A stretch of DNA of 64,000 bases from Eubacterium coprostanoligenes. GTDB lineage: Bacteria; Bacillota; Clostridia; Oscillospirales; Acutalibacteraceae. Below the pieces are notes generated by a model. That model did not search any database. It saw only the letters and a list, made by a program, of their open reading frames with translations, and was not told the DNA's origin. The first letter of the stretch is position 1. Each line of letters begins with the position of its first letter. Positions 1-64,000 of this stretch are shown piece by piece. The stretch covers positions 1 through 64,000 of the forward strand of contig NZ_FUWW01000001.1 of the NCBI RefSeq assembly GCF_900167205.1, in the 5' to 3' direction. The position numbers were made by a program, and so were the translations under genes.

Positions 1-31
1 CAAAAAATCTGTAGATTTTTTGGAAAGAGGA

Positions 32-87
32 AAAACATATGTAGTATATTTACAAAACTTTGTTTTGTTCTATACGGAATATGTTTT
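32..87. repeat. Nested inverted repeat upstream of the first gene
   Basis: Outer arms AAAACATAT (32-40) and ATATGTTTT (79-87) enclose TATA/TATA and then an inner perfect stem ACAAAAC-TTT-GTTTTGT (52-68). A separate 22-bp perfect palindrome sits at 1-22. Bases 1-251 hold no credible gene. The structure could be the terminator of a gene to the left or a regulatory fold, and the sequence does not decide between them. Confidence 0.5.
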
Positions 88-251
88 GACGAGGTACAGC
101 TAAGTTCGCAAAAAACGGAATTCAGAACCTTTCTCAACAGCCTGAACTGTGTTGATATTCTTTTAAAATTTATACAACGGGTAATGTCTTTGTCGTGTTA
201 ATGCACAAACTGTACAAAAAAAGTTTGTAATTTATGCCAATATGGCAAATA

Positions 252-280
252 TTGACGAAAAGCAATAATCGGTTTATAAT
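252..280 (+). promoter_or_regulatory. Sigma-A type promoter of the Big_2/FIVAR surface protein
   Basis: TTGACG (252-257), a 17-bp spacer and a perfect TATAAT (275-280) lie 76 bp before the start codon, leaving an AT-rich leader. Confidence 0.7.
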
Positions 281-356
281 ATACATAAGACAATTTTTAT
301 ATAAAAATATATATAAAGAGTTTTACGGAGAAAAATAATTAATGGGGGAAAGACTT

Positions 357-3300
357 ATGAAAAAGAGTTTTTTGAAAAAAACCGTCAGCATAATGCTTGC
401 AGTTGTTATGTCCGTCACAGCGGTATTGCCTGCGGTCAGTGCATTTGCCGGTGACGGTGTTGAAGGCAAGTACGACCTTCAAATCTTCTTCAGCGACACA
501 GACACCATTGTTCCCGACAAACAGGAGGACAACACGACACCGTATATCGTTTATATGACCGAGGGTGACGAGCTTCAATTAAAGTACAAAATGATTGACT
601 CGCAGTTCCCGGACAACGGTTATGTAAAGTGGTATTCCGAGGCGCCGGCTCTTGCCGATGTTGACCAAACAGGTAAGGTTAAGGCGTTCGACTCATCAAA
701 GGGTGCGGTTGTTCATCTTTGGATTGACAATGAGGTAAAGACTATTCCGCTTTTGGGCAAACCTCTCGGCGCACTTCTTGAAAAGGCATTTTTCAATGAG
801 TATGTTAACATTGACTCAATGGACACAGACGAAATTGTTGCCATTCTTGAAAAGACGCTCGGCTCTGATTCTTTGATTGCAGAGCAGATTGAGTCCTACG
901 AGGGCGAACTTATTGACTCACTCCGTTCATATCTCGACAAGGTTAATTCAAACATTCACTGCGTGCTTTATGACAAGTACGGCGAAAAGCAGGCTGATGA
1001 TGTTATCCGGCTTGTTGTTAAAAAGTGTGAGGAATGGTACGCAGCATTTTTGCCAAACGGTACTCACATCACAAATAAGTCGCAAGTGCCTGATACAGTT
1101 GCAAAGGGCGGTCAGATTCAGCTTTATGCTATCACCACTCCGCAAAGACTTAACTTTGGCACAGTATACTCCGTAAAATCATCATCAATAGTTTCACAGG
1201 GCAAGGTTGTTGCAACAGTTGACGACAGCGGTCTTGTAAAATTTAAGAATATCGGCACAGCAACAATTATGGCATCTCCTGACTCGGACGATGTCATACA
1301 GGGCTTGCTCAAGTTCATCAACTATTTCTATGAACTTGAGCACACAGGCACAATCGACTCTCAAAAGGCAGCCGATATCATCATCAAGTACATCGGTCTT
1401 GATATTAACCGAAATGTGCTTGCCACAATTTTGGATGCTTGTTTTGCAATTTCCGACATCGTGGGCGACACTGCCGACCCTGTTCAGCTCACCGCAACAG
1501 CAGTAAAGCTCATTGCAAATCTCTGCTTGCAGTTTGCATACAACGACACAATCGACTTTACAGTTGTTAAGGCAGAGCCGATTAAGAATTTTGACATTGA
1601 CGGTCTTAACACCGTTAAAGAGGGTCAGCAAATCCAGCTCACTCCTACAAATATCGAACCGTCTGTCGGCGACCCGTCAGACATCGTGTGGACTTCGGAA
1701 AACCCAAATATTGCTTGCGTAGACAAAACAACAGGTGTTGTAACAGGTCTTGATGCAGGCGGTTCTCTCGGTTCACTTTCTTCACAGACTGTCACAATTC
1801 ACGCAACCTCAACCACAAATAATGTTGACAAATCTTTGCAGATTACCGTAACGGGTAAAACAGGTAAGTATCTTTCAAAGGTTGACATCAACGGCAAAGA
1901 CCTTGTCGACATTGAGGACACAGAGGATTTCTCATACACAATTTATCCAAATCGTGTTGCCGAGGGCGATAACCTCTACATCAAGTGGGGTATGGTAGGC
2001 CCTGAAGATGAGGACGGCAACCCAACATATATTTGGGCAGACGGCGAAAATGTTGCCGTTGACCCTGACGGTGTGGCTCAAATCGACAGCAAGGGTCACT
2101 TCACTCCGCTCAACGGCGGTAAGTGCAAAATCGCACTTGAAGCAAAAACAGGCTACCGTATTTCTGACGGAAGTTTTTACGAAATCAGTTCGTACACAGC
2201 AATCAAAGAGGTTGAAACAGGTGTTCCGGTTGAAAAGATTGACATCAGCGTTACAAAGGCGCTCGGTCTTGGCAATCCGTCAATAGGCAAAAACAAAACC
2301 GTAACCATCAACGGCAAGGATTACTACTATTGCACCGAAAAAATCGGTCTCGGCAATGCCTACAACGGCAGAGGCACAGCCGTAACAGCAAAGGTTTATC
2401 CTGAAAACGCAACCTATCAAAATGTTAAGTGGGTTGTAAGCAATTCCAATTGTGACCAAAAGGTTTCGGAAGATACTCATACAAACGAAATCACCGTTAA
2501 GCCGGGTCACGAAACAACTCAAAAATTTGATGTTTATGCAGTTTCGGCAGACGGCGAGGTATTGTCAAATGTAATCACTGTTTGTATCACAAGAAACTAC
2601 GCAACAGGAAATAAGATTAACGAGGAATCAATCAATCTCATCAACGGCAAAACAGGCGAGGCAACTCACACAGTTACCTTTGACGGTACTTTGGAAAGTT
2701 CGGCATATGCTTGCTACGATGCAAACTGGTATTCATCGGATGAAGAAATCTTCACTGTTGAAAACAAGGGCAATGACAATTCAGACGCTGTTCTCACAGC
2801 TCACGATGTCGGCACAGCAACACTCTATTGCGTATCGGCTGACGGTGCTTTTATTGACGAAAAGACAGTAACCGTAAGACCTGATAAGCAAAGACTCAGA
2901 GAACTTGTTGAACTTTGTGACGGAACAGTTGTTCTTAAAACAAAGTTTAATAAGGATTACTATAAAGATTATTGCAGAAAGCTCAATCTTGCGTACATTG
3001 TTCTTGATGAGCAGGATATGCCTTCGCAAAATCTTGTTGACACAACAGCAGCAAATCTCCTTGCCGCATTCACAAAGATTGGCGGTTTTGTAAGCATCAC
3101 AGACCTTCAAATCGCAGATAAAAACGGCAATGCACTCAAGAATAAATATGTAACAATTAAGGTTGGCACAGCAAAGAATTATAAGAACTACAGCTACGAC
3201 TTTGATTACAAGGTTAATCCAAAGGGCGCAATGTTCTCAAGAGCAGAGTGGAGCTCATCAAACGATTCTATTGCAGTTGACGAAAACGGCATTTGCCGTC

Positions 3301-6300
3301 CGACTTCAAACAATCCTTGCTCGGCAGACATCACCTGTTCCGTAACCGATTACAGCGGAACAGAGGTTATTGATGTTGTTCATGTTGCATTTGCAAAAAC
3401 GAAAGCAACGGGCGTTGAGATTATTCCAAAAGAAATCACAGATGCAAAAATCGGCGAATCTCAACAGCTCAAGACAATTGTTCTTCCAAAATCTGTTATC
3501 GGCAAGTCAGACGCTTCTGTTGGCGCTGTAACTTGGCGTTCAACCAACGAAAATGTTTGCACGGTTGACAAAGACGGCGTTGTAAAATTCATTTACGGCG
3601 GTAACGCAAGAATCATTGCAACAACAGCTGACGGCGGATTCACAGGCGAGTGTAACATTACCGTAACCACAAATTACGACAATCTTGCACTTCTTGTCAG
3701 CCAGTACAACAGCCTTTCACTCCGTGAGGAGGCTTATTATCCTGAAACATGGCAACCGTATATCACCGCAAAGAGAGAAGCGGAGCAAATGCTTGAGGCT
3801 AAAAACAGCACTCAAGAGGAGGTTGACGCACAGTATATCAAGCTCCAAACAGCACAATCAAACCTTAAAAAGTATGTAAATATCCAAAAGGTTGAACTTT
3901 ACCTTGACGGCGAGCAAACCAAGGAATTCTATCAGTATGACCTTAAGCTCCTTAAAGAAGGTATAAAATATACAAATGCAAAACTTAACCTCAAGGTTAG
4001 ACTTTATCCAAATGACGCAACCTATCAAAAGGCAGAGTGGACATCTTCAAGACCTGACGAAGTTTCGGTATCTTCTGACGGTATATGCTCACCAACAGCA
4101 AACAAGGCTTGCTACAGCGTCATCACTTGTACCGTAACCGATTCGTTTGGCAAGGAATTCTCCGACACCGTGCATGTATCGTTCTCGTATCATCCGGTTA
4201 CAGGCATCAGACTTTCTGAAGAAACCATTTCAGGTTCTATCGGAGAAACACATCAACTCTCGGCAACTGTTGAACCTGAAGGAACAACACTTGTTCACAC
4301 AGGCGCAGCAGACATCAAGGACTATTATTGGGAGTCGGATGACGAAAATGTTGCAACGATAGACGAAAAAACAGGCTTGGTAACATTTAAGAACGCAGGC
4401 TCAACCGTTGTTCGTTGCGTATCATATGACGGCGGTATTTATTCGGAATGTAGGGTTTCCACCGAGGGCGACAGAACTGCACTCAAGGCGGCTATCGAAA
4501 AATACAAAAACACCGATTATACTCAATACGAATATGAATACGGTATGGCATTCAAGAATGCGTATGAGCATGCTATGGTTGTTCTTAATGACAAGTCTAT
4601 GAGCCAAGAAAACATTGACGCTGCCGCATCGGCACTTGAATCAGCAGGCGAGGCACTTGCAACTCATCCGTATGTTTCGGTTAGCACAATCAATGTTAAG
4701 TACGAAACACAGTCAAGAAATCTTTTGGATATCGCAACATCTGTCGGAGGCGGAACAGTCGGCTCAAACGGCGCAGTTTCAATTGACCTTTCAAAGAAGT
4801 ATTCAAATTATAACAATTATAATGACATATTCCTAACAGCTTCGTGCGAACCGGAAGACGCAATGTATAAGTTTGTTAATTGGGAGGTTATCGAAAAATC
4901 AAATATGAAGTCCGAGGCATCGGGCGGAACAATCAAGCTCACACCTTCAGGACAGACTTCTGTATCTTGGGCAAGAGTAAAGGCAGTTTATACAGACGAT
5001 TACGGCAAGACAACCGAGCGTGAAATTTGGGTATCAATGGCGGATGTTGTTTGTACCGAACTTACAGTTTCACCGCTTGAACTTAACCTCAAGGGCACAG
5101 CAGAGCCGTATCAGCTCAACTACACAACAAAGGGTACAGGCGTTGGCTATACCGATAAGGTAATCTTTAAATCAAGTGACGAAAGCATTGCAACCGTATC
5201 TGCAGGCGGTGTTGTAACTCCGGGCAACGCAGGTCAGTGCACAATCACTGCAAAGACACTTGACGGCGGATTTTCACAAATTGTTAATGTAACTGTTGAA
5301 ACCGATTTCAGCGTACTTGCATCAAAGGTTACGGAATATGAAAAACTTCTTAACGATGTTAAGGATACCGACCAGTACACCGAGGAATCACTCAATGCAT
5401 TGAGAGCTCAGGTTAACATCTGCAAAGAAATGATTAATGCAGGCAAGGCAAATCAGGCTGAAGTTAACGAGGCACTTCGCAAACTTAACGAGGCTTACGG
5501 CAACCTTTCAGGCTACATTCCGGCAACAGGCATCAAGGTTTCGCTTGACGATGCACAGTCTGCTGTCAGCGAGCCAAATCCGGGCTTTATCAGATACAAA
5601 GGCACTGCACTCAACGGTGTAAGCGTTCAGCTTTCAAGCAAGGTACTTCCTGACAACGGTATGTACTCATCAATCAAGTGGACCTCATCGGATTCGTCAA
5701 TCACTGTCAACAATGACGGTTTGGTAACAAACAAAAATGCACTTCCGGGCGCAGCAAAGATTACTGCAACCGTAACAACCGCTTATGGCGACAGCTATTC
5801 AGACAGCGTATATGTTTCATTCGTAAGAAATGCAGTAACGGGCGTATCGTTTGAAACTGCACTCCTCTACGGTGCTCCTAACAAACAAAAGCAAATCACT
5901 CCTGTTTTGGCAAGTGATTCAACGGTTCAGCAAATTCCTGCTTCCGTAACAGGTTGCTTGTATCAATCAATGGATGAAAGCATTGCAACAGTCAATGCAG
6001 ACGGTCTTGTATTGTTCAAAACTCAAGGCAAGACAACTGTCAAGGTTACAACTATTGACGGTGGTTATGTTGGAGAAATTCAGGTTCAAACAACTTGGGA
6101 CACTTCGGCACTTGAGGAGGCTATCGTACAAGCAAGCAATCTCAACTATCAGGATTATGATGTTGAATACGGCACAATGCTCCAAACAGATTTGGCTGCC
6201 GCAAGGGCAGTGTTCGACAATCCTGACGCTACACAGGGTGAAATTGATAGTGCTTGCACAAAGCTCCAAACAACTCTCAGCGAGCTTGAAAATCACGAGT

Positions 6301-6923
6301 TTGTTCTCCCTGTTGTTTCAATGACTGCAAACGGCAAGGCACTTTCAAACGGAATGACATATGAGGCAATCGGCGGTGTGCTCAACATTGATGTTGCAAT
6401 TGCCGGCACTATGTACAAGACCTTTGAACTCACAACCGACAACGAGGTTGGCGTAACTTCTGCTATCAGCGAAAACAAGGACAGCATTGTTCTTACAAAG
6501 ACAGCCGAAAGCGGAACTGTTACAGTCAGCGCAAGAGTTGTTGATGATTACGACAGAGAAACAACCTATACCTATAATATTACTGTTGTAGACAAACTTG
6601 TGGCTATCAGCTCAATCTACATCACTCTTGACGGTCAAAAGGTTGATTCCGTAATAAAGTCGGGCTATTCACTCGGATACAGAGATTTCAGCCCATTCAC
6701 TCTTGAATACAAGACCGATGATGTTGGATGTGCAGAGCCTACCAATGTTGAGTGGACATCAACAAGTTCCGAGTACATCTCAATTGATTCAACCGGCAAG
6801 GTTGACCTCACAATTGCAGGCAGAGCCAAGGCAACCAACAACACAAACATTACCTGTACCGTAACAAATGCCGACGGCACAAAGGTACAAGCAAAGATTC
6901 CTGTTCAAATCAGTAGAAAATAA
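357..6923 (+). CDS. Giant secreted Big_2 / FIVAR repeat surface protein
   Basis: A secreted protein of 2188 residues. The N-terminus has a classic signal peptide (basic MKKSFLKK, a hydrophobic stretch, cleavage expected after AFA). The body consists of bacterial Ig-like Big_2 domains, recognised by recurring W-x-S-S-(N/D)-x-x-I-A-x-V-(D/N) and (T/I)-A-T-T-x-D-G-G signatures. These alternate with roughly 60-residue alpha-helical FIVAR-like modules that begin near residues 848, 1112, 1377, 1656 and 1922, so one module recurs about every 270 residues. No LPXTG, SLH or dockerin motif is visible at the C-terminus, which ends in an Ig domain, so how it is retained on the cell is unclear. I chose the ATG at 357 because GGGGGAAAG lies just before it and it gives the cleaner signal peptide; an in-frame ATG at 342 is the alternative. 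The next gene follows after 22 bp, so the two are probably co-transcribed. A role in adhesion is inferred from the fold only. Confidence 0.85.
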   Translation: MKKSFLKKTVSIMLAVVMSVTAVLPAVSAFAGDGVEGKYDLQIFFSDTDTIVPDKQEDNTTPYIVYMTEGDELQLKYKMIDSQFPDNGYVKWYSEAPALADVDQTGKVKAFDSSKGAVVHLWIDNEVKTIPLLGKPLGALLEKAFFNEYVNIDSMDTDEIVAILEKTLGSDSLIAEQIESYEGELIDSLRSYLDKVNSNIHCVLYDKYGEKQADDVIRLVVKKCEEWYAAFLPNGTHITNKSQVPDTVAKGGQIQLYAITTPQRLNFGTVYSVKSSSIVSQGKVVATVDDSGLVKFKNIGTATIMASPDSDDVIQGLLKFINYFYELEHTGTIDSQKAADIIIKYIGLDINRNVLATILDACFAISDIVGDTADPVQLTATAVKLIANLCLQFAYNDTIDFTVVKAEPIKNFDIDGLNTVKEGQQIQLTPTNIEPSVGDPSDIVWTSENPNIACVDKTTGVVTGLDAGGSLGSLSSQTVTIHATSTTNNVDKSLQITVTGKTGKYLSKVDINGKDLVDIEDTEDFSYTIYPNRVAEGDNLYIKWGMVGPEDEDGNPTYIWADGENVAVDPDGVAQIDSKGHFTPLNGGKCKIALEAKTGYRISDGSFYEISSYTAIKEVETGVPVEKIDISVTKALGLGNPSIGKNKTVTINGKDYYYCTEKIGLGNAYNGRGTAVTAKVYPENATYQNVKWVVSNSNCDQKVSEDTHTNEITVKPGHETTQKFDVYAVSADGEVLSNVITVCITRNYATGNKINEESINLINGKTGEATHTVTFDGTLESSAYACYDANWYSSDEEIFTVENKGNDNSDAVLTAHDVGTATLYCVSADGAFIDEKTVTVRPDKQRLRELVELCDGTVVLKTKFNKDYYKDYCRKLNLAYIVLDEQDMPSQNLVDTTAANLLAAFTKIGGFVSITDLQIADKNGNALKNKYVTIKVGTAKNYKNYSYDFDYKVNPKGAMFSRAEWSSSNDSIAVDENGICRPTSNNPCSADITCSVTDYSGTEVIDVVHVAFAKTKATGVEIIPKEITDAKIGESQQLKTIVLPKSVIGKSDASVGAVTWRSTNENVCTVDKDGVVKFIYGGNARIIATTADGGFTGECNITVTTNYDNLALLVSQYNSLSLREEAYYPETWQPYITAKREAEQMLEAKNSTQEEVDAQYIKLQTAQSNLKKYVNIQKVELYLDGEQTKEFYQYDLKLLKEGIKYTNAKLNLKVRLYPNDATYQKAEWTSSRPDEVSVSSDGICSPTANKACYSVITCTVTDSFGKEFSDTVHVSFSYHPVTGIRLSEETISGSIGETHQLSATVEPEGTTLVHTGAADIKDYYWESDDENVATIDEKTGLVTFKNAGSTVVRCVSYDGGIYSECRVSTEGDRTALKAAIEKYKNTDYTQYEYEYGMAFKNAYEHAMVVLNDKSMSQENIDAAASALESAGEALATHPYVSVSTINVKYETQSRNLLDIATSVGGGTVGSNGAVSIDLSKKYSNYNNYNDIFLTASCEPEDAMYKFVNWEVIEKSNMKSEASGGTIKLTPSGQTSVSWARVKAVYTDDYGKTTEREIWVSMADVVCTELTVSPLELNLKGTAEPYQLNYTTKGTGVGYTDKVIFKSSDESIATVSAGGVVTPGNAGQCTITAKTLDGGFSQIVNVTVETDFSVLASKVTEYEKLLNDVKDTDQYTEESLNALRAQVNICKEMINAGKANQAEVNEALRKLNEAYGNLSGYIPATGIKVSLDDAQSAVSEPNPGFIRYKGTALNGVSVQLSSKVLPDNGMYSSIKWTSSDSSITVNNDGLVTNKNALPGAAKITATVTTAYGDSYSDSVYVSFVRNAVTGVSFETALLYGAPNKQKQITPVLASDSTVQQIPASVTGCLYQSMDESIATVNADGLVLFKTQGKTTVKVTTIDGGYVGEIQVQTTWDTSALEEAIVQASNLNYQDYDVEYGTMLQTDLAAARAVFDNPDATQGEIDSACTKLQTTLSELENHEFVLPVVSMTANGKALSNGMTYEAIGGVLNIDVAIAGTMYKTFELTTDNEVGVTSAISENKDSIVLTKTAESGTVTVSARVVDDYDRETTYTYNITVVDKLVAISSIYITLDGQKVDSVIKSGYSLGYRDFSPFTLEYKTDDVGCAEPTNVEWTSTSSEYISIDSTGKVDLTIAGRAKATNNTNITCTVTNADGTKVQAKIPVQISRK
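2883..6300 (+). repeat. Five-fold ~800-bp modular repeat (FIVAR + Big_2 pair)
   Basis: Within the giant surface gene, helical FIVAR-like segments recur at about 2883, 3680, 4470, 5310 and 6105. Each is followed by Ig-like sequence, giving a period close to 800 bp. The first copy is the most diverged. The copies are clearly related in protein pattern but not nearly identical in DNA, so this is old duplication rather than a fresh tandem array. Confidence 0.65.
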
Positions 6924-6945
6924 AAGATAAGAGGTATGCTAAATT

Positions 6946-8334
6946 ATGATAAAATTATATATTAAAAAAGGTATAGCCTCTGTTCTGGCATTACTCACAT
7001 TAGCCACCTGCCTTTCAATGGGCAGTGTGGCGTTTGCCGAGGATTTGGTTGCCATCAATGAGCAGAACTTTCCCGACAATGCGTTTCGTGGGTATATCAC
7101 AGACGAATGCGATTTGGACGGCAACGGCTATTTGTCTGTTTCGGAAATCAGCAGTGTAAAGAGTATGTGGCTGGATGCTTTCATAGAGAACGAACAGGTT
7201 TCAAACCTTGACGGTATTGACAAGTTCTATAATCTTGAAAAACTCTATTGTGCCGACCTTGGCTTAACTTCGCTCAACATCAGCAAAAACCAAAAACTCA
7301 ATACAGTAAGAGCTTCAGGCAACAATCTTAAAACAATCACAATAGGTTCGCTCCCTAATTTGACAGTTTTTGATTGCTCCGAGAACAACATTACATCGCT
7401 CGATGTTTCGGGTTGTCCACAGCTTAGCGATTTAAAGGCTAATATAAATAAAATTGCTACCCTTGATTTGAGCAAGAATAAGGAACTCACAAAACTCAAT
7501 GTGTTCCAAAATGAGCTTAGCGAACTTGATTTGAGCAACAACACAAAACTTGTTCAGCTTCGTTGTTCAAGCAACCACATTGCGGAACTTGACCTTTCGG
7601 CAAATACCGCTCTTCAAAACATTGCAACGGAAGCAATCGGAAATCAGTGGATTGAACTTCCTGCAAAGGTCAGCGATAACAAAATTACTGTTCCAAAGAC
7701 TTTTGCCGATTCATCCAGAGTTATCTCTACCACACTCGACACCGTTATTCAAACCGAAGAGGGCGAGGATACAATCCTTGCATATTCAAACGGTGCGTTT
7801 GTAACAGATGAACTCATCAATATTTCGGGCAAACTCGTCAATGCCAACAACGAGGTCAAAGACGGCTTCACCTACAAATATAATACCGGCAACGACAAGT
7901 GCGATTTGATGACGGTCAACACGATTGTCAACAGAAATATGTATCAGGTCAACTTCTATCTTGACGAAACAAAGAGCGTAAGATTAGGCTATCAGCTTGT
8001 TGAAACAGGCAAGAGTGCAACCGCACCTGCCGTTCCTGAAGCATCATCTTGCAAAAAGTTTGTTTCGTGGTCGGAAGATTTCTCAAATGTCACAGCCGAT
8101 ATGGATGTCTATATTGTTTGGGCAGATGACCACAACATTATCAAAAATATCAATACCGAAAACGGAGATATTGACATCAGGTGTACAAAGTGTGACAAAA
8201 AGACCTTGCACTTCAACTTTAACGACACATATAATTGCTTCAAAGGCGACCCGAACTATAATGCCGAGGCGGATTTAAACAATGACGATGTTGTAAATGC
8301 AAAGGACTTTGCCATTATTGTTAATGATTATTAA
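6946..8334 (+). CDS. Secreted leucine-rich-repeat protein with C-terminal half-dockerin
   Basis: A secreted 462-residue protein. Residues 1-30 form a signal peptide (cleavage expected around SVAFA). Residues about 35-65 carry acidic, EF-hand-like sequence. Residues about 80-220 hold short leucine-rich repeats of the L-x-x-L-(D/N)-(L/V/I)-S-x-(N/C) type, with the repeated words LDLSKN, LDLSNN and LDVSGC. A beta-rich region follows, resembling the Listeria-Bacteroides type repeat (VNFYLDE...SVRLGYQLVETG). The last 20 residues, D-L-N-N-D-D-V-V-N-A-K-D, match one calcium-binding F-hand of a type I dockerin. Complete dockerins have two such repeats and only one is present here. The gene sits 22 bp after the giant surface protein and is probably in its operon. 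Binding partner unknown. Confidence 0.8.
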   Translation: MIKLYIKKGIASVLALLTLATCLSMGSVAFAEDLVAINEQNFPDNAFRGYITDECDLDGNGYLSVSEISSVKSMWLDAFIENEQVSNLDGIDKFYNLEKLYCADLGLTSLNISKNQKLNTVRASGNNLKTITIGSLPNLTVFDCSENNITSLDVSGCPQLSDLKANINKIATLDLSKNKELTKLNVFQNELSELDLSNNTKLVQLRCSSNHIAELDLSANTALQNIATEAIGNQWIELPAKVSDNKITVPKTFADSSRVISTTLDTVIQTEEGEDTILAYSNGAFVTDELINISGKLVNANNEVKDGFTYKYNTGNDKCDLMTVNTIVNRNMYQVNFYLDETKSVRLGYQLVETGKSATAPAVPEASSCKKFVSWSEDFSNVTADMDVYIVWADDHNIIKNINTENGDIDIRCTKCDKKTLHFNFNDTYNCFKGDPNYNAEADLNNDDVVNAKDFAIIVNDY

Positions 8335-8365
8335 TCAAAAATTGAAGAAAAAGTCTTGATTTTTA

Positions 8366-8405
8366 TGCCTGCAATGAGTATAATCGTTGCAGGCATTATT
8401 GTTAA
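8366..8405 (+). terminator. Stem-loop terminator after the LRR gene
   Basis: GCCTGCAA and TTGCAGGC pair around a 12-nt loop, followed by ATTATTGTT. The tail is only moderately T-rich, so termination may be partial. It separates the two-gene unit from the next gene at 8443. Confidence 0.55.
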
Positions 8406-8442
8406 TGTACAGAATTTTTTGTGAAATTGCGGATGTGAATTT

Positions 8443-9615
8443 ATGAAAAATAAAAGACTGATATGTTTAATTACAGCCGTTGCTTTGATTATTTCCGGAG
8501 TTTTAAGCATAAGTCTCACGGCGGTTGCAGGCACTGTGTCGTTCAATTACGAGCCTGAAAGTGCAACCTTGACCGTCAAAGGCAGTGGCGACATTTTGGA
8601 TTATAAGGAAAATGACCTTAAATCACGCCCTTGGAATGTTTACCGAGATGAAACAAAGCATATTGTGATTAGTGATGGCATAACTTCTGTCGGCAGTTAT
8701 TCCTTTGCACAGTTCAAGTACACCCAAACCGTTGAATTGCCAAGCAGTGTAAAATCTATCGGCGAGGCATCTTTTGCGGGATGCAACAAGTTGCTTGAAT
8801 TAACCGTGCCCGACAGCGTTGAAACCGTGGGCGATTATGCTTTTGGTTTTAATGACCGGATGGAAACCCCGCAGGGCTTCGTTGCCCATTGCTCAACCAA
8901 AAGTGCGGCACAGGCATATTGCTTCAGGAACAATATTATGTTTGATTCGCCTATGGATTCTATGAGCACAACTGCCCACATCACAAAGTCGGATGAACTT
9001 CAGCTTTGGTCGTTTGTTCCGCTTACAGACGGCAAATTGACCTTTTATTCAACAGGCAAAAAGAACACGGTGGGATTTTTGTTTGATGCAGAAAATTATG
9101 TTTATTCCGACAACTACGGCGATTTGAGAAGAACCGCTTTGATTTATGATGACGATTGGAACGGCGGAGGCTTGAATTTCAAGTTTTCGTACAATCTCAA
9201 AGCCGGTAAGAGATATTATCTTGGCGCTCGTTTTCGACTTGCCCGTGATTATGACGGTTCAACTTTGACCGAAAACGGCAAGTTTGATGTTGTTGCCGAA
9301 TTTGTTTGCAGTCAGCACAAGTACGAACTTTCTTCAACCGTTGAGCCGACTTGCGAGGAGTTTGGCTATAATGTTTACACCTGCATTGCCTGCGGTGATT
9401 CGTACAAGGAGAACATTTCTCCGCTTGGTCACGATTTTGTGCCGAGCAATGTTGACGGCAGTGATGTCGTGCTCGATTGCTCAAGATGCGGCAAAACTTC
9501 AAGAGAGCCGTTTGCAAATGTTTATCACGAAGAGTTGACCGATGAAAATCGCAAGTTTGATGTTAATTCCGACGGTGTAATCAACGCAAAGGATTATGCA
9601 ATTCTTCGCAAATAA
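8443..9615 (+). CDS. Secreted BspA-type LRR protein with C-terminal half-dockerin
   Basis: A secreted 390-residue protein with a signal peptide (residues 1-30, cleavage near AVAG). Residues about 70-155 contain BspA/LRR_5 repeats, seen in ITSVGSYSFAQF, VKSIGEASFAGC and VETVGDYAFGF. The middle is beta-rich and unrecognised. Residues about 290-350 carry paired CxxC motifs (CIACGD, CSRCGK), probably a small zinc-ribbon-like or structural cysteine pair. The extreme C-terminus, D-V-N-S-D-G-V-I-N-A-K-D, is a single dockerin F-hand, as in the preceding gene. The ribosome site is weak (GGATGTG). BspA-type repeats are common in secreted proteins of gut and oral bacteria; the ligand is unknown. Confidence 0.78.
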   Translation: MKNKRLICLITAVALIISGVLSISLTAVAGTVSFNYEPESATLTVKGSGDILDYKENDLKSRPWNVYRDETKHIVISDGITSVGSYSFAQFKYTQTVELPSSVKSIGEASFAGCNKLLELTVPDSVETVGDYAFGFNDRMETPQGFVAHCSTKSAAQAYCFRNNIMFDSPMDSMSTTAHITKSDELQLWSFVPLTDGKLTFYSTGKKNTVGFLFDAENYVYSDNYGDLRRTALIYDDDWNGGGLNFKFSYNLKAGKRYYLGARFRLARDYDGSTLTENGKFDVVAEFVCSQHKYELSSTVEPTCEEFGYNVYTCIACGDSYKENISPLGHDFVPSNVDGSDVVLDCSRCGKTSREPFANVYHEELTDENRKFDVNSDGVINAKDYAILRK

Positions 9616-9655
9616 AATAAAAAACCAAGGAATATCCTTGGCATTGATACAAACA

Positions 9656-9703
9656 AAAAACGCAGTGAACTTTGATTTTAAAATTCATTGCGTTTGTTTT
9701 TAT
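9656..9703. terminator. Bidirectional terminator between converging genes
   Basis: CGCAGTGAA (9661-9669) pairs with TTCATTGCG (9684-9692), with A-runs before and T-runs after, so it can serve both strands. A smaller hairpin, CCAAGGA-ATA-TCCTTGG, sits just upstream at 9625-9641. Confidence 0.75.
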
Positions 9704-10605
9704 TTGTTTTGTTCTGCTTCAAGCGCCGCTTTCTCGGCTGCTGCCTTTTTCTCGGCACGGCGAGCCGCACTCCTTTTGCGTGATTTGTAGCTCATAAGTT
9801 TGTCGAGGTGCTCCTGCGGAGTTGAATATGCGCCAACCGTAACCGATTGTCTGCCGTATGTTCCGTGGAAGTCCGAACCGCCTGTTTGCAAAAGCTTTTT
9901 CTTCTTGCAAAGTGCGATGAGCTCTTCTGTCAATTCGTCACTGTTTTCAGGTGACCAAACCTCAACGCCGTCAAGTCCAAGCTCAACATAATCCTCGATT
10001 TCGTCACGGTTGTTGAACTTGCCCGGATGAGCAAGAACAGCGATACCGCCCGCACCGTGAATTTCATCAATAACTTCTTTTACGGATGGGTACTTTGTAG
10101 GAGCGAGAACATTGTTTTCACTGCCTGTGTCGAACAGTTGATAGTACAAATCTCCAAAAATCTCGTCTGTGTAGCCTGCATCCATAAGTGCGTGCATAAT
10201 GTGTTGCTTGTAAAGGTTGGTTGAACCGCTTGCGTGGCTGATGATGAATTCGCTTGTAACAGGAAATCTTGCCGCAACTTTAAGCATCATAATTTGACCT
10301 GCTCTCTTTCGTGCAACAGAAGTCTTTTTGCAAATTCGCTCAAGTCTGTCCGGTGCGTCTGCGAGGTATGATATGATGTGAACTTTCTTGCCTGCAATTT
10401 CATCAAAAGCGCTGATTTCAACGCCCGACACAATGTTTATGCCGTATCTTTTGCCGATGACCTGACCTCTGACGACACCTGCAAGGCAGTCGTGGTCGGT
10501 GATGGCTATTGTATCAATTCCGCTTTTTTGTGCGATAACTATTAAATCTTCAATGCCAACAGAGCCGTCGCTCAGCTTTGTATGACAATGTAAATCCGCC
10601 GCCAT
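9700..10605 (-). CDS. PHP-domain phosphoesterase (TrpH/YciV family)
   Basis: A cytosolic metal-dependent phosphoesterase of the PHP superfamily, 301 residues. The N-terminal DLHCHTKLSDG and AITDHDCL blocks are PHP metal-binding motifs; further histidines appear in AVLAHPGKF and GGSDFHG. Related YciV/TrpH proteins hydrolyse 3',5'-nucleoside bisphosphates or short RNA ends, so a similar role is likely but the substrate cannot be read from the sequence. The last 35 residues are an unusual Lys/Arg/Ala/Glu-rich tail, probably helical and not part of the catalytic fold. A 115-bp gap separates it from maf upstream on the same strand. A second, different PHP protein lies at 50796-51788. Confidence 0.8.
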   Translation of the reverse strand: MAADLHCHTKLSDGSVGIEDLIVIAQKSGIDTIAITDHDCLAGVVRGQVIGKRYGINIVSGVEISAFDEIAGKKVHIISYLADAPDRLERICKKTSVARKRAGQIMMLKVAARFPVTSEFIISHASGSTNLYKQHIMHALMDAGYTDEIFGDLYYQLFDTGSENNVLAPTKYPSVKEVIDEIHGAGGIAVLAHPGKFNNRDEIEDYVELGLDGVEVWSPENSDELTEELIALCKKKKLLQTGGSDFHGTYGRQSVTVGAYSTPQEHLDKLMSYKSRKRSAARRAEKKAAAEKAALEAEQNK

Positions 10606-10720
10606 AATACGTCTCCTTTCTGTTTTGTGTCGGTATTAGGGCACAATATTTATTTATACTATAACATAAAAATGTAGAAATTTCAACAATAAATCTGCTG
10701 TTTCTACATATAAAAGTTTG

Positions 10721-11266
10721 TTATTTTATTGCTAAAAGCTCCCTTGCAAGTTTGCTTACGGGAAGTCCGACAACATTGAAGTAGTCGCCGTCAATTTTTT
10801 CGACAAGCAGTGAGCCGTAGCCTTGAATTCCGTACGCTCCCGCCTTGTCAGCAGGCTCTCCTGTTTTGATGTATTCGTCTATTTCTTCATCGGTCAAATC
10901 AAAGAATTTCACCTTTGTTTCAACGGAAAAACTCCTTGTGATGTCGCCCTTGATTAAGGTCACTCCCGTGAATACGCTGTGAGCCTTGCCCGATAAAAAT
11001 TTGAGCATTTCCCTTGCGTTTTCGTCATTCTTCGGTTTGCCGAGGATTTTGCCGTCAAGTGCAACAACCGTGTCTGCACCGATGATGATGTCGCTGTCGT
11101 TTTTGAACGGCTCTGCCTTGATTTTTGACAGATACAAAACAGCGTCTTTCGGAGAAATTCCGCTTGGCAAAGTTTCGTCAACATTGCTGACCTTTATTTC
11201 AAAATCGTTTGTTATGAGCTTCAACAGCTCCTGCCTTCTCGGGCTTTGTGATGCCAAAATTATCAT
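10721..11266 (-). CDS. maf: Maf-family nucleoside triphosphate pyrophosphatase
   Basis: A house-cleaning pyrophosphatase that removes non-canonical or excess nucleoside triphosphates and is linked to septum inhibition in Bacillus. At 181 residues it is of normal length. The N-terminal LASQSPRRQELL is the family signature, and IIGADTVVALDGKILGKP and GKAHSVFTGVTLI are further conserved blocks. The ATG overlaps the stop of the U32 gene (TAATG), so translation is probably coupled. The closest subfamily (dTTP/UTP or m7GTP pyrophosphatase) is not assigned. Confidence 0.88.
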   Translation of the reverse strand: MIILASQSPRRQELLKLITNDFEIKVSNVDETLPSGISPKDAVLYLSKIKAEPFKNDSDIIIGADTVVALDGKILGKPKNDENAREMLKFLSGKAHSVFTGVTLIKGDITRSFSVETKVKFFDLTDEEIDEYIKTGEPADKAGAYGIQGYGSLLVEKIDGDYFNVVGLPVSKLARELLAIK

Positions 11267-13266
11267 TATTCTACCCCTCTGTATGTCAAGCCTCGTGTGT
11301 ATTTGCCGTCAAATTGACCGCCTGTTTTGAACAAATTGATGATTTGCTCAACCTGATTTTTGCTCTCGTCAGTGAAGTAAAAATGGATGAAGTCGGTCTT
11401 GATTTCCTTTTGCCTGTCGCCCATATAAACAGGAACAGGGTTGAGCACCTCAACGCACGGATAAGGCGAACACTTCACCTTGAACTCAAATCCCTTGCGG
11501 TCGGTGAGCTTTCCTGTGCAACGGGAACAGCCGAGGTGATTTTTAATCGGGCAGTTTCGTGTCAGCATAAGCGGTAAATATCCGTAGCCGATAATTCCCG
11601 TGTCCTTTGCGCCGATTCGGTTTGTCTGTTCAAGAGTTGCCTCAAATGACAAAATCGGAGAGTTGAAAAGCTGTGCGCTCTCACTGTTAAATATGTTCAA
11701 TCCAAAGTCGCCGTATACCTCAAATCCCATTTTTTGTGCAAGCGAATATGCGCCGAGGTTTGAGCAAAGCGCTTTTCTGACACCGATTTTTTTCAGGTGT
11801 TCAAGCCTTTTGGTGAGCTTTTCTTCCATACCGAAAAGCCCTCTCGGCACTTCAACTCCTGCACGGTTGTCCACAAAATCCTCGTCACTGCTCCAAATCG
11901 GGATGAAAATCCTCTTGAACGGATGCTTGTCCGGGATGCTGTCGGGATTCAAAAATCTTGCTGTGTAGTACGGTGTGCAGTCCTTTTCTTTGTACTTTTC
12001 GGCTTTGTACGGCATTTGTGTAAACGGCTGAATTTCAACTTTGTCAAGCATTTCAACCGCTTCCCTGCGCATTGAATTGATTACGCTTGCCAGCAAAATC
12101 AATCCGTCGTCAAGGTCGATTTTTATATTTTTCAAATAGAATTGAGTGTTACCGAATTTTGCAAGCCTTGTTTTAACGGATTCTTCGGTCATCGGCTTGT
12201 TGATTGCCTTTTCGGGTACGGTGCCCGTCACGGTTACGGCTTTTCCGAGTGCCCTTGCCGTCAGTTCTGCTTTGCGGTTCGCTTTGCAGATGAACTCAAT
12301 GTCAATCGGCACAAGCGGATTTTCGTTATCGTAGAGGTGCGACAATTCCTTGAGCACATCCTTTGCCGCCACAACATCCTCTTTTTGACGGGTGCCGAAC
12401 ATATCCTTGCGTTTGCCTGTAAAATATCCGTCGGTAAATCCTGTTCGGGAAAATACAGATTTCAGCGTGTTTTCGTCAGAGGCGGAATATTCGCCGTCAA
12501 TCGCCTTTTTGCACGAGGTGACAGCCGCCGCAACATATTCGGGACGCTTCATTCTGCCCTCGATTTTCAGGCTGACAACTCCTGCCTGTGCAATTTCGTT
12601 TATGTTGCCGATTAGGCTCAAATCTTTTAGCGACAAGTCACAGCTTCTGCTTGCATCGGCGCTGAAACCGAGCCTGCAAGGTTGTGCACAAAGTCCACGG
12701 TTGCCCGAGCGACCGCCGAGCATTGCCGATAAATAGCATTGACCGCTCACGCACATACAAAGTGCGCCGTGCACAAACATTTCAAGCTCCATATCTGTTG
12801 CCTGTCGAATTTCCTTGATTTCGTCAAGGCTCATTTCTCTTGGCAAAACAGCACGAACAAAGCCCATTTTTTCAAGCGCCTTGAACCCCTCCGGTGAATT
12901 GACACTGCACTGGGTTGAAGCGTGCATTCTTGCTGTCGGAAAATGGCTGTGTATGATTTTTGCAAGTCCGAGGTCTTGGATGATGAAGGCGTCAACTCCA
13001 AGCGACAATCCTGCTTCAACGGTTTTGTATGCAAGCTCCCTCTCGCTGTCAGAAATGAGGATGTTGAGCGCAAGGTAAATCTTGACATCTCTTGCGTGGC
13101 AGTATTCCACCGCCTGCTTCAGTTCCTCAAAGGTGAAGTTCGTTGCGCCTCGCCTTGCGTTTATTCCTTTTGTGCCGAGATAAACGGCATTTGCTCCGCA
13201 CCTAACGGCAGCAATCAAACTTTCCATACTTCCTGCAGGTGCTAAAATTTCCGGTTTATTGTTCAT
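11266..13266 (-). CDS. Peptidase U32 family protein with C-terminal DUF3656-like region
   Basis: A long-form (666-residue) U32 protein. The N-terminus, PEILAPAGSMESLIAAVRCGANAVYLG, and the signature EMFVHGALCMCVSGQCYLSAMLGGRSGNRG...CAQPC identify the family. The long form groups with YhbU/RlhA-type proteins, some of which hydroxylate 23S rRNA cytidine and others of which are called collagenase-like peptidases. The four conserved cysteines around residue 170-195 and C-terminal cysteines such as CSRCTG suggest an iron-sulfur site. It lies between zapA and maf. The ribosome site is weak. The family is certain; the enzymatic activity is not. Confidence 0.85.
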   Translation of the reverse strand: MNNKPEILAPAGSMESLIAAVRCGANAVYLGTKGINARRGATNFTFEELKQAVEYCHARDVKIYLALNILISDSERELAYKTVEAGLSLGVDAFIIQDLGLAKIIHSHFPTARMHASTQCSVNSPEGFKALEKMGFVRAVLPREMSLDEIKEIRQATDMELEMFVHGALCMCVSGQCYLSAMLGGRSGNRGLCAQPCRLGFSADASRSCDLSLKDLSLIGNINEIAQAGVVSLKIEGRMKRPEYVAAAVTSCKKAIDGEYSASDENTLKSVFSRTGFTDGYFTGKRKDMFGTRQKEDVVAAKDVLKELSHLYDNENPLVPIDIEFICKANRKAELTARALGKAVTVTGTVPEKAINKPMTEESVKTRLAKFGNTQFYLKNIKIDLDDGLILLASVINSMRREAVEMLDKVEIQPFTQMPYKAEKYKEKDCTPYYTARFLNPDSIPDKHPFKRIFIPIWSSDEDFVDNRAGVEVPRGLFGMEEKLTKRLEHLKKIGVRKALCSNLGAYSLAQKMGFEVYGDFGLNIFNSESAQLFNSPILSFEATLEQTNRIGAKDTGIIGYGYLPLMLTRNCPIKNHLGCSRCTGKLTDRKGFEFKVKCSPYPCVEVLNPVPVYMGDRQKEIKTDFIHFYFTDESKNQVEQIINLFKTGGQFDGKYTRGLTYRGVE

Positions 13267-13283
13267 ATCTTTGTTCGTCTTTC

Positions 13284-13318
13284 AAAAAAATTAATGGACA
13301 CACACTGCGTCCATTAAT
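13284..13318 (-). terminator. Rho-independent terminator of zapA
   Basis: Read on the minus strand, TTAATGGAC pairs with GTCCATTAA and is followed by seven T residues. It falls between zapA and the U32 gene, so the U32-maf pair may need its own promoter or read-through. Confidence 0.75.
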
Positions 13319-13331
13319 CGTAGTATATGGT

Positions 13332-13688
13332 TTATTTGCCTTCGCTTGCGTTTTTGCTTCGAAGTGCGGAAAGTTCTCTGTTGAGTCTTTCAATCTCTCG
13401 TCTTGCAACATCAACCTCAAGCTTTGCTCTTGCGGCATCCTCGATATAATCCTTGATTTGAACACGCAGGTTGACTGCTTCGCTGTTTGCCTTTTTGCAA
13501 GCGTCTGCTTGGTCAAGTGCAACAAGCACGGCGCACTGTGTTTGCGAAAGATTTGGCGATTCGTTGGAAATGTTGTGCATCTCCTTGTTGATGAGCTCAC
13601 CGAGCTGTTCTACATATTCTGTGTCATCTTCTGTCAAGATGGTGTATGAATTGCCGTAAATTTTCAGAGTAACTCTGTTTTTTTCCAT
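13332..13688 (-). CDS. zapA: Cell division protein ZapA
   Basis: A small cytosolic protein (118 residues) that crosslinks and stabilises FtsZ protofilaments at the septum. The N-terminal MEKNRVTLKIYGNSYTI followed by an acidic stretch and VEQLGELINKEM is typical of ZapA. The C-terminal half is a long coiled coil (from about residue 60), longer than in minimal ZapA proteins. I chose the ATG at 13688 because AAAGGTG lies six bases upstream; the ATG at 13718 would add ten residues without a ribosome site. Confidence 0.82.
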   Translation of the reverse strand: MEKNRVTLKIYGNSYTILTEDDTEYVEQLGELINKEMHNISNESPNLSQTQCAVLVALDQADACKKANSEAVNLRVQIKDYIEDAARAKLEVDVARREIERLNRELSALRSKNASEGK

Positions 13689-13866
13689 AGTATCACCTTT
13701 TTCGTCATAATACTTCAAATTTTTATTCTCTTTTAGTATAACAATTTAATATAAAAATGTCAACATTATAAACCGATTGTGCGTTTCCATATTTTAAGTG
13801 GAAATGTTGAAAAGGATAAATGAAATTACTTGATTTTTTAACTGTAATTAAAATTTATTCTATTTG

Positions 13867-13895
13867 TTGACGGATGATATAATCGGTGATAATAT
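13867..13895 (+). promoter_or_regulatory. Promoter of the DAHP synthase gene
   Basis: TTGACG (13867-13872), 17-bp spacer, TAATAT (13890-13895). The leader is short (about 45 nt), so there is no room for a T-box or attenuator. Confidence 0.65.
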
Positions 13896-13942
13896 AATAT
13901 TACTATTATAACAAACTATAGAAGTTTTGAGAGGTGAAAAGT

Positions 13943-14983
13943 ATGGATAATATGAAAAACACAAAGTTCATCAGAAAGCTACCTGTACCGAAGGATATCA
14001 AGGCACAGTATCCGCTTTCGGAAGAGGCTACCGCAAAAAAAGAAATCAGAGATAAGGAAATCGAAAAAGTCTTTAAGGGTGAAAGCGACAAGCTCGTTCT
14101 TGTCATCGGTCCTTGCTCTGCCGACAAGCCGGAGCCTGTTCTTGAATATATCCACAGACTTGCCGAGGTTCAAAAAGAAGTTGAGGACAAAATTCTCATC
14201 ATTCCGAGAATTTACACAGGCAAGCCTCGCACAACAGGCGAGGGCTACAAGGGTATGCTTCATCAGCCTGACCCTGAAAAGAAACCCGATATGCTCGAGG
14301 GTATCATCGAGGTTAGACAGCTCCACAAGGACGCTATCGAGCAAACAGGTCTTACCTGCGCAGACGAAATGCTCTACCCTGAAAATCACAGATATTTGTC
14401 AGACCTTCTTTCATATGTTGCGGTTGGTGCAAGAAGTGTCGAAAATCAGGAACACAGACTTGTCTCCTCTGCTCTCAATATCCCTGTCGGAATGAAAAAT
14501 CCGACATCAGGCGACATTTCCGTTATGCTCAACGCAATCAAGGCTGCTCAGTCGGGACATATGTTCTTGTACAGAGGCTGGGAAGTTGAATCTGCCGGCA
14601 ACGATATGGCTCATGTCATTCTTCGTGGAAGCGTGGACAAGCACGGCATCAACCATGTCAACTATCACTACGAGGATTTGATGAACCTTTGCACTCAATA
14701 TTGCAACGGCGGTTTCAAAAATCCTGCTGTTATTATTGACACAAACCATTCCAACTCGGGCAAAAAGTATCTTGAGCAGGTTCGTATTGCAAACGAGGTG
14801 CTTCATTCTATGCGCCACAGCAACGACATCAAGAAGATGGTCAAGGGCTTTATGATTGAATCATATCTTGAGGACGGCAACCAAAAGGTTGAGGACGGTG
14901 TTTACGGCAAATCAATCACCGACCCATGTCTCGGATGGGATAAAACAAGAGAACTCATCCACATTATTGCGGAACAATTATAA
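13943..14983 (+). CDS. 3-deoxy-7-phosphoheptulonate (DAHP) synthase, AroG class
   Basis: Catalyses the first shikimate-pathway step, condensing phosphoenolpyruvate with erythrose 4-phosphate. The 346-residue length and the motifs VIGPCSAD, RTTGEGYKG, GVAVGARSVENQEHR-like (VAVGARSVENQEHR), GMKNPTSGD, IDTNHSNSGK and ESYLEDGNQ place it in the E. coli AroG/F/H-type class I alpha family. I start at ATG 13943, which has GAGGTG six bases before it; the in-frame GTG at 13934 is part of that ribosome site. It is a single-gene transcript with its own promoter and a strong terminator. Family members of this type are usually feedback-regulated by aromatic amino acids; which one applies here cannot be read. 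Confidence 0.9.
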   Translation: MDNMKNTKFIRKLPVPKDIKAQYPLSEEATAKKEIRDKEIEKVFKGESDKLVLVIGPCSADKPEPVLEYIHRLAEVQKEVEDKILIIPRIYTGKPRTTGEGYKGMLHQPDPEKKPDMLEGIIEVRQLHKDAIEQTGLTCADEMLYPENHRYLSDLLSYVAVGARSVENQEHRLVSSALNIPVGMKNPTSGDISVMLNAIKAAQSGHMFLYRGWEVESAGNDMAHVILRGSVDKHGINHVNYHYEDLMNLCTQYCNGGFKNPAVIIDTNHSNSGKKYLEQVRIANEVLHSMRHSNDIKKMVKGFMIESYLEDGNQKVEDGVYGKSITDPCLGWDKTRELIHIIAEQL

Positions 14984-15000
14984 TAAAATTAAATTAAAAT

Positions 15001-15050
15001 ACCTGCTGTGAGTGTGCCCCAAAGCACGCTCACAGCAGGTGATTTTTTTA
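15001..15050 (+). terminator. Strong terminator after DAHP synthase
   Basis: A 17-bp stem (ACCTGCTGTGAGTGTGC against its complement, one G-U pair) with a short CCCAAA loop, followed by GATTTTTTT. Confidence 0.9.
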
Positions 15051-15118
15051 TTAGTAAACAAAATACGGCTCTCATTCGGCGTGGTTTTTGTTGCAAAAAG
15101 AGAAATTTGTATCAAAAG

Positions 15119-15136
15119 TTGTTAAATTATTGACAA
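15119..15136. promoter_or_regulatory. Rex-type operator 1 (overlaps -35 of the dehydrogenase)
   Basis: TTGTTAA-ATTA-TTGACAA matches the Rex consensus TTGTTAA-N4-TTAACAA at 13 of 14 positions. Its right half contains the TTGACA -35 box, so a bound repressor would block RNA polymerase. Rex releases DNA when NADH rises. Consensus from established knowledge; binding here is inferred. Confidence 0.7.
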
Positions 15137-15158
15137 TTTATCGCTATTGATATAAAAT
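15130..15158 (+). promoter_or_regulatory. Promoter of the LDH/MDH-family gene
   Basis: TTGACA (15130-15135), 17-bp spacer, TAAAAT (15153-15158; TATAAA overlaps it). It sits between two Rex-type palindromes. Confidence 0.65.
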
Positions 15159-15172
15159 CTAATCAAATCGAA

Positions 15173-15190
15173 TTGTTATATATTTAACAA
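15173..15190. promoter_or_regulatory. Rex-type operator 2 (downstream of the promoter)
   Basis: TTGTTAT-ATAT-TTAACAA, 13 of 14 consensus positions, located about 15 bp after the -10 and just before the AGGAGG ribosome site. It lies 54 bp (about five helical turns) centre to centre from operator 1. Confidence 0.7.
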
Positions 15191-15211
15191 TGTTTAGGAG
15201 GTAAGATAGTT

Positions 15212-16165
15212 ATGGCAAACAGAAGAGTAGCACTTGTCGGATGCGGCATGGTAGGTATGAGCTATGCTTATGCTCTTCTTAATTCCGATTTGTGCAATGA
15301 GTTAATTCTTATTGATATTAACGAGGACAAGGCAAAAGGTGAAGCTATGGACCTTAATCATGGCTTGTGCTTTTCAAGCTCTCATATGAAAATTCGTGCA
15401 GGCTCATTTGAAGACTGTGCGTATGCTGACCTCGTTGTAATCACAGCTTCGGCAGGTTCAAGAAAACCGGGCGAAACCCGCTTTGACCAGCTTAATAAAA
15501 ATGTAAAAATCTTCAAATCGTTTATTTCAAAAATCGTTGCATCGGGTTTCAACGGCATTTTCCTTGTTGCTTCAAACCCTGTTGATGTAATGACAAGAGT
15601 GACCTATGAGCTTTCGGGATTCCCGGCAAACAGAGTTATCGGCTCGGGCACAACCCTTGACACAGCACGACTTCGTTATCTCATCGGCGATTATTTTCAG
15701 GCTGACCCTCATTCGGTTCACGGCTATGTTATCGGCGAGCACGGCGACAGCGAGTTCGTTCCTTTCAGCCAGCTCAATCTTTCTACCAAAAATGTTGAAG
15801 AATTCTTCAATGATGAGAGATTTGCTAACGATTATAAGCGTGAAGATATTGAAGATATTATCGAAAAAGTTAAGAATTCCGGCGCAGAAGTTATCAAGCT
15901 CAAAGGCGCAACTTATTACGGTATCGGTATGAGCCTTGTCAGAATTACAAAGGCGATTTTCGGTGACGAAAACAGCGTAATCACTGTTTCTTCAAGACTT
16001 AACGGCGAGTACGGTATGCGTGATGTTTATCTCGGCTTGCCTGCTTATGTTAACCGCAACGGTGTCAGAAAAATCCTCCCTCTCAACCTTACAGAAGAGG
16101 AAATTGAAAAGCTCCGCAATTCGTATAATATCCTCAAGGAATCATACGACGGAATCAATATGTAA
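15212..16165 (+). CDS. NAD-dependent L-lactate/malate dehydrogenase family enzyme
   Basis: A cytosolic 2-hydroxyacid dehydrogenase (317 residues) that interconverts pyruvate/lactate or oxaloacetate/malate with NAD(H). The Rossmann motif is VGCGMVGMSYAYAL, with Asp35 of LIDIN selecting NAD; the catalytic His177 lies in GEHGDSE. Most of the sequence is LDH-like (KGATYYGIGMSLVRI near the C-terminus). However, the substrate-specificity loop reads S83-R84-K85-P86-G87-E88-T89-R90. The position of R84 is Gln102 in classical lactate dehydrogenases and Arg in malate dehydrogenases. Substrate is therefore ambiguous. The gene next door is fumarase, which would fit malate. It has its own promoter with two Rex-type operators and a terminator. 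LDH is the default family call. Confidence 0.8.
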   Translation: MANRRVALVGCGMVGMSYAYALLNSDLCNELILIDINEDKAKGEAMDLNHGLCFSSSHMKIRAGSFEDCAYADLVVITASAGSRKPGETRFDQLNKNVKIFKSFISKIVASGFNGIFLVASNPVDVMTRVTYELSGFPANRVIGSGTTLDTARLRYLIGDYFQADPHSVHGYVIGEHGDSEFVPFSQLNLSTKNVEEFFNDERFANDYKREDIEDIIEKVKNSGAEVIKLKGATYYGIGMSLVRITKAIFGDENSVITVSSRLNGEYGMRDVYLGLPAYVNRNGVRKILPLNLTEEEIEKLRNSYNILKESYDGINM

Positions 16166-16210
16166 ATCAGCACAATAAGATTGGAATCCCCTCCCGTCTA
16201 TTGTATATAT

Positions 16211-16246
16211 GCCTTCCTGTGTTATTACGGGGAGGCAATTTTTTTG
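16211..16246 (+). terminator. Terminator after the LDH/MDH gene
   Basis: GCCTTCCTG pairs with CGGGGAGGC (two or three G-U pairs) around TGTTATTA, followed by AATTTTTTT. The remaining 170 bp up to the fumC operator show no gene or recognisable RNA. Confidence 0.75.
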
Positions 16247-16416
16247 TACATCGGGGGCGTGTGGGTTGGATGTGATTGCTCCGTTTGGCACGGGTTTTAA
16301 CAATTTGTAAAAGATTTGAGCAAAGTTGTGCAGGTTTTTATCATTCAACAGGCAAAATTACGAAAAATAAAGTTTTAACGATTGCTTTTTTGTAGAAGTA
16401 TCTGAAAATGTCAAAA

Positions 16417-16434
16417 TTGTTATTTTTTTAACAA
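16417..16434. promoter_or_regulatory. Rex-type operator 3 (fumC-hdr-flx-frd operon)
   Basis: TTGTTAT-TTTT-TTAACAA, 13 of 14 consensus positions, ending 7 bp before the fumC -35 box. It puts the fumarase/bifurcation/fumarate reductase operon under the same apparent NADH control as the dehydrogenase. Confidence 0.7.
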
Positions 16435-16441
16435 TTTGCCC

Positions 16442-16470
16442 TTGATATTAGAATAACAGAAATATATAAT
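16442..16470 (+). promoter_or_regulatory. Promoter of the fumC-hdr-flx-frd operon
   Basis: TTGATA (16442-16447), 17-bp spacer, perfect TATAAT (16465-16470). No other terminator or strong promoter is seen until 26720, consistent with one ten-gene transcript. Confidence 0.75.
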
Positions 16471-16517
16471 ATAGTAGAAAAAAATTAAACCCAACCGGAT
16501 ATCAGGAGGTAAAGATT

Positions 16518-17894
16518 ATGGAATATCGTATTGAACACGACTCAATGGGCGAGGTTAAAGTACCTGCAGACAAGTATTGGGCTGCACAAACAGAGCGTAG
16601 CCACGAAAACTTCAAGATTGGCGTTGGCATCGAAGTTATGCCAAGAGAAATTACTCACGCATTCGGCGTACTCAAAAAGGCTGCTGCTATTGCAAACAAT
16701 CAGCTTAAGCCTGAAAAAATGACAGACGAAAAACTTTCTGCTATTTCACAGGCTTGTGACGAAGTTATGAGCGGTTCACTCAACGAGCACTTCCCGCTTG
16801 TTGTTTGGCAGACAGGTTCGGGCACACAGTCAAATATGAACGCAAATGAGGTTATTGCAAACAGAGGTAACGAGATTGCAGGCAAAAAGATTCTTCACCC
16901 GAATGACGACATCAATATGTCACAGTCATCAAACGATACATTCCCAACAGCTATGAGCATTGCGGCTGTTCTTGGAATCGAGGACAAAGTTTTCCCTGCT
17001 CTTGACAAGCTCATTGCAACATTCAAAATGCTTGAAGAAAAGCATCAGGGCGTCGTAAAGTCGGGCAGAACTCACCTTCAGGACGCAACTCCTATCACTT
17101 TCTCACAGGAAATCAGCGGTTGGAGATCTTCTCTTGAAAAAGACAGACGACTTCTCGAAATCGCACTTCCTGAACTTAAGGAATTGGCACTCGGCGGAAC
17201 AGCGGTAGGAACAGGTCTTAACGCACCAAAGGACTTTGATGTTAAGGTAGCAGAGGCTGTAACAGAAATCACAGGCAAGCACTTCATCACAGCACCAAAC
17301 AAGTTCCACGCTCTCACTTCAAAGGACGAAATCGTGTTTGCTCACGGCGCACTCAAGGCTCTTGCGGCTGACCTTATGAAGATTGCAAACGATGTTCGTT
17401 GGCTTGCTTCCGGTCCTCGTCTTGGTCTTGGCGAAATCAAAATCCCGGAAAATGAGCCGGGCTCATCAATTATGCCGGGCAAGGTTAACCCAACACAGTG
17501 CGAGGCTGTAACAATGGTTGCGGTTCAGGTTATCGGCAACGACACAGCAATCGGTATGGCTGCTTCACAGGGCAACTTCGAACTCAATGTATTTATGCCT
17601 GTAATTATTTACAATTTCACACAGTCTGTAAGACTTCTTTCGGAAGTAATGATTTCATTCAACGACAACTGTGCGGTTGGCATCACAGCAAACGAGGATA
17701 AGATGGCTTCAAACCTCCACAACTCTCTTATGCTTGTTACTGCTCTCAACCCGTATATCGGCTATGAAAATGCGGCAAAGACTGCAAAGCTCGCATACAA
17801 GAACAACATTTCTCTCAAGGAGGCTTGCGTTCAGCTCGGCTTCCTCACAGAAGAAAGATTTGACGAAGTTTTCCATCCGGAACAGATGGTTTGA
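16518..17894 (+). CDS. fumC: Class II fumarate hydratase (fumarase C)
   Basis: Interconverts malate and fumarate without a metal cluster. The 458-residue length, GSGTQSNMNANEV, the SGRTHLQDATP block and the signature GSSIMPGKVNP are diagnostic of FumC rather than aspartase, whose signature is similar but whose N-terminal DLLG-type sequence differs. AGGAGG precedes the ATG. It is the first gene of a ten-gene plus-strand run; hdrB starts 49 bp after its stop with no hairpin between them. Its position ahead of a fumarate reductase and downstream of a Rex-type operator suggests it works in the malate-to-fumarate direction of a reductive succinate pathway. Confidence 0.93.
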   Translation: MEYRIEHDSMGEVKVPADKYWAAQTERSHENFKIGVGIEVMPREITHAFGVLKKAAAIANNQLKPEKMTDEKLSAISQACDEVMSGSLNEHFPLVVWQTGSGTQSNMNANEVIANRGNEIAGKKILHPNDDINMSQSSNDTFPTAMSIAAVLGIEDKVFPALDKLIATFKMLEEKHQGVVKSGRTHLQDATPITFSQEISGWRSSLEKDRRLLEIALPELKELALGGTAVGTGLNAPKDFDVKVAEAVTEITGKHFITAPNKFHALTSKDEIVFAHGALKALAADLMKIANDVRWLASGPRLGLGEIKIPENEPGSSIMPGKVNPTQCEAVTMVAVQVIGNDTAIGMAASQGNFELNVFMPVIIYNFTQSVRLLSEVMISFNDNCAVGITANEDKMASNLHNSLMLVTALNPYIGYENAAKTAKLAYKNNISLKEACVQLGFLTEERFDEVFHPEQMV

Positions 17895-17943
17895 TTTCGG
17901 TAAAAATTAGAATTTTGGATTTAGGATAAAGGAGAATAGAATA

Positions 17944-18729
17944 ATGACTTTCAGTTATTATCCGGGATGCACCTTGAAAACAAAGGCGCAGGATTTGGAT
18001 AAATACGCAAGAATGTCGGCGGAGGCTCTCGGTGTTACACTTGAGGAACTCCCTGATTGGCAGTGCTGCGGCGGTGTTTATCCTATGGCAAGGGACGAGA
18101 TTGCAACAAAGCTTTCTTCCGTTCGTGCGCTCAATAAATCAAAAGAACTCGGTCACGACCTTGTAACTATGTGCTCCGCCTGCCACAATGTAATCAAGCA
18201 GGTAAACAATGATATGCTCGATGAAGAAATCGCAGACAAGGTTGCAAGATATATGAAGCTTGACGAGCCTTACAGAGGCGAAACAAATGTCATTCACTAT
18301 CTTGAAGTTTTGCGTGACAAGGTAGGTTTTGACAATGTCAAGTCAGCGGTAAAAAATCCGCTCAAGGGCAAAAAGATTGCGGCATATTACGGTTGCTTGC
18401 TTCTTCGTCCAAGCAGAGTTATGCAGATGGACGACCCTGAAAATCCTACAATTATGGAGGATTTGATTAAGGCTCTCGGTGCAACACCCGTTGTATATTC
18501 AATGCGCAACGAATGCTGCGGCGGTTACACCACCCTTGAAAACAAGGAAATTGCAAAGGCAAACGGCAACGCAGTGCTTGAAAATGCAGTTAAAAACGGT
18601 GCGGAGATGGTTATCACCGCTTGTCCGCTTTGTATGTATAATCTCAACAAGAACGCAACGGATTACGATGTGCCTGTTAAGTACTTCACAGAGGTGCTTG
18701 CAGAGGCACTCGGTTTGATTGGCGAATAA
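17944..18729 (+). CDS. hdrB: HdrB-like heterodisulfide reductase subunit (two CCG domains)
   Basis: Electron-accepting subunit of an HdrABC complex, 261 residues, with two complete CCG domains: Cys9, Cys41-Cys42, Cys77, Cys80 and Cys151, Cys191-Cys192, Cys227, Cys230. In characterised HdrB each such motif binds a non-cubane [4Fe-4S] cluster that cleaves a disulfide. All ligands are intact here. Methanogens use CoM-S-S-CoB and sulfate reducers probably DsrC; neither partner is seen in this window. Because fumarate reductase genes close the operon, electrons may instead go to fumarate, by analogy with thiol:fumarate reductase, whose TfrB subunit carries fused CCG domains. That last step is inference. 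Confidence 0.85.
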   Translation: MTFSYYPGCTLKTKAQDLDKYARMSAEALGVTLEELPDWQCCGGVYPMARDEIATKLSSVRALNKSKELGHDLVTMCSACHNVIKQVNNDMLDEEIADKVARYMKLDEPYRGETNVIHYLEVLRDKVGFDNVKSAVKNPLKGKKIAAYYGCLLLRPSRVMQMDDPENPTIMEDLIKALGATPVVYSMRNECCGGYTTLENKEIAKANGNAVLENAVKNGAEMVITACPLCMYNLNKNATDYDVPVKYFTEVLAEALGLIGE

Positions 18730-18741
18730 GGAGGGCTTGCA

Positions 18742-19128
18742 ATGGAAAATAATTATCTCAAAGAGCAGGTTATCCGTTCGGCAGGTATCAATCCGCTCAA
18801 ATGTATGGGCTGCGGCAAATGCTCGGCAACCTGTCCTTCTTATGATAATATGGAATATCATCCGCATCAGTTTGTGTCTATGGTGGCAAACGGCAACATC
18901 GAACCGCTTTTGGAGAGCGAATCACTGTACACCTGCCTTTCGTGCCTTGCTTGCTTGGAGCGTTGCCCAAGAGGCGTTGAGCCGGTAAGATTTGTTGAGG
19001 CTGTAAGAGTTGCCAAGATTCGCCGTCAGGGCGAGGAACATTTGCACCCGCAGGACATTCCCGAAATGTGGGATGAAGATTTACCTCAGCAGGCTATCGT
19101 GTCTGTAATGAGAAAGTATTGGAAATAA
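18742..19128 (+). CDS. hdrC: HdrC-like two-cluster ferredoxin subunit
   Basis: A small (128-residue) electron-transfer subunit linking HdrA to HdrB. Two [4Fe-4S] motifs are present: Cys21-x2-Cys24-x2-Cys27-x3-Cys31-Pro and Cys65-x2-Cys68-x2-Cys71-x3-Cys75-Pro. Gene order hdrB-hdrC-hdrA with gaps of 12 and 20 bp and AGGAGG-type ribosome sites indicates stoichiometric co-expression. Confidence 0.85.
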   Translation: MENNYLKEQVIRSAGINPLKCMGCGKCSATCPSYDNMEYHPHQFVSMVANGNIEPLLESESLYTCLSCLACLERCPRGVEPVRFVEAVRVAKIRRQGEEHLHPQDIPEMWDEDLPQQAIVSVMRKYWK

Positions 19129-19148
19129 GCAGGGAGGAGTAGAAAAAT

Positions 19149-21143
19149 ATGCACAGAATAGGCGTATTCGTTTGTTGGTGCGGTAGCAATATCGCCGGTA
19201 CGGTTGATGTTCATAAGGTTGCAGAAACTTTGAAGAACGAGCCGGGCGTAGTTTACTCCACCGATTATCAATATATGTGCTCCGAGGCAGGACAAAATAT
19301 GGTTAAGGACGCTATCAAGGAATATAACCTTACAGGCGTTGTAATCTGCTCTTGCTCACCTCGTATGCACGAAAATACATTCCGCAAGGCTGCTGCTTCG
19401 GTTGGTCTTAATCCGTATATGGTTGAGATTGCAAACATTCGTGAGCAGTGCTCGTGGATTCACAAAGATATGGCAACGGCAACCGAAAAGGCTGTTATCT
19501 TGGGCAGAACCGCTATTGCAAAGGTTCAGCTCAACACTCCGCTTGTTGCAGGCGAAAGCCCTGTTACAAAGCGTGCACTTGTCATCGGTGGCGGTATTGC
19601 GGGTATTCAAACCGCACTTGACATTGCCGAGGCAGGCTTTGAAGTTGATATTGTTGAAAAGTCACCTACTATCGGCGGCAAAATGGCACAGATAGACAAG
19701 ACTTTCCCGACTCTCGACTGTGCGGCTTGTATCTTGACCCCAAAAATGGTTGAGGCGGCACAGCAGGAAAAAATCAAGATTTATTCTTACAGCGAGGTTG
19801 AAGAAGTCAAAGGCTTCGTCGGCAACTTCAATGTTAAGATTAAGCGTAAGGCAAGATTTGTAAATGAGGACATTTGCACAGGTTGCGGACTTTGCACCGA
19901 AAAATGCCCTATGAAGAAAGTGCCTAACGAGTTTAATCTCGGTATGGATAACCGCAGTGCAATCTATATTCCGTTTGCACAGGCTGTACCGAAGGTTGCA
20001 ACTATCGATCCTAATTATTGTATCAAGATGAAAACCGGCAAGTGCGGACTTTGCTCAACAGTTTGTGAGGCAAAGGCTATCAACTATGATGCAAAGGACG
20101 AATTTGTTGACGCACAGTACGGTGCAATCGTTGTTGCAACAGGCTTTGAACCGATTAAGGTTGATAAGTTTGACGAGTTTGCATACAATCAGTCGCCTGA
20201 TGTTGTAACTTCTCTTGAATACGAAAGACTTATGAATGCGGCAGGTCCTACAAACGGCACACTTCTCCGTCCGTCCGACCATGAGCATCCGCATACTATC
20301 GTATTTGTTCAGTGCGTCGGCTCCCGTTGTGCCGAAACAGACCCCAAGGGCAAGCCGTATTGCTCAAAGGTTTGCTGTATGTACACCGCAAAGCACGCAA
20401 TGCTCACCCGTGAAAAATATCCTGACACTGATGTTTATGTGTTCTACATCGATGTTCGTACTCCGGGCAAGAATTTTGACGAATTTTATCGCAGAGCGGT
20501 TGAAGAATACGGTGTTCACTATGTAAAAGGTATGGTTGGCAAGGTTGTACCGGACGGCAAAAAGCTCAAGGTTCAGGCTTCTGATTTGCTCAATAACAAA
20601 CAGCTTCACATTGATGCGGATATGGTTGTTCTTGCGGCGGCTATTGAACCGTCAAAGAGCGCAAGACCTCTTGCAACAATGCTTACGGCTTCAATGGATA
20701 CAAACGATTTCTTCACAGAGGCTCACCCAAAACTCCGTCCCGTAGAATCACCTACAGCAGGTGTGTTCCTTTCGGGTATGTGCCAAGGTCCAAAGGATAT
20801 TCCCGAAACCGTATCGCAGGCTTCGGCTTGTGCGGCAAAGGTTATCGGACTTCTTGTAAAAGATAAACTCACTTGCAACCCTTGTGTTGCCCACAGTGAC
20901 GAGATGATGTGCAACGGCTGTTCATCTTGCGAAAAGGTTTGCCCTTACGGCGCAATTACATATCATGAAAAAGAATTCCGTATGCCTGACAGAACAACTC
21001 AAATCAGACGAGTTGCAAGCGTAAATCCGGCTGTTTGTCAGGGTTGCGGTGCTTGTACGGTTGCTTGTCCGTCAGGCGCAATGGACCTCAACGGATTTTC
21101 TAACAAGCAAATTATGGCGGAGGTAGATGCAATATGCAAATAG
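19149..21143 (+). CDS. hdrA: HdrA-like flavin subunit of an electron-bifurcating complex
   Basis: A 664-residue HdrA homologue, the proposed flavin-based bifurcation site. Residues 1-130 form the N-terminal cysteine-containing domain (CWCGSN, CSCSPRMHE). The FAD-binding GGGIAG is at residues 147-152, followed by GGKMAQIDKTFPTLDCAACILTPKM-type sequence characteristic of HdrA. [4Fe-4S] ligands lie at Cys243/246/249/253 and Cys291/299/302/306. Two ferredoxin motifs close the protein (CNGCSSCEKVCP and CQGCGACTVACP, about residues 598-645). The architecture matches HdrA of HdrABC-MvhADG and HdrABC-FlxABCD. The stop overlaps the start of the MvhD/FlxD gene by 10 bp. In known complexes HdrA takes a hydride pair and sends one electron to ferredoxin and one to HdrB. 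Confidence 0.88.
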   Translation: MHRIGVFVCWCGSNIAGTVDVHKVAETLKNEPGVVYSTDYQYMCSEAGQNMVKDAIKEYNLTGVVICSCSPRMHENTFRKAAASVGLNPYMVEIANIREQCSWIHKDMATATEKAVILGRTAIAKVQLNTPLVAGESPVTKRALVIGGGIAGIQTALDIAEAGFEVDIVEKSPTIGGKMAQIDKTFPTLDCAACILTPKMVEAAQQEKIKIYSYSEVEEVKGFVGNFNVKIKRKARFVNEDICTGCGLCTEKCPMKKVPNEFNLGMDNRSAIYIPFAQAVPKVATIDPNYCIKMKTGKCGLCSTVCEAKAINYDAKDEFVDAQYGAIVVATGFEPIKVDKFDEFAYNQSPDVVTSLEYERLMNAAGPTNGTLLRPSDHEHPHTIVFVQCVGSRCAETDPKGKPYCSKVCCMYTAKHAMLTREKYPDTDVYVFYIDVRTPGKNFDEFYRRAVEEYGVHYVKGMVGKVVPDGKKLKVQASDLLNNKQLHIDADMVVLAAAIEPSKSARPLATMLTASMDTNDFFTEAHPKLRPVESPTAGVFLSGMCQGPKDIPETVSQASACAAKVIGLLVKDKLTCNPCVAHSDEMMCNGCSSCEKVCPYGAITYHEKEFRMPDRTTQIRRVASVNPAVCQGCGACTVACPSGAMDLNGFSNKQIMAEVDAICK

Positions 21144-21577
21144 AGAATAATGAATTCAAGCCAAAAATTGTAGCCTTCTGCTGTAACTGGTGCTCATATG
21201 CAGGGGCTGACTTGGCAGGTACAAACAGACTTAACTATCCTGCCGATGTAAAAATCATCCGTGTGCCTTGCTCATGCAGAGTAAACCCTATGTTTATTCT
21301 CCGTGCGTTCCAAAGAGGCGCAGACGGTGTAATTATGTGCGGTTGTCACCCGGGTGACTGCCATTACACAACAGGTAACTATTATGCACGACGCAGAATG
21401 ACTCTCCTTTTCTCAATGCTTGATTATCTCGGCATCGAAAAGGGCAGAACCCGTGTTGAATGGGTATCCGCCGCAGAGGGTCAAAAGTTTGCGGAAACTA
21501 TGAACAGCTTTGTGGAAACTATCTATGAGCTTGGCGAAAATAAGAGATTGGAGGATTTGAGATGCAAGAACAAATAA
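21134..21577 (+). CDS. flxD: MvhD/FlxD-type [2Fe-2S] linker subunit
   Basis: A 147-residue MvhD-family protein that carries electrons from the NADH-oxidising part to HdrA. Conserved cysteines are C16-C17-x2-C20 (FCCNWCSYAGAD), C46/C48 (PCSCRV) and C69/C71/C76 (CGCHPGDCHY), the standard MvhD pattern. It overlaps hdrA by 10 bp and flxC by 16 bp, so the three are probably translationally coupled. The presence of this subunit without a hydrogenase (MvhA/MvhG) nearby is what points to the Flx type of complex. Confidence 0.83.
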   Translation: MQIENNEFKPKIVAFCCNWCSYAGADLAGTNRLNYPADVKIIRVPCSCRVNPMFILRAFQRGADGVIMCGCHPGDCHYTTGNYYARRRMTLLFSMLDYLGIEKGRTRVEWVSAAEGQKFAETMNSFVETIYELGENKRLEDLRCKNK

Positions 21578-22542
21578 TTGCAAAAGCAAAGGAACTCCTC
21601 CAAAACGGTACTGTTGACCGTGTTCTCGGCTGGAAAGTCGGCGAATTTAAGTACGACCTCACTCCGGGCGTGTTCACTTCGGCAGACGAGGTTGACCGTG
21701 AATTTGTTTACAACACATTTTCGGGTGCTAACCTTTCAAAATATCTTGTAAAGCAAACAAGAAAAGGCGAGGGTAAAATCGCAATTTTTGTAAAACCTTG
21801 CGATTCTTACAGCCTCCAACAGCTCATCAAGGAGCATAGAGTAGACCGTGAAAAAGTCTACATTGTCGGCATTGAATGTTTTGGCAAGACCGATATAAAC
21901 AAGATTAAAGCAACGGGACTCAGCGGTATTTCGGATATTACGGAAGCTGGTGATTCAATCGTTGTTGAAACAATTTACGGTGACAAAAAGACTTTCAAGA
22001 AGTTTGAGGTTATGGCAGAGCGTTGCCTTTCCTGCAAGAGCAAGAAAATCGTAATTTATGATGAACTTATCGGCGAAAACGGCGAAGTTCTCGATTCTAA
22101 CCGCTTTGACCAGGTTGCCGAACTTGAGGCTATGACACCTGACGAGCGCTTTGAATTCTGGCAAAACGAACTTTCAAAGTGTATCAGATGTAACGCTTGC
22201 AGAAATGTTTGCCCTGCCTGCACATGCGAAAAGTGCGTGTTTGACAACGACAATTCCGGCGTTGCTCAAAAGGCGGCTCAAACAAGTTTTGAGGAGAGCA
22301 ATTTCCACATTATCCGTGCATTCCATGTTGCCGGCAGATGTACCGATTGCGGCGAATGTTCAAGAGTTTGCCCTCAAAATATTCCGCTTCATCTTCTCAA
22401 TCGCAAATTCATCAAGGATGCCAACGAACTTTACGGTGAGTATCAGGCAGGCGAGGACGCAGACAGCCGTTATCCGCTTGTTAACTTTGATTTTGACGAT
22501 TGCGAGCCGAGCGTTGTTTATGAGAGAGGAGGACAAAAGTAA
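21562..22542 (+). CDS. flxC: FlxC-like iron-sulfur protein (FrhB/FdhB-like N-terminus plus two [4Fe-4S])
   Basis: A 326-residue protein. The N-terminal half (VKPCDSYSLQQLI, IVGIECFG) resembles the beta-subunit domain of F420-hydrogenase/formate dehydrogenase. Cysteines in ERCLSCKSKK and two ferredoxin motifs, CIRCNACRNVCPACTC (about residue 210) and CTDCGECSRVCP (about residue 255), follow. In Desulfovibrio flxABCD clusters a similar protein is called FlxC. I assign FlxC rather than FlxB from the FrhB-like part, with moderate certainty. The ribosome site GGAGG lies inside the end of flxD. Confidence 0.7.
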   Translation: MQEQIIAKAKELLQNGTVDRVLGWKVGEFKYDLTPGVFTSADEVDREFVYNTFSGANLSKYLVKQTRKGEGKIAIFVKPCDSYSLQQLIKEHRVDREKVYIVGIECFGKTDINKIKATGLSGISDITEAGDSIVVETIYGDKKTFKKFEVMAERCLSCKSKKIVIYDELIGENGEVLDSNRFDQVAELEAMTPDERFEFWQNELSKCIRCNACRNVCPACTCEKCVFDNDNSGVAQKAAQTSFEESNFHIIRAFHVAGRCTDCGECSRVCPQNIPLHLLNRKFIKDANELYGEYQAGEDADSRYPLVNFDFDDCEPSVVYERGGQK

Positions 22543-23561
22543 TGAAAAAGATTTCTATGTCACAAATCGACTCTCTTTTTAAGGCTATCGCAGAAAACGA
22601 GGCACTCTATATCCCGACCGACAAGGGCGACATTGCAGAGTTTGCAAAGTACGAGGACGGTATGACACTTACCGAAAAGTACAACACAAACCGTTCTGCA
22701 AAGGATTTCTTCTTCCCGCAGACCGAGAATTTGTACGACATTCGTATGAACGGCTTGAAGCTCGAAATCAAGGACACTCGTAAAGAGTGCGAGGATTTTG
22801 TGGTATTCGGCGTAAGAGGATGCGATGTCAGAGCGTTTGACATTCTCGACAGAGTGTTCCTTGTTGACCCGATTGATACATATTATAAGAACAGAAGAAG
22901 TCACGCAACAATTATTTCACTTGCGTGCAACCGCCCTGAAGAAACTTGCTTCTGCAACGCTTTCGGCATTGACGCTTCCGACCCGAACGGCGACATCACC
23001 GCTTGGAAGCACGGCGACACTCTTTATATGGATGCCAAAACCGAAAAGGGCGAGGCTCTTATTGCAAAATTAGGCACTGTGCTTGAAGATGCGGACACTG
23101 CTCCTGTTGAAGAAGTTAAAAGTGCGGTTAAAACGGTTATGTCAAAGCTTCCGCTTGCAAACACATCGTTTGAGGGTATGAAGCAAAGCGACCTTTTGGC
23201 TCATTTTAAAAATGAAAAATGGGCAGGACTTTCCGAGAGCTGTATCGGTTGCGGAACTTGCACCTTTGTGTGTCCAACCTGTCAGTGCTACGACATCAGA
23301 GAATTCGACACCGGCAACGGAGTAAAGAAGTTCAGATGTTGGGACAGCTGTATGTACAGCGATTTTACAAAAATGGCTCACGGCAATCCGAGAACATCAC
23401 AGCTTGAGCGTTTCCGTCAAAGATTTATGCACAAACTTGTGTATTATCCGGATAACAACGACGGTATTTTCGGTTGCGTAGGTTGCGGCAGATGTATTGC
23501 CAAGTGCCCTATTTCGATGAATATCGTTAAGGTAGAAAAAGCATTGGAGGTTGAAGCATAA
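22542..23561 (+). CDS. flxB: FlxB-like iron-sulfur protein (AsrA/HydB-like)
   Basis: A 339-residue electron-transfer protein of the 4Fe-4S dicluster family that includes anaerobic sulfite reductase subunit A and sulfhydrogenase beta subunits. The N-terminal half contains VVFGVRGCDVRAFDILDRVF, typical of that family. Ferredoxin motifs are CIGCGTCTFVCPTCQC (about residue 233) and CVGCGRCIAKCP (about residue 318). It starts on the ATG that overlaps the flxC stop (TAATG) and its own stop overlaps the flxA start the same way, so the three are tightly coupled. Confidence 0.75.
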   Translation: MKKISMSQIDSLFKAIAENEALYIPTDKGDIAEFAKYEDGMTLTEKYNTNRSAKDFFFPQTENLYDIRMNGLKLEIKDTRKECEDFVVFGVRGCDVRAFDILDRVFLVDPIDTYYKNRRSHATIISLACNRPEETCFCNAFGIDASDPNGDITAWKHGDTLYMDAKTEKGEALIAKLGTVLEDADTAPVEEVKSAVKTVMSKLPLANTSFEGMKQSDLLAHFKNEKWAGLSESCIGCGTCTFVCPTCQCYDIREFDTGNGVKKFRCWDSCMYSDFTKMAHGNPRTSQLERFRQRFMHKLVYYPDNNDGIFGCVGCGRCIAKCPISMNIVKVEKALEVEA

Positions 23562-24388
23562 TGAACAGTGAAACTTTAATTCCTCACATCGGTGTTGTTA
23601 CAGAGATTCGTCAGGACACACCCGATGTAAAAACCTTCAGAGTGAACGCACTTGAGGGCGGAAAAGTGTTTGAACACATTCCGGGTCAGTGCGCAATGCT
23701 TTCTATTCCGGGTGCAGGCGAGGGTATGTTCTCAATCACATCTTCACCTACAAACGAAGAATTTATGGAATTCAGTATCAAAAAATGCGGTTGCCTCACA
23801 TCTTGGCTCCATATGATGGATGTCGGTCAGGAAATCGCAATCCGTGGTCCGTACGGCAACGGCTTCCCTGTTGATACGGAATTTGCAGGCAAAGATTTGC
23901 TCTTTATCGCCGGCGGTATCGGTCTTGCACCGCTCCGCTCGGTAATCAACTATTGTAGAGATAACAGAGATAAATACGGCTCAATTGATATTGTTTACGG
24001 CTCACGCAGTATGGATGACCTTGTTGACTACAAGGAAATCATTGACGAGTGGTGCAAAGAGGACGGTATCAATGTTTACCTCACCATCGACCGTGAGCAA
24101 GAGGGCTGGGACGGTCATGTGGGCTTTGTTCCGAATTATGTCAAGGAACTCGGCTTCGACACAAACAAGACCTGCGTCATCTGCGGTCCGCCGATTATGA
24201 TTAAGTTTACCCTTCAGGGACTTATTGAACTCGGTTTTGAAAAAACACAGGTTTATACCACAATGGAACTTCGTATGAAGTGCGGTGTAGGCAAGTGTGG
24301 CAGATGCAACATCGGCGACAAGTATGTTTGCAAGGACGGTCCTGTGTTCCGCTGTGACCAACTTGATGAATTGCCTGATGAATACTAA
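23561..24388 (+). CDS. flxA: FlxA-like FAD/NAD(P)H oxidoreductase (AsrB/PyrK type)
   Basis: The pyridine-nucleotide entry point of the complex, 275 residues. The N-terminal ferredoxin-reductase-type FAD domain includes FSITSSP (FAD) and IRGPYGNGFP; the NAD(P) domain begins at LFIAGGIGLAPLRSVI, with CGPPIMIKFT near its end. The C-terminal CGVGKCGRC...C pattern binds [2Fe-2S], as in the dihydroorotate dehydrogenase electron-transfer subunit. NADH rather than NADPH is expected from characterised FlxA homologues; the sequence alone does not prove it. Together flxA-D replace the hydrogenase of methanogen complexes. Confidence 0.82.
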   Translation: MNSETLIPHIGVVTEIRQDTPDVKTFRVNALEGGKVFEHIPGQCAMLSIPGAGEGMFSITSSPTNEEFMEFSIKKCGCLTSWLHMMDVGQEIAIRGPYGNGFPVDTEFAGKDLLFIAGGIGLAPLRSVINYCRDNRDKYGSIDIVYGSRSMDDLVDYKEIIDEWCKEDGINVYLTIDREQEGWDGHVGFVPNYVKELGFDTNKTCVICGPPIMIKFTLQGLIELGFEKTQVYTTMELRMKCGVGKCGRCNIGDKYVCKDGPVFRCDQLDELPDEY

Positions 24389-24408
24389 AATTGGGAGGAT
24401 ATTGGATT

Positions 24409-25086
24409 ATGGGAAATAATATGGTTAATATATATTTGTTCGGCAAGAAATATTCTGTGCCGTCAAATTTGACAATAATGAAAGCAATGGAATATGCCGG
24501 CTATCAGCTCAAAAGAGGCTGTGGCTGTCGCAACGGCTTTTGCGGTGCTTGCGCAACAATCTACAGAGTTGCGGGCGACAAGGACTTAAAGGCTTGCCTT
24601 GCTTGTCAAACACAGGTTGAGGACGGAATGTACATTGCAACTTTGCCGTTCTTCCCTCTTGTAAAAGAGCCTTATGATATTGAAAAAATCAGCACAAACG
24701 AATCTATTATGATGCAACTTTATCCCGAGATTTACGCTTGCGTAGGCTGTAATGCCTGCACAAATGCGTGCACACAGGGGCTCAATGTTATGCAGTACAT
24801 TGCATATGCACAGCGTGGCGAGTTTGAAAAGTGTGCAGAGGAGAGCTTCGACTGCGTTATGTGCGGCGTGTGCTCATCTCGTTGCCCTGCCGGTATTTCT
24901 CATCCGCAGGTTGCACTTTTGGCAAGAAGAATCAACGGCAAGTATCTTGCTCCGGAAAGCAAGCACTTGACCAACAGAGTTCAGGAAATCAAGGACGGCA
25001 CATTTGAGGAGCTTCTCCAAAATCTTATGCAAAAGCCGATTGAAGAAATGAAAGAACTCTATAATAACAGAGAGATTGAGAAGTAA
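24409..25086 (+). CDS. Fumarate reductase iron-sulfur subunit (TfrB N-terminal-like)
   Basis: A 225-residue electron-transfer subunit. The N-terminal [2Fe-2S] domain has Cys38, Cys40, Cys45, Cys48 and Cys63. Two [4Fe-4S] motifs follow at Cys111/114/117/121 and Cys149/152/155/159. Classical SdhB/FrdB carries one [3Fe-4S] cluster and a different spacing. Two full four-cysteine motifs resemble the N-terminal half of thiol:fumarate reductase TfrB or HdrC. There is no CCG domain, which the separate HdrB could supply. No membrane anchor gene is near, so a soluble enzyme is expected. I start at ATG 24409 with GGGAGG ten bases upstream, not at the in-frame TTG at 24391. Confidence 0.78.
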   Translation: MGNNMVNIYLFGKKYSVPSNLTIMKAMEYAGYQLKRGCGCRNGFCGACATIYRVAGDKDLKACLACQTQVEDGMYIATLPFFPLVKEPYDIEKISTNESIMMQLYPEIYACVGCNACTNACTQGLNVMQYIAYAQRGEFEKCAEESFDCVMCGVCSSRCPAGISHPQVALLARRINGKYLAPESKHLTNRVQEIKDGTFEELLQNLMQKPIEEMKELYNNREIEK

Positions 25087-25099
25087 GGAGGCGACCGAA

Positions 25100-26704
25100 A
25101 TGTACAACAAAGAAATGCAGGAATCTATGAAAAAGGTTGCGGCAAACAGAGCGGAAAATGCCGCACTTGAACCTCGCCGTATGACTGCGGAGGAAAAGGA
25201 CACCCTCCTTGCAACCTATCACCCGGACTATAAGCAAGACCAATTTGCAACACTTCAAATCGGTCCGAATAAGGGCGAAAAAGTGCCTCTTGAGCTTGCG
25301 GATTTGCTTCAGGCTCACAGCAGAATCAACACAAAGGACATCAATCTTGACAAGGTTGACTATGATGTTGATGTTCTCATCATCGGCGGCGGCGGTGCAG
25401 GTGCATCGGCTGCGATTGAGGCAGACAACAACGGCGCTTCTTGTATGATTGTTACAAAGCTCCGTATCGGCGATGCAAACACAATGATGGCAGAGGGCGG
25501 TATTCAGGCTGCCGACAAGGAAAACGACTCCCCTGCACAGCACTATATCGACGCTTTCGGCGGCGGTCACTTTGCCGCAAAGCCTGAACTTCTTTACAAA
25601 CTTGTAAACGATGCTCCCGAGGCTATTCAGTGGCTTAACGACCTCGGCGTTGAGTTTGATAAAGCTCCTGACGGCACAATGATTACCACCCACGGCGGCG
25701 GTACATCACGCAAGAGAATGCACGCCGCAAAGGACTATTCGGGTGCGGAAATTATGAGAACTCTCCGTGATGAAGTTCAAAACAGACAAATTCCTGTTGT
25801 TGACTTTACGGCGGCTATTGAACTTATCAAGGACACAGAGGGCAAGGTTGCCGGTGCTGTTCTTCTTAATATGGAAACAGACGAAATCCTCATTGCAAAG
25901 GCAAAGACTGTCATCATCGCAACAGGCGGTGCAGGCAGACTTCACTATCAGGGCTTCCCAACTTCAAACCACTACGGTGCAACAGCCGACGGCCTTGTTC
26001 TCGGCTATCGTGCAGGCGCAAAGCTTCTTTATGCCGACACACTTCAGTATCACCCAACGGGTGCTGCTTATCCTGAACAGATTTTCGGTGCACTCGTAAC
26101 AGAAAAGGTTCGTTCTCTCGGTGCAAAACTTGTCAATGTAAACGGCGAAGTATTTATGCACCCGCTTGAAACCCGTGATGTTTCTGCGGCTTCTATCATT
26201 CGTGAGTGCTCAACAAACGGCAACGGTGTTCACACAGATGACGGCGTGGGCGTTTGGCTCGATACCCCTATGATTGAACTCAAGGGTGGCGAGGGCACAA
26301 TCGAAAAGAGAATTCCTGCCATGATGAGAATGTTCGGCAAGTACGGAATCGATATTCGCAAAGAGCCTATTCTCGTTTATCCGACCCTTCACTATCAAAA
26401 CGGCGGTCTTGACATCAAGGCTGACGGTATGACAGAGGTTGAAAACCTCTATGTTGCCGGTGAAGCTGTCGGCGGTATCCACGGCAGAAACCGACTTATG
26501 GGCAACTCACTTCTTGATGTTATCGTATTCGGCAGAAACGCAGGTAAACACGCTTCCGAAAAGTCAAAGAGCGTTGATGTTGCAGATCTCACTCTTTCTC
26601 ATGTTGACAGCTTTGAAGCAGAAATCAAGGACGCAGGCATTGAAACAGAAACTGTTTCACCAAAGCTTCTCCCGGACTATACTCGCAAAGTAAATAACAA
26701 ATAA
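25100..26704 (+). CDS. Fumarate reductase flavoprotein subunit (soluble, TfrA/FrdA-like)
   Basis: Reduces fumarate to succinate, 534 residues. The FAD Rossmann motif GGGGAGAS lies at residues 96-103, after an unusual N-terminal extension of about 90 residues. Fumarate reductase active-site positions are recognisable: His318 in QYHPTG, Glu335 in VTEK, Arg359 in ETRDVS, His431 in PTLHYQNGG and Arg465 in HGRNRLMGNSLLD. The histidine that covalently binds FAD in E. coli FrdA (in SHTVAAEGG) is Asn127 here (ANTMMAEGG), so FAD should be non-covalent. Absence of frdC/D-type membrane genes supports a soluble enzyme fed by the HdrABC-Flx proteins upstream. Last gene of the operon; AAGGAGG precedes ATG 25100. 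L-aspartate oxidase is a related alternative but does not fit the gene context. Confidence 0.8.
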   Translation: MYNKEMQESMKKVAANRAENAALEPRRMTAEEKDTLLATYHPDYKQDQFATLQIGPNKGEKVPLELADLLQAHSRINTKDINLDKVDYDVDVLIIGGGGAGASAAIEADNNGASCMIVTKLRIGDANTMMAEGGIQAADKENDSPAQHYIDAFGGGHFAAKPELLYKLVNDAPEAIQWLNDLGVEFDKAPDGTMITTHGGGTSRKRMHAAKDYSGAEIMRTLRDEVQNRQIPVVDFTAAIELIKDTEGKVAGAVLLNMETDEILIAKAKTVIIATGGAGRLHYQGFPTSNHYGATADGLVLGYRAGAKLLYADTLQYHPTGAAYPEQIFGALVTEKVRSLGAKLVNVNGEVFMHPLETRDVSAASIIRECSTNGNGVHTDDGVGVWLDTPMIELKGGEGTIEKRIPAMMRMFGKYGIDIRKEPILVYPTLHYQNGGLDIKADGMTEVENLYVAGEAVGGIHGRNRLMGNSLLDVIVFGRNAGKHASEKSKSVDVADLTLSHVDSFEAEIKDAGIETETVSPKLLPDYTRKVNNK

Positions 26705-26719
26705 GTATTAACTGAACAA

Positions 26720-26755
26720 GGCTCTCCTTGTTTGTTTTGAGGAGAGCCTATTTAT
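26720..26755 (+). terminator. Terminator of the fumC-hdr-flx-frd operon
   Basis: GGCTCTCCT and AGGAGAGCC form a 9-bp stem with an 11-nt loop, followed by TATTTATT. Confidence 0.78.
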
Positions 26756-26820
26756 TCGGTTTGTCAACTATATAGAGTGCGTTAGATGATATACTATATT
26801 GTTAATTATAAGGAGAAATT

Positions 26821-28044
26821 ATGGATTTCGGTATTGTGTCCGTTACGGGCGTAGCGTTTTTAACCTTTAGTGTGCTGGCTATTGCGGCAGTTGGCTACAC
26901 TCTCGGCAGAATTACCATTAAGGGAGTAAATCTCGGCACAGCAGGCGTGTTCATTGTTGCCCTGCTGTTCGGTGCGTTTTTGTTCCCTGTTCTTGATGAC
27001 CAGCTTATGGTGGGCGATGAGGCAGTTTCGTTCACCAAAGAAGCTCTTAAAATTATAGAAAATCTCGGACTTATTTTCTTTGTCACTTCGGTCGGCTTCA
27101 TCGCAGGACCAAAGTTTTTCAGAAATATGAAAAAGAATTTTAAGTCCTATGTTCTTTTAGGAATTGTGATTATTGCTTCCGCTTCGCTTGTGTGTGCACT
27201 TTGCGTGCTCATCGGCGGCAAGCTCACATCTGTTGACCACGAAACTTTCAAGTCAACTATGGTCGGCTTGTTTGCGGGTGCGTTGACTTCAACCCCGGCA
27301 TTCTCCGCTTCAAAAGAGGCGGTTGCCGAAATGGGCGCTCACTACGAGGACGCTGTTTCGGCTGGCTATGCAATAGCTTACCTTTTCGGTGTAATCGGCG
27401 TTGTTCTTTTCGTTCAGATTATTCCGAAAATCACAAAGGCAGATATGGCAGAGGAACTCAAAAAAATCTCTGTTGAGGCAAGCGAATCGTCAAAAAAGAG
27501 CGACGACAAAAAACTTGTTTTGCTTGACGAACTCGGCTTTACTCCGTTTTCGCTTGCAGCGATTTTGGGCGTTATGCTCGGCTCAATCAAGCTCAAGGGC
27601 TTTTCGCTTACCACAACGGGCGGTTGCATTTTGGTTGCCCTCGTGTTCGGTCACTTCGGCAGAATAGGAAAAATCAGCATTATGCCGGAGCAGTCGGTTC
27701 TCCGCACATTAAGAGAACTCGGACTTATGATGTTCCTTATAGGTGCAGGTGTATCGGGCGGTGCAAAATTCGTGCAGTATTTTGAGCCTGTGTACTTCCT
27801 CTACGGTGCGTTGCTCACACTCGTTCCGATGGTCATCGGCTATGTGTTTGCAAAATTCGTTCTCAAAATGCCACTTCTCAACAACCTCGGCTCAATCACC
27901 GGCGGTATGACAAGTACCCCGGCGCTCGGCACGCTCATCAGCGTTGCAGGCTCGGAGGATGTTGCTTCGGCTTATGCGGCAACCTATCCTGTTGCCCTCA
28001 TCAGCGTAGTAATCGCATCAAAATTGATTATTATGTTCTGTTGA
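26821..28044 (+). CDS. AspT/SucE-family dicarboxylate or amino-acid exchanger
   Basis: A polytopic membrane carrier of 407 residues. Two homologous halves each carry the family motif: GALTSTPAF (about residue 155) and GGMTSTPAL (about residue 362), with GYAIAYLFGVIGVVLF typical of the aspartate:alanine exchanger family. The usual central TrkA_C regulatory domains (full family length is about 550 residues) are missing; a short Lys/Ser-rich loop (about residues 208-235) replaces them. The family includes AspT (aspartate/alanine) and SucE1 (succinate efflux). Its position directly behind a fumarate reductase operon makes succinate export or dicarboxylate exchange a reasonable guess, not a proof. 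It has its own AAGGAG site and lies after the operon terminator. Confidence 0.72.
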   Translation: MDFGIVSVTGVAFLTFSVLAIAAVGYTLGRITIKGVNLGTAGVFIVALLFGAFLFPVLDDQLMVGDEAVSFTKEALKIIENLGLIFFVTSVGFIAGPKFFRNMKKNFKSYVLLGIVIIASASLVCALCVLIGGKLTSVDHETFKSTMVGLFAGALTSTPAFSASKEAVAEMGAHYEDAVSAGYAIAYLFGVIGVVLFVQIIPKITKADMAEELKKISVEASESSKKSDDKKLVLLDELGFTPFSLAAILGVMLGSIKLKGFSLTTTGGCILVALVFGHFGRIGKISIMPEQSVLRTLRELGLMMFLIGAGVSGGAKFVQYFEPVYFLYGALLTLVPMVIGYVFAKFVLKMPLLNNLGSITGGMTSTPALGTLISVAGSEDVASAYAATYPVALISVVIASKLIIMFC

Positions 28045-28047
28045 TAT

Positions 28048-28090
28048 AAAAAAGACGCTTCGTTCCGCATTTCACGGACGAAGCGTTTTT
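28048..28090. terminator. Bidirectional terminator between converging genes
   Basis: ACGCTTCGT-T-CCG pairs with CGG-ACGAAGCGT, flanked by A-run and T-run, serving the carrier (plus) and the thioredoxin-reductase-like gene (minus). Confidence 0.88.
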
Positions 28091-28104
28091 GAATTATTCG
28101 TTTT

Positions 28105-28965
28105 TTAGGAGAGCTTGTCTAATTCACTCAAGTATTTCACGGCACTGTGGGCGGCAATGTTTCCCTCGCCGACCGCCTTTGCAATTTGGTACGGAGTGCC
28201 TGTGCAGTCGCCTGCGGCAAAGCATCCGTCAATGCTCGTTTTCATATTTTTGTCCACAACAATACTGCCGTTTTGCACCTCGAGTTTGTTCAGCAGAACA
28301 TCCGCAGAAACAGCCTGTTTGATGAAAAATACGCCGTCAACATCAAGATTTGTGCCGTCTGCAAGCTCAATGCCCGATACCTTGCTGTCACCGATAACCG
28401 CAGTAATTATTGATTTAAGATGCGTAACATTCGCCTTGTCAATTTTCGATGTGAACTTGTGCGAATAGTAGACCTCACTTGCAAGGTCGCTCAAATATTC
28501 AACTTCTTCCTCGCCGTCTGCATTGTCGCAGAACACGGCGATTTTTTTGTCTTTGTACAACATTCCGTCACAGGTTGCGCAGTAGCTCACGCCCCTGCCG
28601 AGAAGTTCTCGTTCCTTCGGCAACGGCTTGATTGTTTCAGCGCCGAGGCATAGAATAACAGACCTTGCTTCAAACATTTTGCGGTTTGCAAGCAGGGTGA
28701 ATTTGTCTTTCATATTATATATACCCGTGATTCGTTCCTCGGTGATTTCAATCCCCATTGAGTCGAGATGTTCACGCATTTTTGCGTTCAGTTCTTTGCC
28801 CGAAATATTTGGCAAACCCGGATAGTTGTTGATTTTTTCCGATATTTCTACCTTGTGCGAAAGCTCGTTTTGACCGAACAGCACAATGGATTTGTTCCTG
28901 ATTTTGCAGTTGATTGCCGATGAAATTCCCGCAGGTCCACTGCCGATGATTGCAACATCAAACAT
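28105..28965 (-). CDS. Thioredoxin-reductase-like flavoprotein lacking the NADPH motif
   Basis: A flavin disulfide reductase of 286 residues. The FAD motif GSGPAG is at residues 8-13, the redox CATC of SYCATCDG is near residue 130, and the C-terminal FAD block is AGDCTGTPYQIAKAVGEG. The second nucleotide-binding site is degenerate: where NADPH-dependent TrxB has G-G-G-x-S/N-A and later H-R-R, this protein has FCDNADGEEEVEYL and SHKFTSK. That resembles the pyridine-nucleotide-independent (ferredoxin-linked or diverged) flavin thioredoxin reductases described in clostridia. It is also slightly short (TrxB is about 310). AAAGGA ribosome site. The electron donor is therefore probably not NADPH; ferredoxin is the best guess. 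Confidence 0.78.
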   Translation of the reverse strand: MFDVAIIGSGPAGISSAINCKIRNKSIVLFGQNELSHKVEISEKINNYPGLPNISGKELNAKMREHLDSMGIEITEERITGIYNMKDKFTLLANRKMFEARSVILCLGAETIKPLPKERELLGRGVSYCATCDGMLYKDKKIAVFCDNADGEEEVEYLSDLASEVYYSHKFTSKIDKANVTHLKSIITAVIGDSKVSGIELADGTNLDVDGVFFIKQAVSADVLLNKLEVQNGSIVVDKNMKTSIDGCFAAGDCTGTPYQIAKAVGEGNIAAHSAVKYLSELDKLS

Positions 28966-29000
28966 AGCGTCACTTCCTTTATAATATTTATATAATATTT

Positions 29001-29029
29001 ATTATACCACATCTTGAATTTAATTTCCA
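29001..29029 (-). promoter_or_regulatory. Promoter of the thioredoxin-reductase-like gene
   Basis: On the minus strand, a weak TGGAAA, 17-bp spacer and TATAAT, 36 bp before the start codon. Confidence 0.45.
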
Positions 29030-29050
29030 TTGATAACAAAATTTAGTATG

Positions 29051-29079
29051 TTGCCTTTTTTTACAATTTGTGATAATAT
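29051..29079 (+). promoter_or_regulatory. Promoter of the glucosaminidase-like gene
   Basis: TTGCCT (29051-29056), 17-bp spacer, TAATAT (29074-29079). It lies divergently to the promoter at 29001-29029. Confidence 0.55.
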
Positions 29080-29135
29080 ATATGCAGAAAGTTACAAATT
29101 GTAATAATTTGAATGCTTCACACAGGAGGTACAAA

Positions 29136-30620
29136 ATGAAAAAGTTTATTTCGCTTGTGATGTCGGCTGTAATGCTTGTTTCAAGCGTCGCTGTCGGAAT
29201 AACCGTTCAGGCAGGAACAGTTGAAGATAATTTGAGAGCACAGGGTTTTCCAGAGTCGTATATTGAGGATTTGGCGACCTTGCAAAAGGCTCACCCAAAT
29301 TGGAAGTTTGTTGCATTTAAAACAGGGCTTGATTTTGATGATGCTGTCAAAGGCGAATTGTCGGGAACACCTACAACGGAGGAAAATCTTCGAGCTTATC
29401 TCGACCCTCGTAATTGGCTCAATGAAAAATATGTTTTCCAGTTTGAAAGCATCAGAAAGAGCGATGCAGTTCAGTCTGTTTCAAGTGTAAACGCTATTCT
29501 CAAAAACACTTGGATGGCAAACAGCAAGATAAATTATTTTGACACTCAAGGTGTCAGCAAAACGGTCACAGAAGTGAATACATATGCCGATGCAATGATT
29601 AAGGCTTCAAACGACACAAATTTGAGTGCAAACTATATCGCTGCAAAAATCCGTCAGGAAAATGGTAGAACAGAAAATACAGCAACTGCTGTTTGCGGAA
29701 AAAAAGAGCCGTTCAAAGGCATTTATAACTATTTTAATATCGGTGCTTACACAACCGCTATGGACGGTCTTGCTTGGGCGGCAGGATTTTTAAAAGCAAA
29801 CAAGGACACCGTGCTTTTTGACGGTGCAAATGCCACGGCTAAACCGATTGTCACAGTTTCAAACGGTCAGCGAATGGCATATATCAAAGAAGAGGGTGAC
29901 TATTACAGAGTTACACTCTATGATGAACTTGACAACGGAAAATATGACGATAAGGAAATCGGCTACATTCTCAAATCGGATGTAAATACAACATATATGG
30001 GCAATTACGGCAGACCGTGGACAGACCCTAATAAGGCTATTTATAATGGTGCAAAGTACATTGCAAACGGTTATCTTACATATCAGTTCACAATGTATTT
30101 GCAAAAGTACAATGTCAATTCACAGTCGGGCAGTTTGTACAGACATGAATATATGACAAATGTCAGCGGTGCGGCAAGTGAGGGCTATCATCTTTACAGC
30201 GGATATGCAAAGGCAGGACTTTTGAACAGTGCTCACACATTTTACATTCCTGTTTTCAACAATATGCCGAATGATAACTCTAATATCACAACAACTGCTC
30301 CAACAACCACAACCAAGAACTACACTCCTGCAAAGGTTAAGCTCACAAGCCTCACTGCACTTAAAGGTCACAAGATTAAGGCAAAGTGGAACAAGTGCTC
30401 AACTTCTGCAACAGGCTATCAAATTTATTGGGCAAAGGACAAGAAGTTCAAGAAAGTTGTTGCAAAGACAACTACAAGAGGCAGGTCAAAGGTTACCTAC
30501 ACAGGCAAAAACTTCACCAAGGGCAGAAAGTATTATGTACGAATCAGAGCCTATAAAAAGGCAGGAGGCAAAACATATTACGGCCCATGGTCAAATATCA
30601 AAGCAAAGACTTCTAAATAA
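29136..30620 (+). CDS. Secreted N-acetylglucosaminidase-like protein with FN3-type C-terminus
   Basis: Likely a peptidoglycan hydrolase (494 residues). Residues 1-27 form a signal peptide. The sequence SYIEDLATLQKAHPNWKFVAF and YIAAKIRQENGRTENTATAVCG...FNIGAYTTAMDGLAWAAG (in part) is typical of LytD/mannosyl-glycoprotein endo-beta-N-acetylglucosaminidase family domains in clostridia; the Glu of RQENG is a candidate catalytic acid. A Thr-rich linker (about residue 395) leads to a C-terminal fibronectin-III-like module (ATGYQIYWAKDKKFKKV, KYYVRIRAYKK, YGPWS). A closely similar module opens the 36085 gene. I start at ATG 29136 with AGGAGGT five bases upstream. Confidence 0.78.
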   Translation: MKKFISLVMSAVMLVSSVAVGITVQAGTVEDNLRAQGFPESYIEDLATLQKAHPNWKFVAFKTGLDFDDAVKGELSGTPTTEENLRAYLDPRNWLNEKYVFQFESIRKSDAVQSVSSVNAILKNTWMANSKINYFDTQGVSKTVTEVNTYADAMIKASNDTNLSANYIAAKIRQENGRTENTATAVCGKKEPFKGIYNYFNIGAYTTAMDGLAWAAGFLKANKDTVLFDGANATAKPIVTVSNGQRMAYIKEEGDYYRVTLYDELDNGKYDDKEIGYILKSDVNTTYMGNYGRPWTDPNKAIYNGAKYIANGYLTYQFTMYLQKYNVNSQSGSLYRHEYMTNVSGAASEGYHLYSGYAKAGLLNSAHTFYIPVFNNMPNDNSNITTTAPTTTTKNYTPAKVKLTSLTALKGHKIKAKWNKCSTSATGYQIYWAKDKKFKKVVAKTTTRGRSKVTYTGKNFTKGRKYYVRIRAYKKAGGKTYYGPWSNIKAKTSK

Positions 30621-30643
30621 TATATACCTATTATAAATATAAG

Positions 30644-30681
30644 AGCAGGTAAGGATTCATTCCTTGCCTGCTCATTTTTAT
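30644..30681. terminator. Bidirectional terminator
   Basis: GAGCAGG...CCTGCTC with an internal AAGGA/TTCCTT stem, followed by ATTTTTAT. Serves the glucosaminidase gene (plus) and vanW-like gene (minus). Confidence 0.85.
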
Positions 30682-30687
30682 GACTTT

Positions 30688-31575
30688 TTAGTTGTGGTTT
30701 TCTTGCCTTTTTTGTCTTTGTCCTTTTTTGTCTTTCTTGTTCTTGTCACTCTTTTTGGTTGTGGTTGGCTTTGGCTTCGGCTTGCTGTATTTGCTGACGG
30801 TTCGGTAGTTTTGCTTGCCGTCAACCGTTCTTGTAAGGATGTATTGGTCGCCGTCTTTTTTGATGTTGATTTTCACATTGTTCGGCTTAACATCTTTCTT
30901 GCCGTAGAGCTTGCAAGTGAGCTTTCCGCCCTCGCAAGTCATCTTTATTCTGACATCGCATCCAAGAGTGTTTTTGAACTTGAAGTCCTTGCTGTTCCAT
31001 TGCACCGTGGCATCTCCGCCGAGCGGAACATATCCGATTTCAAGCGAATGATTTGTTCTGTACACAATTTCAACATTCGCACGGAGCACGCACTCAAACA
31101 GGGTGGAGCTGACTTGACAAACGCCACCGCCAAGACCGTCAACAAATTCGCCTCCGTTGATGACCTTTGCGGTTTCGTAGCCTGCCGTGATTGTTCGCTT
31201 GCCGACAGTTTGGTTGAATGAGAACACCGCATCATCAGGAATTTTGATGTTGTTCAGCTTGCTGACTGCTGCTTTGAGATTTGCCGTTCTTGTTTCGTCA
31301 CTTGAACGATAATATGAGGTGTATGTAGCAAGCTCATACGGATAGTCGCCCTCGCTGTCTTTTGACAAGCCCGGATAGACTTTCATCGTGTCGCTTTCTT
31401 TAAATGTTGTTTCCAAGTCCTCTGTTGTGGTCGGCTTGGTTGTAGTTTCGGTTGTGGTTTCGCTTGTTTCCTCTTCCTTGTCACCGCCTGCCGTACAGCC
31501 TGTTACTGTGCAGATGATAATGGTTAATATAAGCAAAACCGCAATTATATTTTTGTTTCTTTTCTTCTTCATCAC
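30688..31575 (-). CDS. VanW-family lipoprotein
   Basis: A membrane-anchored extracytoplasmic protein of 295 residues. The N-terminus has a basic start, a hydrophobic core and a lipobox ending VTGC, then a Thr/Glu-rich linker. The VanW domain spans about residues 95-225: FSFNQTVGKRT, GGEFVDGLGGGVCQVSSTLF and RTNHSLEIGYVPLGGDATV are its signature blocks. The C-terminus is Lys/Pro-rich. VanW domains occur in vancomycin clusters and widely in wall-associated clostridial proteins; the biochemical role is unknown. It follows glmU by 15 bp, so the two are probably co-transcribed. Confidence 0.82.
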   Translation of the reverse strand: MMKKKRNKNIIAVLLILTIIICTVTGCTAGGDKEEETSETTTETTTKPTTTEDLETTFKESDTMKVYPGLSKDSEGDYPYELATYTSYYRSSDETRTANLKAAVSKLNNIKIPDDAVFSFNQTVGKRTITAGYETAKVINGGEFVDGLGGGVCQVSSTLFECVLRANVEIVYRTNHSLEIGYVPLGGDATVQWNSKDFKFKNTLGCDVRIKMTCEGGKLTCKLYGKKDVKPNNVKINIKKDGDQYILTRTVDGKQNYRTVSKYSKPKPKPTTTKKSDKNKKDKKGQRQKRQENHN

Positions 31576-31590
31576 AAATGTGCCTTTTAT

Positions 31591-32979
31591 TTATTTCTGA
31601 TTTTTGTATGGCTTTTTCTCGGCTACCCAGCCCTCTTTGTTCACTTGTCTTGCCCTTGCAATAGAAAGTGCTTCGTCAGGGATGTTGTCGGTGATTGTTG
31701 AGCCTGCCGCAATGTATGCCATTTCGCCCACCTTAACAGGAGCGATAAGGTTTGTGTTGCAACCGATGAACGCACCGTCACCGATTTCGCATCTTGATTT
31801 AACCTTGCCGTCATAGTTGCAGGTTACCGTTCCACATCCGAAGTTTACATTGCTTCCCACATCACTGTCGCCAATGTAGGTGAGGTGAGCACTCTTTGTG
31901 CCCTCGCCGACAACAGAGTTTTTAACTTCAACAAAGTTGCCGATGTGCACGCCTTTTTTGAGCACGCTGTTTGCTCTTACCTTAACAAACGGACCGCAGT
32001 CAACACCGTCCTCAATTGCAGAATCAGTGATTTTGCAGTTGTCAAGAACAACCTCGTTGCCGATTGTTGAATTGTCAATCCAAGTGTTCGGACCGATAAC
32101 ACAGTTGTCACCGATTACAGTGTTGCCGATGATGATTGTGTTTGGCAAAATTCTTGTTGATGAGCCGATTTTTACATCCTTGCCAATCATAATACCGTCT
32201 GTGCAAGGAATGTCAACACCGTTTGTCATATGATTGTCGTTGATGTTTCTTCTCATAATGTTGTTGAGAATGTTGAGCTGTTTTCTGTCGTTTGCGCCCA
32301 AAACGGTTTCGTTGTTCTCGCAGATGTATGCGCCTGCGTTCTCGCCCTTTTTGATGAGGATTTCAAGGCTGTCTGTGAGATAGTATTCGTTTTGTGCGTT
32401 TTCGTTTGTAATGTGGTCAAGCGCATAGAGGAGTTCGTTTCCCTTGAACCAATATGTTCCCGCATTCGATTCGTTGATTTTTTTCTGCTCCTCATTTGCG
32501 TCTTTGTGCTCGATGATACGCTCAAGCACACCGTTTTCGTCACGCTTGATGTGACCGATTCCGTTTGTGTCCTCAACAATTGCGGAAATAAGGGTGATTG
32601 CGTTGCCGTTCTCCTTGTGGTATTCGTATGCCTTGTTCATTGTTTCGGCATCCATAAGCGGACCGTCACCGTTGAGAATCAAAATGTCGTCGTCCTTGTG
32701 GGCAGAGATAAATTCTCTTGCCTGCATAACAGCATGTCCCGTGCCGAGCTGTGGCTCTTGAAGTGCTGTTTTGATGTTGCTGTCGTAGTTTGCAAGCCAG
32801 CCCTCAACAATGTCGTGTCTGTATCCTGTGATAACGCAGACATCTTCTGCGCCTGCCTCCTTTACAGCGTCAACAACATATTTAATCATAGGTTCAAAAA
32901 TAACTTCGCACATAACTTTTGGTGCGTCCGTTTTCATTCTTGTTCCCTTGCCGCCTGCAAGTATGATTGCACACTTCAT
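31591..32979 (-). CDS. glmU: Bifunctional UDP-GlcNAc pyrophosphorylase / GlcN-1-P acetyltransferase
   Basis: Makes UDP-N-acetylglucosamine for peptidoglycan and wall polymers: acetylates glucosamine-1-phosphate and transfers uridylyl from UTP. The 462-residue length is normal. The N-terminal pyrophosphorylase domain opens with LAGGKGTRMKTDAPKVM and includes LNGDGPLM and AGTYWF. From about residue 250 a left-handed beta-helix of hexapeptide repeats follows, with the acetyltransferase block AHLTYIGDSDVG...NFGCGTVTCNYDG. Followed closely by the vanW-like gene. Confidence 0.94.
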   Translation of the reverse strand: MKCAIILAGGKGTRMKTDAPKVMCEVIFEPMIKYVVDAVKEAGAEDVCVITGYRHDIVEGWLANYDSNIKTALQEPQLGTGHAVMQAREFISAHKDDDILILNGDGPLMDAETMNKAYEYHKENGNAITLISAIVEDTNGIGHIKRDENGVLERIIEHKDANEEQKKINESNAGTYWFKGNELLYALDHITNENAQNEYYLTDSLEILIKKGENAGAYICENNETVLGANDRKQLNILNNIMRRNINDNHMTNGVDIPCTDGIMIGKDVKIGSSTRILPNTIIIGNTVIGDNCVIGPNTWIDNSTIGNEVVLDNCKITDSAIEDGVDCGPFVKVRANSVLKKGVHIGNFVEVKNSVVGEGTKSAHLTYIGDSDVGSNVNFGCGTVTCNYDGKVKSRCEIGDGAFIGCNTNLIAPVKVGEMAYIAAGSTITDNIPDEALSIARARQVNKEGWVAEKKPYKNQK

Positions 32980-33027
32980 ATAATCTAACCTCTTTCGATA
33001 GTAGTAAATAAAATATCAGTTTGGTAT

Positions 33028-33056
33028 ATTATGCACCTTTTCCACCGAATTTTCAA
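33028..33056 (-). promoter_or_regulatory. Promoter of glmU
   Basis: On the minus strand TTGAAA, 17-bp spacer, CATAAT, about 50 bp before the start. Confidence 0.5.
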
Positions 33057-33105
33057 CCGTTTTATAGTATATTTATAATTATTCCTTAAATATTCAAAAA
33101 AATGT

Positions 33106-33134
33106 TTGAAATTGCGGTTATTCTATGTTATACT
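33106..33134 (+). promoter_or_regulatory. Promoter of ppdK
   Basis: TTGAAA (33106-33111), 17-bp spacer, TATACT (33129-33134). Confidence 0.65.
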
Positions 33135-33143
33135 TTTATCGGA

Positions 33144-33176
33144 TTATTCTGCGTTGTCGTATTTTCCGCAGAATAA
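33144..33176 (+). promoter_or_regulatory. Hairpin or operator at the ppdK transcript start
   Basis: Perfect 10-bp arms TTATTCTGCG (33144-33153) and CGCAGAATAA (33167-33176) around a 13-nt centre. It begins about ten bases after the -10, so it would either form a 5'-terminal stem-loop on the mRNA (a stabiliser) or be a repressor site. Confidence 0.55.
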
Positions 33177-33212
33177 ACAACAATGTATTTAATATTTTAG
33201 GAGGTAACTCAA

Positions 33213-35855
33213 ATGTCAAACAAATGGGTATACATGTTTGAAGAAGGCGACATGACCATGCGTAATTTGCTTGGTGGTAAGGGCGCAAACCTTGCAGAGA
33301 TGACCAAGATCGGTCTTCCTGTACCACAGGGCTTCACTGTTACAACAGAGGCTTGTACACAGTATTATGAAGATGGTCGTAAAATCAATGACGAAATCAT
33401 GACTCAGGTTATGGAAGGCGTTAAGAAGATGGAAGAAATCAACGGCAAGAAGTTCGGTGATAAGCAAAATCCTCTTCTCGTTTCTGTTCGTTCAGGTGCA
33501 AGAGCATCAATGCCTGGTATGATGGATACTATCCTCAACCTTGGTCTTAACGACGAAGTAGTTGCAACAATGATCGCAGGTAACGATGATCCTGCTTTCG
33601 AGCGTTTTGTATATGACTCATACAGAAGATTCATCCAGATGTTCTCTGATGTAGTTATGGAAGTTGGTAAGAAGTACTTTGAGCAACTTATCGACAAGAT
33701 GAAGGAAGAAAAGGGCGTTCAGTACGACGTAGAACTTACAGCAGCAGATCTCAAGGAACTTGCTACACAGTTCAAGGCTGAGTACAAGAAGCAACTCGGT
33801 TCAGACTTCCCTTCAGACCCTGTTGAACAGCTCAAGCTTGCTATCGAAGCTGTATTCCGTTCATGGGACAACCCTCGTGCAAATGTTTATCGTAGAGATA
33901 ACGATATTCCTTATTCATGGGGTACTGCAGTTAACGTAATGCCTATGGTATTCGGTAACCTTAACAATCAATCAGGTACAGGCGTTGCCTTCACTCGTGA
34001 CCCTGCAACCGGTGAAAATAAGTTGATGGGTGAATTCCTTATCAACGCACAGGGCGAGGACGTAGTTGCCGGTGTTCGTACACCTATGCCAATCGCTCAG
34101 ATGGAACAAGAATTCCCTGAAGCATACGCTGAGTTCATCAAGGTTTGCGAAACTCTTGAGAATCACTACCACGATATGCAGGATATGGAATTCACAGTAG
34201 AAAACAAGAAGCTCTATATGCTTCAGTGCCGTAACGGTAAGAGAACAGCTCCTGCTGCTCTTAAGATCGCTTGCGATCTCGTTGACGAAGGTCACAAGAC
34301 TCCTGCAGAAGCAGTTGCTATGATCGACCCTCGTAACCTCGACACACTCCTCCACCCACAGTTTGACGCTGCTGCTCTCAAGGCTGCTACTCCAATTGGT
34401 AAGGGTCTTGGCGCTTCTCCTGGTGCTGCTTGTGGCAAGGTTGTGTTCACAGCTGAAGACGCAGAAGTTTGGAACGAAAGAGGCGAGAAGGTTATCCTTG
34501 TTCGTCTTGAGACTTCACCTGAAGACATCACAGGTATGAAGGCTGCTCAGGGTATCCTCACAGTTCGTGGCGGTATGACATCTCACGCTGCCGTTGTTGC
34601 TCGTGGTATGGGTACTTGCTGTGTATCAGGTTGCGGCGACATCAACATGGATGAAGAAAACAAGAAGTTCACTCTCGCAGGCAAGGAATTCCACGAAGGT
34701 GATTATATTTCAATCGACGGCTCAACAGGTAATATCTATGACGGTATTATTGAAACAGCTGATGCTCAAATCGCAGGCGAATTCGGCAGAATTATGGCTT
34801 GGGCTGACGAGTTCAGAAAGCTTAAGGTTCGCACAAACGCTGATACTCCTGCTGACGCAAAGAAGGCAAGAGAGCTTGGCGCTGAAGGTATCGGTCTTTG
34901 CCGTACAGAGCATATGTTCTTTGAAGAAGACAGAATAGCTGCTTTCAGAGAAATGATTTGTTCAGACACAGTAGAAGAAAGAGAAGCTGCTCTTGAGAAG
35001 ATTCTTCCTTATCAGCAAGGCGACTTCGAGGCTCTTTACGAAGCTCTTGAGGGTTGTCCTGTAACAATCAGATTCTTGGACCCACCTCTTCACGAGTTCG
35101 TTCCAACTGAAGAAGCTGACATCGAGAAGCTTGCAAAGGCTCAGGGTAAGTCTGTAGAAGAAATCAAGGCTATCATCGCATCTCTTCACGAGTTCAACCC
35201 AATGATGGGTCACCGTGGTCTCCGTCTTGCAGTTACATATCCTGAAATTGCAAAGATGCAGACAAAGGCTGTTATCCGTGCAGCTATCAATGTTCAGAAG
35301 GCTCATCCTGAGTGGACAGTAGCTCCTGAAATTATGATTCCACTTGCTTGTGACACAAAGGAACTCAAGTATGTTAAGGATATCGTTGTTGCAACTGCAG
35401 ATGCAGAAATCGCAGCTGCAGGCGTAGAAATGAAGTACGAAGTTGGTACAATGATCGAGATTCCTCGTGCAGCTCTTACAGCAGCTGACATCGCTAAGGA
35501 AGCTGAGTTCTTCTGCTTCGGTACAAACGACCTTACACAGATGACATACGGCTTCAGCCGTGATGACGCAGGTAAGTTCCTCAACGCTTACTATGACAAG
35601 AAGATCTTCGAAAGCGATCCATTCGCAAGACTCGACACAACAGGTGTTGGTCAGCTTATGGAAATGGCAGTTAAGAACGGTAAGGCTACTCGCCCATCAC
35701 TCCACTGCGGTATCTGCGGTGAGCACGGCGGCGACCCAACATCAGTTGAATTCTGCCACAAGATTGGTCTTGATTATGTTTCATGCTCACCATTCCGTGT
35801 GCCTATCGCTCGCCTCGCAGCAGCTCAGGCTGCAATCGCTGAAATGAACAACTAA
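33213..35855 (+). CDS. ppdK: Pyruvate, phosphate dikinase
   Basis: Interconverts pyruvate + ATP + Pi and phosphoenolpyruvate + AMP + PPi; in fermenting clostridia it supports PPi-dependent glycolysis or gluconeogenesis. At 880 residues it matches the family. The N-terminal ATP-grasp domain starts NKWVYMFEEGD and GGKGANLAEMT; the phosphohistidine is His458 in GGMTSHAAVVARGMG; the C-terminal PEP domain includes LHCGICGEHGGD. AGGAGGT precedes the ATG. Codon choice (GCT, ATC, CTC, GGT, few rare codons) is clearly more biased than in neighbours, as expected for a very highly expressed enzyme. Single-gene transcript. Confidence 0.95.
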   Translation: MSNKWVYMFEEGDMTMRNLLGGKGANLAEMTKIGLPVPQGFTVTTEACTQYYEDGRKINDEIMTQVMEGVKKMEEINGKKFGDKQNPLLVSVRSGARASMPGMMDTILNLGLNDEVVATMIAGNDDPAFERFVYDSYRRFIQMFSDVVMEVGKKYFEQLIDKMKEEKGVQYDVELTAADLKELATQFKAEYKKQLGSDFPSDPVEQLKLAIEAVFRSWDNPRANVYRRDNDIPYSWGTAVNVMPMVFGNLNNQSGTGVAFTRDPATGENKLMGEFLINAQGEDVVAGVRTPMPIAQMEQEFPEAYAEFIKVCETLENHYHDMQDMEFTVENKKLYMLQCRNGKRTAPAALKIACDLVDEGHKTPAEAVAMIDPRNLDTLLHPQFDAAALKAATPIGKGLGASPGAACGKVVFTAEDAEVWNERGEKVILVRLETSPEDITGMKAAQGILTVRGGMTSHAAVVARGMGTCCVSGCGDINMDEENKKFTLAGKEFHEGDYISIDGSTGNIYDGIIETADAQIAGEFGRIMAWADEFRKLKVRTNADTPADAKKARELGAEGIGLCRTEHMFFEEDRIAAFREMICSDTVEEREAALEKILPYQQGDFEALYEALEGCPVTIRFLDPPLHEFVPTEEADIEKLAKAQGKSVEEIKAIIASLHEFNPMMGHRGLRLAVTYPEIAKMQTKAVIRAAINVQKAHPEWTVAPEIMIPLACDTKELKYVKDIVVATADAEIAAAGVEMKYEVGTMIEIPRAALTAADIAKEAEFFCFGTNDLTQMTYGFSRDDAGKFLNAYYDKKIFESDPFARLDTTGVGQLMEMAVKNGKATRPSLHCGICGEHGGDPTSVEFCHKIGLDYVSCSPFRVPIARLAAAQAAIAEMNN

Positions 35856-35900
35856 TCATCGCATAATGCAATATCGCCGTTTTAACGGCATAACACAAAG

Positions 35901-35931
35901 CCGAGGCTCATTCGAGCCTCGGTATTTTTTA
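35901..35931 (+). terminator. Terminator of ppdK
   Basis: CCGAGGCTC-ATTC-GAGCCTCGG followed by TATTTTTTA. Confidence 0.92.
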
Positions 35932-36025
35932 ATATAATTATTGAGTTTAATGTATAAAAAACATAATTTCAGTAAGTTTTGTTCTATATAAAATAGTTAC
36001 TATAAAAGAACAACAAGGTAACATA

Positions 36026-36054
36026 TTGTAATTTGAAAACTAATGTGCTATAAT
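36026..36054 (+). promoter_or_regulatory. Promoter of the SLH-like surface protein
   Basis: TTGTAA (36026-36031), 17-bp spacer, TATAAT (36049-36054). Confidence 0.65.
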
Positions 36055-36084
36055 ATTAAAAATTTTTTATTTGGAGGAAAAATA

Positions 36085-39000
36085 ATGAAAAAAATTAGTC
36101 ATAATGGATTTATAAAAAGATTTATATCTATGTTTCTTGCAATACTGATGGTGATGCCTACTTGTTTTGCAGGAAATACAAGCGTATTTCATCCGTTGGT
36201 AGCAAAAGCTGCCACACAAAGTGTCGCATCGACAAAAGGCTTAAAAGTAAAAGTAAATAATGCAAATGGTTTTGATGTGTCATTTGCCAAAGTTAAGAAA
36301 GCAAAAGGCTATCAATTGGCATATTCAAAATCAAAAAAATTTAAAAAGAAGCAAACAAAATTCGTTAGGATTAATCCAACATCAAAACAAAACAAGAAAA
36401 AAATCATAACATATAGCGTTAAAAATCTGAAAAACGGTCAAAAATATTATGTAAAGATTAGAGCGTATAAAAAAGTTGGTAAAAAGACAATTTATGGAAA
36501 GTATTCTTCTATAAAGGCGGTGACTGTTAAAAAAAGAAATTCTGTAAATAAACCTGAACAAAATGATACAAACAATGAAGATAAATCTGATTCGGATTCG
36601 TCTTCGGAAGATGGTTCGCTTGGAGGTTCAGCATCCGATAGTAATAATAAAGCACAGACTTATATTGAAGGATATATTCCTGAATCAATGATGGATAAGG
36701 AAGCAACCTTTGAAAAAACAAATAGTACAATTACATATTCAAAGGGTCAGTGGGTAAAAATGCTTTTGCAAGAGAACGGAAGCGATGTTTCTCTTGTTGA
36801 TAAAGAAAGAGGTTACTCATACGCTGATGTTTCAGAAAGTGAATATGCAGATTATATTCAATTGGCTGAAAATATTGGATGTTTGCCTGCATCTGCTGAT
36901 AAAGATTATGATCCTGAAAATGATGTAAAAATGTTTTATCCAAATGATGAGGCTACAAGAGAGTTTGCTGTATATACAACGGTTCATCTTCTTGAGTTTG
37001 AAACAGATAACATTGACATACTTACATTCTCGGATTCAGAAGATATAACTTATCCGAATGAGGTTTCGGTAGCAATTCGTAATCATTTTTTGAGCTTAAA
37101 AGATGGAAAATTTAATCCTAATTTAGCGTTGAGTGAAACTGATAAAAATCAAATATTTGCAAATATTGAAAAAATACAAGCATCAGAACAAATTGATGAA
37201 ACCAAAGTATATGAAAATGTAAAATATTCAAGTGATGTAAAAAAACCAAATGTTAAATATAGAGCTGTGAAAAACGGTGATTCAACATTCACAGTAAGAC
37301 TTAAAGATGAAACATCAGAGTATTCAGTAGGTGATGTTTTAGTTTTGCCTGCAAGTAATGAATATCCGGGTGGACTTGCAATAAAAATTTCATCCATAAA
37401 AAAGGATGGAGATGTGTATGTCTTGTCTGCAATTACACCGGAATTTGAAGAAGTATATAATACACTTCAATTTCAGGGAGTTAGTTATGCAGATGTTGAT
37501 TCGTTTGAATTTGCCGATGACGTTACCGGTAGTGTTAAACTAAATGGTGGAAATCAAACCGGTACAGATGCATTTAGAATTAATGAAGATAAAGAATTTA
37601 ATTTTGAAGATGCAAAATTGAGTCTTAATTTCAGTAAAGATATTACGGACAAAATTAAAATTAATGGTAATGTTGACTTTTCAATTCCAAAAATTAAAGC
37701 AAGAGTTGATGCAACAGTTAAATTCAGAAATACAACATTAAACGAACTCTATTTTACAACTACCAACAAACTTGAATTGACAGGTAATGTTGAAGCAACC
37801 GGCTTAGAGACAGGATATGAAATTACCCATGGAAGCGGAACCAAAGAATTTAAAGCAGCAGATTGGGAATTAGGAAGATTTTCGGTTCCTCTTGGTCATA
37901 CAGGTTTAACAGGTGATGTCGTATTATACGCTGTTATGAATGTTAAAGGTGAAATTACATTAACCTATAAATTAACAACAGAAAGCGGAATTCATTATAC
38001 TAAAAAATCAGGATTTAAAAGAGTAAATGAACTTGTTTCAAAAGATAAAAGAATATCGGTAAAAGCTTCTGCTAAACTTGGTTTAAAATTATCTTTAGGA
38101 TTGTGGGCACTTAGTGCGTTTAATCTTGCTGCAATTGCAATTAATATTGGTTTTGGTGCAGCTGTTTCATATGTTAGACATGCTGATGTAACACCTGTAT
38201 TAAATTGCGGCGACGGAGTATTATATTTATATTTGTCATTTGGACTTGACGATGGCTCATTACTTGCTAAAATAGGTGAGCATTTATCATTTTCAATAGA
38301 AAAAGAAATTTGGAATGAAACGAAGAGTCCGCTTTTAGAAAATGTTCATGTTGAAAATGCAAATTTGGTTAATAAGTGCACTTATGGTCAAAGCAGATTG
38401 ATAGGAAAAGCAGTTGATAAAAAAACGGGCGAACCAATCAAACACGCTGAGGTTAAGGTATATCAAGGAAATGTGTTATGCCATACAGGAAGCACAGATG
38501 TAAATGGCGAATTCATTGTTGAAAATGTTTCGGTAGCAGAATATAATATTGTGATATCTGCAACAGGATATAAGAGATATTCATCAAAGGAAACTGCAAT
38601 AAAAGGGGATTTCTATCTTCAAACATATGAACTCCTGTCTAAAAACGGTGCAGAAAAAGGTGACTTAGAATGTGATGTTTTGGATGCTGTAACAGCAAAA
38701 AGAATCGAAAACTTTACATTCAAAATTTACAAAAACTGGAATGTTATTTCCGGTACGGCAGTTTTTGGTGGTGAATGTCTTAGCGGTGGTATAAGTGTTT
38801 CTCTAGAATCGGGATATTATACTGTTGTTGTAGAAGCTAAAAATTATAGTAAGTCTGCAACAAATGTTGTTATTGAGGGAGGAAAAACAACAAATACATC
38901 TGTGGTTATGAATAGCTATGATCCAAAAAATGAAGGAACAATCAGAATTATTCTTACCTGGGGTGAGAAACCTCTTGACTTGGATTCACATTTATATTGC

Positions 39001-39366
39001 GTAAATAATCAAAAATATCATGTTTTCTTTTCTAATGAAAAAGTCGATAATGCAAATCTTGATGTTGATGATACAAATAGTTACGGACCTGAAACAGTTA
39101 CAATTACAAAAGTAAATAGCGATGATAAGTTTGAGTATTATGTTCATGATTATACCAATCGTTCATCTACTGATTCCGATAAACTTGCCAAATCAAATGC
39201 AGTTGTAAGAGTTTATGATGGAAATAATCTAATTGCAACATTTAAGGTACCTACAAATAAAAAAGGTACGGCTTGGCATGTTTTTGATTATGATTCAGAA
39301 CAAAATGAAATAACTCCGATTAATACAATGGATTATACAAAGCATGATAATATTACAAATATGTGA
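36085..39366 (+). CDS. Large secreted surface protein: FN3-like, SLH-like, CarboxypepD_reg and YfaP-like domains
   Basis: A secreted protein of 1093 residues. Signal peptide to about residue 45. A fibronectin-III-like module follows (AKGYQLAYSKSKKFKK, KYYVKIRAYKK), related to the one at the end of the 29136 gene. After a Ser/Asp linker, residues about 215-375 look like diverged SLH repeats (SYADVSESEYADYIQLAEN, FYPNDEATREFAVYT, VAIRNHFLSLKDGKFNPN), suggesting wall attachment. A long beta-rich region follows. Near residue 770, GKAVDKKTGEPIKHAEVKVY...DVNGEFIVENV is a carboxypeptidase regulatory-like Ig fold. The C-terminus (ILTWGEKPLDLDSHLYC) resembles YfaP/DUF2135 domains. GGAGG precedes the ATG. 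Base composition is markedly AT-rich relative to ppdK upstream, as in the following genes. Function unknown. Confidence 0.75.
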   Translation: MKKISHNGFIKRFISMFLAILMVMPTCFAGNTSVFHPLVAKAATQSVASTKGLKVKVNNANGFDVSFAKVKKAKGYQLAYSKSKKFKKKQTKFVRINPTSKQNKKKIITYSVKNLKNGQKYYVKIRAYKKVGKKTIYGKYSSIKAVTVKKRNSVNKPEQNDTNNEDKSDSDSSSEDGSLGGSASDSNNKAQTYIEGYIPESMMDKEATFEKTNSTITYSKGQWVKMLLQENGSDVSLVDKERGYSYADVSESEYADYIQLAENIGCLPASADKDYDPENDVKMFYPNDEATREFAVYTTVHLLEFETDNIDILTFSDSEDITYPNEVSVAIRNHFLSLKDGKFNPNLALSETDKNQIFANIEKIQASEQIDETKVYENVKYSSDVKKPNVKYRAVKNGDSTFTVRLKDETSEYSVGDVLVLPASNEYPGGLAIKISSIKKDGDVYVLSAITPEFEEVYNTLQFQGVSYADVDSFEFADDVTGSVKLNGGNQTGTDAFRINEDKEFNFEDAKLSLNFSKDITDKIKINGNVDFSIPKIKARVDATVKFRNTTLNELYFTTTNKLELTGNVEATGLETGYEITHGSGTKEFKAADWELGRFSVPLGHTGLTGDVVLYAVMNVKGEITLTYKLTTESGIHYTKKSGFKRVNELVSKDKRISVKASAKLGLKLSLGLWALSAFNLAAIAINIGFGAAVSYVRHADVTPVLNCGDGVLYLYLSFGLDDGSLLAKIGEHLSFSIEKEIWNETKSPLLENVHVENANLVNKCTYGQSRLIGKAVDKKTGEPIKHAEVKVYQGNVLCHTGSTDVNGEFIVENVSVAEYNIVISATGYKRYSSKETAIKGDFYLQTYELLSKNGAEKGDLECDVLDAVTAKRIENFTFKIYKNWNVISGTAVFGGECLSGGISVSLESGYYTVVVEAKNYSKSATNVVIEGGKTTNTSVVMNSYDPKNEGTIRIILTWGEKPLDLDSHLYCVNNQKYHVFFSNEKVDNANLDVDDTNSYGPETVTITKVNSDDKFEYYVHDYTNRSSTDSDKLAKSNAVVRVYDGNNLIATFKVPTNKKGTAWHVFDYDSEQNEITPINTMDYTKHDNITNM

Positions 39367-39401
39367 GTTTTGTGATATAATTCTAAATAAATGTTAAAAT
39401 T

Positions 39402-39436
39402 GATATTGGCAACTTCTTTAGTTGCCGATATCTTTT
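39402..39436 (+). terminator. Stem-loop between the surface protein and the DUF3592-like gene
   Basis: GATAT-T-GGCAAC pairs with GTTGCC-GATATC (one bulge) and is followed by TTTT. The next ribosome site begins only 7 bases later, so this may be a partial terminator or an intercistronic stem. Confidence 0.6.
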
Positions 39437-39452
39437 GCATATGGAGGAAATT

Positions 39453-39869
39453 ATGGAAATTAAATTTGATCCTAAAGCACTGGTGATTATGATTATAATT
39501 CCAATTGTAATATCTGTTTTTTCAACTGTTAAAATGGTTAATGCTCTTGTTACAGTTTCAAAATATGAAAAAGTTCAAGGCACAGTCGTAGATGTAGTAC
39601 AAAGAGAAGTGAGTTCGGCTGAAAAGAGTGTTACAGCAGTTTTTATAAAGTATAATTATGAAATAAACGGAAAAATATATCAAACAGAATCGAGATCGGG
39701 AGTTTTTATTTCAAAAAAAATCGGAAGTAACAGAAAGTTTTATGTTAACCCAAAGAATCCATCGGAAATTATTTTTAAAAGAAATATAATTGGCTATGGA
39801 ATAACAATTGTAATAGGAGTAGTAATCGCATTTGCATTTGTTTGTATAAAGAGGAAAATAAATGAATAA
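39453..39869 (+). CDS. DUF3592-like small membrane protein
   Basis: 138 residues, with a hydrophobic segment at each end (about residues 8-32 and 108-130) and a central extracytoplasmic beta-rich part: VQGTVVDVVQREV, VFIKYNYEINGKIYQ and KFYVNPKNPSEI, the pattern of DUF3592 proteins. Start at ATG 39453 with GGAGGA upstream; an earlier in-frame TTG and ATG belong to the leader. It overlaps the next gene by 8 bp. Function unknown. Confidence 0.7.
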   Translation: MEIKFDPKALVIMIIIPIVISVFSTVKMVNALVTVSKYEKVQGTVVDVVQREVSSAEKSVTAVFIKYNYEINGKIYQTESRSGVFISKKIGSNRKFYVNPKNPSEIIFKRNIIGYGITIVIGVVIAFAFVCIKRKINE

Positions 39870-41142
39870 AAAATTAAAGAATTTATTACTCTATATTGTA
39901 TGCATATCCATGTTATCTTCGCTTTTTACATCTTGTTCATCTAAAAAACAAAATATTGAATTGGAAAAATACAGTTTTTCTTTAAATGCAGTTTTAAATC
40001 CGAATGCAGAGTTTCAGGATGAAAAAGTGGCTTATCAAGTAGATTTTTCAGATTATGGAAATGGAGCCATGAATTTTCAATGCGATAGTATAATGCCTAA
40101 CAGTTTTTATGAAATTTCTCTGTATATATACAGCGAGGACTTACAATTTGGCAATCAGGATTCGCCGGGAATATATATAAAATATGAATCTGATAAAAAT
40201 AATAATTCTGATGTTGTATTTTCTAATGATGTAAGAGAGCCAACAACCGATAAAAATAGCGACGATGTTTTTGAATGGAAAAAATTAACTCTTACAGTTT
40301 ATTCTTATGACAATGATAAAATAAATTTTTCCTTAGTTTTTGGGGATGATACAAAAAAAGAAAAGGGAACAATATATGTTGATGATATTTCTGTTAAAAA
40401 CATTAAAGATTTAAATAATTATTCTATTATAAATTCAAATGATGACTCAATTATAATGGTATTAAAGAAAAAAATTGATAACCAAACTCATCAACAAATG
40501 AAATTATATTTGGATAGACTTTCTGACTTTAGAAAAGTATTAACAGAATGTGTAAGTGACGATTATACATACGGAAAAACAATTTATTTGGTTACACAAA
40601 ATATTGATGCTTTTGGATATGCCGGTTTGCCAATATATTTGAATAATGAAGAATTGGATAGAATAATTTCTTCTGCATTAGATTATAATTTAAATAAGGG
40701 TTTTGATATTATTACATATGCCATGCTTCATGAAATGAGTCATACATTTGATAGAATATGTGGAGAAAAGACAGATAGAATATGGCAATTTAATTCAGAA
40801 GTATTGGCAAATGCTAAATCAGTATATGTTTTGGATAAATTAAAAATAAATTGTGATAATGTTTTAAATCAAGCTTTGAAAACAAATGGAACAGAAATTA
40901 AAGGCATATATAGTGATGAGTATGCTTCCAAGCTATTTATAGAAATTGGGAGAAAAAACTGGTCAATATATAAAAAAGTATTTTCAGAATATCAAAATCA
41001 AAAAAATTTATCTCTTGATACTGATTACAAAAAGTTCTGTAAATTTGTTGAATTATATAATCATTTTTCTTCAGAACCATTAGAAAGTTTGATAAGCAAA
41101 GAAGATTGGATAATTATAAAAAATTATTATAAGAATGTCTGA
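39862..41142 (+). CDS. Lipoprotein with putative gluzincin-type metallopeptidase domain
   Basis: 426 residues. The N-terminus carries a lipobox-like sequence (LFTSCSS), so the protein should be lipid-anchored outside the cell. Residues about 30-175 are beta-rich and resemble a carbohydrate-binding or jelly-roll module (ISLYIYSEDLQFG, KWKKLTLTVYS-like DVFEWKKLTLTVYS). The C-terminal half contains His290-Glu291-Met-Ser-His294, the zinc-binding HExxH pattern, preceded by a hydrophobic helix and followed 19 residues later by Glu313 as a possible third ligand. I do not recognise a named peptidase family. The gene overlaps the DUF3592-like gene and shares its AT-rich composition. Substrate unknown. 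Confidence 0.65.
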   Translation: MNKKLKNLLLYIVCISMLSSLFTSCSSKKQNIELEKYSFSLNAVLNPNAEFQDEKVAYQVDFSDYGNGAMNFQCDSIMPNSFYEISLYIYSEDLQFGNQDSPGIYIKYESDKNNNSDVVFSNDVREPTTDKNSDDVFEWKKLTLTVYSYDNDKINFSLVFGDDTKKEKGTIYVDDISVKNIKDLNNYSIINSNDDSIIMVLKKKIDNQTHQQMKLYLDRLSDFRKVLTECVSDDYTYGKTIYLVTQNIDAFGYAGLPIYLNNEELDRIISSALDYNLNKGFDIITYAMLHEMSHTFDRICGEKTDRIWQFNSEVLANAKSVYVLDKLKINCDNVLNQALKTNGTEIKGIYSDEYASKLFIEIGRKNWSIYKKVFSEYQNQKNLSLDTDYKKFCKFVELYNHFSSEPLESLISKEDWIIIKNYYKNV

Positions 41143-41145
41143 ATA

Positions 41146-41187
41146 AAAAATATAGCGTTTGGATTTTTTCCAAACGCTATGTTTTTT
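41146..41187. terminator. Bidirectional terminator between converging operons
   Basis: ATAGCGTTTGGA-TTTTT-TCCAAACGCTAT with A-run before and GTTTTTT after. Ends both the lipoprotein gene (plus) and the sulfatase-yidC operon (minus). Confidence 0.9.
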
Positions 41188-41395
41188 ATTCTTCTGTTTT
41201 GTTTTGTTCGGAGAGGTCGATGATGTCGTCTTCAACTTCCTTTTTTTCTTCGATGTTAAGAGTCTTTTTGATTTTCTTCTTTGCTTTGCGAACGATTATT
41301 CCTGCTATTGCACCAACAGTAACAACGCCCGCAACAACAAATTGAAGTGTGTAGCTCATAACCGAAGGGTCTATGTATAATTTAATTTCTTCCAT
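41186..41395 (-). CDS. Small single-span membrane protein
   Basis: 69 residues: a short extracytoplasmic N-terminus, one membrane span (LQFVVAGVVTVGAIAGIIV, about residues 17-36), then a Lys-rich and finally Glu/Asp-rich cytoplasmic tail. AGGAG lies nine bases before the ATG. It overlaps the end of the yidC-fusion gene by 14 bp and so belongs to that operon; a small partner or regulator of the insertase/transferase is possible. Not recognised as a named family. Confidence 0.65.
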   Translation of the reverse strand: MEEIKLYIDPSVMSYTLQFVVAGVVTVGAIAGIIVRKAKKKIKKTLNIEEKKEVEDDIIDLSEQNKTEE

Positions 41396-43463
41396 TCTTT
41401 TTTTGCTCCTTTTGTTTTTGAATCAGTTTGCTGATTATGTATTTTCCGGCAACCTCACCGCTGTGTCCGTAGTTTGCCACATATTTTGTGCGAATATCTT
41501 TGATTTTTTCTGTGTACTCGTTTTTATTTTGCAACATCTTGGCAATATCTGTCGACATTCCTTCAAACTCGTTTGGAGAATATCGTTTTCCGATCAAGTT
41601 TCTTAATTTAAGTTCGAGTGGTTCAATTCCGATTTCTTCGTAATCCTCGTTGTAAATTTTAGGCGGAGTATCAATGAAAATACACGGCTTAAGGGTTACA
41701 TACGAAAATTCAAAGCATGTGGATGACCAGTCGGTAATAACAATATCAGAATTGTAGATTGAATCCGTATTTGAAAAATCAAGTTCAAACGTGAGGTCAT
41801 CGCCATCGTAATCTTTATATCTTTCAACAAGTGCTTCAAGACGATTAGGATAACGCTTTTTATATTCCGGATGTGGTCTTACAACTACATTATAACCTTT
41901 TTGTAGCAATTCGTAAAGTAAATTATCTATACAGGAATCAAGAATGTTATCTTCTTGCCACGATGGAGCAATGAGAATTTTAGGCTTGGCATTTTCGGTC
42001 TTTTGCATTTTGTCATATTTTTCTTGCAATAATTCCAAAAATCCATAGCCACAAACAACAAGCTCTTTTTTTGGGAGATTATATAATTTTTCCTGTTTGC
42101 GTATTTCAGGAATTTGGAAATCGCCAACGCAGAAAATAGTGTCAAAATGGTCAAGGCATCCTTTGTTCATTACCATATGTGTGCTCATAGGACCGTGAAC
42201 TGTATAAATATATTCAATGTCCTTTTTTACATATGAACGCTTGTAATAATATGTTTCCAAATCAGGTGTAGTCATTAAGACAATATCTGCATCCATTTTC
42301 ATAAAAACGGTCATCATCTTTTTTTCTCCGATAAAATATGCACGGAGTTTTTTTTCTTCTTTTTCAAGATTAAATACATTGTCGTTTGGGTCGTTTGTTA
42401 TGTAATGAATGATGATGTTTGAATTAGATAAAAGATAATTTATGATTCGTTCAAAATATTTGTAAAAACCACCGTTTTCAGCATAAATAACAAGATGTTT
42501 GTTTTCAACAGAGAAAAAGCGTTTGTAATCTCGTTTTTCTCGTTTATATAGCTCTGTTCCTCGTTTTGGTGAGTTGTTGCCACCAACCGATGACAGTTTT
42601 TCAAGTTCGATCTTGCTTTTTTCAAGTTCTTTGTAATCAATGTATTTTTTTGGATTCATAACAGAGTTGAGAATAAGCTGTTGAACCATAGTTAACAAAT
42701 TACTGCATATCCAATAGAATCCGATTCCTGCAGGAACAAAGCCTCCCAAAATCAGTGAGATGCCGATTGAGATGGCATTTGTGCCAATTTGTTCAAATCT
42801 TGATTGCTCTGCTTGAAGCGGATTTTTGATGTTTTGGAAAAGACAAAGTGCAAGTGCCGACAATCCTGCCAAAAACGGAACAATATACATTATTCCGCCT
42901 GTTGTAAATGGTGTGGCAGATAAATCAAATCCAATGAAATCCATATTAAGGGCTTTGATTAGATCTGCAGTTGCACCTGAACAGGAATTGTTAAGTGAAA
43001 ATCCGCCTTGGATTTCTGTCACGGCAAAAAGTTGAGCCGTATTTGAAGTGATATCAAATCCTGTTTTATTGCAAATGAAGGTGAGAATTTGAGAAATTTC
43101 TTCTTTTTCGAGAGAAAGAATGTACGACAGAGGATTGTAGATAATCTGAATGACACACATAAGCAAAAAAAGTTGAATAATCATTGGAATAAGTCCGGCA
43201 AGTGGGTGATAATTTTCTTGCTTATATAATTTTAACTGTTCATCGGAAATCTTGTCTTTCTCTCCAAAATATTTAGCTTTTATATGATTTAATTGTGGTT
43301 GAATTTTAATGAGGTTTAATGAATTTTTGTGAGTCCATAAAGCTATCGGAAATAATATAATCTTTGTTATGAATGTAAAAAGTATAATTGCCAATCCGTA
43401 GCTTGAAAAAAGATTATAGCAAAATTTCATTATAAACCCAAAGGGTTTGGCAATGTATTCCAT
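41382..43463 (-). CDS. YidC/Oxa1 insertase domain fused to a CDP-glycerol glycerophosphotransferase-like domain
   Basis: A 693-residue two-domain protein. Residues about 1-285 form a five-span YidC/Oxa1 insertase: YGLAIILFTFITKIILFPIAL, a charged cytoplasmic hairpin with NHIKAKYFG and KLYKQENYHPLAGLIPMIIQ, then three more spans, with an enlarged extracytoplasmic loop (about 120-185). Residues about 315-680 resemble TagB/TagF glycerophosphotransferases: TVHGPMSTH, ILIAPSWQEDN, VVVRPHPEY and DIVITDWSSTCFEFSY. TagF-type enzymes polymerise glycerol-phosphate from CDP-glycerol into teichoic acid. I start at ATG 43463 because AAGGAG lies six bases before it; the ATG at 43469 touches that site. The operon order is sulfatase, this gene, small membrane protein. 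The fusion suggests a membrane-docked wall-polymer transferase or insertion of the polymer machinery. Confidence 0.85.
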   Translation of the reverse strand: MEYIAKPFGFIMKFCYNLFSSYGLAIILFTFITKIILFPIALWTHKNSLNLIKIQPQLNHIKAKYFGEKDKISDEQLKLYKQENYHPLAGLIPMIIQLFLLMCVIQIIYNPLSYILSLEKEEISQILTFICNKTGFDITSNTAQLFAVTEIQGGFSLNNSCSGATADLIKALNMDFIGFDLSATPFTTGGIMYIVPFLAGLSALALCLFQNIKNPLQAEQSRFEQIGTNAISIGISLILGGFVPAGIGFYWICSNLLTMVQQLILNSVMNPKKYIDYKELEKSKIELEKLSSVGGNNSPKRGTELYKREKRDYKRFFSVENKHLVIYAENGGFYKYFERIINYLLSNSNIIIHYITNDPNDNVFNLEKEEKKLRAYFIGEKKMMTVFMKMDADIVLMTTPDLETYYYKRSYVKKDIEYIYTVHGPMSTHMVMNKGCLDHFDTIFCVGDFQIPEIRKQEKLYNLPKKELVVCGYGFLELLQEKYDKMQKTENAKPKILIAPSWQEDNILDSCIDNLLYELLQKGYNVVVRPHPEYKKRYPNRLEALVERYKDYDGDDLTFELDFSNTDSIYNSDIVITDWSSTCFEFSYVTLKPCIFIDTPPKIYNEDYEEIGIEPLELKLRNLIGKRYSPNEFEGMSTDIAKMLQNKNEYTEKIKDIRTKYVANYGHSGEVAGKYIISKLIQKQKEQKKNGRN

Positions 43464-43473
43464 TCGCATCTCC

Positions 43474-45201
43474 TTAATACCAGGCTTGCTTGGTATCTAT
43501 TGATTTTTCGAATTTCCAATTATTTTTGTCTGCGGCGTAGCCGGTTATTTTGTATTTGTCAAATATCAGTTTGCTGTCGCCGCTTAATCGTGAGTGATAG
43601 TAAATCCTTGTTCTTGTTTGATTTTCGTCAATGTCAAACAAGCTCTTGCCGTAATTGTGGTTTGTCTTGAGATTTGTGTCTTTTACTATTGTAGGAATAA
43701 TATCGGTAAGTGATGCTTGAGTGTGCCTTGTTTTTAATTCACCTTTTGAATTCTTAGGCTTAACAAATAAACAGGTTCTTGTGCCCTTGTCCATATATTT
43801 GAGCATCGATTCGGTGTCGGTGTACGGATAGCCGTGGTCACCTGTGATGACAATGGTTGTATTGTCGTAAACGCCCAAACGCTTCAGTTCCTTGATGTAT
43901 TCATCAATAATTTTAAAAGAACCGACTGTTTGCTCAATAGAGGTTGACTTGCCAACTCTTTCAACATTTGAGTTGAGCGTAAACGGCGAGTGACTTCCGT
44001 GCAAATATATAAAAGTAAAGTTTTTGTCGCTGTTATATGTGTCAAGTCCGCTTGCGGTTAAGTTTTTATACACCTCGGCATCGTCATCGTGATAGATTTT
44101 GCCTTCGGTTTTAAGGTCGGATAACTTTAAAACCGTTCCGAAAGCCGTAAACATGAACATTGTTGAAGGCATTTTATGAGGAAAAATCCTGCCTTCAGAT
44201 AATTTGAGTAAATAGTTTAAAATGCGTTTTTGATTAGCGGTGTAGCCGTCTACTTTTACTGCGTTGTCGGCAATGTCTTTTAAGTATTTTGCGTCCGAGT
44301 ATTCATAGTATCTGTCAACATAAAGGTTAATATTGTAGCCATTTTTTTTTAAATCTTTTAAAAATGGAGAGGTTGTGTATGCTTTTTTAAAGTATTCGTC
44401 CGCACTTGTTTTGCCGTCATATGTTACGCCGGTAATCATTCCCGCAACAGCCGGATATGTCCTTGAAAATGTTGAAACCGTATTGTCAAAGTATGTAAAT
44501 CCGTCAAGTGTTTTGCTGAAATAATCGGGATATTTTTCTACAATTTCGTCGTAAAACATTTTATTAAATCTGTCAAAAAGGAAGTAAACAACATTTTCCT
44601 TGTCTGAAACATTGAACATATTTTTTTCTGACAGAGCATATTCGACATTTGCTCCGTTGGCTTTTGCCGCATTTTTTGAGGTAAAGTCGGTTACAAGCGT
44701 TGCCGAGTTCATTGCTATTAGTAAAATGCAGAGAAAAACGCAAATGTTTTTCCATTGTTTTTTTAGAAACAGACCGAGAAGCAATATAATGTACATTGTT
44801 ATGCCCAAAATAATAAAATACGCATTTTCTACTTTGTCAGGGGCAATTCTTACATCACCGGACACAAACATTCCTTTTCCAACGGTTAGATTATATACAT
44901 ATCCGGATACAAAAATTGACAGAATAACCGATGTTATTATATTGAGAAGTTGTTTGTTAAATATCATCAAAATGCCGAAAATCGCAGCAAAACATATAAG
45001 AAAGCATAACAAAAGAGGCAAAATAAAATCATTAAGTGCAAAAGAAAACTCCTGTGCGTTGTTTGCAAAAATATCTATAGGATTGAATATAAAAACTATA
45101 AAAGAAGCCGCAAATGAAATTAATGCCGAAATGAGAAATTTTTCTTTTATATTATACTTTTCCATTTTAAGAGCAGATTTTCCGTCTTTGTTCTTTTTCA
45201 T
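43474..45201 (-). CDS. Membrane-bound sulfatase-fold phospho/sulfo-transferase (LTA-synthase-like)
   Basis: 575 residues: about five N-terminal membrane spans (residues 20-170) and a large extracytoplasmic alkaline-phosphatase/sulfatase-fold domain. Blocks include VVYFLFDRFNKM, TFSRTYPAVAGMITG (candidate catalytic Thr/Ser), FIYLHGSHSPF and VITGDHGYPYT, the metal-binding DHG-type motif. The topology resembles LtaS and related phosphoglycerol or phosphoethanolamine transferases; the residues do not tell which. The ATG at 45201 has AGGAG six bases upstream. Its stop overlaps the ribosome site of the yidC-fusion gene, so the two are coupled and probably act on the same envelope polymer. Confidence 0.78.
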   Translation of the reverse strand: MKKNKDGKSALKMEKYNIKEKFLISALISFAASFIVFIFNPIDIFANNAQEFSFALNDFILPLLLCFLICFAAIFGILMIFNKQLLNIITSVILSIFVSGYVYNLTVGKGMFVSGDVRIAPDKVENAYFIILGITMYIILLLGLFLKKQWKNICVFLCILLIAMNSATLVTDFTSKNAAKANGANVEYALSEKNMFNVSDKENVVYFLFDRFNKMFYDEIVEKYPDYFSKTLDGFTYFDNTVSTFSRTYPAVAGMITGVTYDGKTSADEYFKKAYTTSPFLKDLKKNGYNINLYVDRYYEYSDAKYLKDIADNAVKVDGYTANQKRILNYLLKLSEGRIFPHKMPSTMFMFTAFGTVLKLSDLKTEGKIYHDDDAEVYKNLTASGLDTYNSDKNFTFIYLHGSHSPFTLNSNVERVGKSTSIEQTVGSFKIIDEYIKELKRLGVYDNTTIVITGDHGYPYTDTESMLKYMDKGTRTCLFVKPKNSKGELKTRHTQASLTDIIPTIVKDTNLKTNHNYGKSLFDIDENQTRTRIYYHSRLSGDSKLIFDKYKITGYAADKNNWKFEKSIDTKQAWY

Positions 45202-45230
45202 ATAATAACTCCTGAAAATATTATAAAATA

Positions 45231-45259
45231 ATAGTATCATTATAAGTATTTTTTTGCAA
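45231..45259 (-). promoter_or_regulatory. Promoter of the sulfatase-yidC operon
   Basis: On the minus strand TTGCAA, 17-bp spacer, TACTAT; a TATAAT also overlaps the region. The divergent gene has its own promoter at 45309-45337. Confidence 0.5.
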
Positions 45260-45308
45260 GTGATAAAAGATAAATAGATTCCTTTATAAGTTAATATTTA
45301 TGTGAGTA

Positions 45309-45337
45309 TTGACGATTTATTATATAAATGATATACT
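45309..45337 (+). promoter_or_regulatory. Promoter of the GT-C-like membrane protein
   Basis: TTGACG, 17-bp spacer, TATACT, 31 bp before the start codon. Confidence 0.65.
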
Positions 45338-45367
45338 GATTGTAAGAAATGATATAGGAGAAACGAT

Positions 45368-46816
45368 ATGAATATTAAGACAGAAAAAATACGCAAGATT
45401 TTGATATTGTTCGTTATGATAGCTGTTCCGACAGCGATTTTTTTAATTCGAGATTTGGATAATGATACATGGTTTATGCTCAATCACGGTCGATATATAC
45501 TCCAAAATGGATTATATCCTGAATTTGAACCGTTTACTGTTCATGAGGGATTGCATTTTACATTTCAAAAATGGCTTTGTTGCGTATTGTTTTGGGTGAT
45601 ATACAAGTATTGTGGAAAACTTGCGCTTAAGCTGTTTTGTTTGATTGTGTATTTTGCGTTTGATTTGGTTATGTATAAACTTCTTGAGTATATCAGACCA
45701 AAAGCAAACACTCAGCATTTGTTTACATTAGCGGTAATGAACATTTTTATGGTTCAGTTTATGTACACAAGACCACAACTGTTTACATATCTTTTTTTGG
45801 CTATCGAGATTTTGGTGCTTGAAAAATATGTAAAAGAGAATAATGTGAAGTTGTTGGCTGTCATTCCTTTGTTGTCGTTTCTTGAAATTCAAATTCATTC
45901 AACGATTTGGCCAATACTTCTCATATATATGTTGCCGTATATGTTTGATTTTTCATCCTTGGCAAAGGTTTGCGAAAAGGTGAAACTTCTCAGTCAAACT
46001 CACTACAAAAAATTGCCGATTTGGATTGCTTTTTTTGCAAGTATGCTTGTAGCGCTTATTAATCCTTATGGCTTTGAATCAATAGTGTATCTTGTAAAAT
46101 CGCTCGATATTGAAGAGTTGGCAATACTGATTTCCGAGGTAAGATCACCACGATTTTTGTCATCAAATGTTCTTTTTATTGTGATTACAATCGTATTCTG
46201 CCTTTATGGATTGTATAAAACAAAGTTAACGGAATTGAGATATGTTTATTTTATCGGCGGAACTGTGCTTATGGCAATTATGTCAACTCGTCAGTTTTCA
46301 TTTTTGGTGATTCCTGCCGTAATGGTTTTTTCATATTATTTTGACTTGAAAGAGCTTAAATCTTTTACAAAAAATGTGATGATAATAATATTATGTGCTT
46401 TTGCTGTTGTTCCGATTTATTCTGCATACGAAATGCAAGTTAATGTTCAACAATATAAAATAGATGTGGGAGATTTTCTTGCCGATTATGATGGAAATCC
46501 CGACGGAGTTAAAGTGTTTAATGTTGGTGATGAAGGTTCGTATCTTGAGTTTTTAGGATTTAAAGCCTATAACGATACAAGAGCAGAGGTTTTTTCAGAT
46601 AAAATAAATAACAAAGAAAACTCTCTTAAAAAGGTTATTTTGTTTGAAATGGAAAAAGCTCCTTACACCGAATATATTTATAAATACGATTATAAATATA
46701 TTGTTGTGTACAATTTTTATAAAAAACAATGCTCGGCAATGAATAAAGATGAAAATTTAAAGAAGATTTATACAAATAGATTATATAATGTTTATGAAAT
46801 AAAAAATACTAAATAA
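45368..46816 (+). CDS. Polytopic membrane protein, GT-C glycosyltransferase-like
   Basis: 482 residues with about ten membrane spans and a C-terminal soluble part. After the first span comes D-N-D-T-W-F-M-L-N-H-G-R-Y followed by LYPEFEPFTVHEGLHFTFQKWL-type sequence in a long first loop. Acidic residues in this place, ahead of a Trp-rich loop, are the hallmark of GT-C-fold enzymes that use lipid-linked sugars. The last 100 residues (YLEFLGFKAYNDTRAEVF) recall domains of O-mannosyl/arabinosyl transferase relatives. No specific family is recognised, so sugar and acceptor are unknown. It is divergent from the sulfatase/yidC operon and shares its theme of envelope polymer assembly. Confidence 0.6.
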   Translation: MNIKTEKIRKILILFVMIAVPTAIFLIRDLDNDTWFMLNHGRYILQNGLYPEFEPFTVHEGLHFTFQKWLCCVLFWVIYKYCGKLALKLFCLIVYFAFDLVMYKLLEYIRPKANTQHLFTLAVMNIFMVQFMYTRPQLFTYLFLAIEILVLEKYVKENNVKLLAVIPLLSFLEIQIHSTIWPILLIYMLPYMFDFSSLAKVCEKVKLLSQTHYKKLPIWIAFFASMLVALINPYGFESIVYLVKSLDIEELAILISEVRSPRFLSSNVLFIVITIVFCLYGLYKTKLTELRYVYFIGGTVLMAIMSTRQFSFLVIPAVMVFSYYFDLKELKSFTKNVMIIILCAFAVVPIYSAYEMQVNVQQYKIDVGDFLADYDGNPDGVKVFNVGDEGSYLEFLGFKAYNDTRAEVFSDKINNKENSLKKVILFEMEKAPYTEYIYKYDYKYIVVYNFYKKQCSAMNKDENLKKIYTNRLYNVYEIKNTK

Positions 46817-46860
46817 TAATAAAATCGTAAGACAAAAACAGTCTTACGATTTTATTATTT
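46814..46860. terminator. Bidirectional terminator
   Basis: AATAATAAAATCGTAAGAC pairs with GTCTTACGATTTTATTATT around AAAAACA. The 250 bp that follow, up to the acyltransferase gene, show only scattered short open frames and no supported gene. Confidence 0.88.
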
Positions 46861-47113
46861 CTGCAAAGCACCTCGGTTTTGCAAATGATTGCAATTTTAA
46901 AAATACAGCCACCAAAACTCGTCGTCTTTATCGTAATCGGGTTGTGTCAGTACCTACCAAAACAAGATTTTCCAAATCAACCCAAACGGCATAAATGCTA
47001 TTTTAAAAAAGTTTTTATAAGTAATAAAACTAACTTAAATATAATGTATAACATAAATAACACCATAGTTTTGAATATTAATCGGCTCGCTTTTTATTCA
47101 AAACATTGCTTAA

Positions 47114-48154
47114 TCATTGCTTCAACTTTTTCTTTTTTGACCCCACGATGAACGGTATGTATTTGTTAACAAGTGCACAAATCGGTGCAAGGACAATTAG
47201 TGTAAACAGCGTTACCGCCGAATAAATCAGTATGCCTTTGCGACTTGCGCTCAAGAGACTTGCGTCAAATTTTGGCGACACAAAAGTTGCTAACAAAAAC
47301 ATTATCAGATTGCATGCAGGAATGTGGAAAGCATAATAAAAGATGGTGTTTTGACCAAATTTTACAACGAATTTTGGAAATTTCATAAAACTGAAGAATA
47401 TGAAAAATGCAAGCACTCCGCTAAATGCAACCAGCATATCATAAAAATACGAACAGTATAGCGATGAAAAAAGATTGATATAGTTGAATTTTCCTGTGCG
47501 GTATTTGTATATTGCCGGTAAAGCAATAAAAATAATCATAGAAATTGTTGCAATAATGATAAGATAATTTTTCTTTATTAAAGCAAGAAGTGATTTGAGA
47601 TAATAGCCGAAAACACACATAGGATAAGCCACAAACACTGCGTTTACGGTCATAAATATGTGTTTGCCTGTTATGCAAAAATATCCCAAAACAAGCGAAA
47701 TCACAGCACTTATAATTACTAATGCGTCATTTTCTTTTGTGATTTTAAATATGATGAACATTAAAAAATTGCACAAAAACAGTGTTGGGAAAAACCACAT
47801 AATTTTGCCCATACAAATCAAATCAAGAGAATGTTTTGCCCATTCAACAAGTGTGCCGTCATATGTGAATAAATCGAAGATGCACAAAATAATTGACAGG
47901 CAAAGAAACGGCACAAGTATTCTTTGAGAGCGAGTAATCAAAAATTGTTTTATGCTCATTTTTTTCTTTGGATTAAATACAAATCCCGAAGCGGCAAAAA
48001 ACAACGGCAATTTCAAAAAACTTGTGTACATTACAAATGTTGTGAATCCGTTAAGCCCCAAATGCACAAATATTACAAATGCCATTGCAACAGCTTTGAT
48101 TGCGTCAAGCCAGTCATATCGTGGTTTTTGCAAAGGCGTGCTGTTTTCTCCCAT
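47114..48154 (-). CDS. Acyltransferase 3 family membrane protein
   Basis: 346 residues with about ten membrane spans. The N-terminal RYDWLDAIKAVAMAFVIFVHLG, with the conserved His of the first span, and the later LPLFFAASGFVFNPKK and FLITRSQRILVPF blocks are typical of acyltransferase 3 (OafA/YrhL-like) proteins, which O-acetylate envelope polysaccharides. The acceptor is unknown. It lies in the surface-polymer neighbourhood but has its own promoter. Confidence 0.82.
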   Translation of the reverse strand: MGENSTPLQKPRYDWLDAIKAVAMAFVIFVHLGLNGFTTFVMYTSFLKLPLFFAASGFVFNPKKKMSIKQFLITRSQRILVPFLCLSIILCIFDLFTYDGTLVEWAKHSLDLICMGKIMWFFPTLFLCNFLMFIIFKITKENDALVIISAVISLVLGYFCITGKHIFMTVNAVFVAYPMCVFGYYLKSLLALIKKNYLIIIATISMIIFIALPAIYKYRTGKFNYINLFSSLYCSYFYDMLVAFSGVLAFFIFFSFMKFPKFVVKFGQNTIFYYAFHIPACNLIMFLLATFVSPKFDASLLSASRKGILIYSAVTLFTLIVLAPICALVNKYIPFIVGSKKKKLKQ

Positions 48155-48184
48155 AATTCAACCTCTTATAATTAGTATGTAATG

Positions 48185-48213
48185 ATTATATCATATTACA
48201 TAATTTTGTTCAA
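48185..48213 (-). promoter_or_regulatory. Promoter of the acyltransferase gene
   Basis: On the minus strand TTGAAC, 17-bp spacer, perfect TATAAT, 30 bp before the ATG. Confidence 0.65.
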
Positions 48214-48285
48214 TATAGCAAAAACTGCTTGAAAAATTTCAAGCAGTTCAGAGTGCAGAAAATTACCTATTCCGCTGACATCAAT

Positions 48286-48414
48286 TCATTCTTTTTTGAG
48301 TTCTTCACGGATTTGGTCTATTTTTTCAATGGCGCTGTTGAGCATTTTCTTTTTATAAAAGTCGCCGTTTTGGATCTGTTTATAGTAGTTGTATTCGGCG
48401 TGTTGGCAGAGCAT
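48286..48414 (-). CDS. Small ORF or gene remnant (42 aa)
   Basis: Encodes a charged helical peptide starting MLCQHAEYNYYKQIQNGDF and ending REELKKE. There is no good ribosome site and two stop codons lie directly before the ATG, so it may be the end of a decayed longer gene. Shown for completeness. Confidence 0.3.
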   Translation of the reverse strand: MLCQHAEYNYYKQIQNGDFYKKKMLNSAIEKIDQIREELKKE

Positions 48415-48470
48415 TCACTAAATGCCAAAACAGGGCTGTGTTGAAAAGATTTTCTAAAGAAATCGTGCCG

Positions 48471-48578
48471 TCAGTAGTCCTCATCAGGCATATTCAGCAA
48501 TATGTTTATCAATCGCAATTCTTCTTCCTTTGTTGCGGTGTCGGAATTGTAGCTTGCCAAAAATTCCTCATCAGACAT
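48471..48578 (-). CDS. Small ORF with strong ribosome site (35 aa)
   Basis: ATG at 48578 is preceded by GGAGGAGAAACAATT, an excellent ribosome site, and encodes 35 residues starting MSDEEFLASYNSDTATKEEE and ending MPDEDY. It is highly acidic. It could be a true small protein or the first codons of a gene disrupted downstream; the 42-residue ORF at 48286-48414 may be the other end. Not recognised. The 200 bp upstream toward the MATE gene hold nothing else apparent. Confidence 0.45.
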   Translation of the reverse strand: MSDEEFLASYNSDTATKEEELRLINILLNMPDEDY

Positions 48579-48794
48579 AATTGTTTCTCCTCCAACCGTA
48601 TTTCTTATTTCTGAATTTACAATATCACAAATTTTGCAGGTAGGCAATATGGCAATAGGTATGAGTACATTTTTTAGGACTTGAACACGGCGCTTTTATT
48701 TTCACTGATTGTGGGTTGTAAACGGGTGGTGCAATATTATTGCAGATATATTATAGTACAAATCAAAATATTTTCATAAAAATCTTTTAAAGTA

Positions 48795-48824
48795 TTGAAA
48801 AATCAAACGGTTTGGTTATATAAT
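48795..48824 (+). promoter_or_regulatory. Promoter of the MATE transporter
   Basis: TTGAAA (48795-48800), 18-bp spacer, perfect TATAAT (48819-48824). Because of this, the upstream in-frame TTG at 48795 cannot be the start codon. Confidence 0.65.
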
Positions 48825-48854
48825 GAAAAAAATATTTTGTGGGATGAATATAAA

Positions 48855-50213
48855 ATGAAACAGAATTCAATGCTTACTGGCGCCCCTATAAAAAGTATAG
48901 TTAGGTTCTCTTTACCGATTATGGCTTCGTCACTTTTGCAGTACAATTACACCTTGGTGGATAATATTCTTGTCGGACGATATGTGAGCACGGACGCTCT
49001 TGCAGCTGTTGGTGGAGTTGGCTCGATAAACTCCTTTATTGTCGGTGCGGCGCTCGGTCTTACAAGCGGGTTTACTATACCTGTGGCGCAGGCTTTTGGT
49101 GCAAAAGACCAAAACAAAATTAACAGGTTTGCCGGAAGCAGTATTACGGTGTCACTTTTGCTCGGAATTTTGCTTGTTGTGATTGCACACATCATTTCAA
49201 CTCCGCTGTTGAAACTTATCGGAACACCGGATGAAATCCTCGGACTTTCGTCCTCTTATGTTAATATTCTCTATTTTGCAATTCCGTTTCAGATGCTTTC
49301 AAACAATTTTACCGCAATTTCGAGAGCGGTCGGAGAAAGCAAAAAACCGCTGTATTATTTTATAGTGAGCATTTTTGTGAATTTTGTTCTGGATATACTG
49401 TTCATTGTCGGGTTTCATTGGAGCGTTGAGGGCGCTGCTCTTGCTACTCTTATTTCGCACATCGTGGCGGCAGTTCTCACGGGTAACTATATTTTGAGGC
49501 ATAACAAAAGCGTTGAGGTTTCAAAAGAAAATTTCAAATTTGACACGAAAACCGCTTTGATACAATTGAAATTGGGCATACCTGTTTCTTTGCAGTTCAC
49601 CGTCACTTCCATAGGTTCAATGATTCTTCAAAGTGCGGTAAATTCATTTGGCACGGCAACGATTGCGGGCTTCACCGCAGCAGGCAGGGTAGAAAATCTT
49701 GCAAACATTCCGTTGAGCGGTTTGAGCGTTGGCACGCAAACTTTCGTTGGTCAAAATTACGGTGCTAAAAATTACGACAGAATCATAAAATCAGTCAAAA
49801 AAATATTCGTTCTCGATATAATGCTTTCTGTTGTTTTGAGCGTTGCAATGCTTGTTGTCGGTATGCCGATTGTAAGATTGTTTATGACAGAGCCAAACGA
49901 AGAAATTTTGTTTGCGGCTAAAAAATATCTCCTTGCAACAGCAGAGTGCTTCAGCCTTGTTGCAGTGTTGTTTGTTTTGAGGAACACACTCCAGGGTCTT
50001 GGATTCACATATGCAAATGCAGTTGCAGGCGCAGGAGAATTGATAGGCAGGATATCAATAGCACTCATTTTCACCCCGCTCATCGGCTTCAATGCCGTGT
50101 GCTATGCGGCTCCGGCGGCGTGGTTGCTTGCAGATATTCCTCTCGCAATCATATATCTAAAGAAGCAGAAAAAATTCAAGGCATTGGCTTTGAAAGAACA
50201 ACAAAAAGAATAA
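48855..50213 (+). CDS. MATE family efflux transporter
   Basis: A 452-residue, twelve-span Na+/H+-coupled exporter of drugs or other small organic compounds. MLTGAPIKSIVRFSLPIMASSLLQYNYTLVDNILVG-type N-terminus (shown in part: PIMASSLLQYNYTLVDN), GAKDQNKINRF and the repeated half near residue 235 (KLGIPVSLQFTVTSIGSMI) are typical of MATE proteins. The chosen ATG lies 30 bp after the -10 box. Single-gene transcript with a terminator. Substrate unknown. Confidence 0.87.
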   Translation: MKQNSMLTGAPIKSIVRFSLPIMASSLLQYNYTLVDNILVGRYVSTDALAAVGGVGSINSFIVGAALGLTSGFTIPVAQAFGAKDQNKINRFAGSSITVSLLLGILLVVIAHIISTPLLKLIGTPDEILGLSSSYVNILYFAIPFQMLSNNFTAISRAVGESKKPLYYFIVSIFVNFVLDILFIVGFHWSVEGAALATLISHIVAAVLTGNYILRHNKSVEVSKENFKFDTKTALIQLKLGIPVSLQFTVTSIGSMILQSAVNSFGTATIAGFTAAGRVENLANIPLSGLSVGTQTFVGQNYGAKNYDRIIKSVKKIFVLDIMLSVVLSVAMLVVGMPIVRLFMTEPNEEILFAAKKYLLATAECFSLVAVLFVLRNTLQGLGFTYANAVAGAGELIGRISIALIFTPLIGFNAVCYAAPAAWLLADIPLAIIYLKKQKKFKALALKEQQKE

Positions 50214-50223
50214 CAGCAAAAAA

Positions 50224-50262
50224 GGAGGCAGCTCGTCAATTTGAGTTGCCTCCATATTTTTA
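50224..50262 (+). terminator. Terminator of the MATE gene
   Basis: GGAGGCAGCTC pairs with GAGTTGCCTCC around GTCAATTT, followed by ATATTTTTAT. The next 110 bp contain nothing recognisable. Confidence 0.88.
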
Positions 50263-50373
50263 TATTCTTGATTATTTAATTAATCCGCTTTATTTGTTTG
50301 ATTTTTTATTGCCCAAAGAAGCGATTTTTTGCAAAATTGCCCTTTTACTTTTGCTATACGGATTAAATAAGTG

Positions 50374-50402
50374 TTGACACAGAAAATAAAATGTGATAAT
50401 AT
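50374..50402 (+). promoter_or_regulatory. Strong promoter of the truncated ABC gene
   Basis: Perfect TTGACA (50374-50379), 17-bp spacer, TAATAT (50397-50402). Confidence 0.72.
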
Positions 50403-50410
50403 AAGCGTGA

Positions 50411-50426
50411 GTTAGCAGGTGCTAAC
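50411..50426. promoter_or_regulatory. Palindromic operator A
   Basis: GTTAGC-AGGT-GCTAAC, perfect 6-bp arms, placed across the expected transcription start. The form fits a dimeric TetR- or MarR-type repressor. Confidence 0.65.
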
Positions 50427-50444
50427 TTAAAATTTTGGTCATTG

Positions 50445-50460
50445 GTTAGCCTATGCTAAC
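50445..50460. promoter_or_regulatory. Palindromic operator B
   Basis: GTTAGC-CTAT-GCTAAC, same arms as operator A, 34 bp downstream and just before the AGGAGG ribosome site. The repeated site shows that this is an operator, not a chance palindrome. Confidence 0.65.
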
Positions 50461-50477
50461 TGCAAAAGGAGGAGCAA

Positions 50478-50672
50478 ATGTCTTTTGTAGAAATTAACGG
50501 AATAAAAAAGAATTTTGGTACAGGCGACAGCAGGGTTGAGGTGCTCAAGGGCATAGACTTTGAAATTGAAAAGGGCGAGATGTGCGTGCTTCTCGGACCG
50601 TCGGGCTCGGGCAAATCAACACTGCTTAATATTATCGGTGCGATTTTGTTGCCATCTTCAACAAGGTTGTAA
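50478..50672 (+). pseudogene. Truncated ABC transporter ATPase (MacB/LolD-like)
   Basis: The reading frame starts like a normal exporter ATPase: [26 protein letters not shown], then the Walker A sequence [17 protein letters not shown] (about residues 38-54). After codon 54 homology stops abruptly and the frame runs ten codons into unrelated DNA before a stop. Walker B, the signature LSGGQ and the permease are missing. Promoter, two operators and AGGAGG are intact. The break at about 50640 joins DNA that reads as a remnant of a different gene on the other strand. A functional 64-residue product is unlikely. Confidence 0.8.
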
Positions 50673-50726
50673 TCGTTGAGTGCCGCAGTAAATCTGCTCC
50701 AAATCTCTTTGTGAAATTTTTGTCAT
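50641..50726 (-). pseudogene. Remnant of a TtcA-like PP-loop tRNA thiolase N-terminus
   Basis: Read on the minus strand, the frame from about 50713 gives [20 protein letters not shown] and KIA, which closely resembles the first residues of TtcA/TilS-like PP-loop ATPases in clostridia (normally followed by VCISGGKDS). The ATG at 50726 gives MTKIS in a different frame, so a small indel near 50710 has broken it. The homology ends exactly where the ABC fragment begins. Recognition is from memory of the family and needs a search. Confidence 0.45.
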
Positions 50727-50795
50727 AGCTTTGCTCCGAGCGTAAAATGTCACAAATATTATAGCAGCAATGCCAAAAAATTCAATGAAAATTTG

Positions 50796-51788
50796 TCATT
50801 CTATCCAAATCGGATTTGTAAATGCCCAAAACAGTTCAGGCATTGTTTTGTTTGTCTTTTTAACTCCTCTGTTGCCGAGGAAGGTTCTCTCCGCAAATGC
50901 CACAACCCTTGTTGATACCGGACCGAGGTTGTAATCTATTTCTGCACGGATAAAGCCTGCCTCTTTGATTTTAAACTGTGCCGACCAAGTTTTGAAATTC
51001 TTTTCCGCCGTGTGGGTAAAAATCACCTTGTCGTTGTTGTAAACTACAAGTTTGTGACCTTTTTTGAATTTTGTAATCGTTATTTCTGCCGTGTCGTTTT
51101 CGGACAGTTTTGCCGTGTCGCCCACCTGAGCTGAACCCACGGTTAAGTAAATCATACTCGATTTAGGCGAGTTTGTAACAACGCTCCTGCCCTCACGGAT
51201 GGCTTTTAGGATTGAGTCGGCAGTCTTTTCTTCTGCCAAAACATAGGTTGTCGGCACAGCAAGAAACGACACGGGACCGTAATATCTGTGATGGTCCGAG
51301 CCGCCTACAGCCATAATTTTGTTGCCCTTGATCAACTGTTCGTGCCACCACTCCATATTTTTCAGGTTGTCGGAGTGTTGAACGGTGTTCCAAACCTCAA
51401 CCGTGTCAAATTTAAATTCGTCCTTGTCAAGCAAAAACGGACAGTTTGAACAAAACGGATGATTAAGCGAAATTGTTGCTCCGGCTTCTCGGCTTGCGTC
51501 AATCAGCTTTTTGTAATCCTCAACGGTGTCAAGTTTGTGCGGCGGGTCGTGCGGAACTTTTGCACCCCAAACATTAACATGTCCCGGTTCGTCTGTAAGC
51601 TCCTGACCTTGAATAATCAGCATATCGCCGTCAAATCGGCTTTTCTTAATCGTGTTGTAGTTGTGGTCTGTGATTATCATATAATCAAGTCCGATTTTTT
51701 TACATTCCGAAATCAGCTTTTCGGGCGTCATATTACCGTCGGAATTTGTTGTGTGCAAATGCGTGTCGCCCTTGTACCATTTTTTCAT
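50796..51788 (-). CDS. PHP-domain metallohydrolase (CehA/McbA-like)
   Basis: 330 residues. The N-terminal GDTHLHTTNSDG, ITDHNYNT, LNHPFCSNCPF and GGSDHHRYYGP supply the PHP metal ligands (residues about 7-190). The C-terminal 130 residues form a beta-sandwich-like part (VGSAQVGDTAKLSENDTAEI). This arrangement is that of CehA/McbA-type phosphoesterases of unknown natural substrate. It is not closely related to the PHP protein at 9700-10605. No signal peptide. Own promoter. Confidence 0.8.
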   Translation of the reverse strand: MKKWYKGDTHLHTTNSDGNMTPEKLISECKKIGLDYMIITDHNYNTIKKSRFDGDMLIIQGQELTDEPGHVNVWGAKVPHDPPHKLDTVEDYKKLIDASREAGATISLNHPFCSNCPFLLDKDEFKFDTVEVWNTVQHSDNLKNMEWWHEQLIKGNKIMAVGGSDHHRYYGPVSFLAVPTTYVLAEEKTADSILKAIREGRSVVTNSPKSSMIYLTVGSAQVGDTAKLSENDTAEITITKFKKGHKLVVYNNDKVIFTHTAEKNFKTWSAQFKIKEAGFIRAEIDYNLGPVSTRVVAFAERTFLGNRGVKKTNKTMPELFWAFTNPIWIE

Positions 51789-51815
51789 AATACCAACTCC
51801 CTTTAATATATACTT

Positions 51816-51845
51816 ATTATATCATATTTGCGGAATGTGTTGCAA
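51816..51845 (-). promoter_or_regulatory. Promoter of the CehA-like gene
   Basis: On the minus strand TTGCAA, 18-bp spacer, perfect TATAAT, 28 bp before the ATG. Confidence 0.6.
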
Positions 51846-51910
51846 TAAGTATAAATATATGTTATTTTAAAAGTGAAAGGATATAAACCTCTTGAACATC
51901 GGGAGTAATT

Positions 51911-52285
51911 ATGAAAAGAAGTAAAAACGAAAAAAGATTTATTTTCAAATTGATTATTTTGCTTGCTTCTCTTGCCTGTTCAACTTTGATGGGCTATGCA
52001 GGCTTGCCTTTGCTTGGCGGTACGGGTTTGTTCGATGATGTAAATTCAACGGCAGGTACTATGGTTATGACAGGCTTCTTTCCTTTTGTCAATATAACCG
52101 AGGCGGTTTTGGCAATCGTTTTCTGCCCTATTGAAAACAGTGATTTCAAAATCAAGCAAAAACTCGGCAGGCATTTTGATTTGTCTGTTTTCAGCGGAAT
52201 GATGACGGCTTTTAATATCGTTAATTTCGGCATTTGGATAACAATATCCGTCGGACTTATTAAACTTCTTGATGATTTCGGTTAA
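51911..52285 (+). CDS. Hypothetical small membrane protein
   Basis: 124 residues with three likely membrane spans (about residues 12-32, 50-72 and 92-118) and a basic N-terminus. Not recognised as a named family. GGGAG lies before the ATG. The LRR gene begins 13 bp after its stop, so they are probably co-transcribed. Confidence 0.6.
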   Translation: MKRSKNEKRFIFKLIILLASLACSTLMGYAGLPLLGGTGLFDDVNSTAGTMVMTGFFPFVNITEAVLAIVFCPIENSDFKIKQKLGRHFDLSVFSGMMTAFNIVNFGIWITISVGLIKLLDDFG

Positions 52286-52298
52286 ACAGAGGTGCGTT

Positions 52299-53360
52299 AT
52301 GAGTAAAAAAATCAATTCCGTTCTTGCTGCTCTTGTTGTTGCGGCGGTTTTAATTGCCGCTTACTGCGGTGTGATTTTTGCCGTGCAGAAAAATTCAAAT
52401 AACGCTTTATATATCAACGAGGTGACAGCTGTTGACAAATCAACAACTTTGAATAACGCTCAAAACGGTTCGGCTGACGGTTTGTCTTTTGTCGGCTGTG
52501 TGCAAGATGACGGATATTACATAAGCAGTATTGCCGATAATTTCGATACAGGCAAAATCCTTACCGTTCCCGTAAAATACGAGGGCAAATATGTTAAGTT
52601 TGAAACTTCGTTTTTCAGAGAATTAAACGAAAATTCCGTAAAACTCCGCTTTGAGTCCGAAAGTCCATACTACACAATTGAGGACAATATTTTGTACAAT
52701 AAAGACAAAACAACATTGCTTTGCTGTTTTAACGACAGCACAAAGGCAGTTATCCCCGACGGTGTTTGCAAAATAGGCGATTATGCGTTTTACAAAAGCA
52801 AAATAACCGATGTAAAAATTCCGAACAGCGTTAAAACCATAGGCAAGGAGGCGTTTGCCGACAGTATGCTTAAAGAGGCTGATTTGGCCGAGGGTTTGCA
52901 AACAATCGGTCAAAAAGCTTTTCTTTGCGAAAGTCTTACAAAAATCACAATTCCTTCAACCGTAACTTCGTGCGGCAATTTTTTTGTTGGCTCGTCCGAT
53001 AATTTTAAAGTGCTCAACATAAATTGTTCCTATGATGCATTCGGTGATATGGGCATTGTTTATTTTGGGTTTAGAGAGGGTTCGCCTTATTATTTTGACG
53101 GCAGCTACACCGTAAACAGTAAGGAAGTTTTTTATCCGTGCCGAGATTTGTATTTTTTGCTTTCTGCCGAGAAAATAACGGTTAATGAACCGTGCAAAGA
53201 AAAAGATTTTGACCCTTTGAAATACAGTGACGAACTTAAAAAGGCTACAAATAATGCCTGTGAAGTAAAGGTTGTTCAAAAAGGCAATCCTACAAAAATC
53301 AGGTTCAAATTTGCCGCCGATGTTAATCACGAATGTATTGTTACATTAAATTTTAAATAG
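52299..53360 (+). CDS. Membrane-anchored BspA-type LRR protein
   Basis: 353 residues. An uncleaved N-terminal membrane anchor or signal (about residues 6-28, VLAALVVAAVLIAAYCGVIF) precedes an extracytoplasmic region. Residues about 140-245 carry BspA/LRR_5 repeats: CKIGDYAFYKS, VKTIGKEAFADS, LQTIGQKAFLCES, with alternating V-x-I-P-N/S-S/T-V turns. The C-terminal 100 residues are unassigned. I start at ATG 52299 with AGAGGTG just upstream; ten more codons are open before it. A third BspA-like protein in this window, but without the half-dockerin of the one at 8443. Confidence 0.72.
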   Translation: MSKKINSVLAALVVAAVLIAAYCGVIFAVQKNSNNALYINEVTAVDKSTTLNNAQNGSADGLSFVGCVQDDGYYISSIADNFDTGKILTVPVKYEGKYVKFETSFFRELNENSVKLRFESESPYYTIEDNILYNKDKTTLLCCFNDSTKAVIPDGVCKIGDYAFYKSKITDVKIPNSVKTIGKEAFADSMLKEADLAEGLQTIGQKAFLCESLTKITIPSTVTSCGNFFVGSSDNFKVLNINCSYDAFGDMGIVYFGFREGSPYYFDGSYTVNSKEVFYPCRDLYFLLSAEKITVNEPCKEKDFDPLKYSDELKKATNNACEVKVVQKGNPTKIRFKFAADVNHECIVTLNFK

Positions 53361-53372
53361 CATAAATACAAA

Positions 53373-53404
53373 AGGCACCGCAAACATCGAGTCTGCGGTG
53401 CTTT
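53373..53404 (+). terminator. Terminator after the LRR gene
   Basis: GCACCGCA and TGCGGTGC with A-rich lead and TTTAA tail. Confidence 0.78.
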
Positions 53405-53476
53405 AACAATTCTGTGAGTGCGATAAATCGTTCTGTTAAATACAAAAAAACATTATTGCGGCAATTGCGATTGCAA

Positions 53477-53671
53477 TTATCGTTCTTTTCTTTTTCTCGT
53501 TGCGACAAGGATAATCAGTCCTGCGCCTGCACTGATGATTGATGCAAATATTGATGCGTTGCCCGTGAGCGGAGATTTTTCGTAATTGTTTGAATTTGCA
53601 TCGGCTTTTTTTGCGCCCGCCGATAACGAGTTTTTGTCTGTGTTGTTCTTCAGTTTGCATTTTCTTCTCCA
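53477..53671 (-). pseudogene. Broken gene with cell-wall sorting signal-like C-terminus
   Basis: On the minus strand an open frame without a usable start encodes KLKNNTDKNSLSAGAKKADA and then EKSPLTGN, a 20-residue hydrophobic stretch (ASIFASIISAGAGLIILVA) and the basic tail TRKRKER. That is the layout of a sortase substrate anchor, with SPLTG in place of LPXTG. An ATG with a GGAGAAG ribosome site at 53651 lies in another frame, so a frameshift, or loss of most of the gene, separates start and anchor. The stretch 53405-53871 otherwise contains only the operator at 53709. Confidence 0.5.
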
Positions 53672-53708
53672 ATAATATATGTATTTTGTTTAGATATTGT
53701 CAGTATCA

Positions 53709-53724
53709 GAACGACCGTTCGTTC
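53709..53724. promoter_or_regulatory. Palindromic operator upstream of the broken sorting-signal gene
   Basis: GAACGA-CCGT-TCGTTC, perfect 6-bp arms with a 4-bp centre, as expected for a TetR-type site. On the minus strand TTGACA lies at 53751-53756, so the site would overlap the promoter or start of the minus-strand gene. Confidence 0.5.
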
Positions 53725-53871
53725 ATATACGATATATCATAATTTTTTTGTGTCAATAATGCGTTATATATATTAGAACCCGCTTTTTTATATATCATTC
53801 GGAGCGATTTTTATAGACATTCGACAGGTTGAATGGTAAAATAAAATCAGCCTTGAGACAGGAGGAGTGCT

Positions 53872-55965
53872 ATGAAAATTATTGAATGTAAAAAGAACAT
53901 TTTTGTGCTTGATATGAAAAACACACATTATGTGGTTGGTGTTGACGAATTCGGCAGGGACAGGTTGATTCATTGGGGCAAAAAATGTGATGCGGACGAC
54001 TACGAAATTTTCACTTTTGGTGACGAAAATTCAAACCACACCTCGCTTGACGAGATGAAGCAGGAGTGCACGGTTTTTGGCAAAACAATGTATCGTGAAT
54101 GTGTGCTTAAAGCGAATTTTTATGATTCTTGCAGAGAAATCAATTCGTGCTTTTGCGGTGCAACTGTTGAAAACGACAGGCTGACGCTCAATTTTAAGGA
54201 TGAGCATTACGGCTTGGTGTATTCAATCAATTACAGGATTTTTTCGGATTGTGATATTGTTGAAAAAAACATCACCGTAAAAAATGAAAGCAAAAACGAC
54301 ATTCAATTTGAAAGGCTTTTCAGTGCGGAATTCTCTTTGCCGTCAAAGAACGCTTATACATTTTCAAATACAAACGGTGCGTGGGGCGGAGAGTTCATTG
54401 AAACAAACAACACGCTGACAGCAGGCAGTTTGGTTTTTGACAGCAAAAAAGGAGCAAGCTGCCACAACAATTCACCGTATTTTATTGCGTATCAAAATGC
54501 TGATGAACACAGCGGTGATGTATATTTTGCCTCGCTTGCATATTCGGGCAATTTCAAGGTGATTGCAAACCGTGATTTGTATTCAAACACAAGAGTGCTT
54601 TTGGGTATGAATGATTTTGACTTTTCGTATCTGCTCAAAAGCGGAGAAAGTTTTACAACACCGTGCGTTTATGCCGGATATACTCAAGGTTTCGGCGAAA
54701 TGTCAAGGCAGATGAACACTTTTGCGGTCAATCATCTTTTGCCTCGTCAGTTTAATGACAAGGTGCTTCCTGTTTTGTACAATTCGTGGGAGGCAACCGA
54801 ATTCAATATTAATGTGTCGCAACAACTTGAACTTGCAAAAATTGCGTCCGATTTGGGCGTTGAACTTTTTGTTATGGATGACGGTTGGTTCGGCAAGAGA
54901 AATAATGACAGAGCAGGACTCGGCGACTGGACTGTTAATCAGGATAAATTTCCTAACGGTTTAGATGAGCTGATTGACGGAGTTAATGCTCTCGGAATGG
55001 ATTTTGGCATTTGGGTTGAGCCTGAAATGGTAAATCCCGATTCAGAACTTTATCGCACGCATCCCGATTGGGCATATCATTATGATACGAGAGTTAAAAG
55101 CGAGCTTCGGCATCAGCTTGTGCCGAATATGACAAGAGCAGATGTGCAGGAATATGTTTTTGATTGCGTGGATAAGCTCTTGAGTGAGCACAATATCAAG
55201 TACATTAAGTGGGATATGAACCGTCCGTTTTCAGAAACGGGAGCAGAAAATCTGAATTGCCCTAAAATGCTTTATTATCTGCACACCAAGGCGGTTTATG
55301 ACATTGTTGACAGATTGAAAGAGAAGCATTGCGATGTTCAGTTTGAAGCCTGTGCATCGGGCGGTGGCAGAGCTGATTTGGGCGCACTTTCCCATTTTGA
55401 CCAATGCTGGACAAGTGACAACACGGACGGAATTGACCGAATGACCATTCAGCACGGCTATTCTCTTTTGCGACCGATTAAGGCAATGCGTGCGTGGGTG
55501 ACGGACATTGCAGGCATCAACAAACCTTGCACTTTGGATTTTCGTTTCAACATAGCCATGCAGGGCGCACTTGGTCTTGGCGGAAATTTGCTTAAATATT
55601 CCGATGATGACAAGGAGATTTCCAAGAAGAATATCGCACTTTACAAGGCGATTCGGCACACCGTGCAGTTTGGCGATTTGTATCGAGTGTCAAATCCCGA
55701 TGAAAACGAAGTGTTGATAAATGTCTATGTTGAGCGTGACAAATCAAGTGCCGTTGCATTCATTGCAAGCAGAGGAACACGGTTTTTTAAAAAGAGAATT
55801 AACATCCTTTTTGACGGGCTTGAAAAAGATGCAAAATATAGATTTACCTTCCAAAATAGGGAATATATCAAGAGCGGTGCATATATGGCAAATGTCGGAA
55901 TTCCCGCCCACATCCACGGTGCGTATTATAACGAAATCGTGTTGCTCGATAAACTGAAAAATTAA
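53872..55965 (+). CDS. Alpha-galactosidase, GH36
   Basis: Releases galactose from alpha-1,6-galactosides such as raffinose, stachyose or melibiose; cytosolic (no signal peptide). The 697-residue length fits bacterial GH36. An N-terminal beta-sandwich (to about 290) precedes the barrel: ELFVMDDGWFGKRN, FGIWVEPEMVNPDS, the nucleophile Asp448 in KWDMNRP, and Asp516 in WTSDNTD as acid/base, followed by GIDR. A C-terminal beta domain closes the protein. AGGAGG precedes the ATG. It stands alone: no sugar transporter or kinase is adjacent. Confidence 0.92.
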   Translation: MKIIECKKNIFVLDMKNTHYVVGVDEFGRDRLIHWGKKCDADDYEIFTFGDENSNHTSLDEMKQECTVFGKTMYRECVLKANFYDSCREINSCFCGATVENDRLTLNFKDEHYGLVYSINYRIFSDCDIVEKNITVKNESKNDIQFERLFSAEFSLPSKNAYTFSNTNGAWGGEFIETNNTLTAGSLVFDSKKGASCHNNSPYFIAYQNADEHSGDVYFASLAYSGNFKVIANRDLYSNTRVLLGMNDFDFSYLLKSGESFTTPCVYAGYTQGFGEMSRQMNTFAVNHLLPRQFNDKVLPVLYNSWEATEFNINVSQQLELAKIASDLGVELFVMDDGWFGKRNNDRAGLGDWTVNQDKFPNGLDELIDGVNALGMDFGIWVEPEMVNPDSELYRTHPDWAYHYDTRVKSELRHQLVPNMTRADVQEYVFDCVDKLLSEHNIKYIKWDMNRPFSETGAENLNCPKMLYYLHTKAVYDIVDRLKEKHCDVQFEACASGGGRADLGALSHFDQCWTSDNTDGIDRMTIQHGYSLLRPIKAMRAWVTDIAGINKPCTLDFRFNIAMQGALGLGGNLLKYSDDDKEISKKNIALYKAIRHTVQFGDLYRVSNPDENEVLINVYVERDKSSAVAFIASRGTRFFKKRINILFDGLEKDAKYRFTFQNREYIKSGAYMANVGIPAHIHGAYYNEIVLLDKLKN

Positions 55966-55993
55966 ATTTTTCTTCATTCATTGCAAACAAAAT

Positions 55994-56034
55994 GAGCTAT
56001 CAGACCTTAAAAATCTGATAGCTCTTACTTTTTA
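55994..56034. terminator. Bidirectional terminator between the alpha-galactosidase gene and purF
   Basis: GAGCTATCAGA pairs with TCTGATAGCTC around CCTTAAAAA, followed by TTACTTTTT. Confidence 0.88.
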
Positions 56035-56039
56035 CTGTA

Positions 56040-57491
56040 TCAATCAAGCACTTGGTAGTAGCTTGAGGTTTTGCTGATTTTTTCTTCGAATTTGTCCTTA
56101 GGTTGTTCCTTTGGAACTTCAATCGGATATTTGCCCGTAAAGCAACCATCACAACAATGTGTGCTTGCACTTTCGGCTAATTTATGTGTTGATTCAACAG
56201 ACAAATACGCAAGGCTGTCAACGCCGATGACCTTTGCAATTTCTTCAACCGAATTGTATTTGCATGCAATGAGGTTTTCTTGGCTGTCAACATCTGTTCC
56301 AAAATAGCACGGATGCTTGAACGGAGGAGATGACACACGCATATGTACCTCTTTTGCCCCTGCTTCACGAAGAAGATTTACAATTCTTGCGCAGGTCGTT
56401 CCACGAACGATTGAGTCGTCAATCATAATAACTCGCTTGCCCTTGATGTTCTCCTTGATGACATTCAGTTTGATTCTGACTGCGTCCTCACGCTGTGATT
56501 GATTTGGCTGAATGAAACTTCTGCCGATATATCTGTTTTTGATAAAGCCTATGCCGTACGGTATTCCGCTTTCGTTGGCATAGCCAAGCGCCGCATCAAG
56601 TCCGCTGTCGGGAACACCGATGACAATATCTGCGTCAACAGGGCTTTCTTTTGCAAGAAATGCACCTGCCCTCATTCTTGCGTGCTCAACCGATGCACCG
56701 TCAATTATGCTGTCCGGTCTTGCAAAATAGATGTATTCAAACACGCAAAGATTTCCGTTGCTTTTGCAATGCGTTTTGTCGGAATGAATACCGTTTGAAT
56801 CAATCGTGATTATTTCGCCGGGGAGCACATCACGGATTATTTTTGCGCCGACAGTATCAAGCGCACAACTTTCGCTGCTCACACAAATTGCTCCGTCGGC
56901 GGTTTTGCCGAAACAAAGCGGTCTGAAACCGTTTGGGTCACGAAAAGCAATCAGCTTTGTGGCGGTCATAACAACGCATGAATATGCACCTTTTAGATTT
57001 GGCATAGCTTTTTTTATGGCTTCTTCCGTGCTCTTGCACGAAAGTCGGTTCGAAACGATTTCGTAAGCTATGGATTCCGTGTCGCTTGTTCCGTGGAAGA
57101 TACCGCCGTTGAGTTCAAAGCTCTTGCGGATTTCCATAGCGTTAACAAGGTTTCCGTTGTGTGCAAGCGCAAGATTGCCCTTGATGTGGCGAATAACAAG
57201 TGGCTGAACATTGTTGATGTTCTTTCCGCCTGTTGTTGAATATCGAACATGACCGATGGCAATATTTCCCATACCCAAATGCTCGAGTTTGTCTTGTGTG
57301 AAAACATCGGGCACAAGTCCGTTGCCTTTGTGATGAGTAAACACTCCGTCATCGTTGACGGCTATGCCACAGCTTTCCTGACCTCTGTGCTGAAGCGCAT
57401 AAAGTGCCAAGTAAACCGATTGTGCAACATAAGAAGTTTTTGGCTCGAATATGCCAAAAACACCACATTCTTCGTGTAAATTATTAAACAT
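56040..57491 (-). CDS. purF: Amidophosphoribosyltransferase
   Basis: First committed step of purine synthesis: PRPP + glutamine to phosphoribosylamine. 483 residues. A short propeptide (MFNNLHEE) precedes Cys9, the N-terminal nucleophile of the class II glutamine amidotransferase domain. The phosphoribosyltransferase part contains the PRPP loop VIMIDDSIVRGTT. The C-terminal CCDGCFTGKYP and CVFEYIYFARPDS show the B. subtilis-type enzyme with a regulatory [4Fe-4S] cluster and oxygen-sensitive propeptide processing. It lies 47 bp downstream of the split glutamate synthase genes on the same strand, with no terminator between, so it is the last gene of a nitrogen cluster rather than of a pur operon. 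Confidence 0.94.
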   Translation of the reverse strand: MFNNLHEECGVFGIFEPKTSYVAQSVYLALYALQHRGQESCGIAVNDDGVFTHHKGNGLVPDVFTQDKLEHLGMGNIAIGHVRYSTTGGKNINNVQPLVIRHIKGNLALAHNGNLVNAMEIRKSFELNGGIFHGTSDTESIAYEIVSNRLSCKSTEEAIKKAMPNLKGAYSCVVMTATKLIAFRDPNGFRPLCFGKTADGAICVSSESCALDTVGAKIIRDVLPGEIITIDSNGIHSDKTHCKSNGNLCVFEYIYFARPDSIIDGASVEHARMRAGAFLAKESPVDADIVIGVPDSGLDAALGYANESGIPYGIGFIKNRYIGRSFIQPNQSQREDAVRIKLNVIKENIKGKRVIMIDDSIVRGTTCARIVNLLREAGAKEVHMRVSSPPFKHPCYFGTDVDSQENLIACKYNSVEEIAKVIGVDSLAYLSVESTHKLAESASTHCCDGCFTGKYPIEVPKEQPKDKFEEKISKTSSYYQVLD

Positions 57492-57538
57492 TCAAAACAC
57501 CTCTCTAAAACACAAAATTAAACAAACAATGTTTTGGT

Positions 57539-58270
57539 TTAATTTGGTGTGTACAAGTTTGCATATGGTCTTGAAGTTGCAGGCACAAGTTTTTTGAAAG
57601 GCTTTGCCATAATTTCTTCAAAATCGGCGTCAAAGTATTTGCAGTATTTTTTTACATAAGACTTTAGCTCTTTTTCGTCCTCTGCATTGAGCTTTTCAAC
57701 CTTGATGTTGTGGCTCAAATTCTCCTTTGGAAATGTGCCGCGAACAAAGATTTTGCCTCCGTGCATACCGCTTGCGCAATGAGTTCCGAATAGTTTTTCG
57801 CCGTGCTTGATGTCAAGACCGAGGAGCACAATCGTTCCGCCTGCCATATATTCGCCGAGGAATGAGCCTGCGTTTTGACCGATGACGAGAACGGGGCGCA
57901 TTTCTCTGAATTCTTTCATATGAATACCGCCACGGCACGCAACATTATCTCTGATGTAAATCTGTCCGTCACGCATACCGTAGCCCATAGCGTCACCGCT
58001 GTGACCGTGAACAACGATTTCTCCGCCGTTCATTGTGTTGCCGACAGCGTCCTGACAGTTGCCATACACAACGATTTTGCCACCGTTCAGGTAGCATGCC
58101 ATATCGTTGCCCGGCGTTCCGTATATTTCAATGGTTTTTCCCTCATCAAGAGCACAGCCAATGTATCGCTGTCCGTTAACATCCTTAACGGTGCACTTGT
58201 TACGCTTTGAAAGTGTAGCCTTGATTTCGTCATTTATTTCTTCGTATCGTCTGAGTCCTGCTTCTATCAT
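57539..58270 (-). CDS. Glutamate synthase domain 3 protein (GXGXG)
   Basis: 243 residues corresponding to the C-terminal GXGXG beta-helix of the glutamate synthase large subunit. Recurrent G-x-x-G-x-x-x-G turns are seen: GTPGNDMACYLNGGKIVVYG, DAVGNTMNGGEIVVHG and DAMGYGMRDGQIYI. It forms one of three separate proteins replacing a single GltB. The start lies 11 bp after the FMN-domain gene. Confidence 0.88.
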   Translation of the reverse strand: MIEAGLRRYEEINDEIKATLSKRNKCTVKDVNGQRYIGCALDEGKTIEIYGTPGNDMACYLNGGKIVVYGNCQDAVGNTMNGGEIVVHGHSGDAMGYGMRDGQIYIRDNVACRGGIHMKEFREMRPVLVIGQNAGSFLGEYMAGGTIVLLGLDIKHGEKLFGTHCASGMHGGKIFVRGTFPKENLSHNIKVEKLNAEDEKELKSYVKKYCKYFDADFEEIMAKPFKKLVPATSRPYANLYTPN

Positions 58271-58281
58271 AGTGACACCTC

Positions 58282-59784
58282 CTATTCGCCTGCGTGCTTG
58301 ATTCCGAGTATCTCAAGTTCTTTTTCGGTCAGCCCTATGCCACGAAGCATAAGCCTGTTTCCACGGAGCGAGTCAACCGAATTGATACCCATTCCGCCCA
58401 TAATTTCCTTGATTTCGTGATTCCAAGCCGTGATGAGGTTTTCCACTCTTTGATGTGCTTGCTCCGGATTTAGTCTTTTTGTGAGTTCAGGTCGTTGGGT
58501 TGCAATGCCCCAATTGCACTTGCCCGTGTTGCAAGTTTGGCACATATGACAGCCCATAGCGATAAGCGGAGCAGAGGCAACATAGCAAGCGTCTGCGCCG
58601 AGTGCAATCGCCTTGACAATATCGCTTGAACATCTGAACGAACCGCTTGCAACAAGCGAAACGGTTGAACGAATACCCTCGTCCCTCAACCTTTGGTCAG
58701 CTGCCGCAAGTGCCAATTCGATTGGAATACCGACATTGTCACGGATTCGTGTAGGTGCGGCACCTGTACCGCCTCTGAAACCGTCAATAACAATGATGTC
58801 CGCACCTGCTCTTGCACAGCCCGAAGCAATGGCTGCAACATTGTGCACAGCGGCAATTTTTACCGCAACGGGTTTTTGATTGTCGGTTGCCTGCTTCAAG
58901 CTCCAAATGAGCTGACGCAAATCTTCAATAGAATAAATGTCGTGGTGAGGCGCAGGGGAAATCGCATCACTGCCTTCGGGTATCATACGAGCGTTTGAAA
59001 CTTCAACATTTACCTTTTCACCCGGCAAATGTCCGCCGATGCCCGGTTTTGCACCTTGACCGATTTTTATTTCAATAAATTTGCAGTTGTTCAAATAATC
59101 TTTGTGCACGCCGAATCGTCCCGATGCAACCTGAACGACCGCATAATCGCAATACTCTTTTAAGGCAGAATGAAGTCCGCCTTCGCCCGTGTTGAACAGC
59201 GTTCCGAGATTTTTTGCAGCCATTGCAAGCGATTTTTGAGCGTTGAGCGAAATTGAACCAAAGCTCATTGCCGAGAACATAATCGGCGTTTCAATCATAA
59301 CTTGCGGAGGCATTTTTGTTGTTGATTTGCCTTTTTTCTCAACTTCAATCTTGTCGGGTTTGCGACCCAAAATCGTTCTGATTTCCATAGGTTCACGCAA
59401 TGGGTCAATAGACGGATTGGTTACCTGCGAGGCGTTGAGCAAAATTTTGTCCCAATAAATCGGGTACGGCTTTGGGTTGCCCATGGCGGAAAGCAGGGTT
59501 GAGCCTGTGTTTGCCTGTCTGACAATTTCTTGTTGATATTGCGGTGTCCAGTTCGCATTGTCACGATAATCGCAAACATATTTTTCAATTCTCAATGCAC
59601 CGCTCGGGCACATATCAACACAGCGGTGACAAGCAACGCAGTTGTTGGAATTTGACAAAACCGTTTTGCCGTCATCTGCAAAAAAGTGACATTCGTTTAT
59701 ACATTGGGTGACACAGCCACCGCAGTTTGTGCACAAATTTTTGTCACGAATTACAGTAAATCTTCTTGGAATGTAGCCTATCAT
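58282..59784 (-). CDS. Glutamate synthase FMN/iron-sulfur domain protein
   Basis: 500 residues. Two N-terminal ferredoxin motifs, CTNCGGCVTQCINEC and CVACHRCVDMCP, precede the FMN barrel of glutamate synthase (from about residue 140): IMFSAMSFGSISLNAQ, NTGEGGLH, IEIKIGQGAKPGIGGHLP and IVIDGFRGGTGAAPT. The 3Fe-4S ligands lie in CHMCQTCNTGKCNWGIATQ. It converts 2-oxoglutarate and ammonia (from the separate amidotransferase) to glutamate. The extra ferredoxin domain suggests reduced ferredoxin or a linked GltD-like protein as donor; no gltD is in the window. Confidence 0.9.
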   Translation of the reverse strand: MIGYIPRRFTVIRDKNLCTNCGGCVTQCINECHFFADDGKTVLSNSNNCVACHRCVDMCPSGALRIEKYVCDYRDNANWTPQYQQEIVRQANTGSTLLSAMGNPKPYPIYWDKILLNASQVTNPSIDPLREPMEIRTILGRKPDKIEVEKKGKSTTKMPPQVMIETPIMFSAMSFGSISLNAQKSLAMAAKNLGTLFNTGEGGLHSALKEYCDYAVVQVASGRFGVHKDYLNNCKFIEIKIGQGAKPGIGGHLPGEKVNVEVSNARMIPEGSDAISPAPHHDIYSIEDLRQLIWSLKQATDNQKPVAVKIAAVHNVAAIASGCARAGADIIVIDGFRGGTGAAPTRIRDNVGIPIELALAAADQRLRDEGIRSTVSLVASGSFRCSSDIVKAIALGADACYVASAPLIAMGCHMCQTCNTGKCNWGIATQRPELTKRLNPEQAHQRVENLITAWNHEIKEIMGGMGINSVDSLRGNRLMLRGIGLTEKELEILGIKHAGE

Positions 59785-60887
59785 CAGTCGTCAACCTCCT
59801 CTTCTTCAATTTCAAGGGGAATGAAAACGGGTTCTGCTCCCGATACGGACCAAACTTTGTCAGGGTCGGGGCAAATAATTCTGATAGCCGATTCTTCACT
59901 TGCAAAGTACGCTCTGTCGCCCTTTGTTGCAGCGGTGAGAGAACGGAGCTTCAACCTGTCGTTGATTGCAAGCAAGCCTTTGTTTGAACCGAGGATAACG
60001 GAAAACGGACCGTTAACCAACGCTCCGCTGTAAATCGCACGGAGATTGGTGAAGTATTCCTTTTTGTCAGCGTCCATTCTGTCAATTTCGTCCCATTCGG
60101 GTGCGGTCAAAACATCGGCGGCAACCTCCATAGGCAATTTGTGGTGACGCAGTAAGTGGTCAAACAAATATGTAATAACCTCGGTGTCTGTCTGCATTGT
60201 GCAGATGTAGCCGAACTGTTCAATGTATCTTCTGTTGGTGTCGTATGATGAGATTTCACCGTTGTGAACTATTGACCAATCGAGGATATTGAACGGATGT
60301 GAGCCACCCCACCAACCCGGTGTGTTTGTGGGAAATCTGCCGTGCGCAGTCCAAAGATAAGCGTCATATTGGTCGAGCATATAAAACTCTCCGACATCTT
60401 CCGGATAACCAACAGCTTTAAAACAGCCCATATTCTTGCCACTTGAAAAGATATATGCGCCGTCGATTGAATTGTTCACATTTGTTACGCATTGAGCAAC
60501 ATATTCAAGCTCGTCAAGACGAGCGTTTTTCATCCTAACTCGGTTTGCTCTGCCGAAATAACGCCAAATGTCAGGTCCGTTTTCAATGCTCTGCACCTTG
60601 CGAGTAGGTATTCTTTCCGCAACATCAATGTTGAAGTGCTTAAATAAAAAATCCTCGCATTGCTTTTTTGCGTCTGCGTTGTCGTAAAATACATGGATGG
60701 CATAATCTTCTTTATGCTCCGGATAAATTCCGTAGGCAGCAAAACCACCGCCGAGTCCGTTTGACCTGTCGTGCATAAGTGCAATGGATTTGATGATTTC
60801 AGAGCCGTTGATTTTGTTGCCCTTCCTGTCAATAATCGCTGCAATTGCACATCCGCTCGGAATTCTAACCTGTCCTTCCTTTAACAT
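59784..60887 (-). CDS. Glutamate synthase class II glutamine amidotransferase protein
   Basis: 367 residues equivalent to domain 1 of GltB. The putative N-terminal nucleophile is Cys13 in SGCAIAAI after a 12-residue propeptide. HGRFPTNTPGWWGGSHPF and VHNGEISSYDTNRRYI are the glutamine-binding blocks. It hydrolyses glutamine and hands ammonia to the FMN protein encoded immediately downstream, whose ATG overlaps this stop by one base. The C-terminus is acidic (EEEEVDD). The leader contains a large hairpin next to the ribosome site (60900-60949). Confidence 0.88.
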   Translation of the reverse strand: MLKEGQVRIPSGCAIAAIIDRKGNKINGSEIIKSIALMHDRSNGLGGGFAAYGIYPEHKEDYAIHVFYDNADAKKQCEDFLFKHFNIDVAERIPTRKVQSIENGPDIWRYFGRANRVRMKNARLDELEYVAQCVTNVNNSIDGAYIFSSGKNMGCFKAVGYPEDVGEFYMLDQYDAYLWTAHGRFPTNTPGWWGGSHPFNILDWSIVHNGEISSYDTNRRYIEQFGYICTMQTDTEVITYLFDHLLRHHKLPMEVAADVLTAPEWDEIDRMDADKKEYFTNLRAIYSGALVNGPFSVILGSNKGLLAINDRLKLRSLTAATKGDRAYFASEESAIRIICPDPDKVWSVSGAEPVFIPLEIEEEEVDD

Positions 60888-60899
60888 ATATAACCTCCT

Positions 60900-60949
60900 A
60901 ATATACGCAGCAATTGGGCAAGCTTTCGCTCACCCTTTTGCTGTATATT
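60900..60949 (-). promoter_or_regulatory. Long GNRA-capped stem-loop beside the ribosome site of the glutamate synthase operon
   Basis: Read on the minus strand, AATATAC/GTATATT, AGCAA/TTGCT, GGG/CCC and TGAGC/GCTTG stack into one interrupted helix of about 20 pairs closed by a GAAA tetraloop. The AGGAGG ribosome site (60894-60899) follows directly. It lacks a T-tract, so it is not a standard terminator of the amt gene upstream. It could limit translation or protect a processed mRNA end. Confidence 0.6.
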
Positions 60950-60969
60950 ATTTATTCGTATTGTTCGTT

Positions 60970-62682
60970 TTATTCGCCTTCAACATCCTGAAGTGCGTCA
61001 TAACCGTGTTCGCCGGTGCGAACTTTCATCACATCTTCAACATCGTAAACAAAGATTTTGCCATCGCCGATGTTGCCTGTGTAAAGAACTTTTCTCGCTG
61101 TTTCAACAACGGTCTTAACAGGAATTGCGGACACAACCATTTCCAGTTTCATCTTTGGAAGCAGGCTCATTTCCTCAATTTCTACACCACGGTATTTTTT
61201 GATGTGTCCTTTTTGAACACCGCAACCCATAACATTTGTGGCTGTCATACCTGTAATGCCGATGTCGTTCATCGCTTCTTTCAATTCCTCAAATTTTGAA
61301 GGGTTGAAAATCATAACTATCTTTGAAAGCACAGCGTCTGTTTTTGTTGTAAATGTTTCAACAGGAATTGCCTTTTCAACAGATTGTGCAGGCGGAGCTG
61401 AACTGATAAGAACACTTGTCGGCACAAAGTCTGCATATGCAGACGGCAAATTGTGCTCTGTTGAATCAAGACCTTTGATTTCTTCCTCTGCCGTAACACG
61501 AAGTCCGTTTGTCTTTTTGATAAGTGCAAATACAATTATCATTGTGATGACTGCCCATGAGGCAACTGCAACAAAGCCGAGCAACTGAATTCCCAATTGT
61601 TTGAAACCGCCACCGTAAAACAAGCCTTTTCCAACTCCGTCATATCCTCTTGAGAAAAGACCTACTGCAATCGTGCCCCAAACACCGTTTGCCAAGTGAA
61701 CACCGACAGCGCCGACAGGGTCGTCAATATGGAGCTTCTTGTCAAGTCCTTCTACAACAACTACAACAAGTATACCCGAAACCGCACCGATGATAATTGA
61801 GCCAAAAGCGTCAACACAGTCGCACGGAGCCGTGATTGCAACCAAACCTGCAAGCGAAGCGTTGAGCGACATAGAAACATCAGGCTTTCCGTCTTTAATC
61901 CAAGTGAAAATCATTGTTACACATGTGGCAGTTGCCGGTGCAAGTGTTGTTGTGAGGAATATTGATGCAAGTGTGTCAACATCTTTTGCGGCAGCGCCGT
62001 TGAAGCCGTACCAGCCAAACCAAAGAATGAAAACGCCGAGTGCACCGAGTGTCAATGAATGTCCCGGAATAGCTTTTGCTTTTTTCTTTCCTGTTTTCTT
62101 ATCAACAACATATTTGCCGATACGAGGGCCGAGGAATATTGCACCAATAAGGGCGGCGATACCGCCAACCATATGAATTGCCGTTGAACCTGCATAATCG
62201 TGAAATCCCATTTTTGCAAGCCAACCGTTCGAATTCCAAATCCAGCCTGCTTCAATCGGATAAACAACTGCCGAGATAACAGCTGAATAAATGCAGTACG
62301 AGCTGAATTTTGTTCTTTCTGCCATAGAGCCGGAAACAATAGTTGCGGCTGTTGCACAGAAAACAAGGTTGAATACAAAGTTTGACCAATCTGCACTTGA
62401 TGAAGTGTAATCTGTCAATAATTTAAGTGTAGGTAAACCAAAGAGTCCGGCTACATAATTTTCGCCAAACATCAAGCCATAGCCAATGAGAATAAACATC
62501 AAAGCACCGATGCAGAAATCCATAAGGTTTTTCATTATGATATTTCCGGCGTTCTTTGCTCGTGTAAACCCGCTTTCAACCATGGCAAATCCACATTGCA
62601 TAAAAAATACAAGTGCGGCACCAATTAAAAACCAGACTCCAAAAACATTATCTGCAATTGCAGTAAAAATTGAATCATTCAT
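60970..62682 (-). CDS. Ammonium transporter fused to a PII signalling domain
   Basis: 570 residues. The N-terminal ~420 form the eleven-span Amt channel: FFMQCGFAMVESGFTRAKN, DYAGSTAIHMVGG and FILWFGWYGFNGA are family blocks. After a linker, residues about 450-570 are a complete GlnB/GlnK-type domain: KIVMIFNPSKFEELKEAM, GHIKKYRG, the LLPKMKLEMVV strand, GDGKIFVYDVEDV and VRTGEHG. The T-loop reads RGVEIEEMSLLPK, without the tyrosine that is uridylylated in enterobacterial PII. A free PII normally plugs Amt in response to ATP/2-oxoglutarate; here the plug is covalently attached. I start at ATG 62682 (GGGAG upstream), not 62760, which lies in the structured leader. Confidence 0.9.
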   Translation of the reverse strand: MNDSIFTAIADNVFGVWFLIGAALVFFMQCGFAMVESGFTRAKNAGNIIMKNLMDFCIGALMFILIGYGLMFGENYVAGLFGLPTLKLLTDYTSSSADWSNFVFNLVFCATAATIVSGSMAERTKFSSYCIYSAVISAVVYPIEAGWIWNSNGWLAKMGFHDYAGSTAIHMVGGIAALIGAIFLGPRIGKYVVDKKTGKKKAKAIPGHSLTLGALGVFILWFGWYGFNGAAAKDVDTLASIFLTTTLAPATATCVTMIFTWIKDGKPDVSMSLNASLAGLVAITAPCDCVDAFGSIIIGAVSGILVVVVVEGLDKKLHIDDPVGAVGVHLANGVWGTIAVGLFSRGYDGVGKGLFYGGGFKQLGIQLLGFVAVASWAVITMIIVFALIKKTNGLRVTAEEEIKGLDSTEHNLPSAYADFVPTSVLISSAPPAQSVEKAIPVETFTTKTDAVLSKIVMIFNPSKFEELKEAMNDIGITGMTATNVMGCGVQKGHIKKYRGVEIEEMSLLPKMKLEMVVSAIPVKTVVETARKVLYTGNIGDGKIFVYDVEDVMKVRTGEHGYDALQDVEGE

Positions 62683-62723
62683 ATTTAGTTTCTCCCATAG
62701 TTTGTTATAGACATAGAGTAGAA

Positions 62724-62801
62724 TTAATGCAGAGCACGAAAACCGCAATGTGCCGAGCATTAATTAAGTTGAGCATCCTCAAGATATAACCCCAAGGATG
62801 C
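62724..62801 (-). promoter_or_regulatory. Structured leader between glnA and the amt-PII gene
   Basis: Two hairpins. The proximal one pairs TTAATGC/GCATTAA and GCAC/GTGC with a symmetric 3x3 internal loop and a 12-nt terminal loop (62724-62763). The distal one pairs GCATCCT/AGGATGC around 15 nt (62773-62801). Neither has a T-tract. They may be an intercistronic control element; no known riboswitch consensus was recognised. Confidence 0.45.
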
Positions 62802-62846
62802 CGCTTAAAATGAGAACGACTAATTAAAGTCATAAGAGAGGGTAAA

Positions 62847-64000
62847 TTAATAGTTAATCATATAGTGATTAATCTCCCACTGCGAAACAGAGGTTTTGTA
62901 GCTGTCCCATTCAGCCTTTTTGCCTGAAATATAGTTTGAATATACATGATTGCCAAGAGTTTCTTTGATGAATGGATCTGCCTCAGCAGCCGCAATAGCT
63001 TCGGCAAGTGAACCCGGCAAGCATTGAATTCCTTTTGTGTGTAATTCCTCATCAGAAAGTGCAAACACATTTTCGTCATATGCAGGAGCAGGCTTCAAGC
63101 CCTTCTTGATTCCGTCAAGTCCCGCAGCAAGGCAAAGTGCCATTTCAAGATAAGGATTGCAGGTTGGGTCAGGACAACGAAGTTCAACTCTTGTGCCCTT
63201 GCCACGAGAAGCAGGGATACGAACAAGGCAACTTCTGTTTGATGTTGACCACACGAGATATGACGGAGCTTCGTAGCCCGGCACCAATCTCTTGTAGCTG
63301 TTTACTGTTGGGTTGCTGACAACTGCAATGCCTTGGATGTGAGCCATAATGCCTGCAATAAAGCTGTAAGCTGTATCCGAAAGACCCAATTCGCCGTCAG
63401 GGTCGTCAAAAACATTTTTGCCTGTTTTGAGGTCGTAGAGCGACATATTTGTGTGCATACCCGAGCCGTTGATGCCCTCGATAGGCTTTGCCATAAATGT
63501 TGCGTGCAAGCCGTGTTTGGTTGCGTAAGTCTTAACAACATGTTTAAAGGTCATAACTCTGTCTGCCGTTGTCATAACATCGCCGAACTGGAAATCAATC
63601 TCGTGCTGTCCCTTTGCAACTTCGTGGTGCGAAGCCTCGATGGTGTAGCCCATTTCTTCAAGCGCAAGGCAAATATCTCGTCTGCAATTAGAACCTGTGT
63701 CGATAGGGTTGAGGTCAAAGTAGCCTGCCTTGTCGTTGGTTTCAAGTGTCGGTGCACCGTTCTCATCTGTGTTGAAGAGGAAGAATTCGCATTCAGGTCC
63801 GACATTGAATCCGTAACCCATTTCGGCAGCCTGGTCAATGACTTTCTGCAACACATTTCTTGGGTCGCCCTCAAAAGGTGTAACATTGTCTGCCTTGTAA
63901 ACGGAGCAAATCAAACGAGCCGTCTGTGCATTTTGATGCTTGCGCCATGGGAAAATTGCCCAAGTGTCAAAATCAGGATGCAAATACATATCACTTTCAT
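62847..64000 (-). CDS. glnA: Type I glutamine synthetase (N-terminus beyond the window)
   Basis: Forms glutamine from glutamate, ammonia and ATP. About 384 C-terminal residues are present; the frame stays open through ESDMYLHPDFDTW to the window end, so some 60 N-terminal residues are missing and the ATG at 63989 is internal. NVGPECEFFLF, HHEVAKGQHEIDF, FMAKPIEGINGSGMHTNMSL and NRSCLVRIPASRGKGTRVELRCPDPTCNPYL (in part) are the GSI active-site blocks. The adenylylation-loop region lacks an obvious E. coli-type tyrosine context, and the length fits the shorter GSI-alpha class of Firmicutes. It heads the minus-strand nitrogen cluster, upstream of amt-PII and the split glutamate synthase. Confidence 0.92.
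   Translation of the reverse strand, partial: ESDMYLHPDFDTWAIFPWRKHQNAQTARLICSVYKADNVTPFEGDPRNVLQKVIDQAAEMGYGFNVGPECEFFLFNTDENGAPTLETNDKAGYFDLNPIDTGSNCRRDICLALEEMGYTIEASHHEVAKGQHEIDFQFGDVMTTADRVMTFKHVVKTYATKHGLHATFMAKPIEGINGSGMHTNMSLYDLKTGKNVFDDPDGELGLSDTAYSFIAGIMAHIQGIAVVSNPTVNSYKRLVPGYEAPSYLVWSTSNRSCLVRIPASRGKGTRVELRCPDPTCNPYLEMALCLAAGLDGIKKGLKPAPAYDENVFALSDEELHTKGIQCLPGSLAEAIAAAEADPFIKETLGNHVYSNYISGKKAEWDSYKTSVSQWEINHYMINY

Follow-up and report, generated by a model that had tools for sequence, protein, structure and literature searches.

The window, a stretch of 64,000 nucleotides from Eubacterium coprostanoligenes (contig NZ_FUWW01000001.1, positions 1 to 64,000), raises the question of whether a fumarase, a FlxABCD-HdrABC unit and a soluble fumarate reductase encoded side by side work as one system, in which NADH would reduce both ferredoxin and fumarate. 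A check of ORFs and profiles gave the order fumC-hdrB-hdrC-hdrA-flxD-flxC-flxB-flxA-frdB-frdA, all on the + strand from 16518 to 26704 (Table 1), bearing out the ten unidirectional genes and the families named in an earlier sequence-only reading. An electron-bifurcating fumarate reductase is a plausible interpretation of this cluster, and as a hypothesis is already in print; the operon link between Flx-Hdr and FrdBA is strong.

Table 1. Features of the fumC-frdA cluster and its flanks, in positions of the window.
Feature	Position	Strand	Evidence
mdh-like gene	15212..16165	+	LDH family; Arg at LDH Gln specificity position; NCBIfam LDH models over cut-off
Promoter-like site TTGATA-17-TATAAT	16442..16470	+	best such site 5' of fumC; consensus match only
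fumC, class II fumarase	16518..17894	+	TIGR00979, 712 bits (cut-off 665)
hdrB, two CCG domains	17944..18729	+	PF02754 in two stretches; all ten cluster cysteines
hdrC, dicluster [4Fe-4S] protein	18742..19128	+	PF13183; TIGR03290 under cut-off
hdrA, FAD protein with insert and C-terminal ferredoxin domains	19149..21143	+	HdrA2 model, 791 bits (cut-off 1100)
flxD (MvhD/FlpD-like)	21134..21577	+	PF02662, 8e-56
flxC, Fe-S protein	21562..22542	+	Fer4_8; 15 invariant cysteines
flxB, AsrA/sulfhydrogenase-beta-like Fe-S protein	22542..23561	+	PF17179; matches to ShyB, HydB and AsrA, each below the model's cut-off
flxA, FAD/NAD(P)H-binding, [2Fe-2S] motif	23561..24388	+	PF00970, PF00175, PF10418; AsrB-like
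frdB, [2Fe-2S] domain and HdrC/SdhB-like dicluster domain	24409..25086	+	Fer2/Fer4
frdA, fumarate-reductase-type flavoprotein (TfrA-like)	25100..26704	+	PF00890
Terminator-like stem, 12 pairs	26719..26749	+	3' of frdA; pattern match only
AspT/YidE-type antiporter	26821..28044	+	TIGR01625, 155 bits (cut-off 72)

The gene overlaps of 1–16 bp described earlier were found at the four junctions from hdrA to flxA (hdrA/flxD 10 bp, flxD/flxC 16 bp, flxC/flxB 1 bp, flxB/flxA 1 bp), but not at frdB/frdA, where the alignment of relatives favored ATG starts at 24409 for frdB (earlier TTG 24391) and 25100 for frdA (earlier TTG 25076), so that the genes no longer overlap and lie about 13 bp apart. Candidate sites exist for the single promoter and single terminator also proposed, but promoter-like sites are not rare in the sequence (36 found vs 18.6 expected), which leaves an operon with one of each only plausible. 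The upstream mdh-like gene is predicted to encode a malate dehydrogenase: Arg replaces the LDH Gln also in 9/9 relatives with the gene in the same slot, a swap that we take to confer malate specificity. The antiporter is a candidate C4-dicarboxylate exporter, its substrate being a guess. A transporter gene lies 3' of frdA in 7/19 family loci (gaps of 11–128 bp) and in 48 of the 62 full named loci from the best 80 matches of a scan; an mdh-like gene lies 5' of fumC in 41 of these 62. The transcription unit is probably larger than ten genes, taking in both. An Rfam search of positions 13000–30000 gave no match.

FlxA, B, C and D are encoded together with HdrA, B and C, and the features expected of a FlxABCD-HdrABC unit were present, with two CCG motifs in HdrB and an FAD fold, insert and C-terminal ferredoxin clusters in HdrA. 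The Flx proteins were assigned by domains and gene order, no curated Flx model scoring over its cut-off. In alignments, HdrB cysteines 9, 41, 42, 77 and 80 and 151, 191, 192, 227 and 230 were invariant in 16/16 sequences, the eight cysteines of HdrC in 17/17, and 31 of the 34 cysteines of HdrA in 17/17, including all eight of its C-terminal ferredoxin domain. HdrA matched the solved HdrA 5odc over its full length (E 7e-204). The top NCBIfam match of HdrB was the SdhE model (144.7 bits, cut-off 500), followed by the CoB-CoM HdrB model (143.5 bits).

FrdB is about 225 aa long, and its cysteines 40, 45, 48 and 66, 111, 114, 117 and 121, and 149, 152, 155 and 159 were invariant in 19/19 aligned sequences, as were the catalytic residues of FrdA. 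Of the NCBIfam models, FrdA scored highest against TfrA, at 346 bits, which is below that model's cut-off of 718. FrdBA was rejected as a complex II, given the absence of the covalent-FAD His (Asn132 at the aligned position) and two complete four-Cys motifs with no 3Fe motif in FrdB, both in 19/19; a missing cysteine marks the [3Fe-4S] site in the complex II B subunit. Nor did the cluster hold a membrane anchor gene for Frd, a further ground for this rejection. FrdBA was also rejected as a TfrAB member, the FrdB-like and CCG domains lying on separate chains and not on one TfrB chain. Since FrdB has no PF02754 (CCG) domain and HdrB is a chain of its own, the TfrB precedent invoked by the sequence-only reading holds in a split version and not as it was put. 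When solved structures were searched by sequence with the FrdB alignment, matches were only weak and fragmentary (HdrC, subunit C of Rnf and the FrdB of quinol:fumarate reductase were among them), and in a Foldseek search the FrdB model reached TM-scores no higher than 0.31, taken by query length. Fumarate as the substrate, another part of that reading, fits the FrdA active-site residues and the C4-dicarboxylate neighbors.

The same gene order was sought in other genomes, as had been advised. The nine-gene core from hdrB to frdA occurred in identical order in 16/19 family loci, in 17/20 of another set of loci and in 62 of the 80 named loci, a count biased towards conservation since the 80 were taken as the best matches in a single scan; in the other 18, a contig end less than or equal to 42 bases away truncates the locus. 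Among these best 80 matches, the closest named relatives were Oscillospiraceae and Ruminococcus MAGs. The shared order is not due to chance. The operon is patchy, with FrdB in 20/150 family genomes and in 0/2 other same-genus genomes of that sample. Across phylum loci, FrdBA joins HdrBC in several gene orders, one of them with aspartase upstream (2/3 loci) and a Dcu transporter downstream, while hdrCB adjoin frdBA without hdrA in 3 loci and FrdBA lies beside cytochrome-like genes in some. Neighbors of frdBA across loci included fumarase, aspartase and Dcu; malic enzyme, pyruvate carboxylase and sucCD-like genes were also picked out by eye, the last adjoining frdBA in two phylum loci (L106 and L114). 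Both trees were "quick" trees with SH-aLRT support only, and L118, L040, L140 and L039 formed long branches. The FrdA tree left out L031 and L131 for their short matches; contig ends truncate both L041 and L121, and L041 is labeled as linked in this tree with its hdr side unseen.

Co-occurrence extended the link beyond gene order. HdrA of this type (E up to 1e-60) was found in 18/150 family genomes, all 18 of which encode FrdB. A discrete high-scoring HdrB class was present in 28/398 phylum genomes, and FrdB was encoded in 28/28 of them, against 5/122 phylum genomes with only lower-scoring HdrBs. In 8 of the 28, the two genes were not close together (distances for 13 of the 28 come from coordinates alone). 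These counts agree with the functional tie between FlxABCD-HdrABC and a soluble Frd pair proposed earlier. The class carries T10, V83 and H118 in 48/48 rows and Y195 in 47/48, residues missing from nine other HdrBs. We put at about even the chance that it is a distinct HdrB subfamily with fumarate in place of a disulfide as its natural acceptor, HdrABC-Flx-FrdAB being a bifurcating NADH:fumarate, ferredoxin oxidoreductase in at least 11 sampled families of the phylum. On that reading, the two non-cubane clusters would pass electrons to FrdB, even where frdBA and hdr lie apart. Six genomes carry frdBA with no HdrA or HdrB found by the searches, which counts against a fixed Flx-Hdr-Frd complex and makes FrdBA a plug-in module that takes electrons from more than one donor. 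Routine separation of frdAB from hdr-flx in relatives, named earlier as an argument against the proposal, was thus seen in part, in these six genomes and in the 11/20 phylum loci with no hdr alongside frdBA.

It appears moderately likely that the cluster represents the malate-to-succinate reductive branch with its electron supply, NADH being bifurcated to ferredoxin and fumarate. FlxA would oxidize NADH and electrons would travel by way of FlxB, FlxC and FlxD as far as the HdrA flavin, which would split them, sending one to ferredoxin at the C-terminal ferredoxin domain and the second through HdrC, HdrB and the FrdB Fe-S chain to the FrdA flavin, where fumarate would become succinate. The HdrB clusters would conduct electrons to FrdB like a wire, in place of a disulfide-reducing role or alongside it. 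We infer the HdrB-FrdB contact, the direction of the reaction and the bifurcation itself. The genome encodes Rnf and PFOR, and no [FeFe] hydrogenase was found in it; reduced ferredoxin would drive Rnf. If this is true, soluble fumarate reduction in fermenting gut bacteria saves energy without a quinone-linked fumarate reductase, the saving coming from the ion gradient that Rnf builds with charged ferredoxin, which would account for how such Clostridia profit from forming succinate, one of the main products in gut and rumen. HdrABC would then serve a non-thiol acceptor, and the HdrB class would predict which genomes run such fumarate reduction, even with the genes apart.

Bifurcation is not provable from any sequence feature, and the gene linkage would fit equally well a plain NADH:fumarate oxidoreductase in which HdrA hands both electrons to HdrB and ferredoxin is not charged. 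This is unlikely, however, given the full-length likeness of HdrA to a solved Hdr, its conserved ferredoxin-domain cysteines and an Rnf able to use the ferredoxin. An equally improbable alternative gives Flx-Hdr a disulfide as acceptor, either small or borne by a protein, as was proposed for the Desulfovibrio enzyme, with FrdBA served by its own donor and the operon shared through a common fermentation. The intact CCG cluster sites of HdrB agree with this, as does the existence of FrdBA without Hdr and beside cytochrome-like genes, but the unbroken pairing of high-scoring HdrB with FrdB, also where the genes are apart, and the hdrCB-frdBA loci lacking hdrA argue against it. A further point against it is that FrdB lacks the CCG domain through which Tfr oxidizes thiols.

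Every step is reversible in principle, and the sucCD-like genes noted above could suit confurcation, with reduced ferredoxin driving succinate oxidation and NADH being made; fumC, the mdh-like gene and the antiporter suit succinate formation and export instead, and PFOR and a PPDK-like gene (33213-35855, by eye) occur in the genome as in sugar fermenters, making this direction very unlikely. It is least probable of all that FrdA is no fumarate reductase, acting instead as an L-aspartate oxidase or a different enoate reductase. NadB was its second-best model (278 bits), but His203 replaces the Glu of the NadB TREGG-type motif in 19/19, a residue that presumably recognizes aspartate and is kept in the genome's own NadB-like protein, whose separate gene adjoins a nadC-like gene (names by eye). 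The neighbors of frdBA listed above also point to fumarate.

Among known systems, FlxABCD-HdrABC of Desulfovibrio vulgaris (Ramos 2015) has the seven protein types seen here; that unit reportedly lacks a fumarate reductase, and a disulfide was proposed as its acceptor. Methanogen thiol:fumarate reductase TfrAB resembles this locus in that FrdA finds its top NCBIfam model in TfrA, and in that FrdB and HdrB each match part of the TfrB model; here, in contrast, FrdB and HdrB are separate proteins and HdrC, HdrA and Flx would feed the electrons. The 8-methylmenaquinol:fumarate reductase SdhABE (MFR) likewise combines a flavoprotein, an Fe-S protein and a CCG protein, its SdhE model topping the HdrB matches, but by family name is membrane- and quinol-linked, whereas Flx proteins stand here in place of any membrane part.

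The phrase "bifurcating fumarate reductase" was found in none of the papers searched. Coupling of fumarate reduction to ferredoxin is not a new idea. It was proposed for the "succinate operon" of Pseudoclostridium thermosuccinogenes in PMC7282089, which refers to a 2019 preprint (Koendjbiharie and van Kranenburg, Preprints 201912.0288). That operon is described there as a fumarate hydratase followed by Flx-Hdr (RS03360-30, which makes seven locus tags if they rise by five as usual), a pair of fumarate reductase tags and a hypothetical protein that may be a succinate transporter. The organism is another one, its genome was not among the best 80 named loci, and the likeness (clustered fumarase, Flx-Hdr, two fumarate reductase genes and transporter) is one of described content only. 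In tubeworm symbionts and Thioflavicoccus, according to a passage of PMC6315080, flxABCD-hdrABC genes are interspersed with tfrAB and korABCD, and a similar single complex was suggested; what they have in common with this locus is a fumarate reductase of the TfrAB type next to Hdr-Flx genes, but they are Gammaproteobacteria using 2-oxoglutarate:ferredoxin oxidoreductase in rTCA carbon fixation and not in fermentation. A frdA/sdhA gene adjoins hdrA in Thiomargarita relatives (PMC4914600). Compared with these proposals, the new part is the comparative genomic evidence tying Flx-Hdr to FrdBA.

The ten reading frames lie where the sequence-only reading had placed them (see table), and family scans returned the families it had named: fumC, HdrB, HdrC, HdrA, MvhD/FlxD, two Fe-S proteins, an FAD/NAD(P)H protein, a [2Fe-2S]+dicluster protein and a fumarate-reductase-type flavoprotein. 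The genome (1.82 Mb, 99% complete; window on contig C14) gave the HdrB of the operon as the sole match in a CCG-domain search. In FlxC, 15 cysteines, four of them in the N-terminal half, were invariant in 17/17 rows, exceeding the need of two clusters.

Positions of features in the window and in fetched loci (L)
Feature	Position	Strand	Basis
Three large secreted-looking proteins	342-9615		
LDH-family gene	15212-16165		
Ten-gene operon	16518-26704	+	family scans
flxC	21562-22542	+	
frdB start, shifted downstream	24409	+	comparison with relatives
frdA start, shifted downstream	25100	+	comparison with relatives
Thioredoxin-reductase-like gene	28105-28965	-	by eye
NrfH-like cytochrome gene	L117:8714-9304		74 bits (below cut-off 134)
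Formate-dehydrogenase-gamma-like part	L119:2927-3910		61 bits (below cut-off 116)
Gene with Cys-rich start	L120:2653-3639		
NuoE-, NuoF- and NfnB/GltD-like genes	L225:457-4901		by eye

The search for the same gene order elsewhere recovered hdrB-hdrC-hdrA-flxD-flxC-flxB-flxA-frdB-frdA in 16 of 19 fetched family loci, counting L031, where frdA runs past the contig end; two others carried frdBA without hdr and one was cut at a contig end. A second set of 20 loci, to which the order sample contributed 19 (including one in the same family) and the phylum sample one, held the full core in 17, including L131 with its frdA match in two pieces, frdBA alone in two, and a contig-end cut in one. Among the best 80 named loci of one scan, the core was present in 62 and the other 18 were cut at a contig end; the 62 were accompanied by fumC (58), a transporter (48) and an mdh-like gene (41). 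L198, on a contig labelled uncultured Treponema, had an 81% identical frdB, reflecting mis-binning or transfer.

FrdB was found in 20 of the 150 family genomes and operon-type HdrA in 18, all 18 with FrdB; the two were adjacent in 17 and on different contigs in G085. FrdB occurred in 54/295 order and 39/398 phylum genomes, and HdrB (E <= 1e-50) in 150/398 phylum genomes, with part of the candidates per genome scored in these searches. Best HdrB scores in the phylum sample formed two classes, none lying between 237 and 261 bits; the search model had been made from Frd-linked HdrBs, and the boundary was set after this gap was seen. As raw counts ignoring ancestry, FrdB was present in 28/28 genomes with a high-scoring HdrB, 5/122 with a lower-scoring one and 6/248 without HdrB; by family, the figures were 11/11 for high-scoring versus 3/44 for lower-scoring HdrB. 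By coordinates, HdrB and FrdB lay within ~10 kb in 20/28 genomes and farther apart or on other contigs in 8/28, which may in part be due to contig fragmentation. A quick unrooted tree of 57 HdrBs set off nine by a long branch (SH-aLRT 100), eight from separate hdr units and one from the two-HdrB locus L114. The other 48, five of them from genomes with frdBA elsewhere, are distinguished by T10, V83, H118 and Y195, three of which adjoin cluster cysteines.

The expectation that frdBA would not routinely stand apart from hdr in relatives held for most family loci, where core order was kept, and was partly contradicted in the phylum sample, where 11 of 20 fetched loci had frdBA with no adjoining hdr. 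The remaining phylum loci showed frdBA-hdrBCA-flxDCBA (three), hdrC-hdrB-frdB-frdA lacking hdrA and flx (three), hdrCB plus an extra hdrA (two), or the full set with hdrC ahead of hdrB (one). Searches for HdrA and HdrB found neither in six frdBA genomes (G319, G047, G062, G798, G493, and G490). Nine more had hdr genes solely elsewhere, with HdrB of the Frd type in G789, G632, G607, G769, and G513 and of another type in G462, G502, G456, and G800. Lone frdBA neighboured fumarase and, by eye, malic enzyme, pyruvate carboxylase or sucCD. The NrfH-like gene of L117 lies slightly upstream of frdBA; the L119 and L120 genes, both downstream, share a Cys-rich Fe-S-like start and are possibly a quinone-linked input for FrdBA. 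The FrdA tree required at least six changes of hdr-linked state. Given the varied neighbours and the genomes in which Hdr was not found, FrdBA therefore seems to be a module that several electron donors, Hdr among them, can supply.

We infer every step of the electron path from homology and gene linkage. NADH would enter at FlxA and its electron pair would be split at the HdrA flavin, one electron passing to ferredoxin and then Rnf, the other through HdrC, HdrB, FrdB and FrdA to fumarate. The E0' values of fumarate (+33 mV) and NAD (-320 mV; PMC5861303) lie ~350 mV apart, a drop large enough to drive ferredoxin reduction.

The genome encodes PFOR and an Rnf cluster divided between two contig ends (rnfC identified by model, other rnf genes by eye), while a search of it for the [FeFe] hydrogenase catalytic domain found none. 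Its only other full-length PF00890-family flavoprotein is NadB-like and adjoins a nadC-like gene. On contig C32, the L225 trio, whose NfnB/GltD-like flavoprotein has an N-terminal [2Fe-2S]-like start, looks by eye like an Nfn/Stn-type electron-bifurcating transhydrogenase.

The upstream LDH-family protein has Arg at the position of the LDH specificity Gln, as do 9/9 relatives with a gene in the same slot. Their products are 38–41% identical to it, and this gene with its malate-type residue is perhaps a replacement of the relatives' slot gene. An AspT/YidE-type transporter lies downstream of the operon, so that the genes for the predicted route from malate through fumarate to succinate and its export are nearly contiguous. 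The thioredoxin-reductase-like gene also adjoins the operon; two of the secreted-looking proteins end, by eye, in a dockerin-like motif.

A complex of Flx-Hdr with TfrAB was put forward in PMC6315080, and the literature searched yielded no biochemical test of that proposal or of the coupling of fumarate reduction to ferredoxin already proposed for the 'succinate operon' of Pseudoclostridium thermosuccinogenes (PMC7282089). To these forerunners the present analysis adds a broad survey, the class of HdrB described above and the use of FrdBA as a module.
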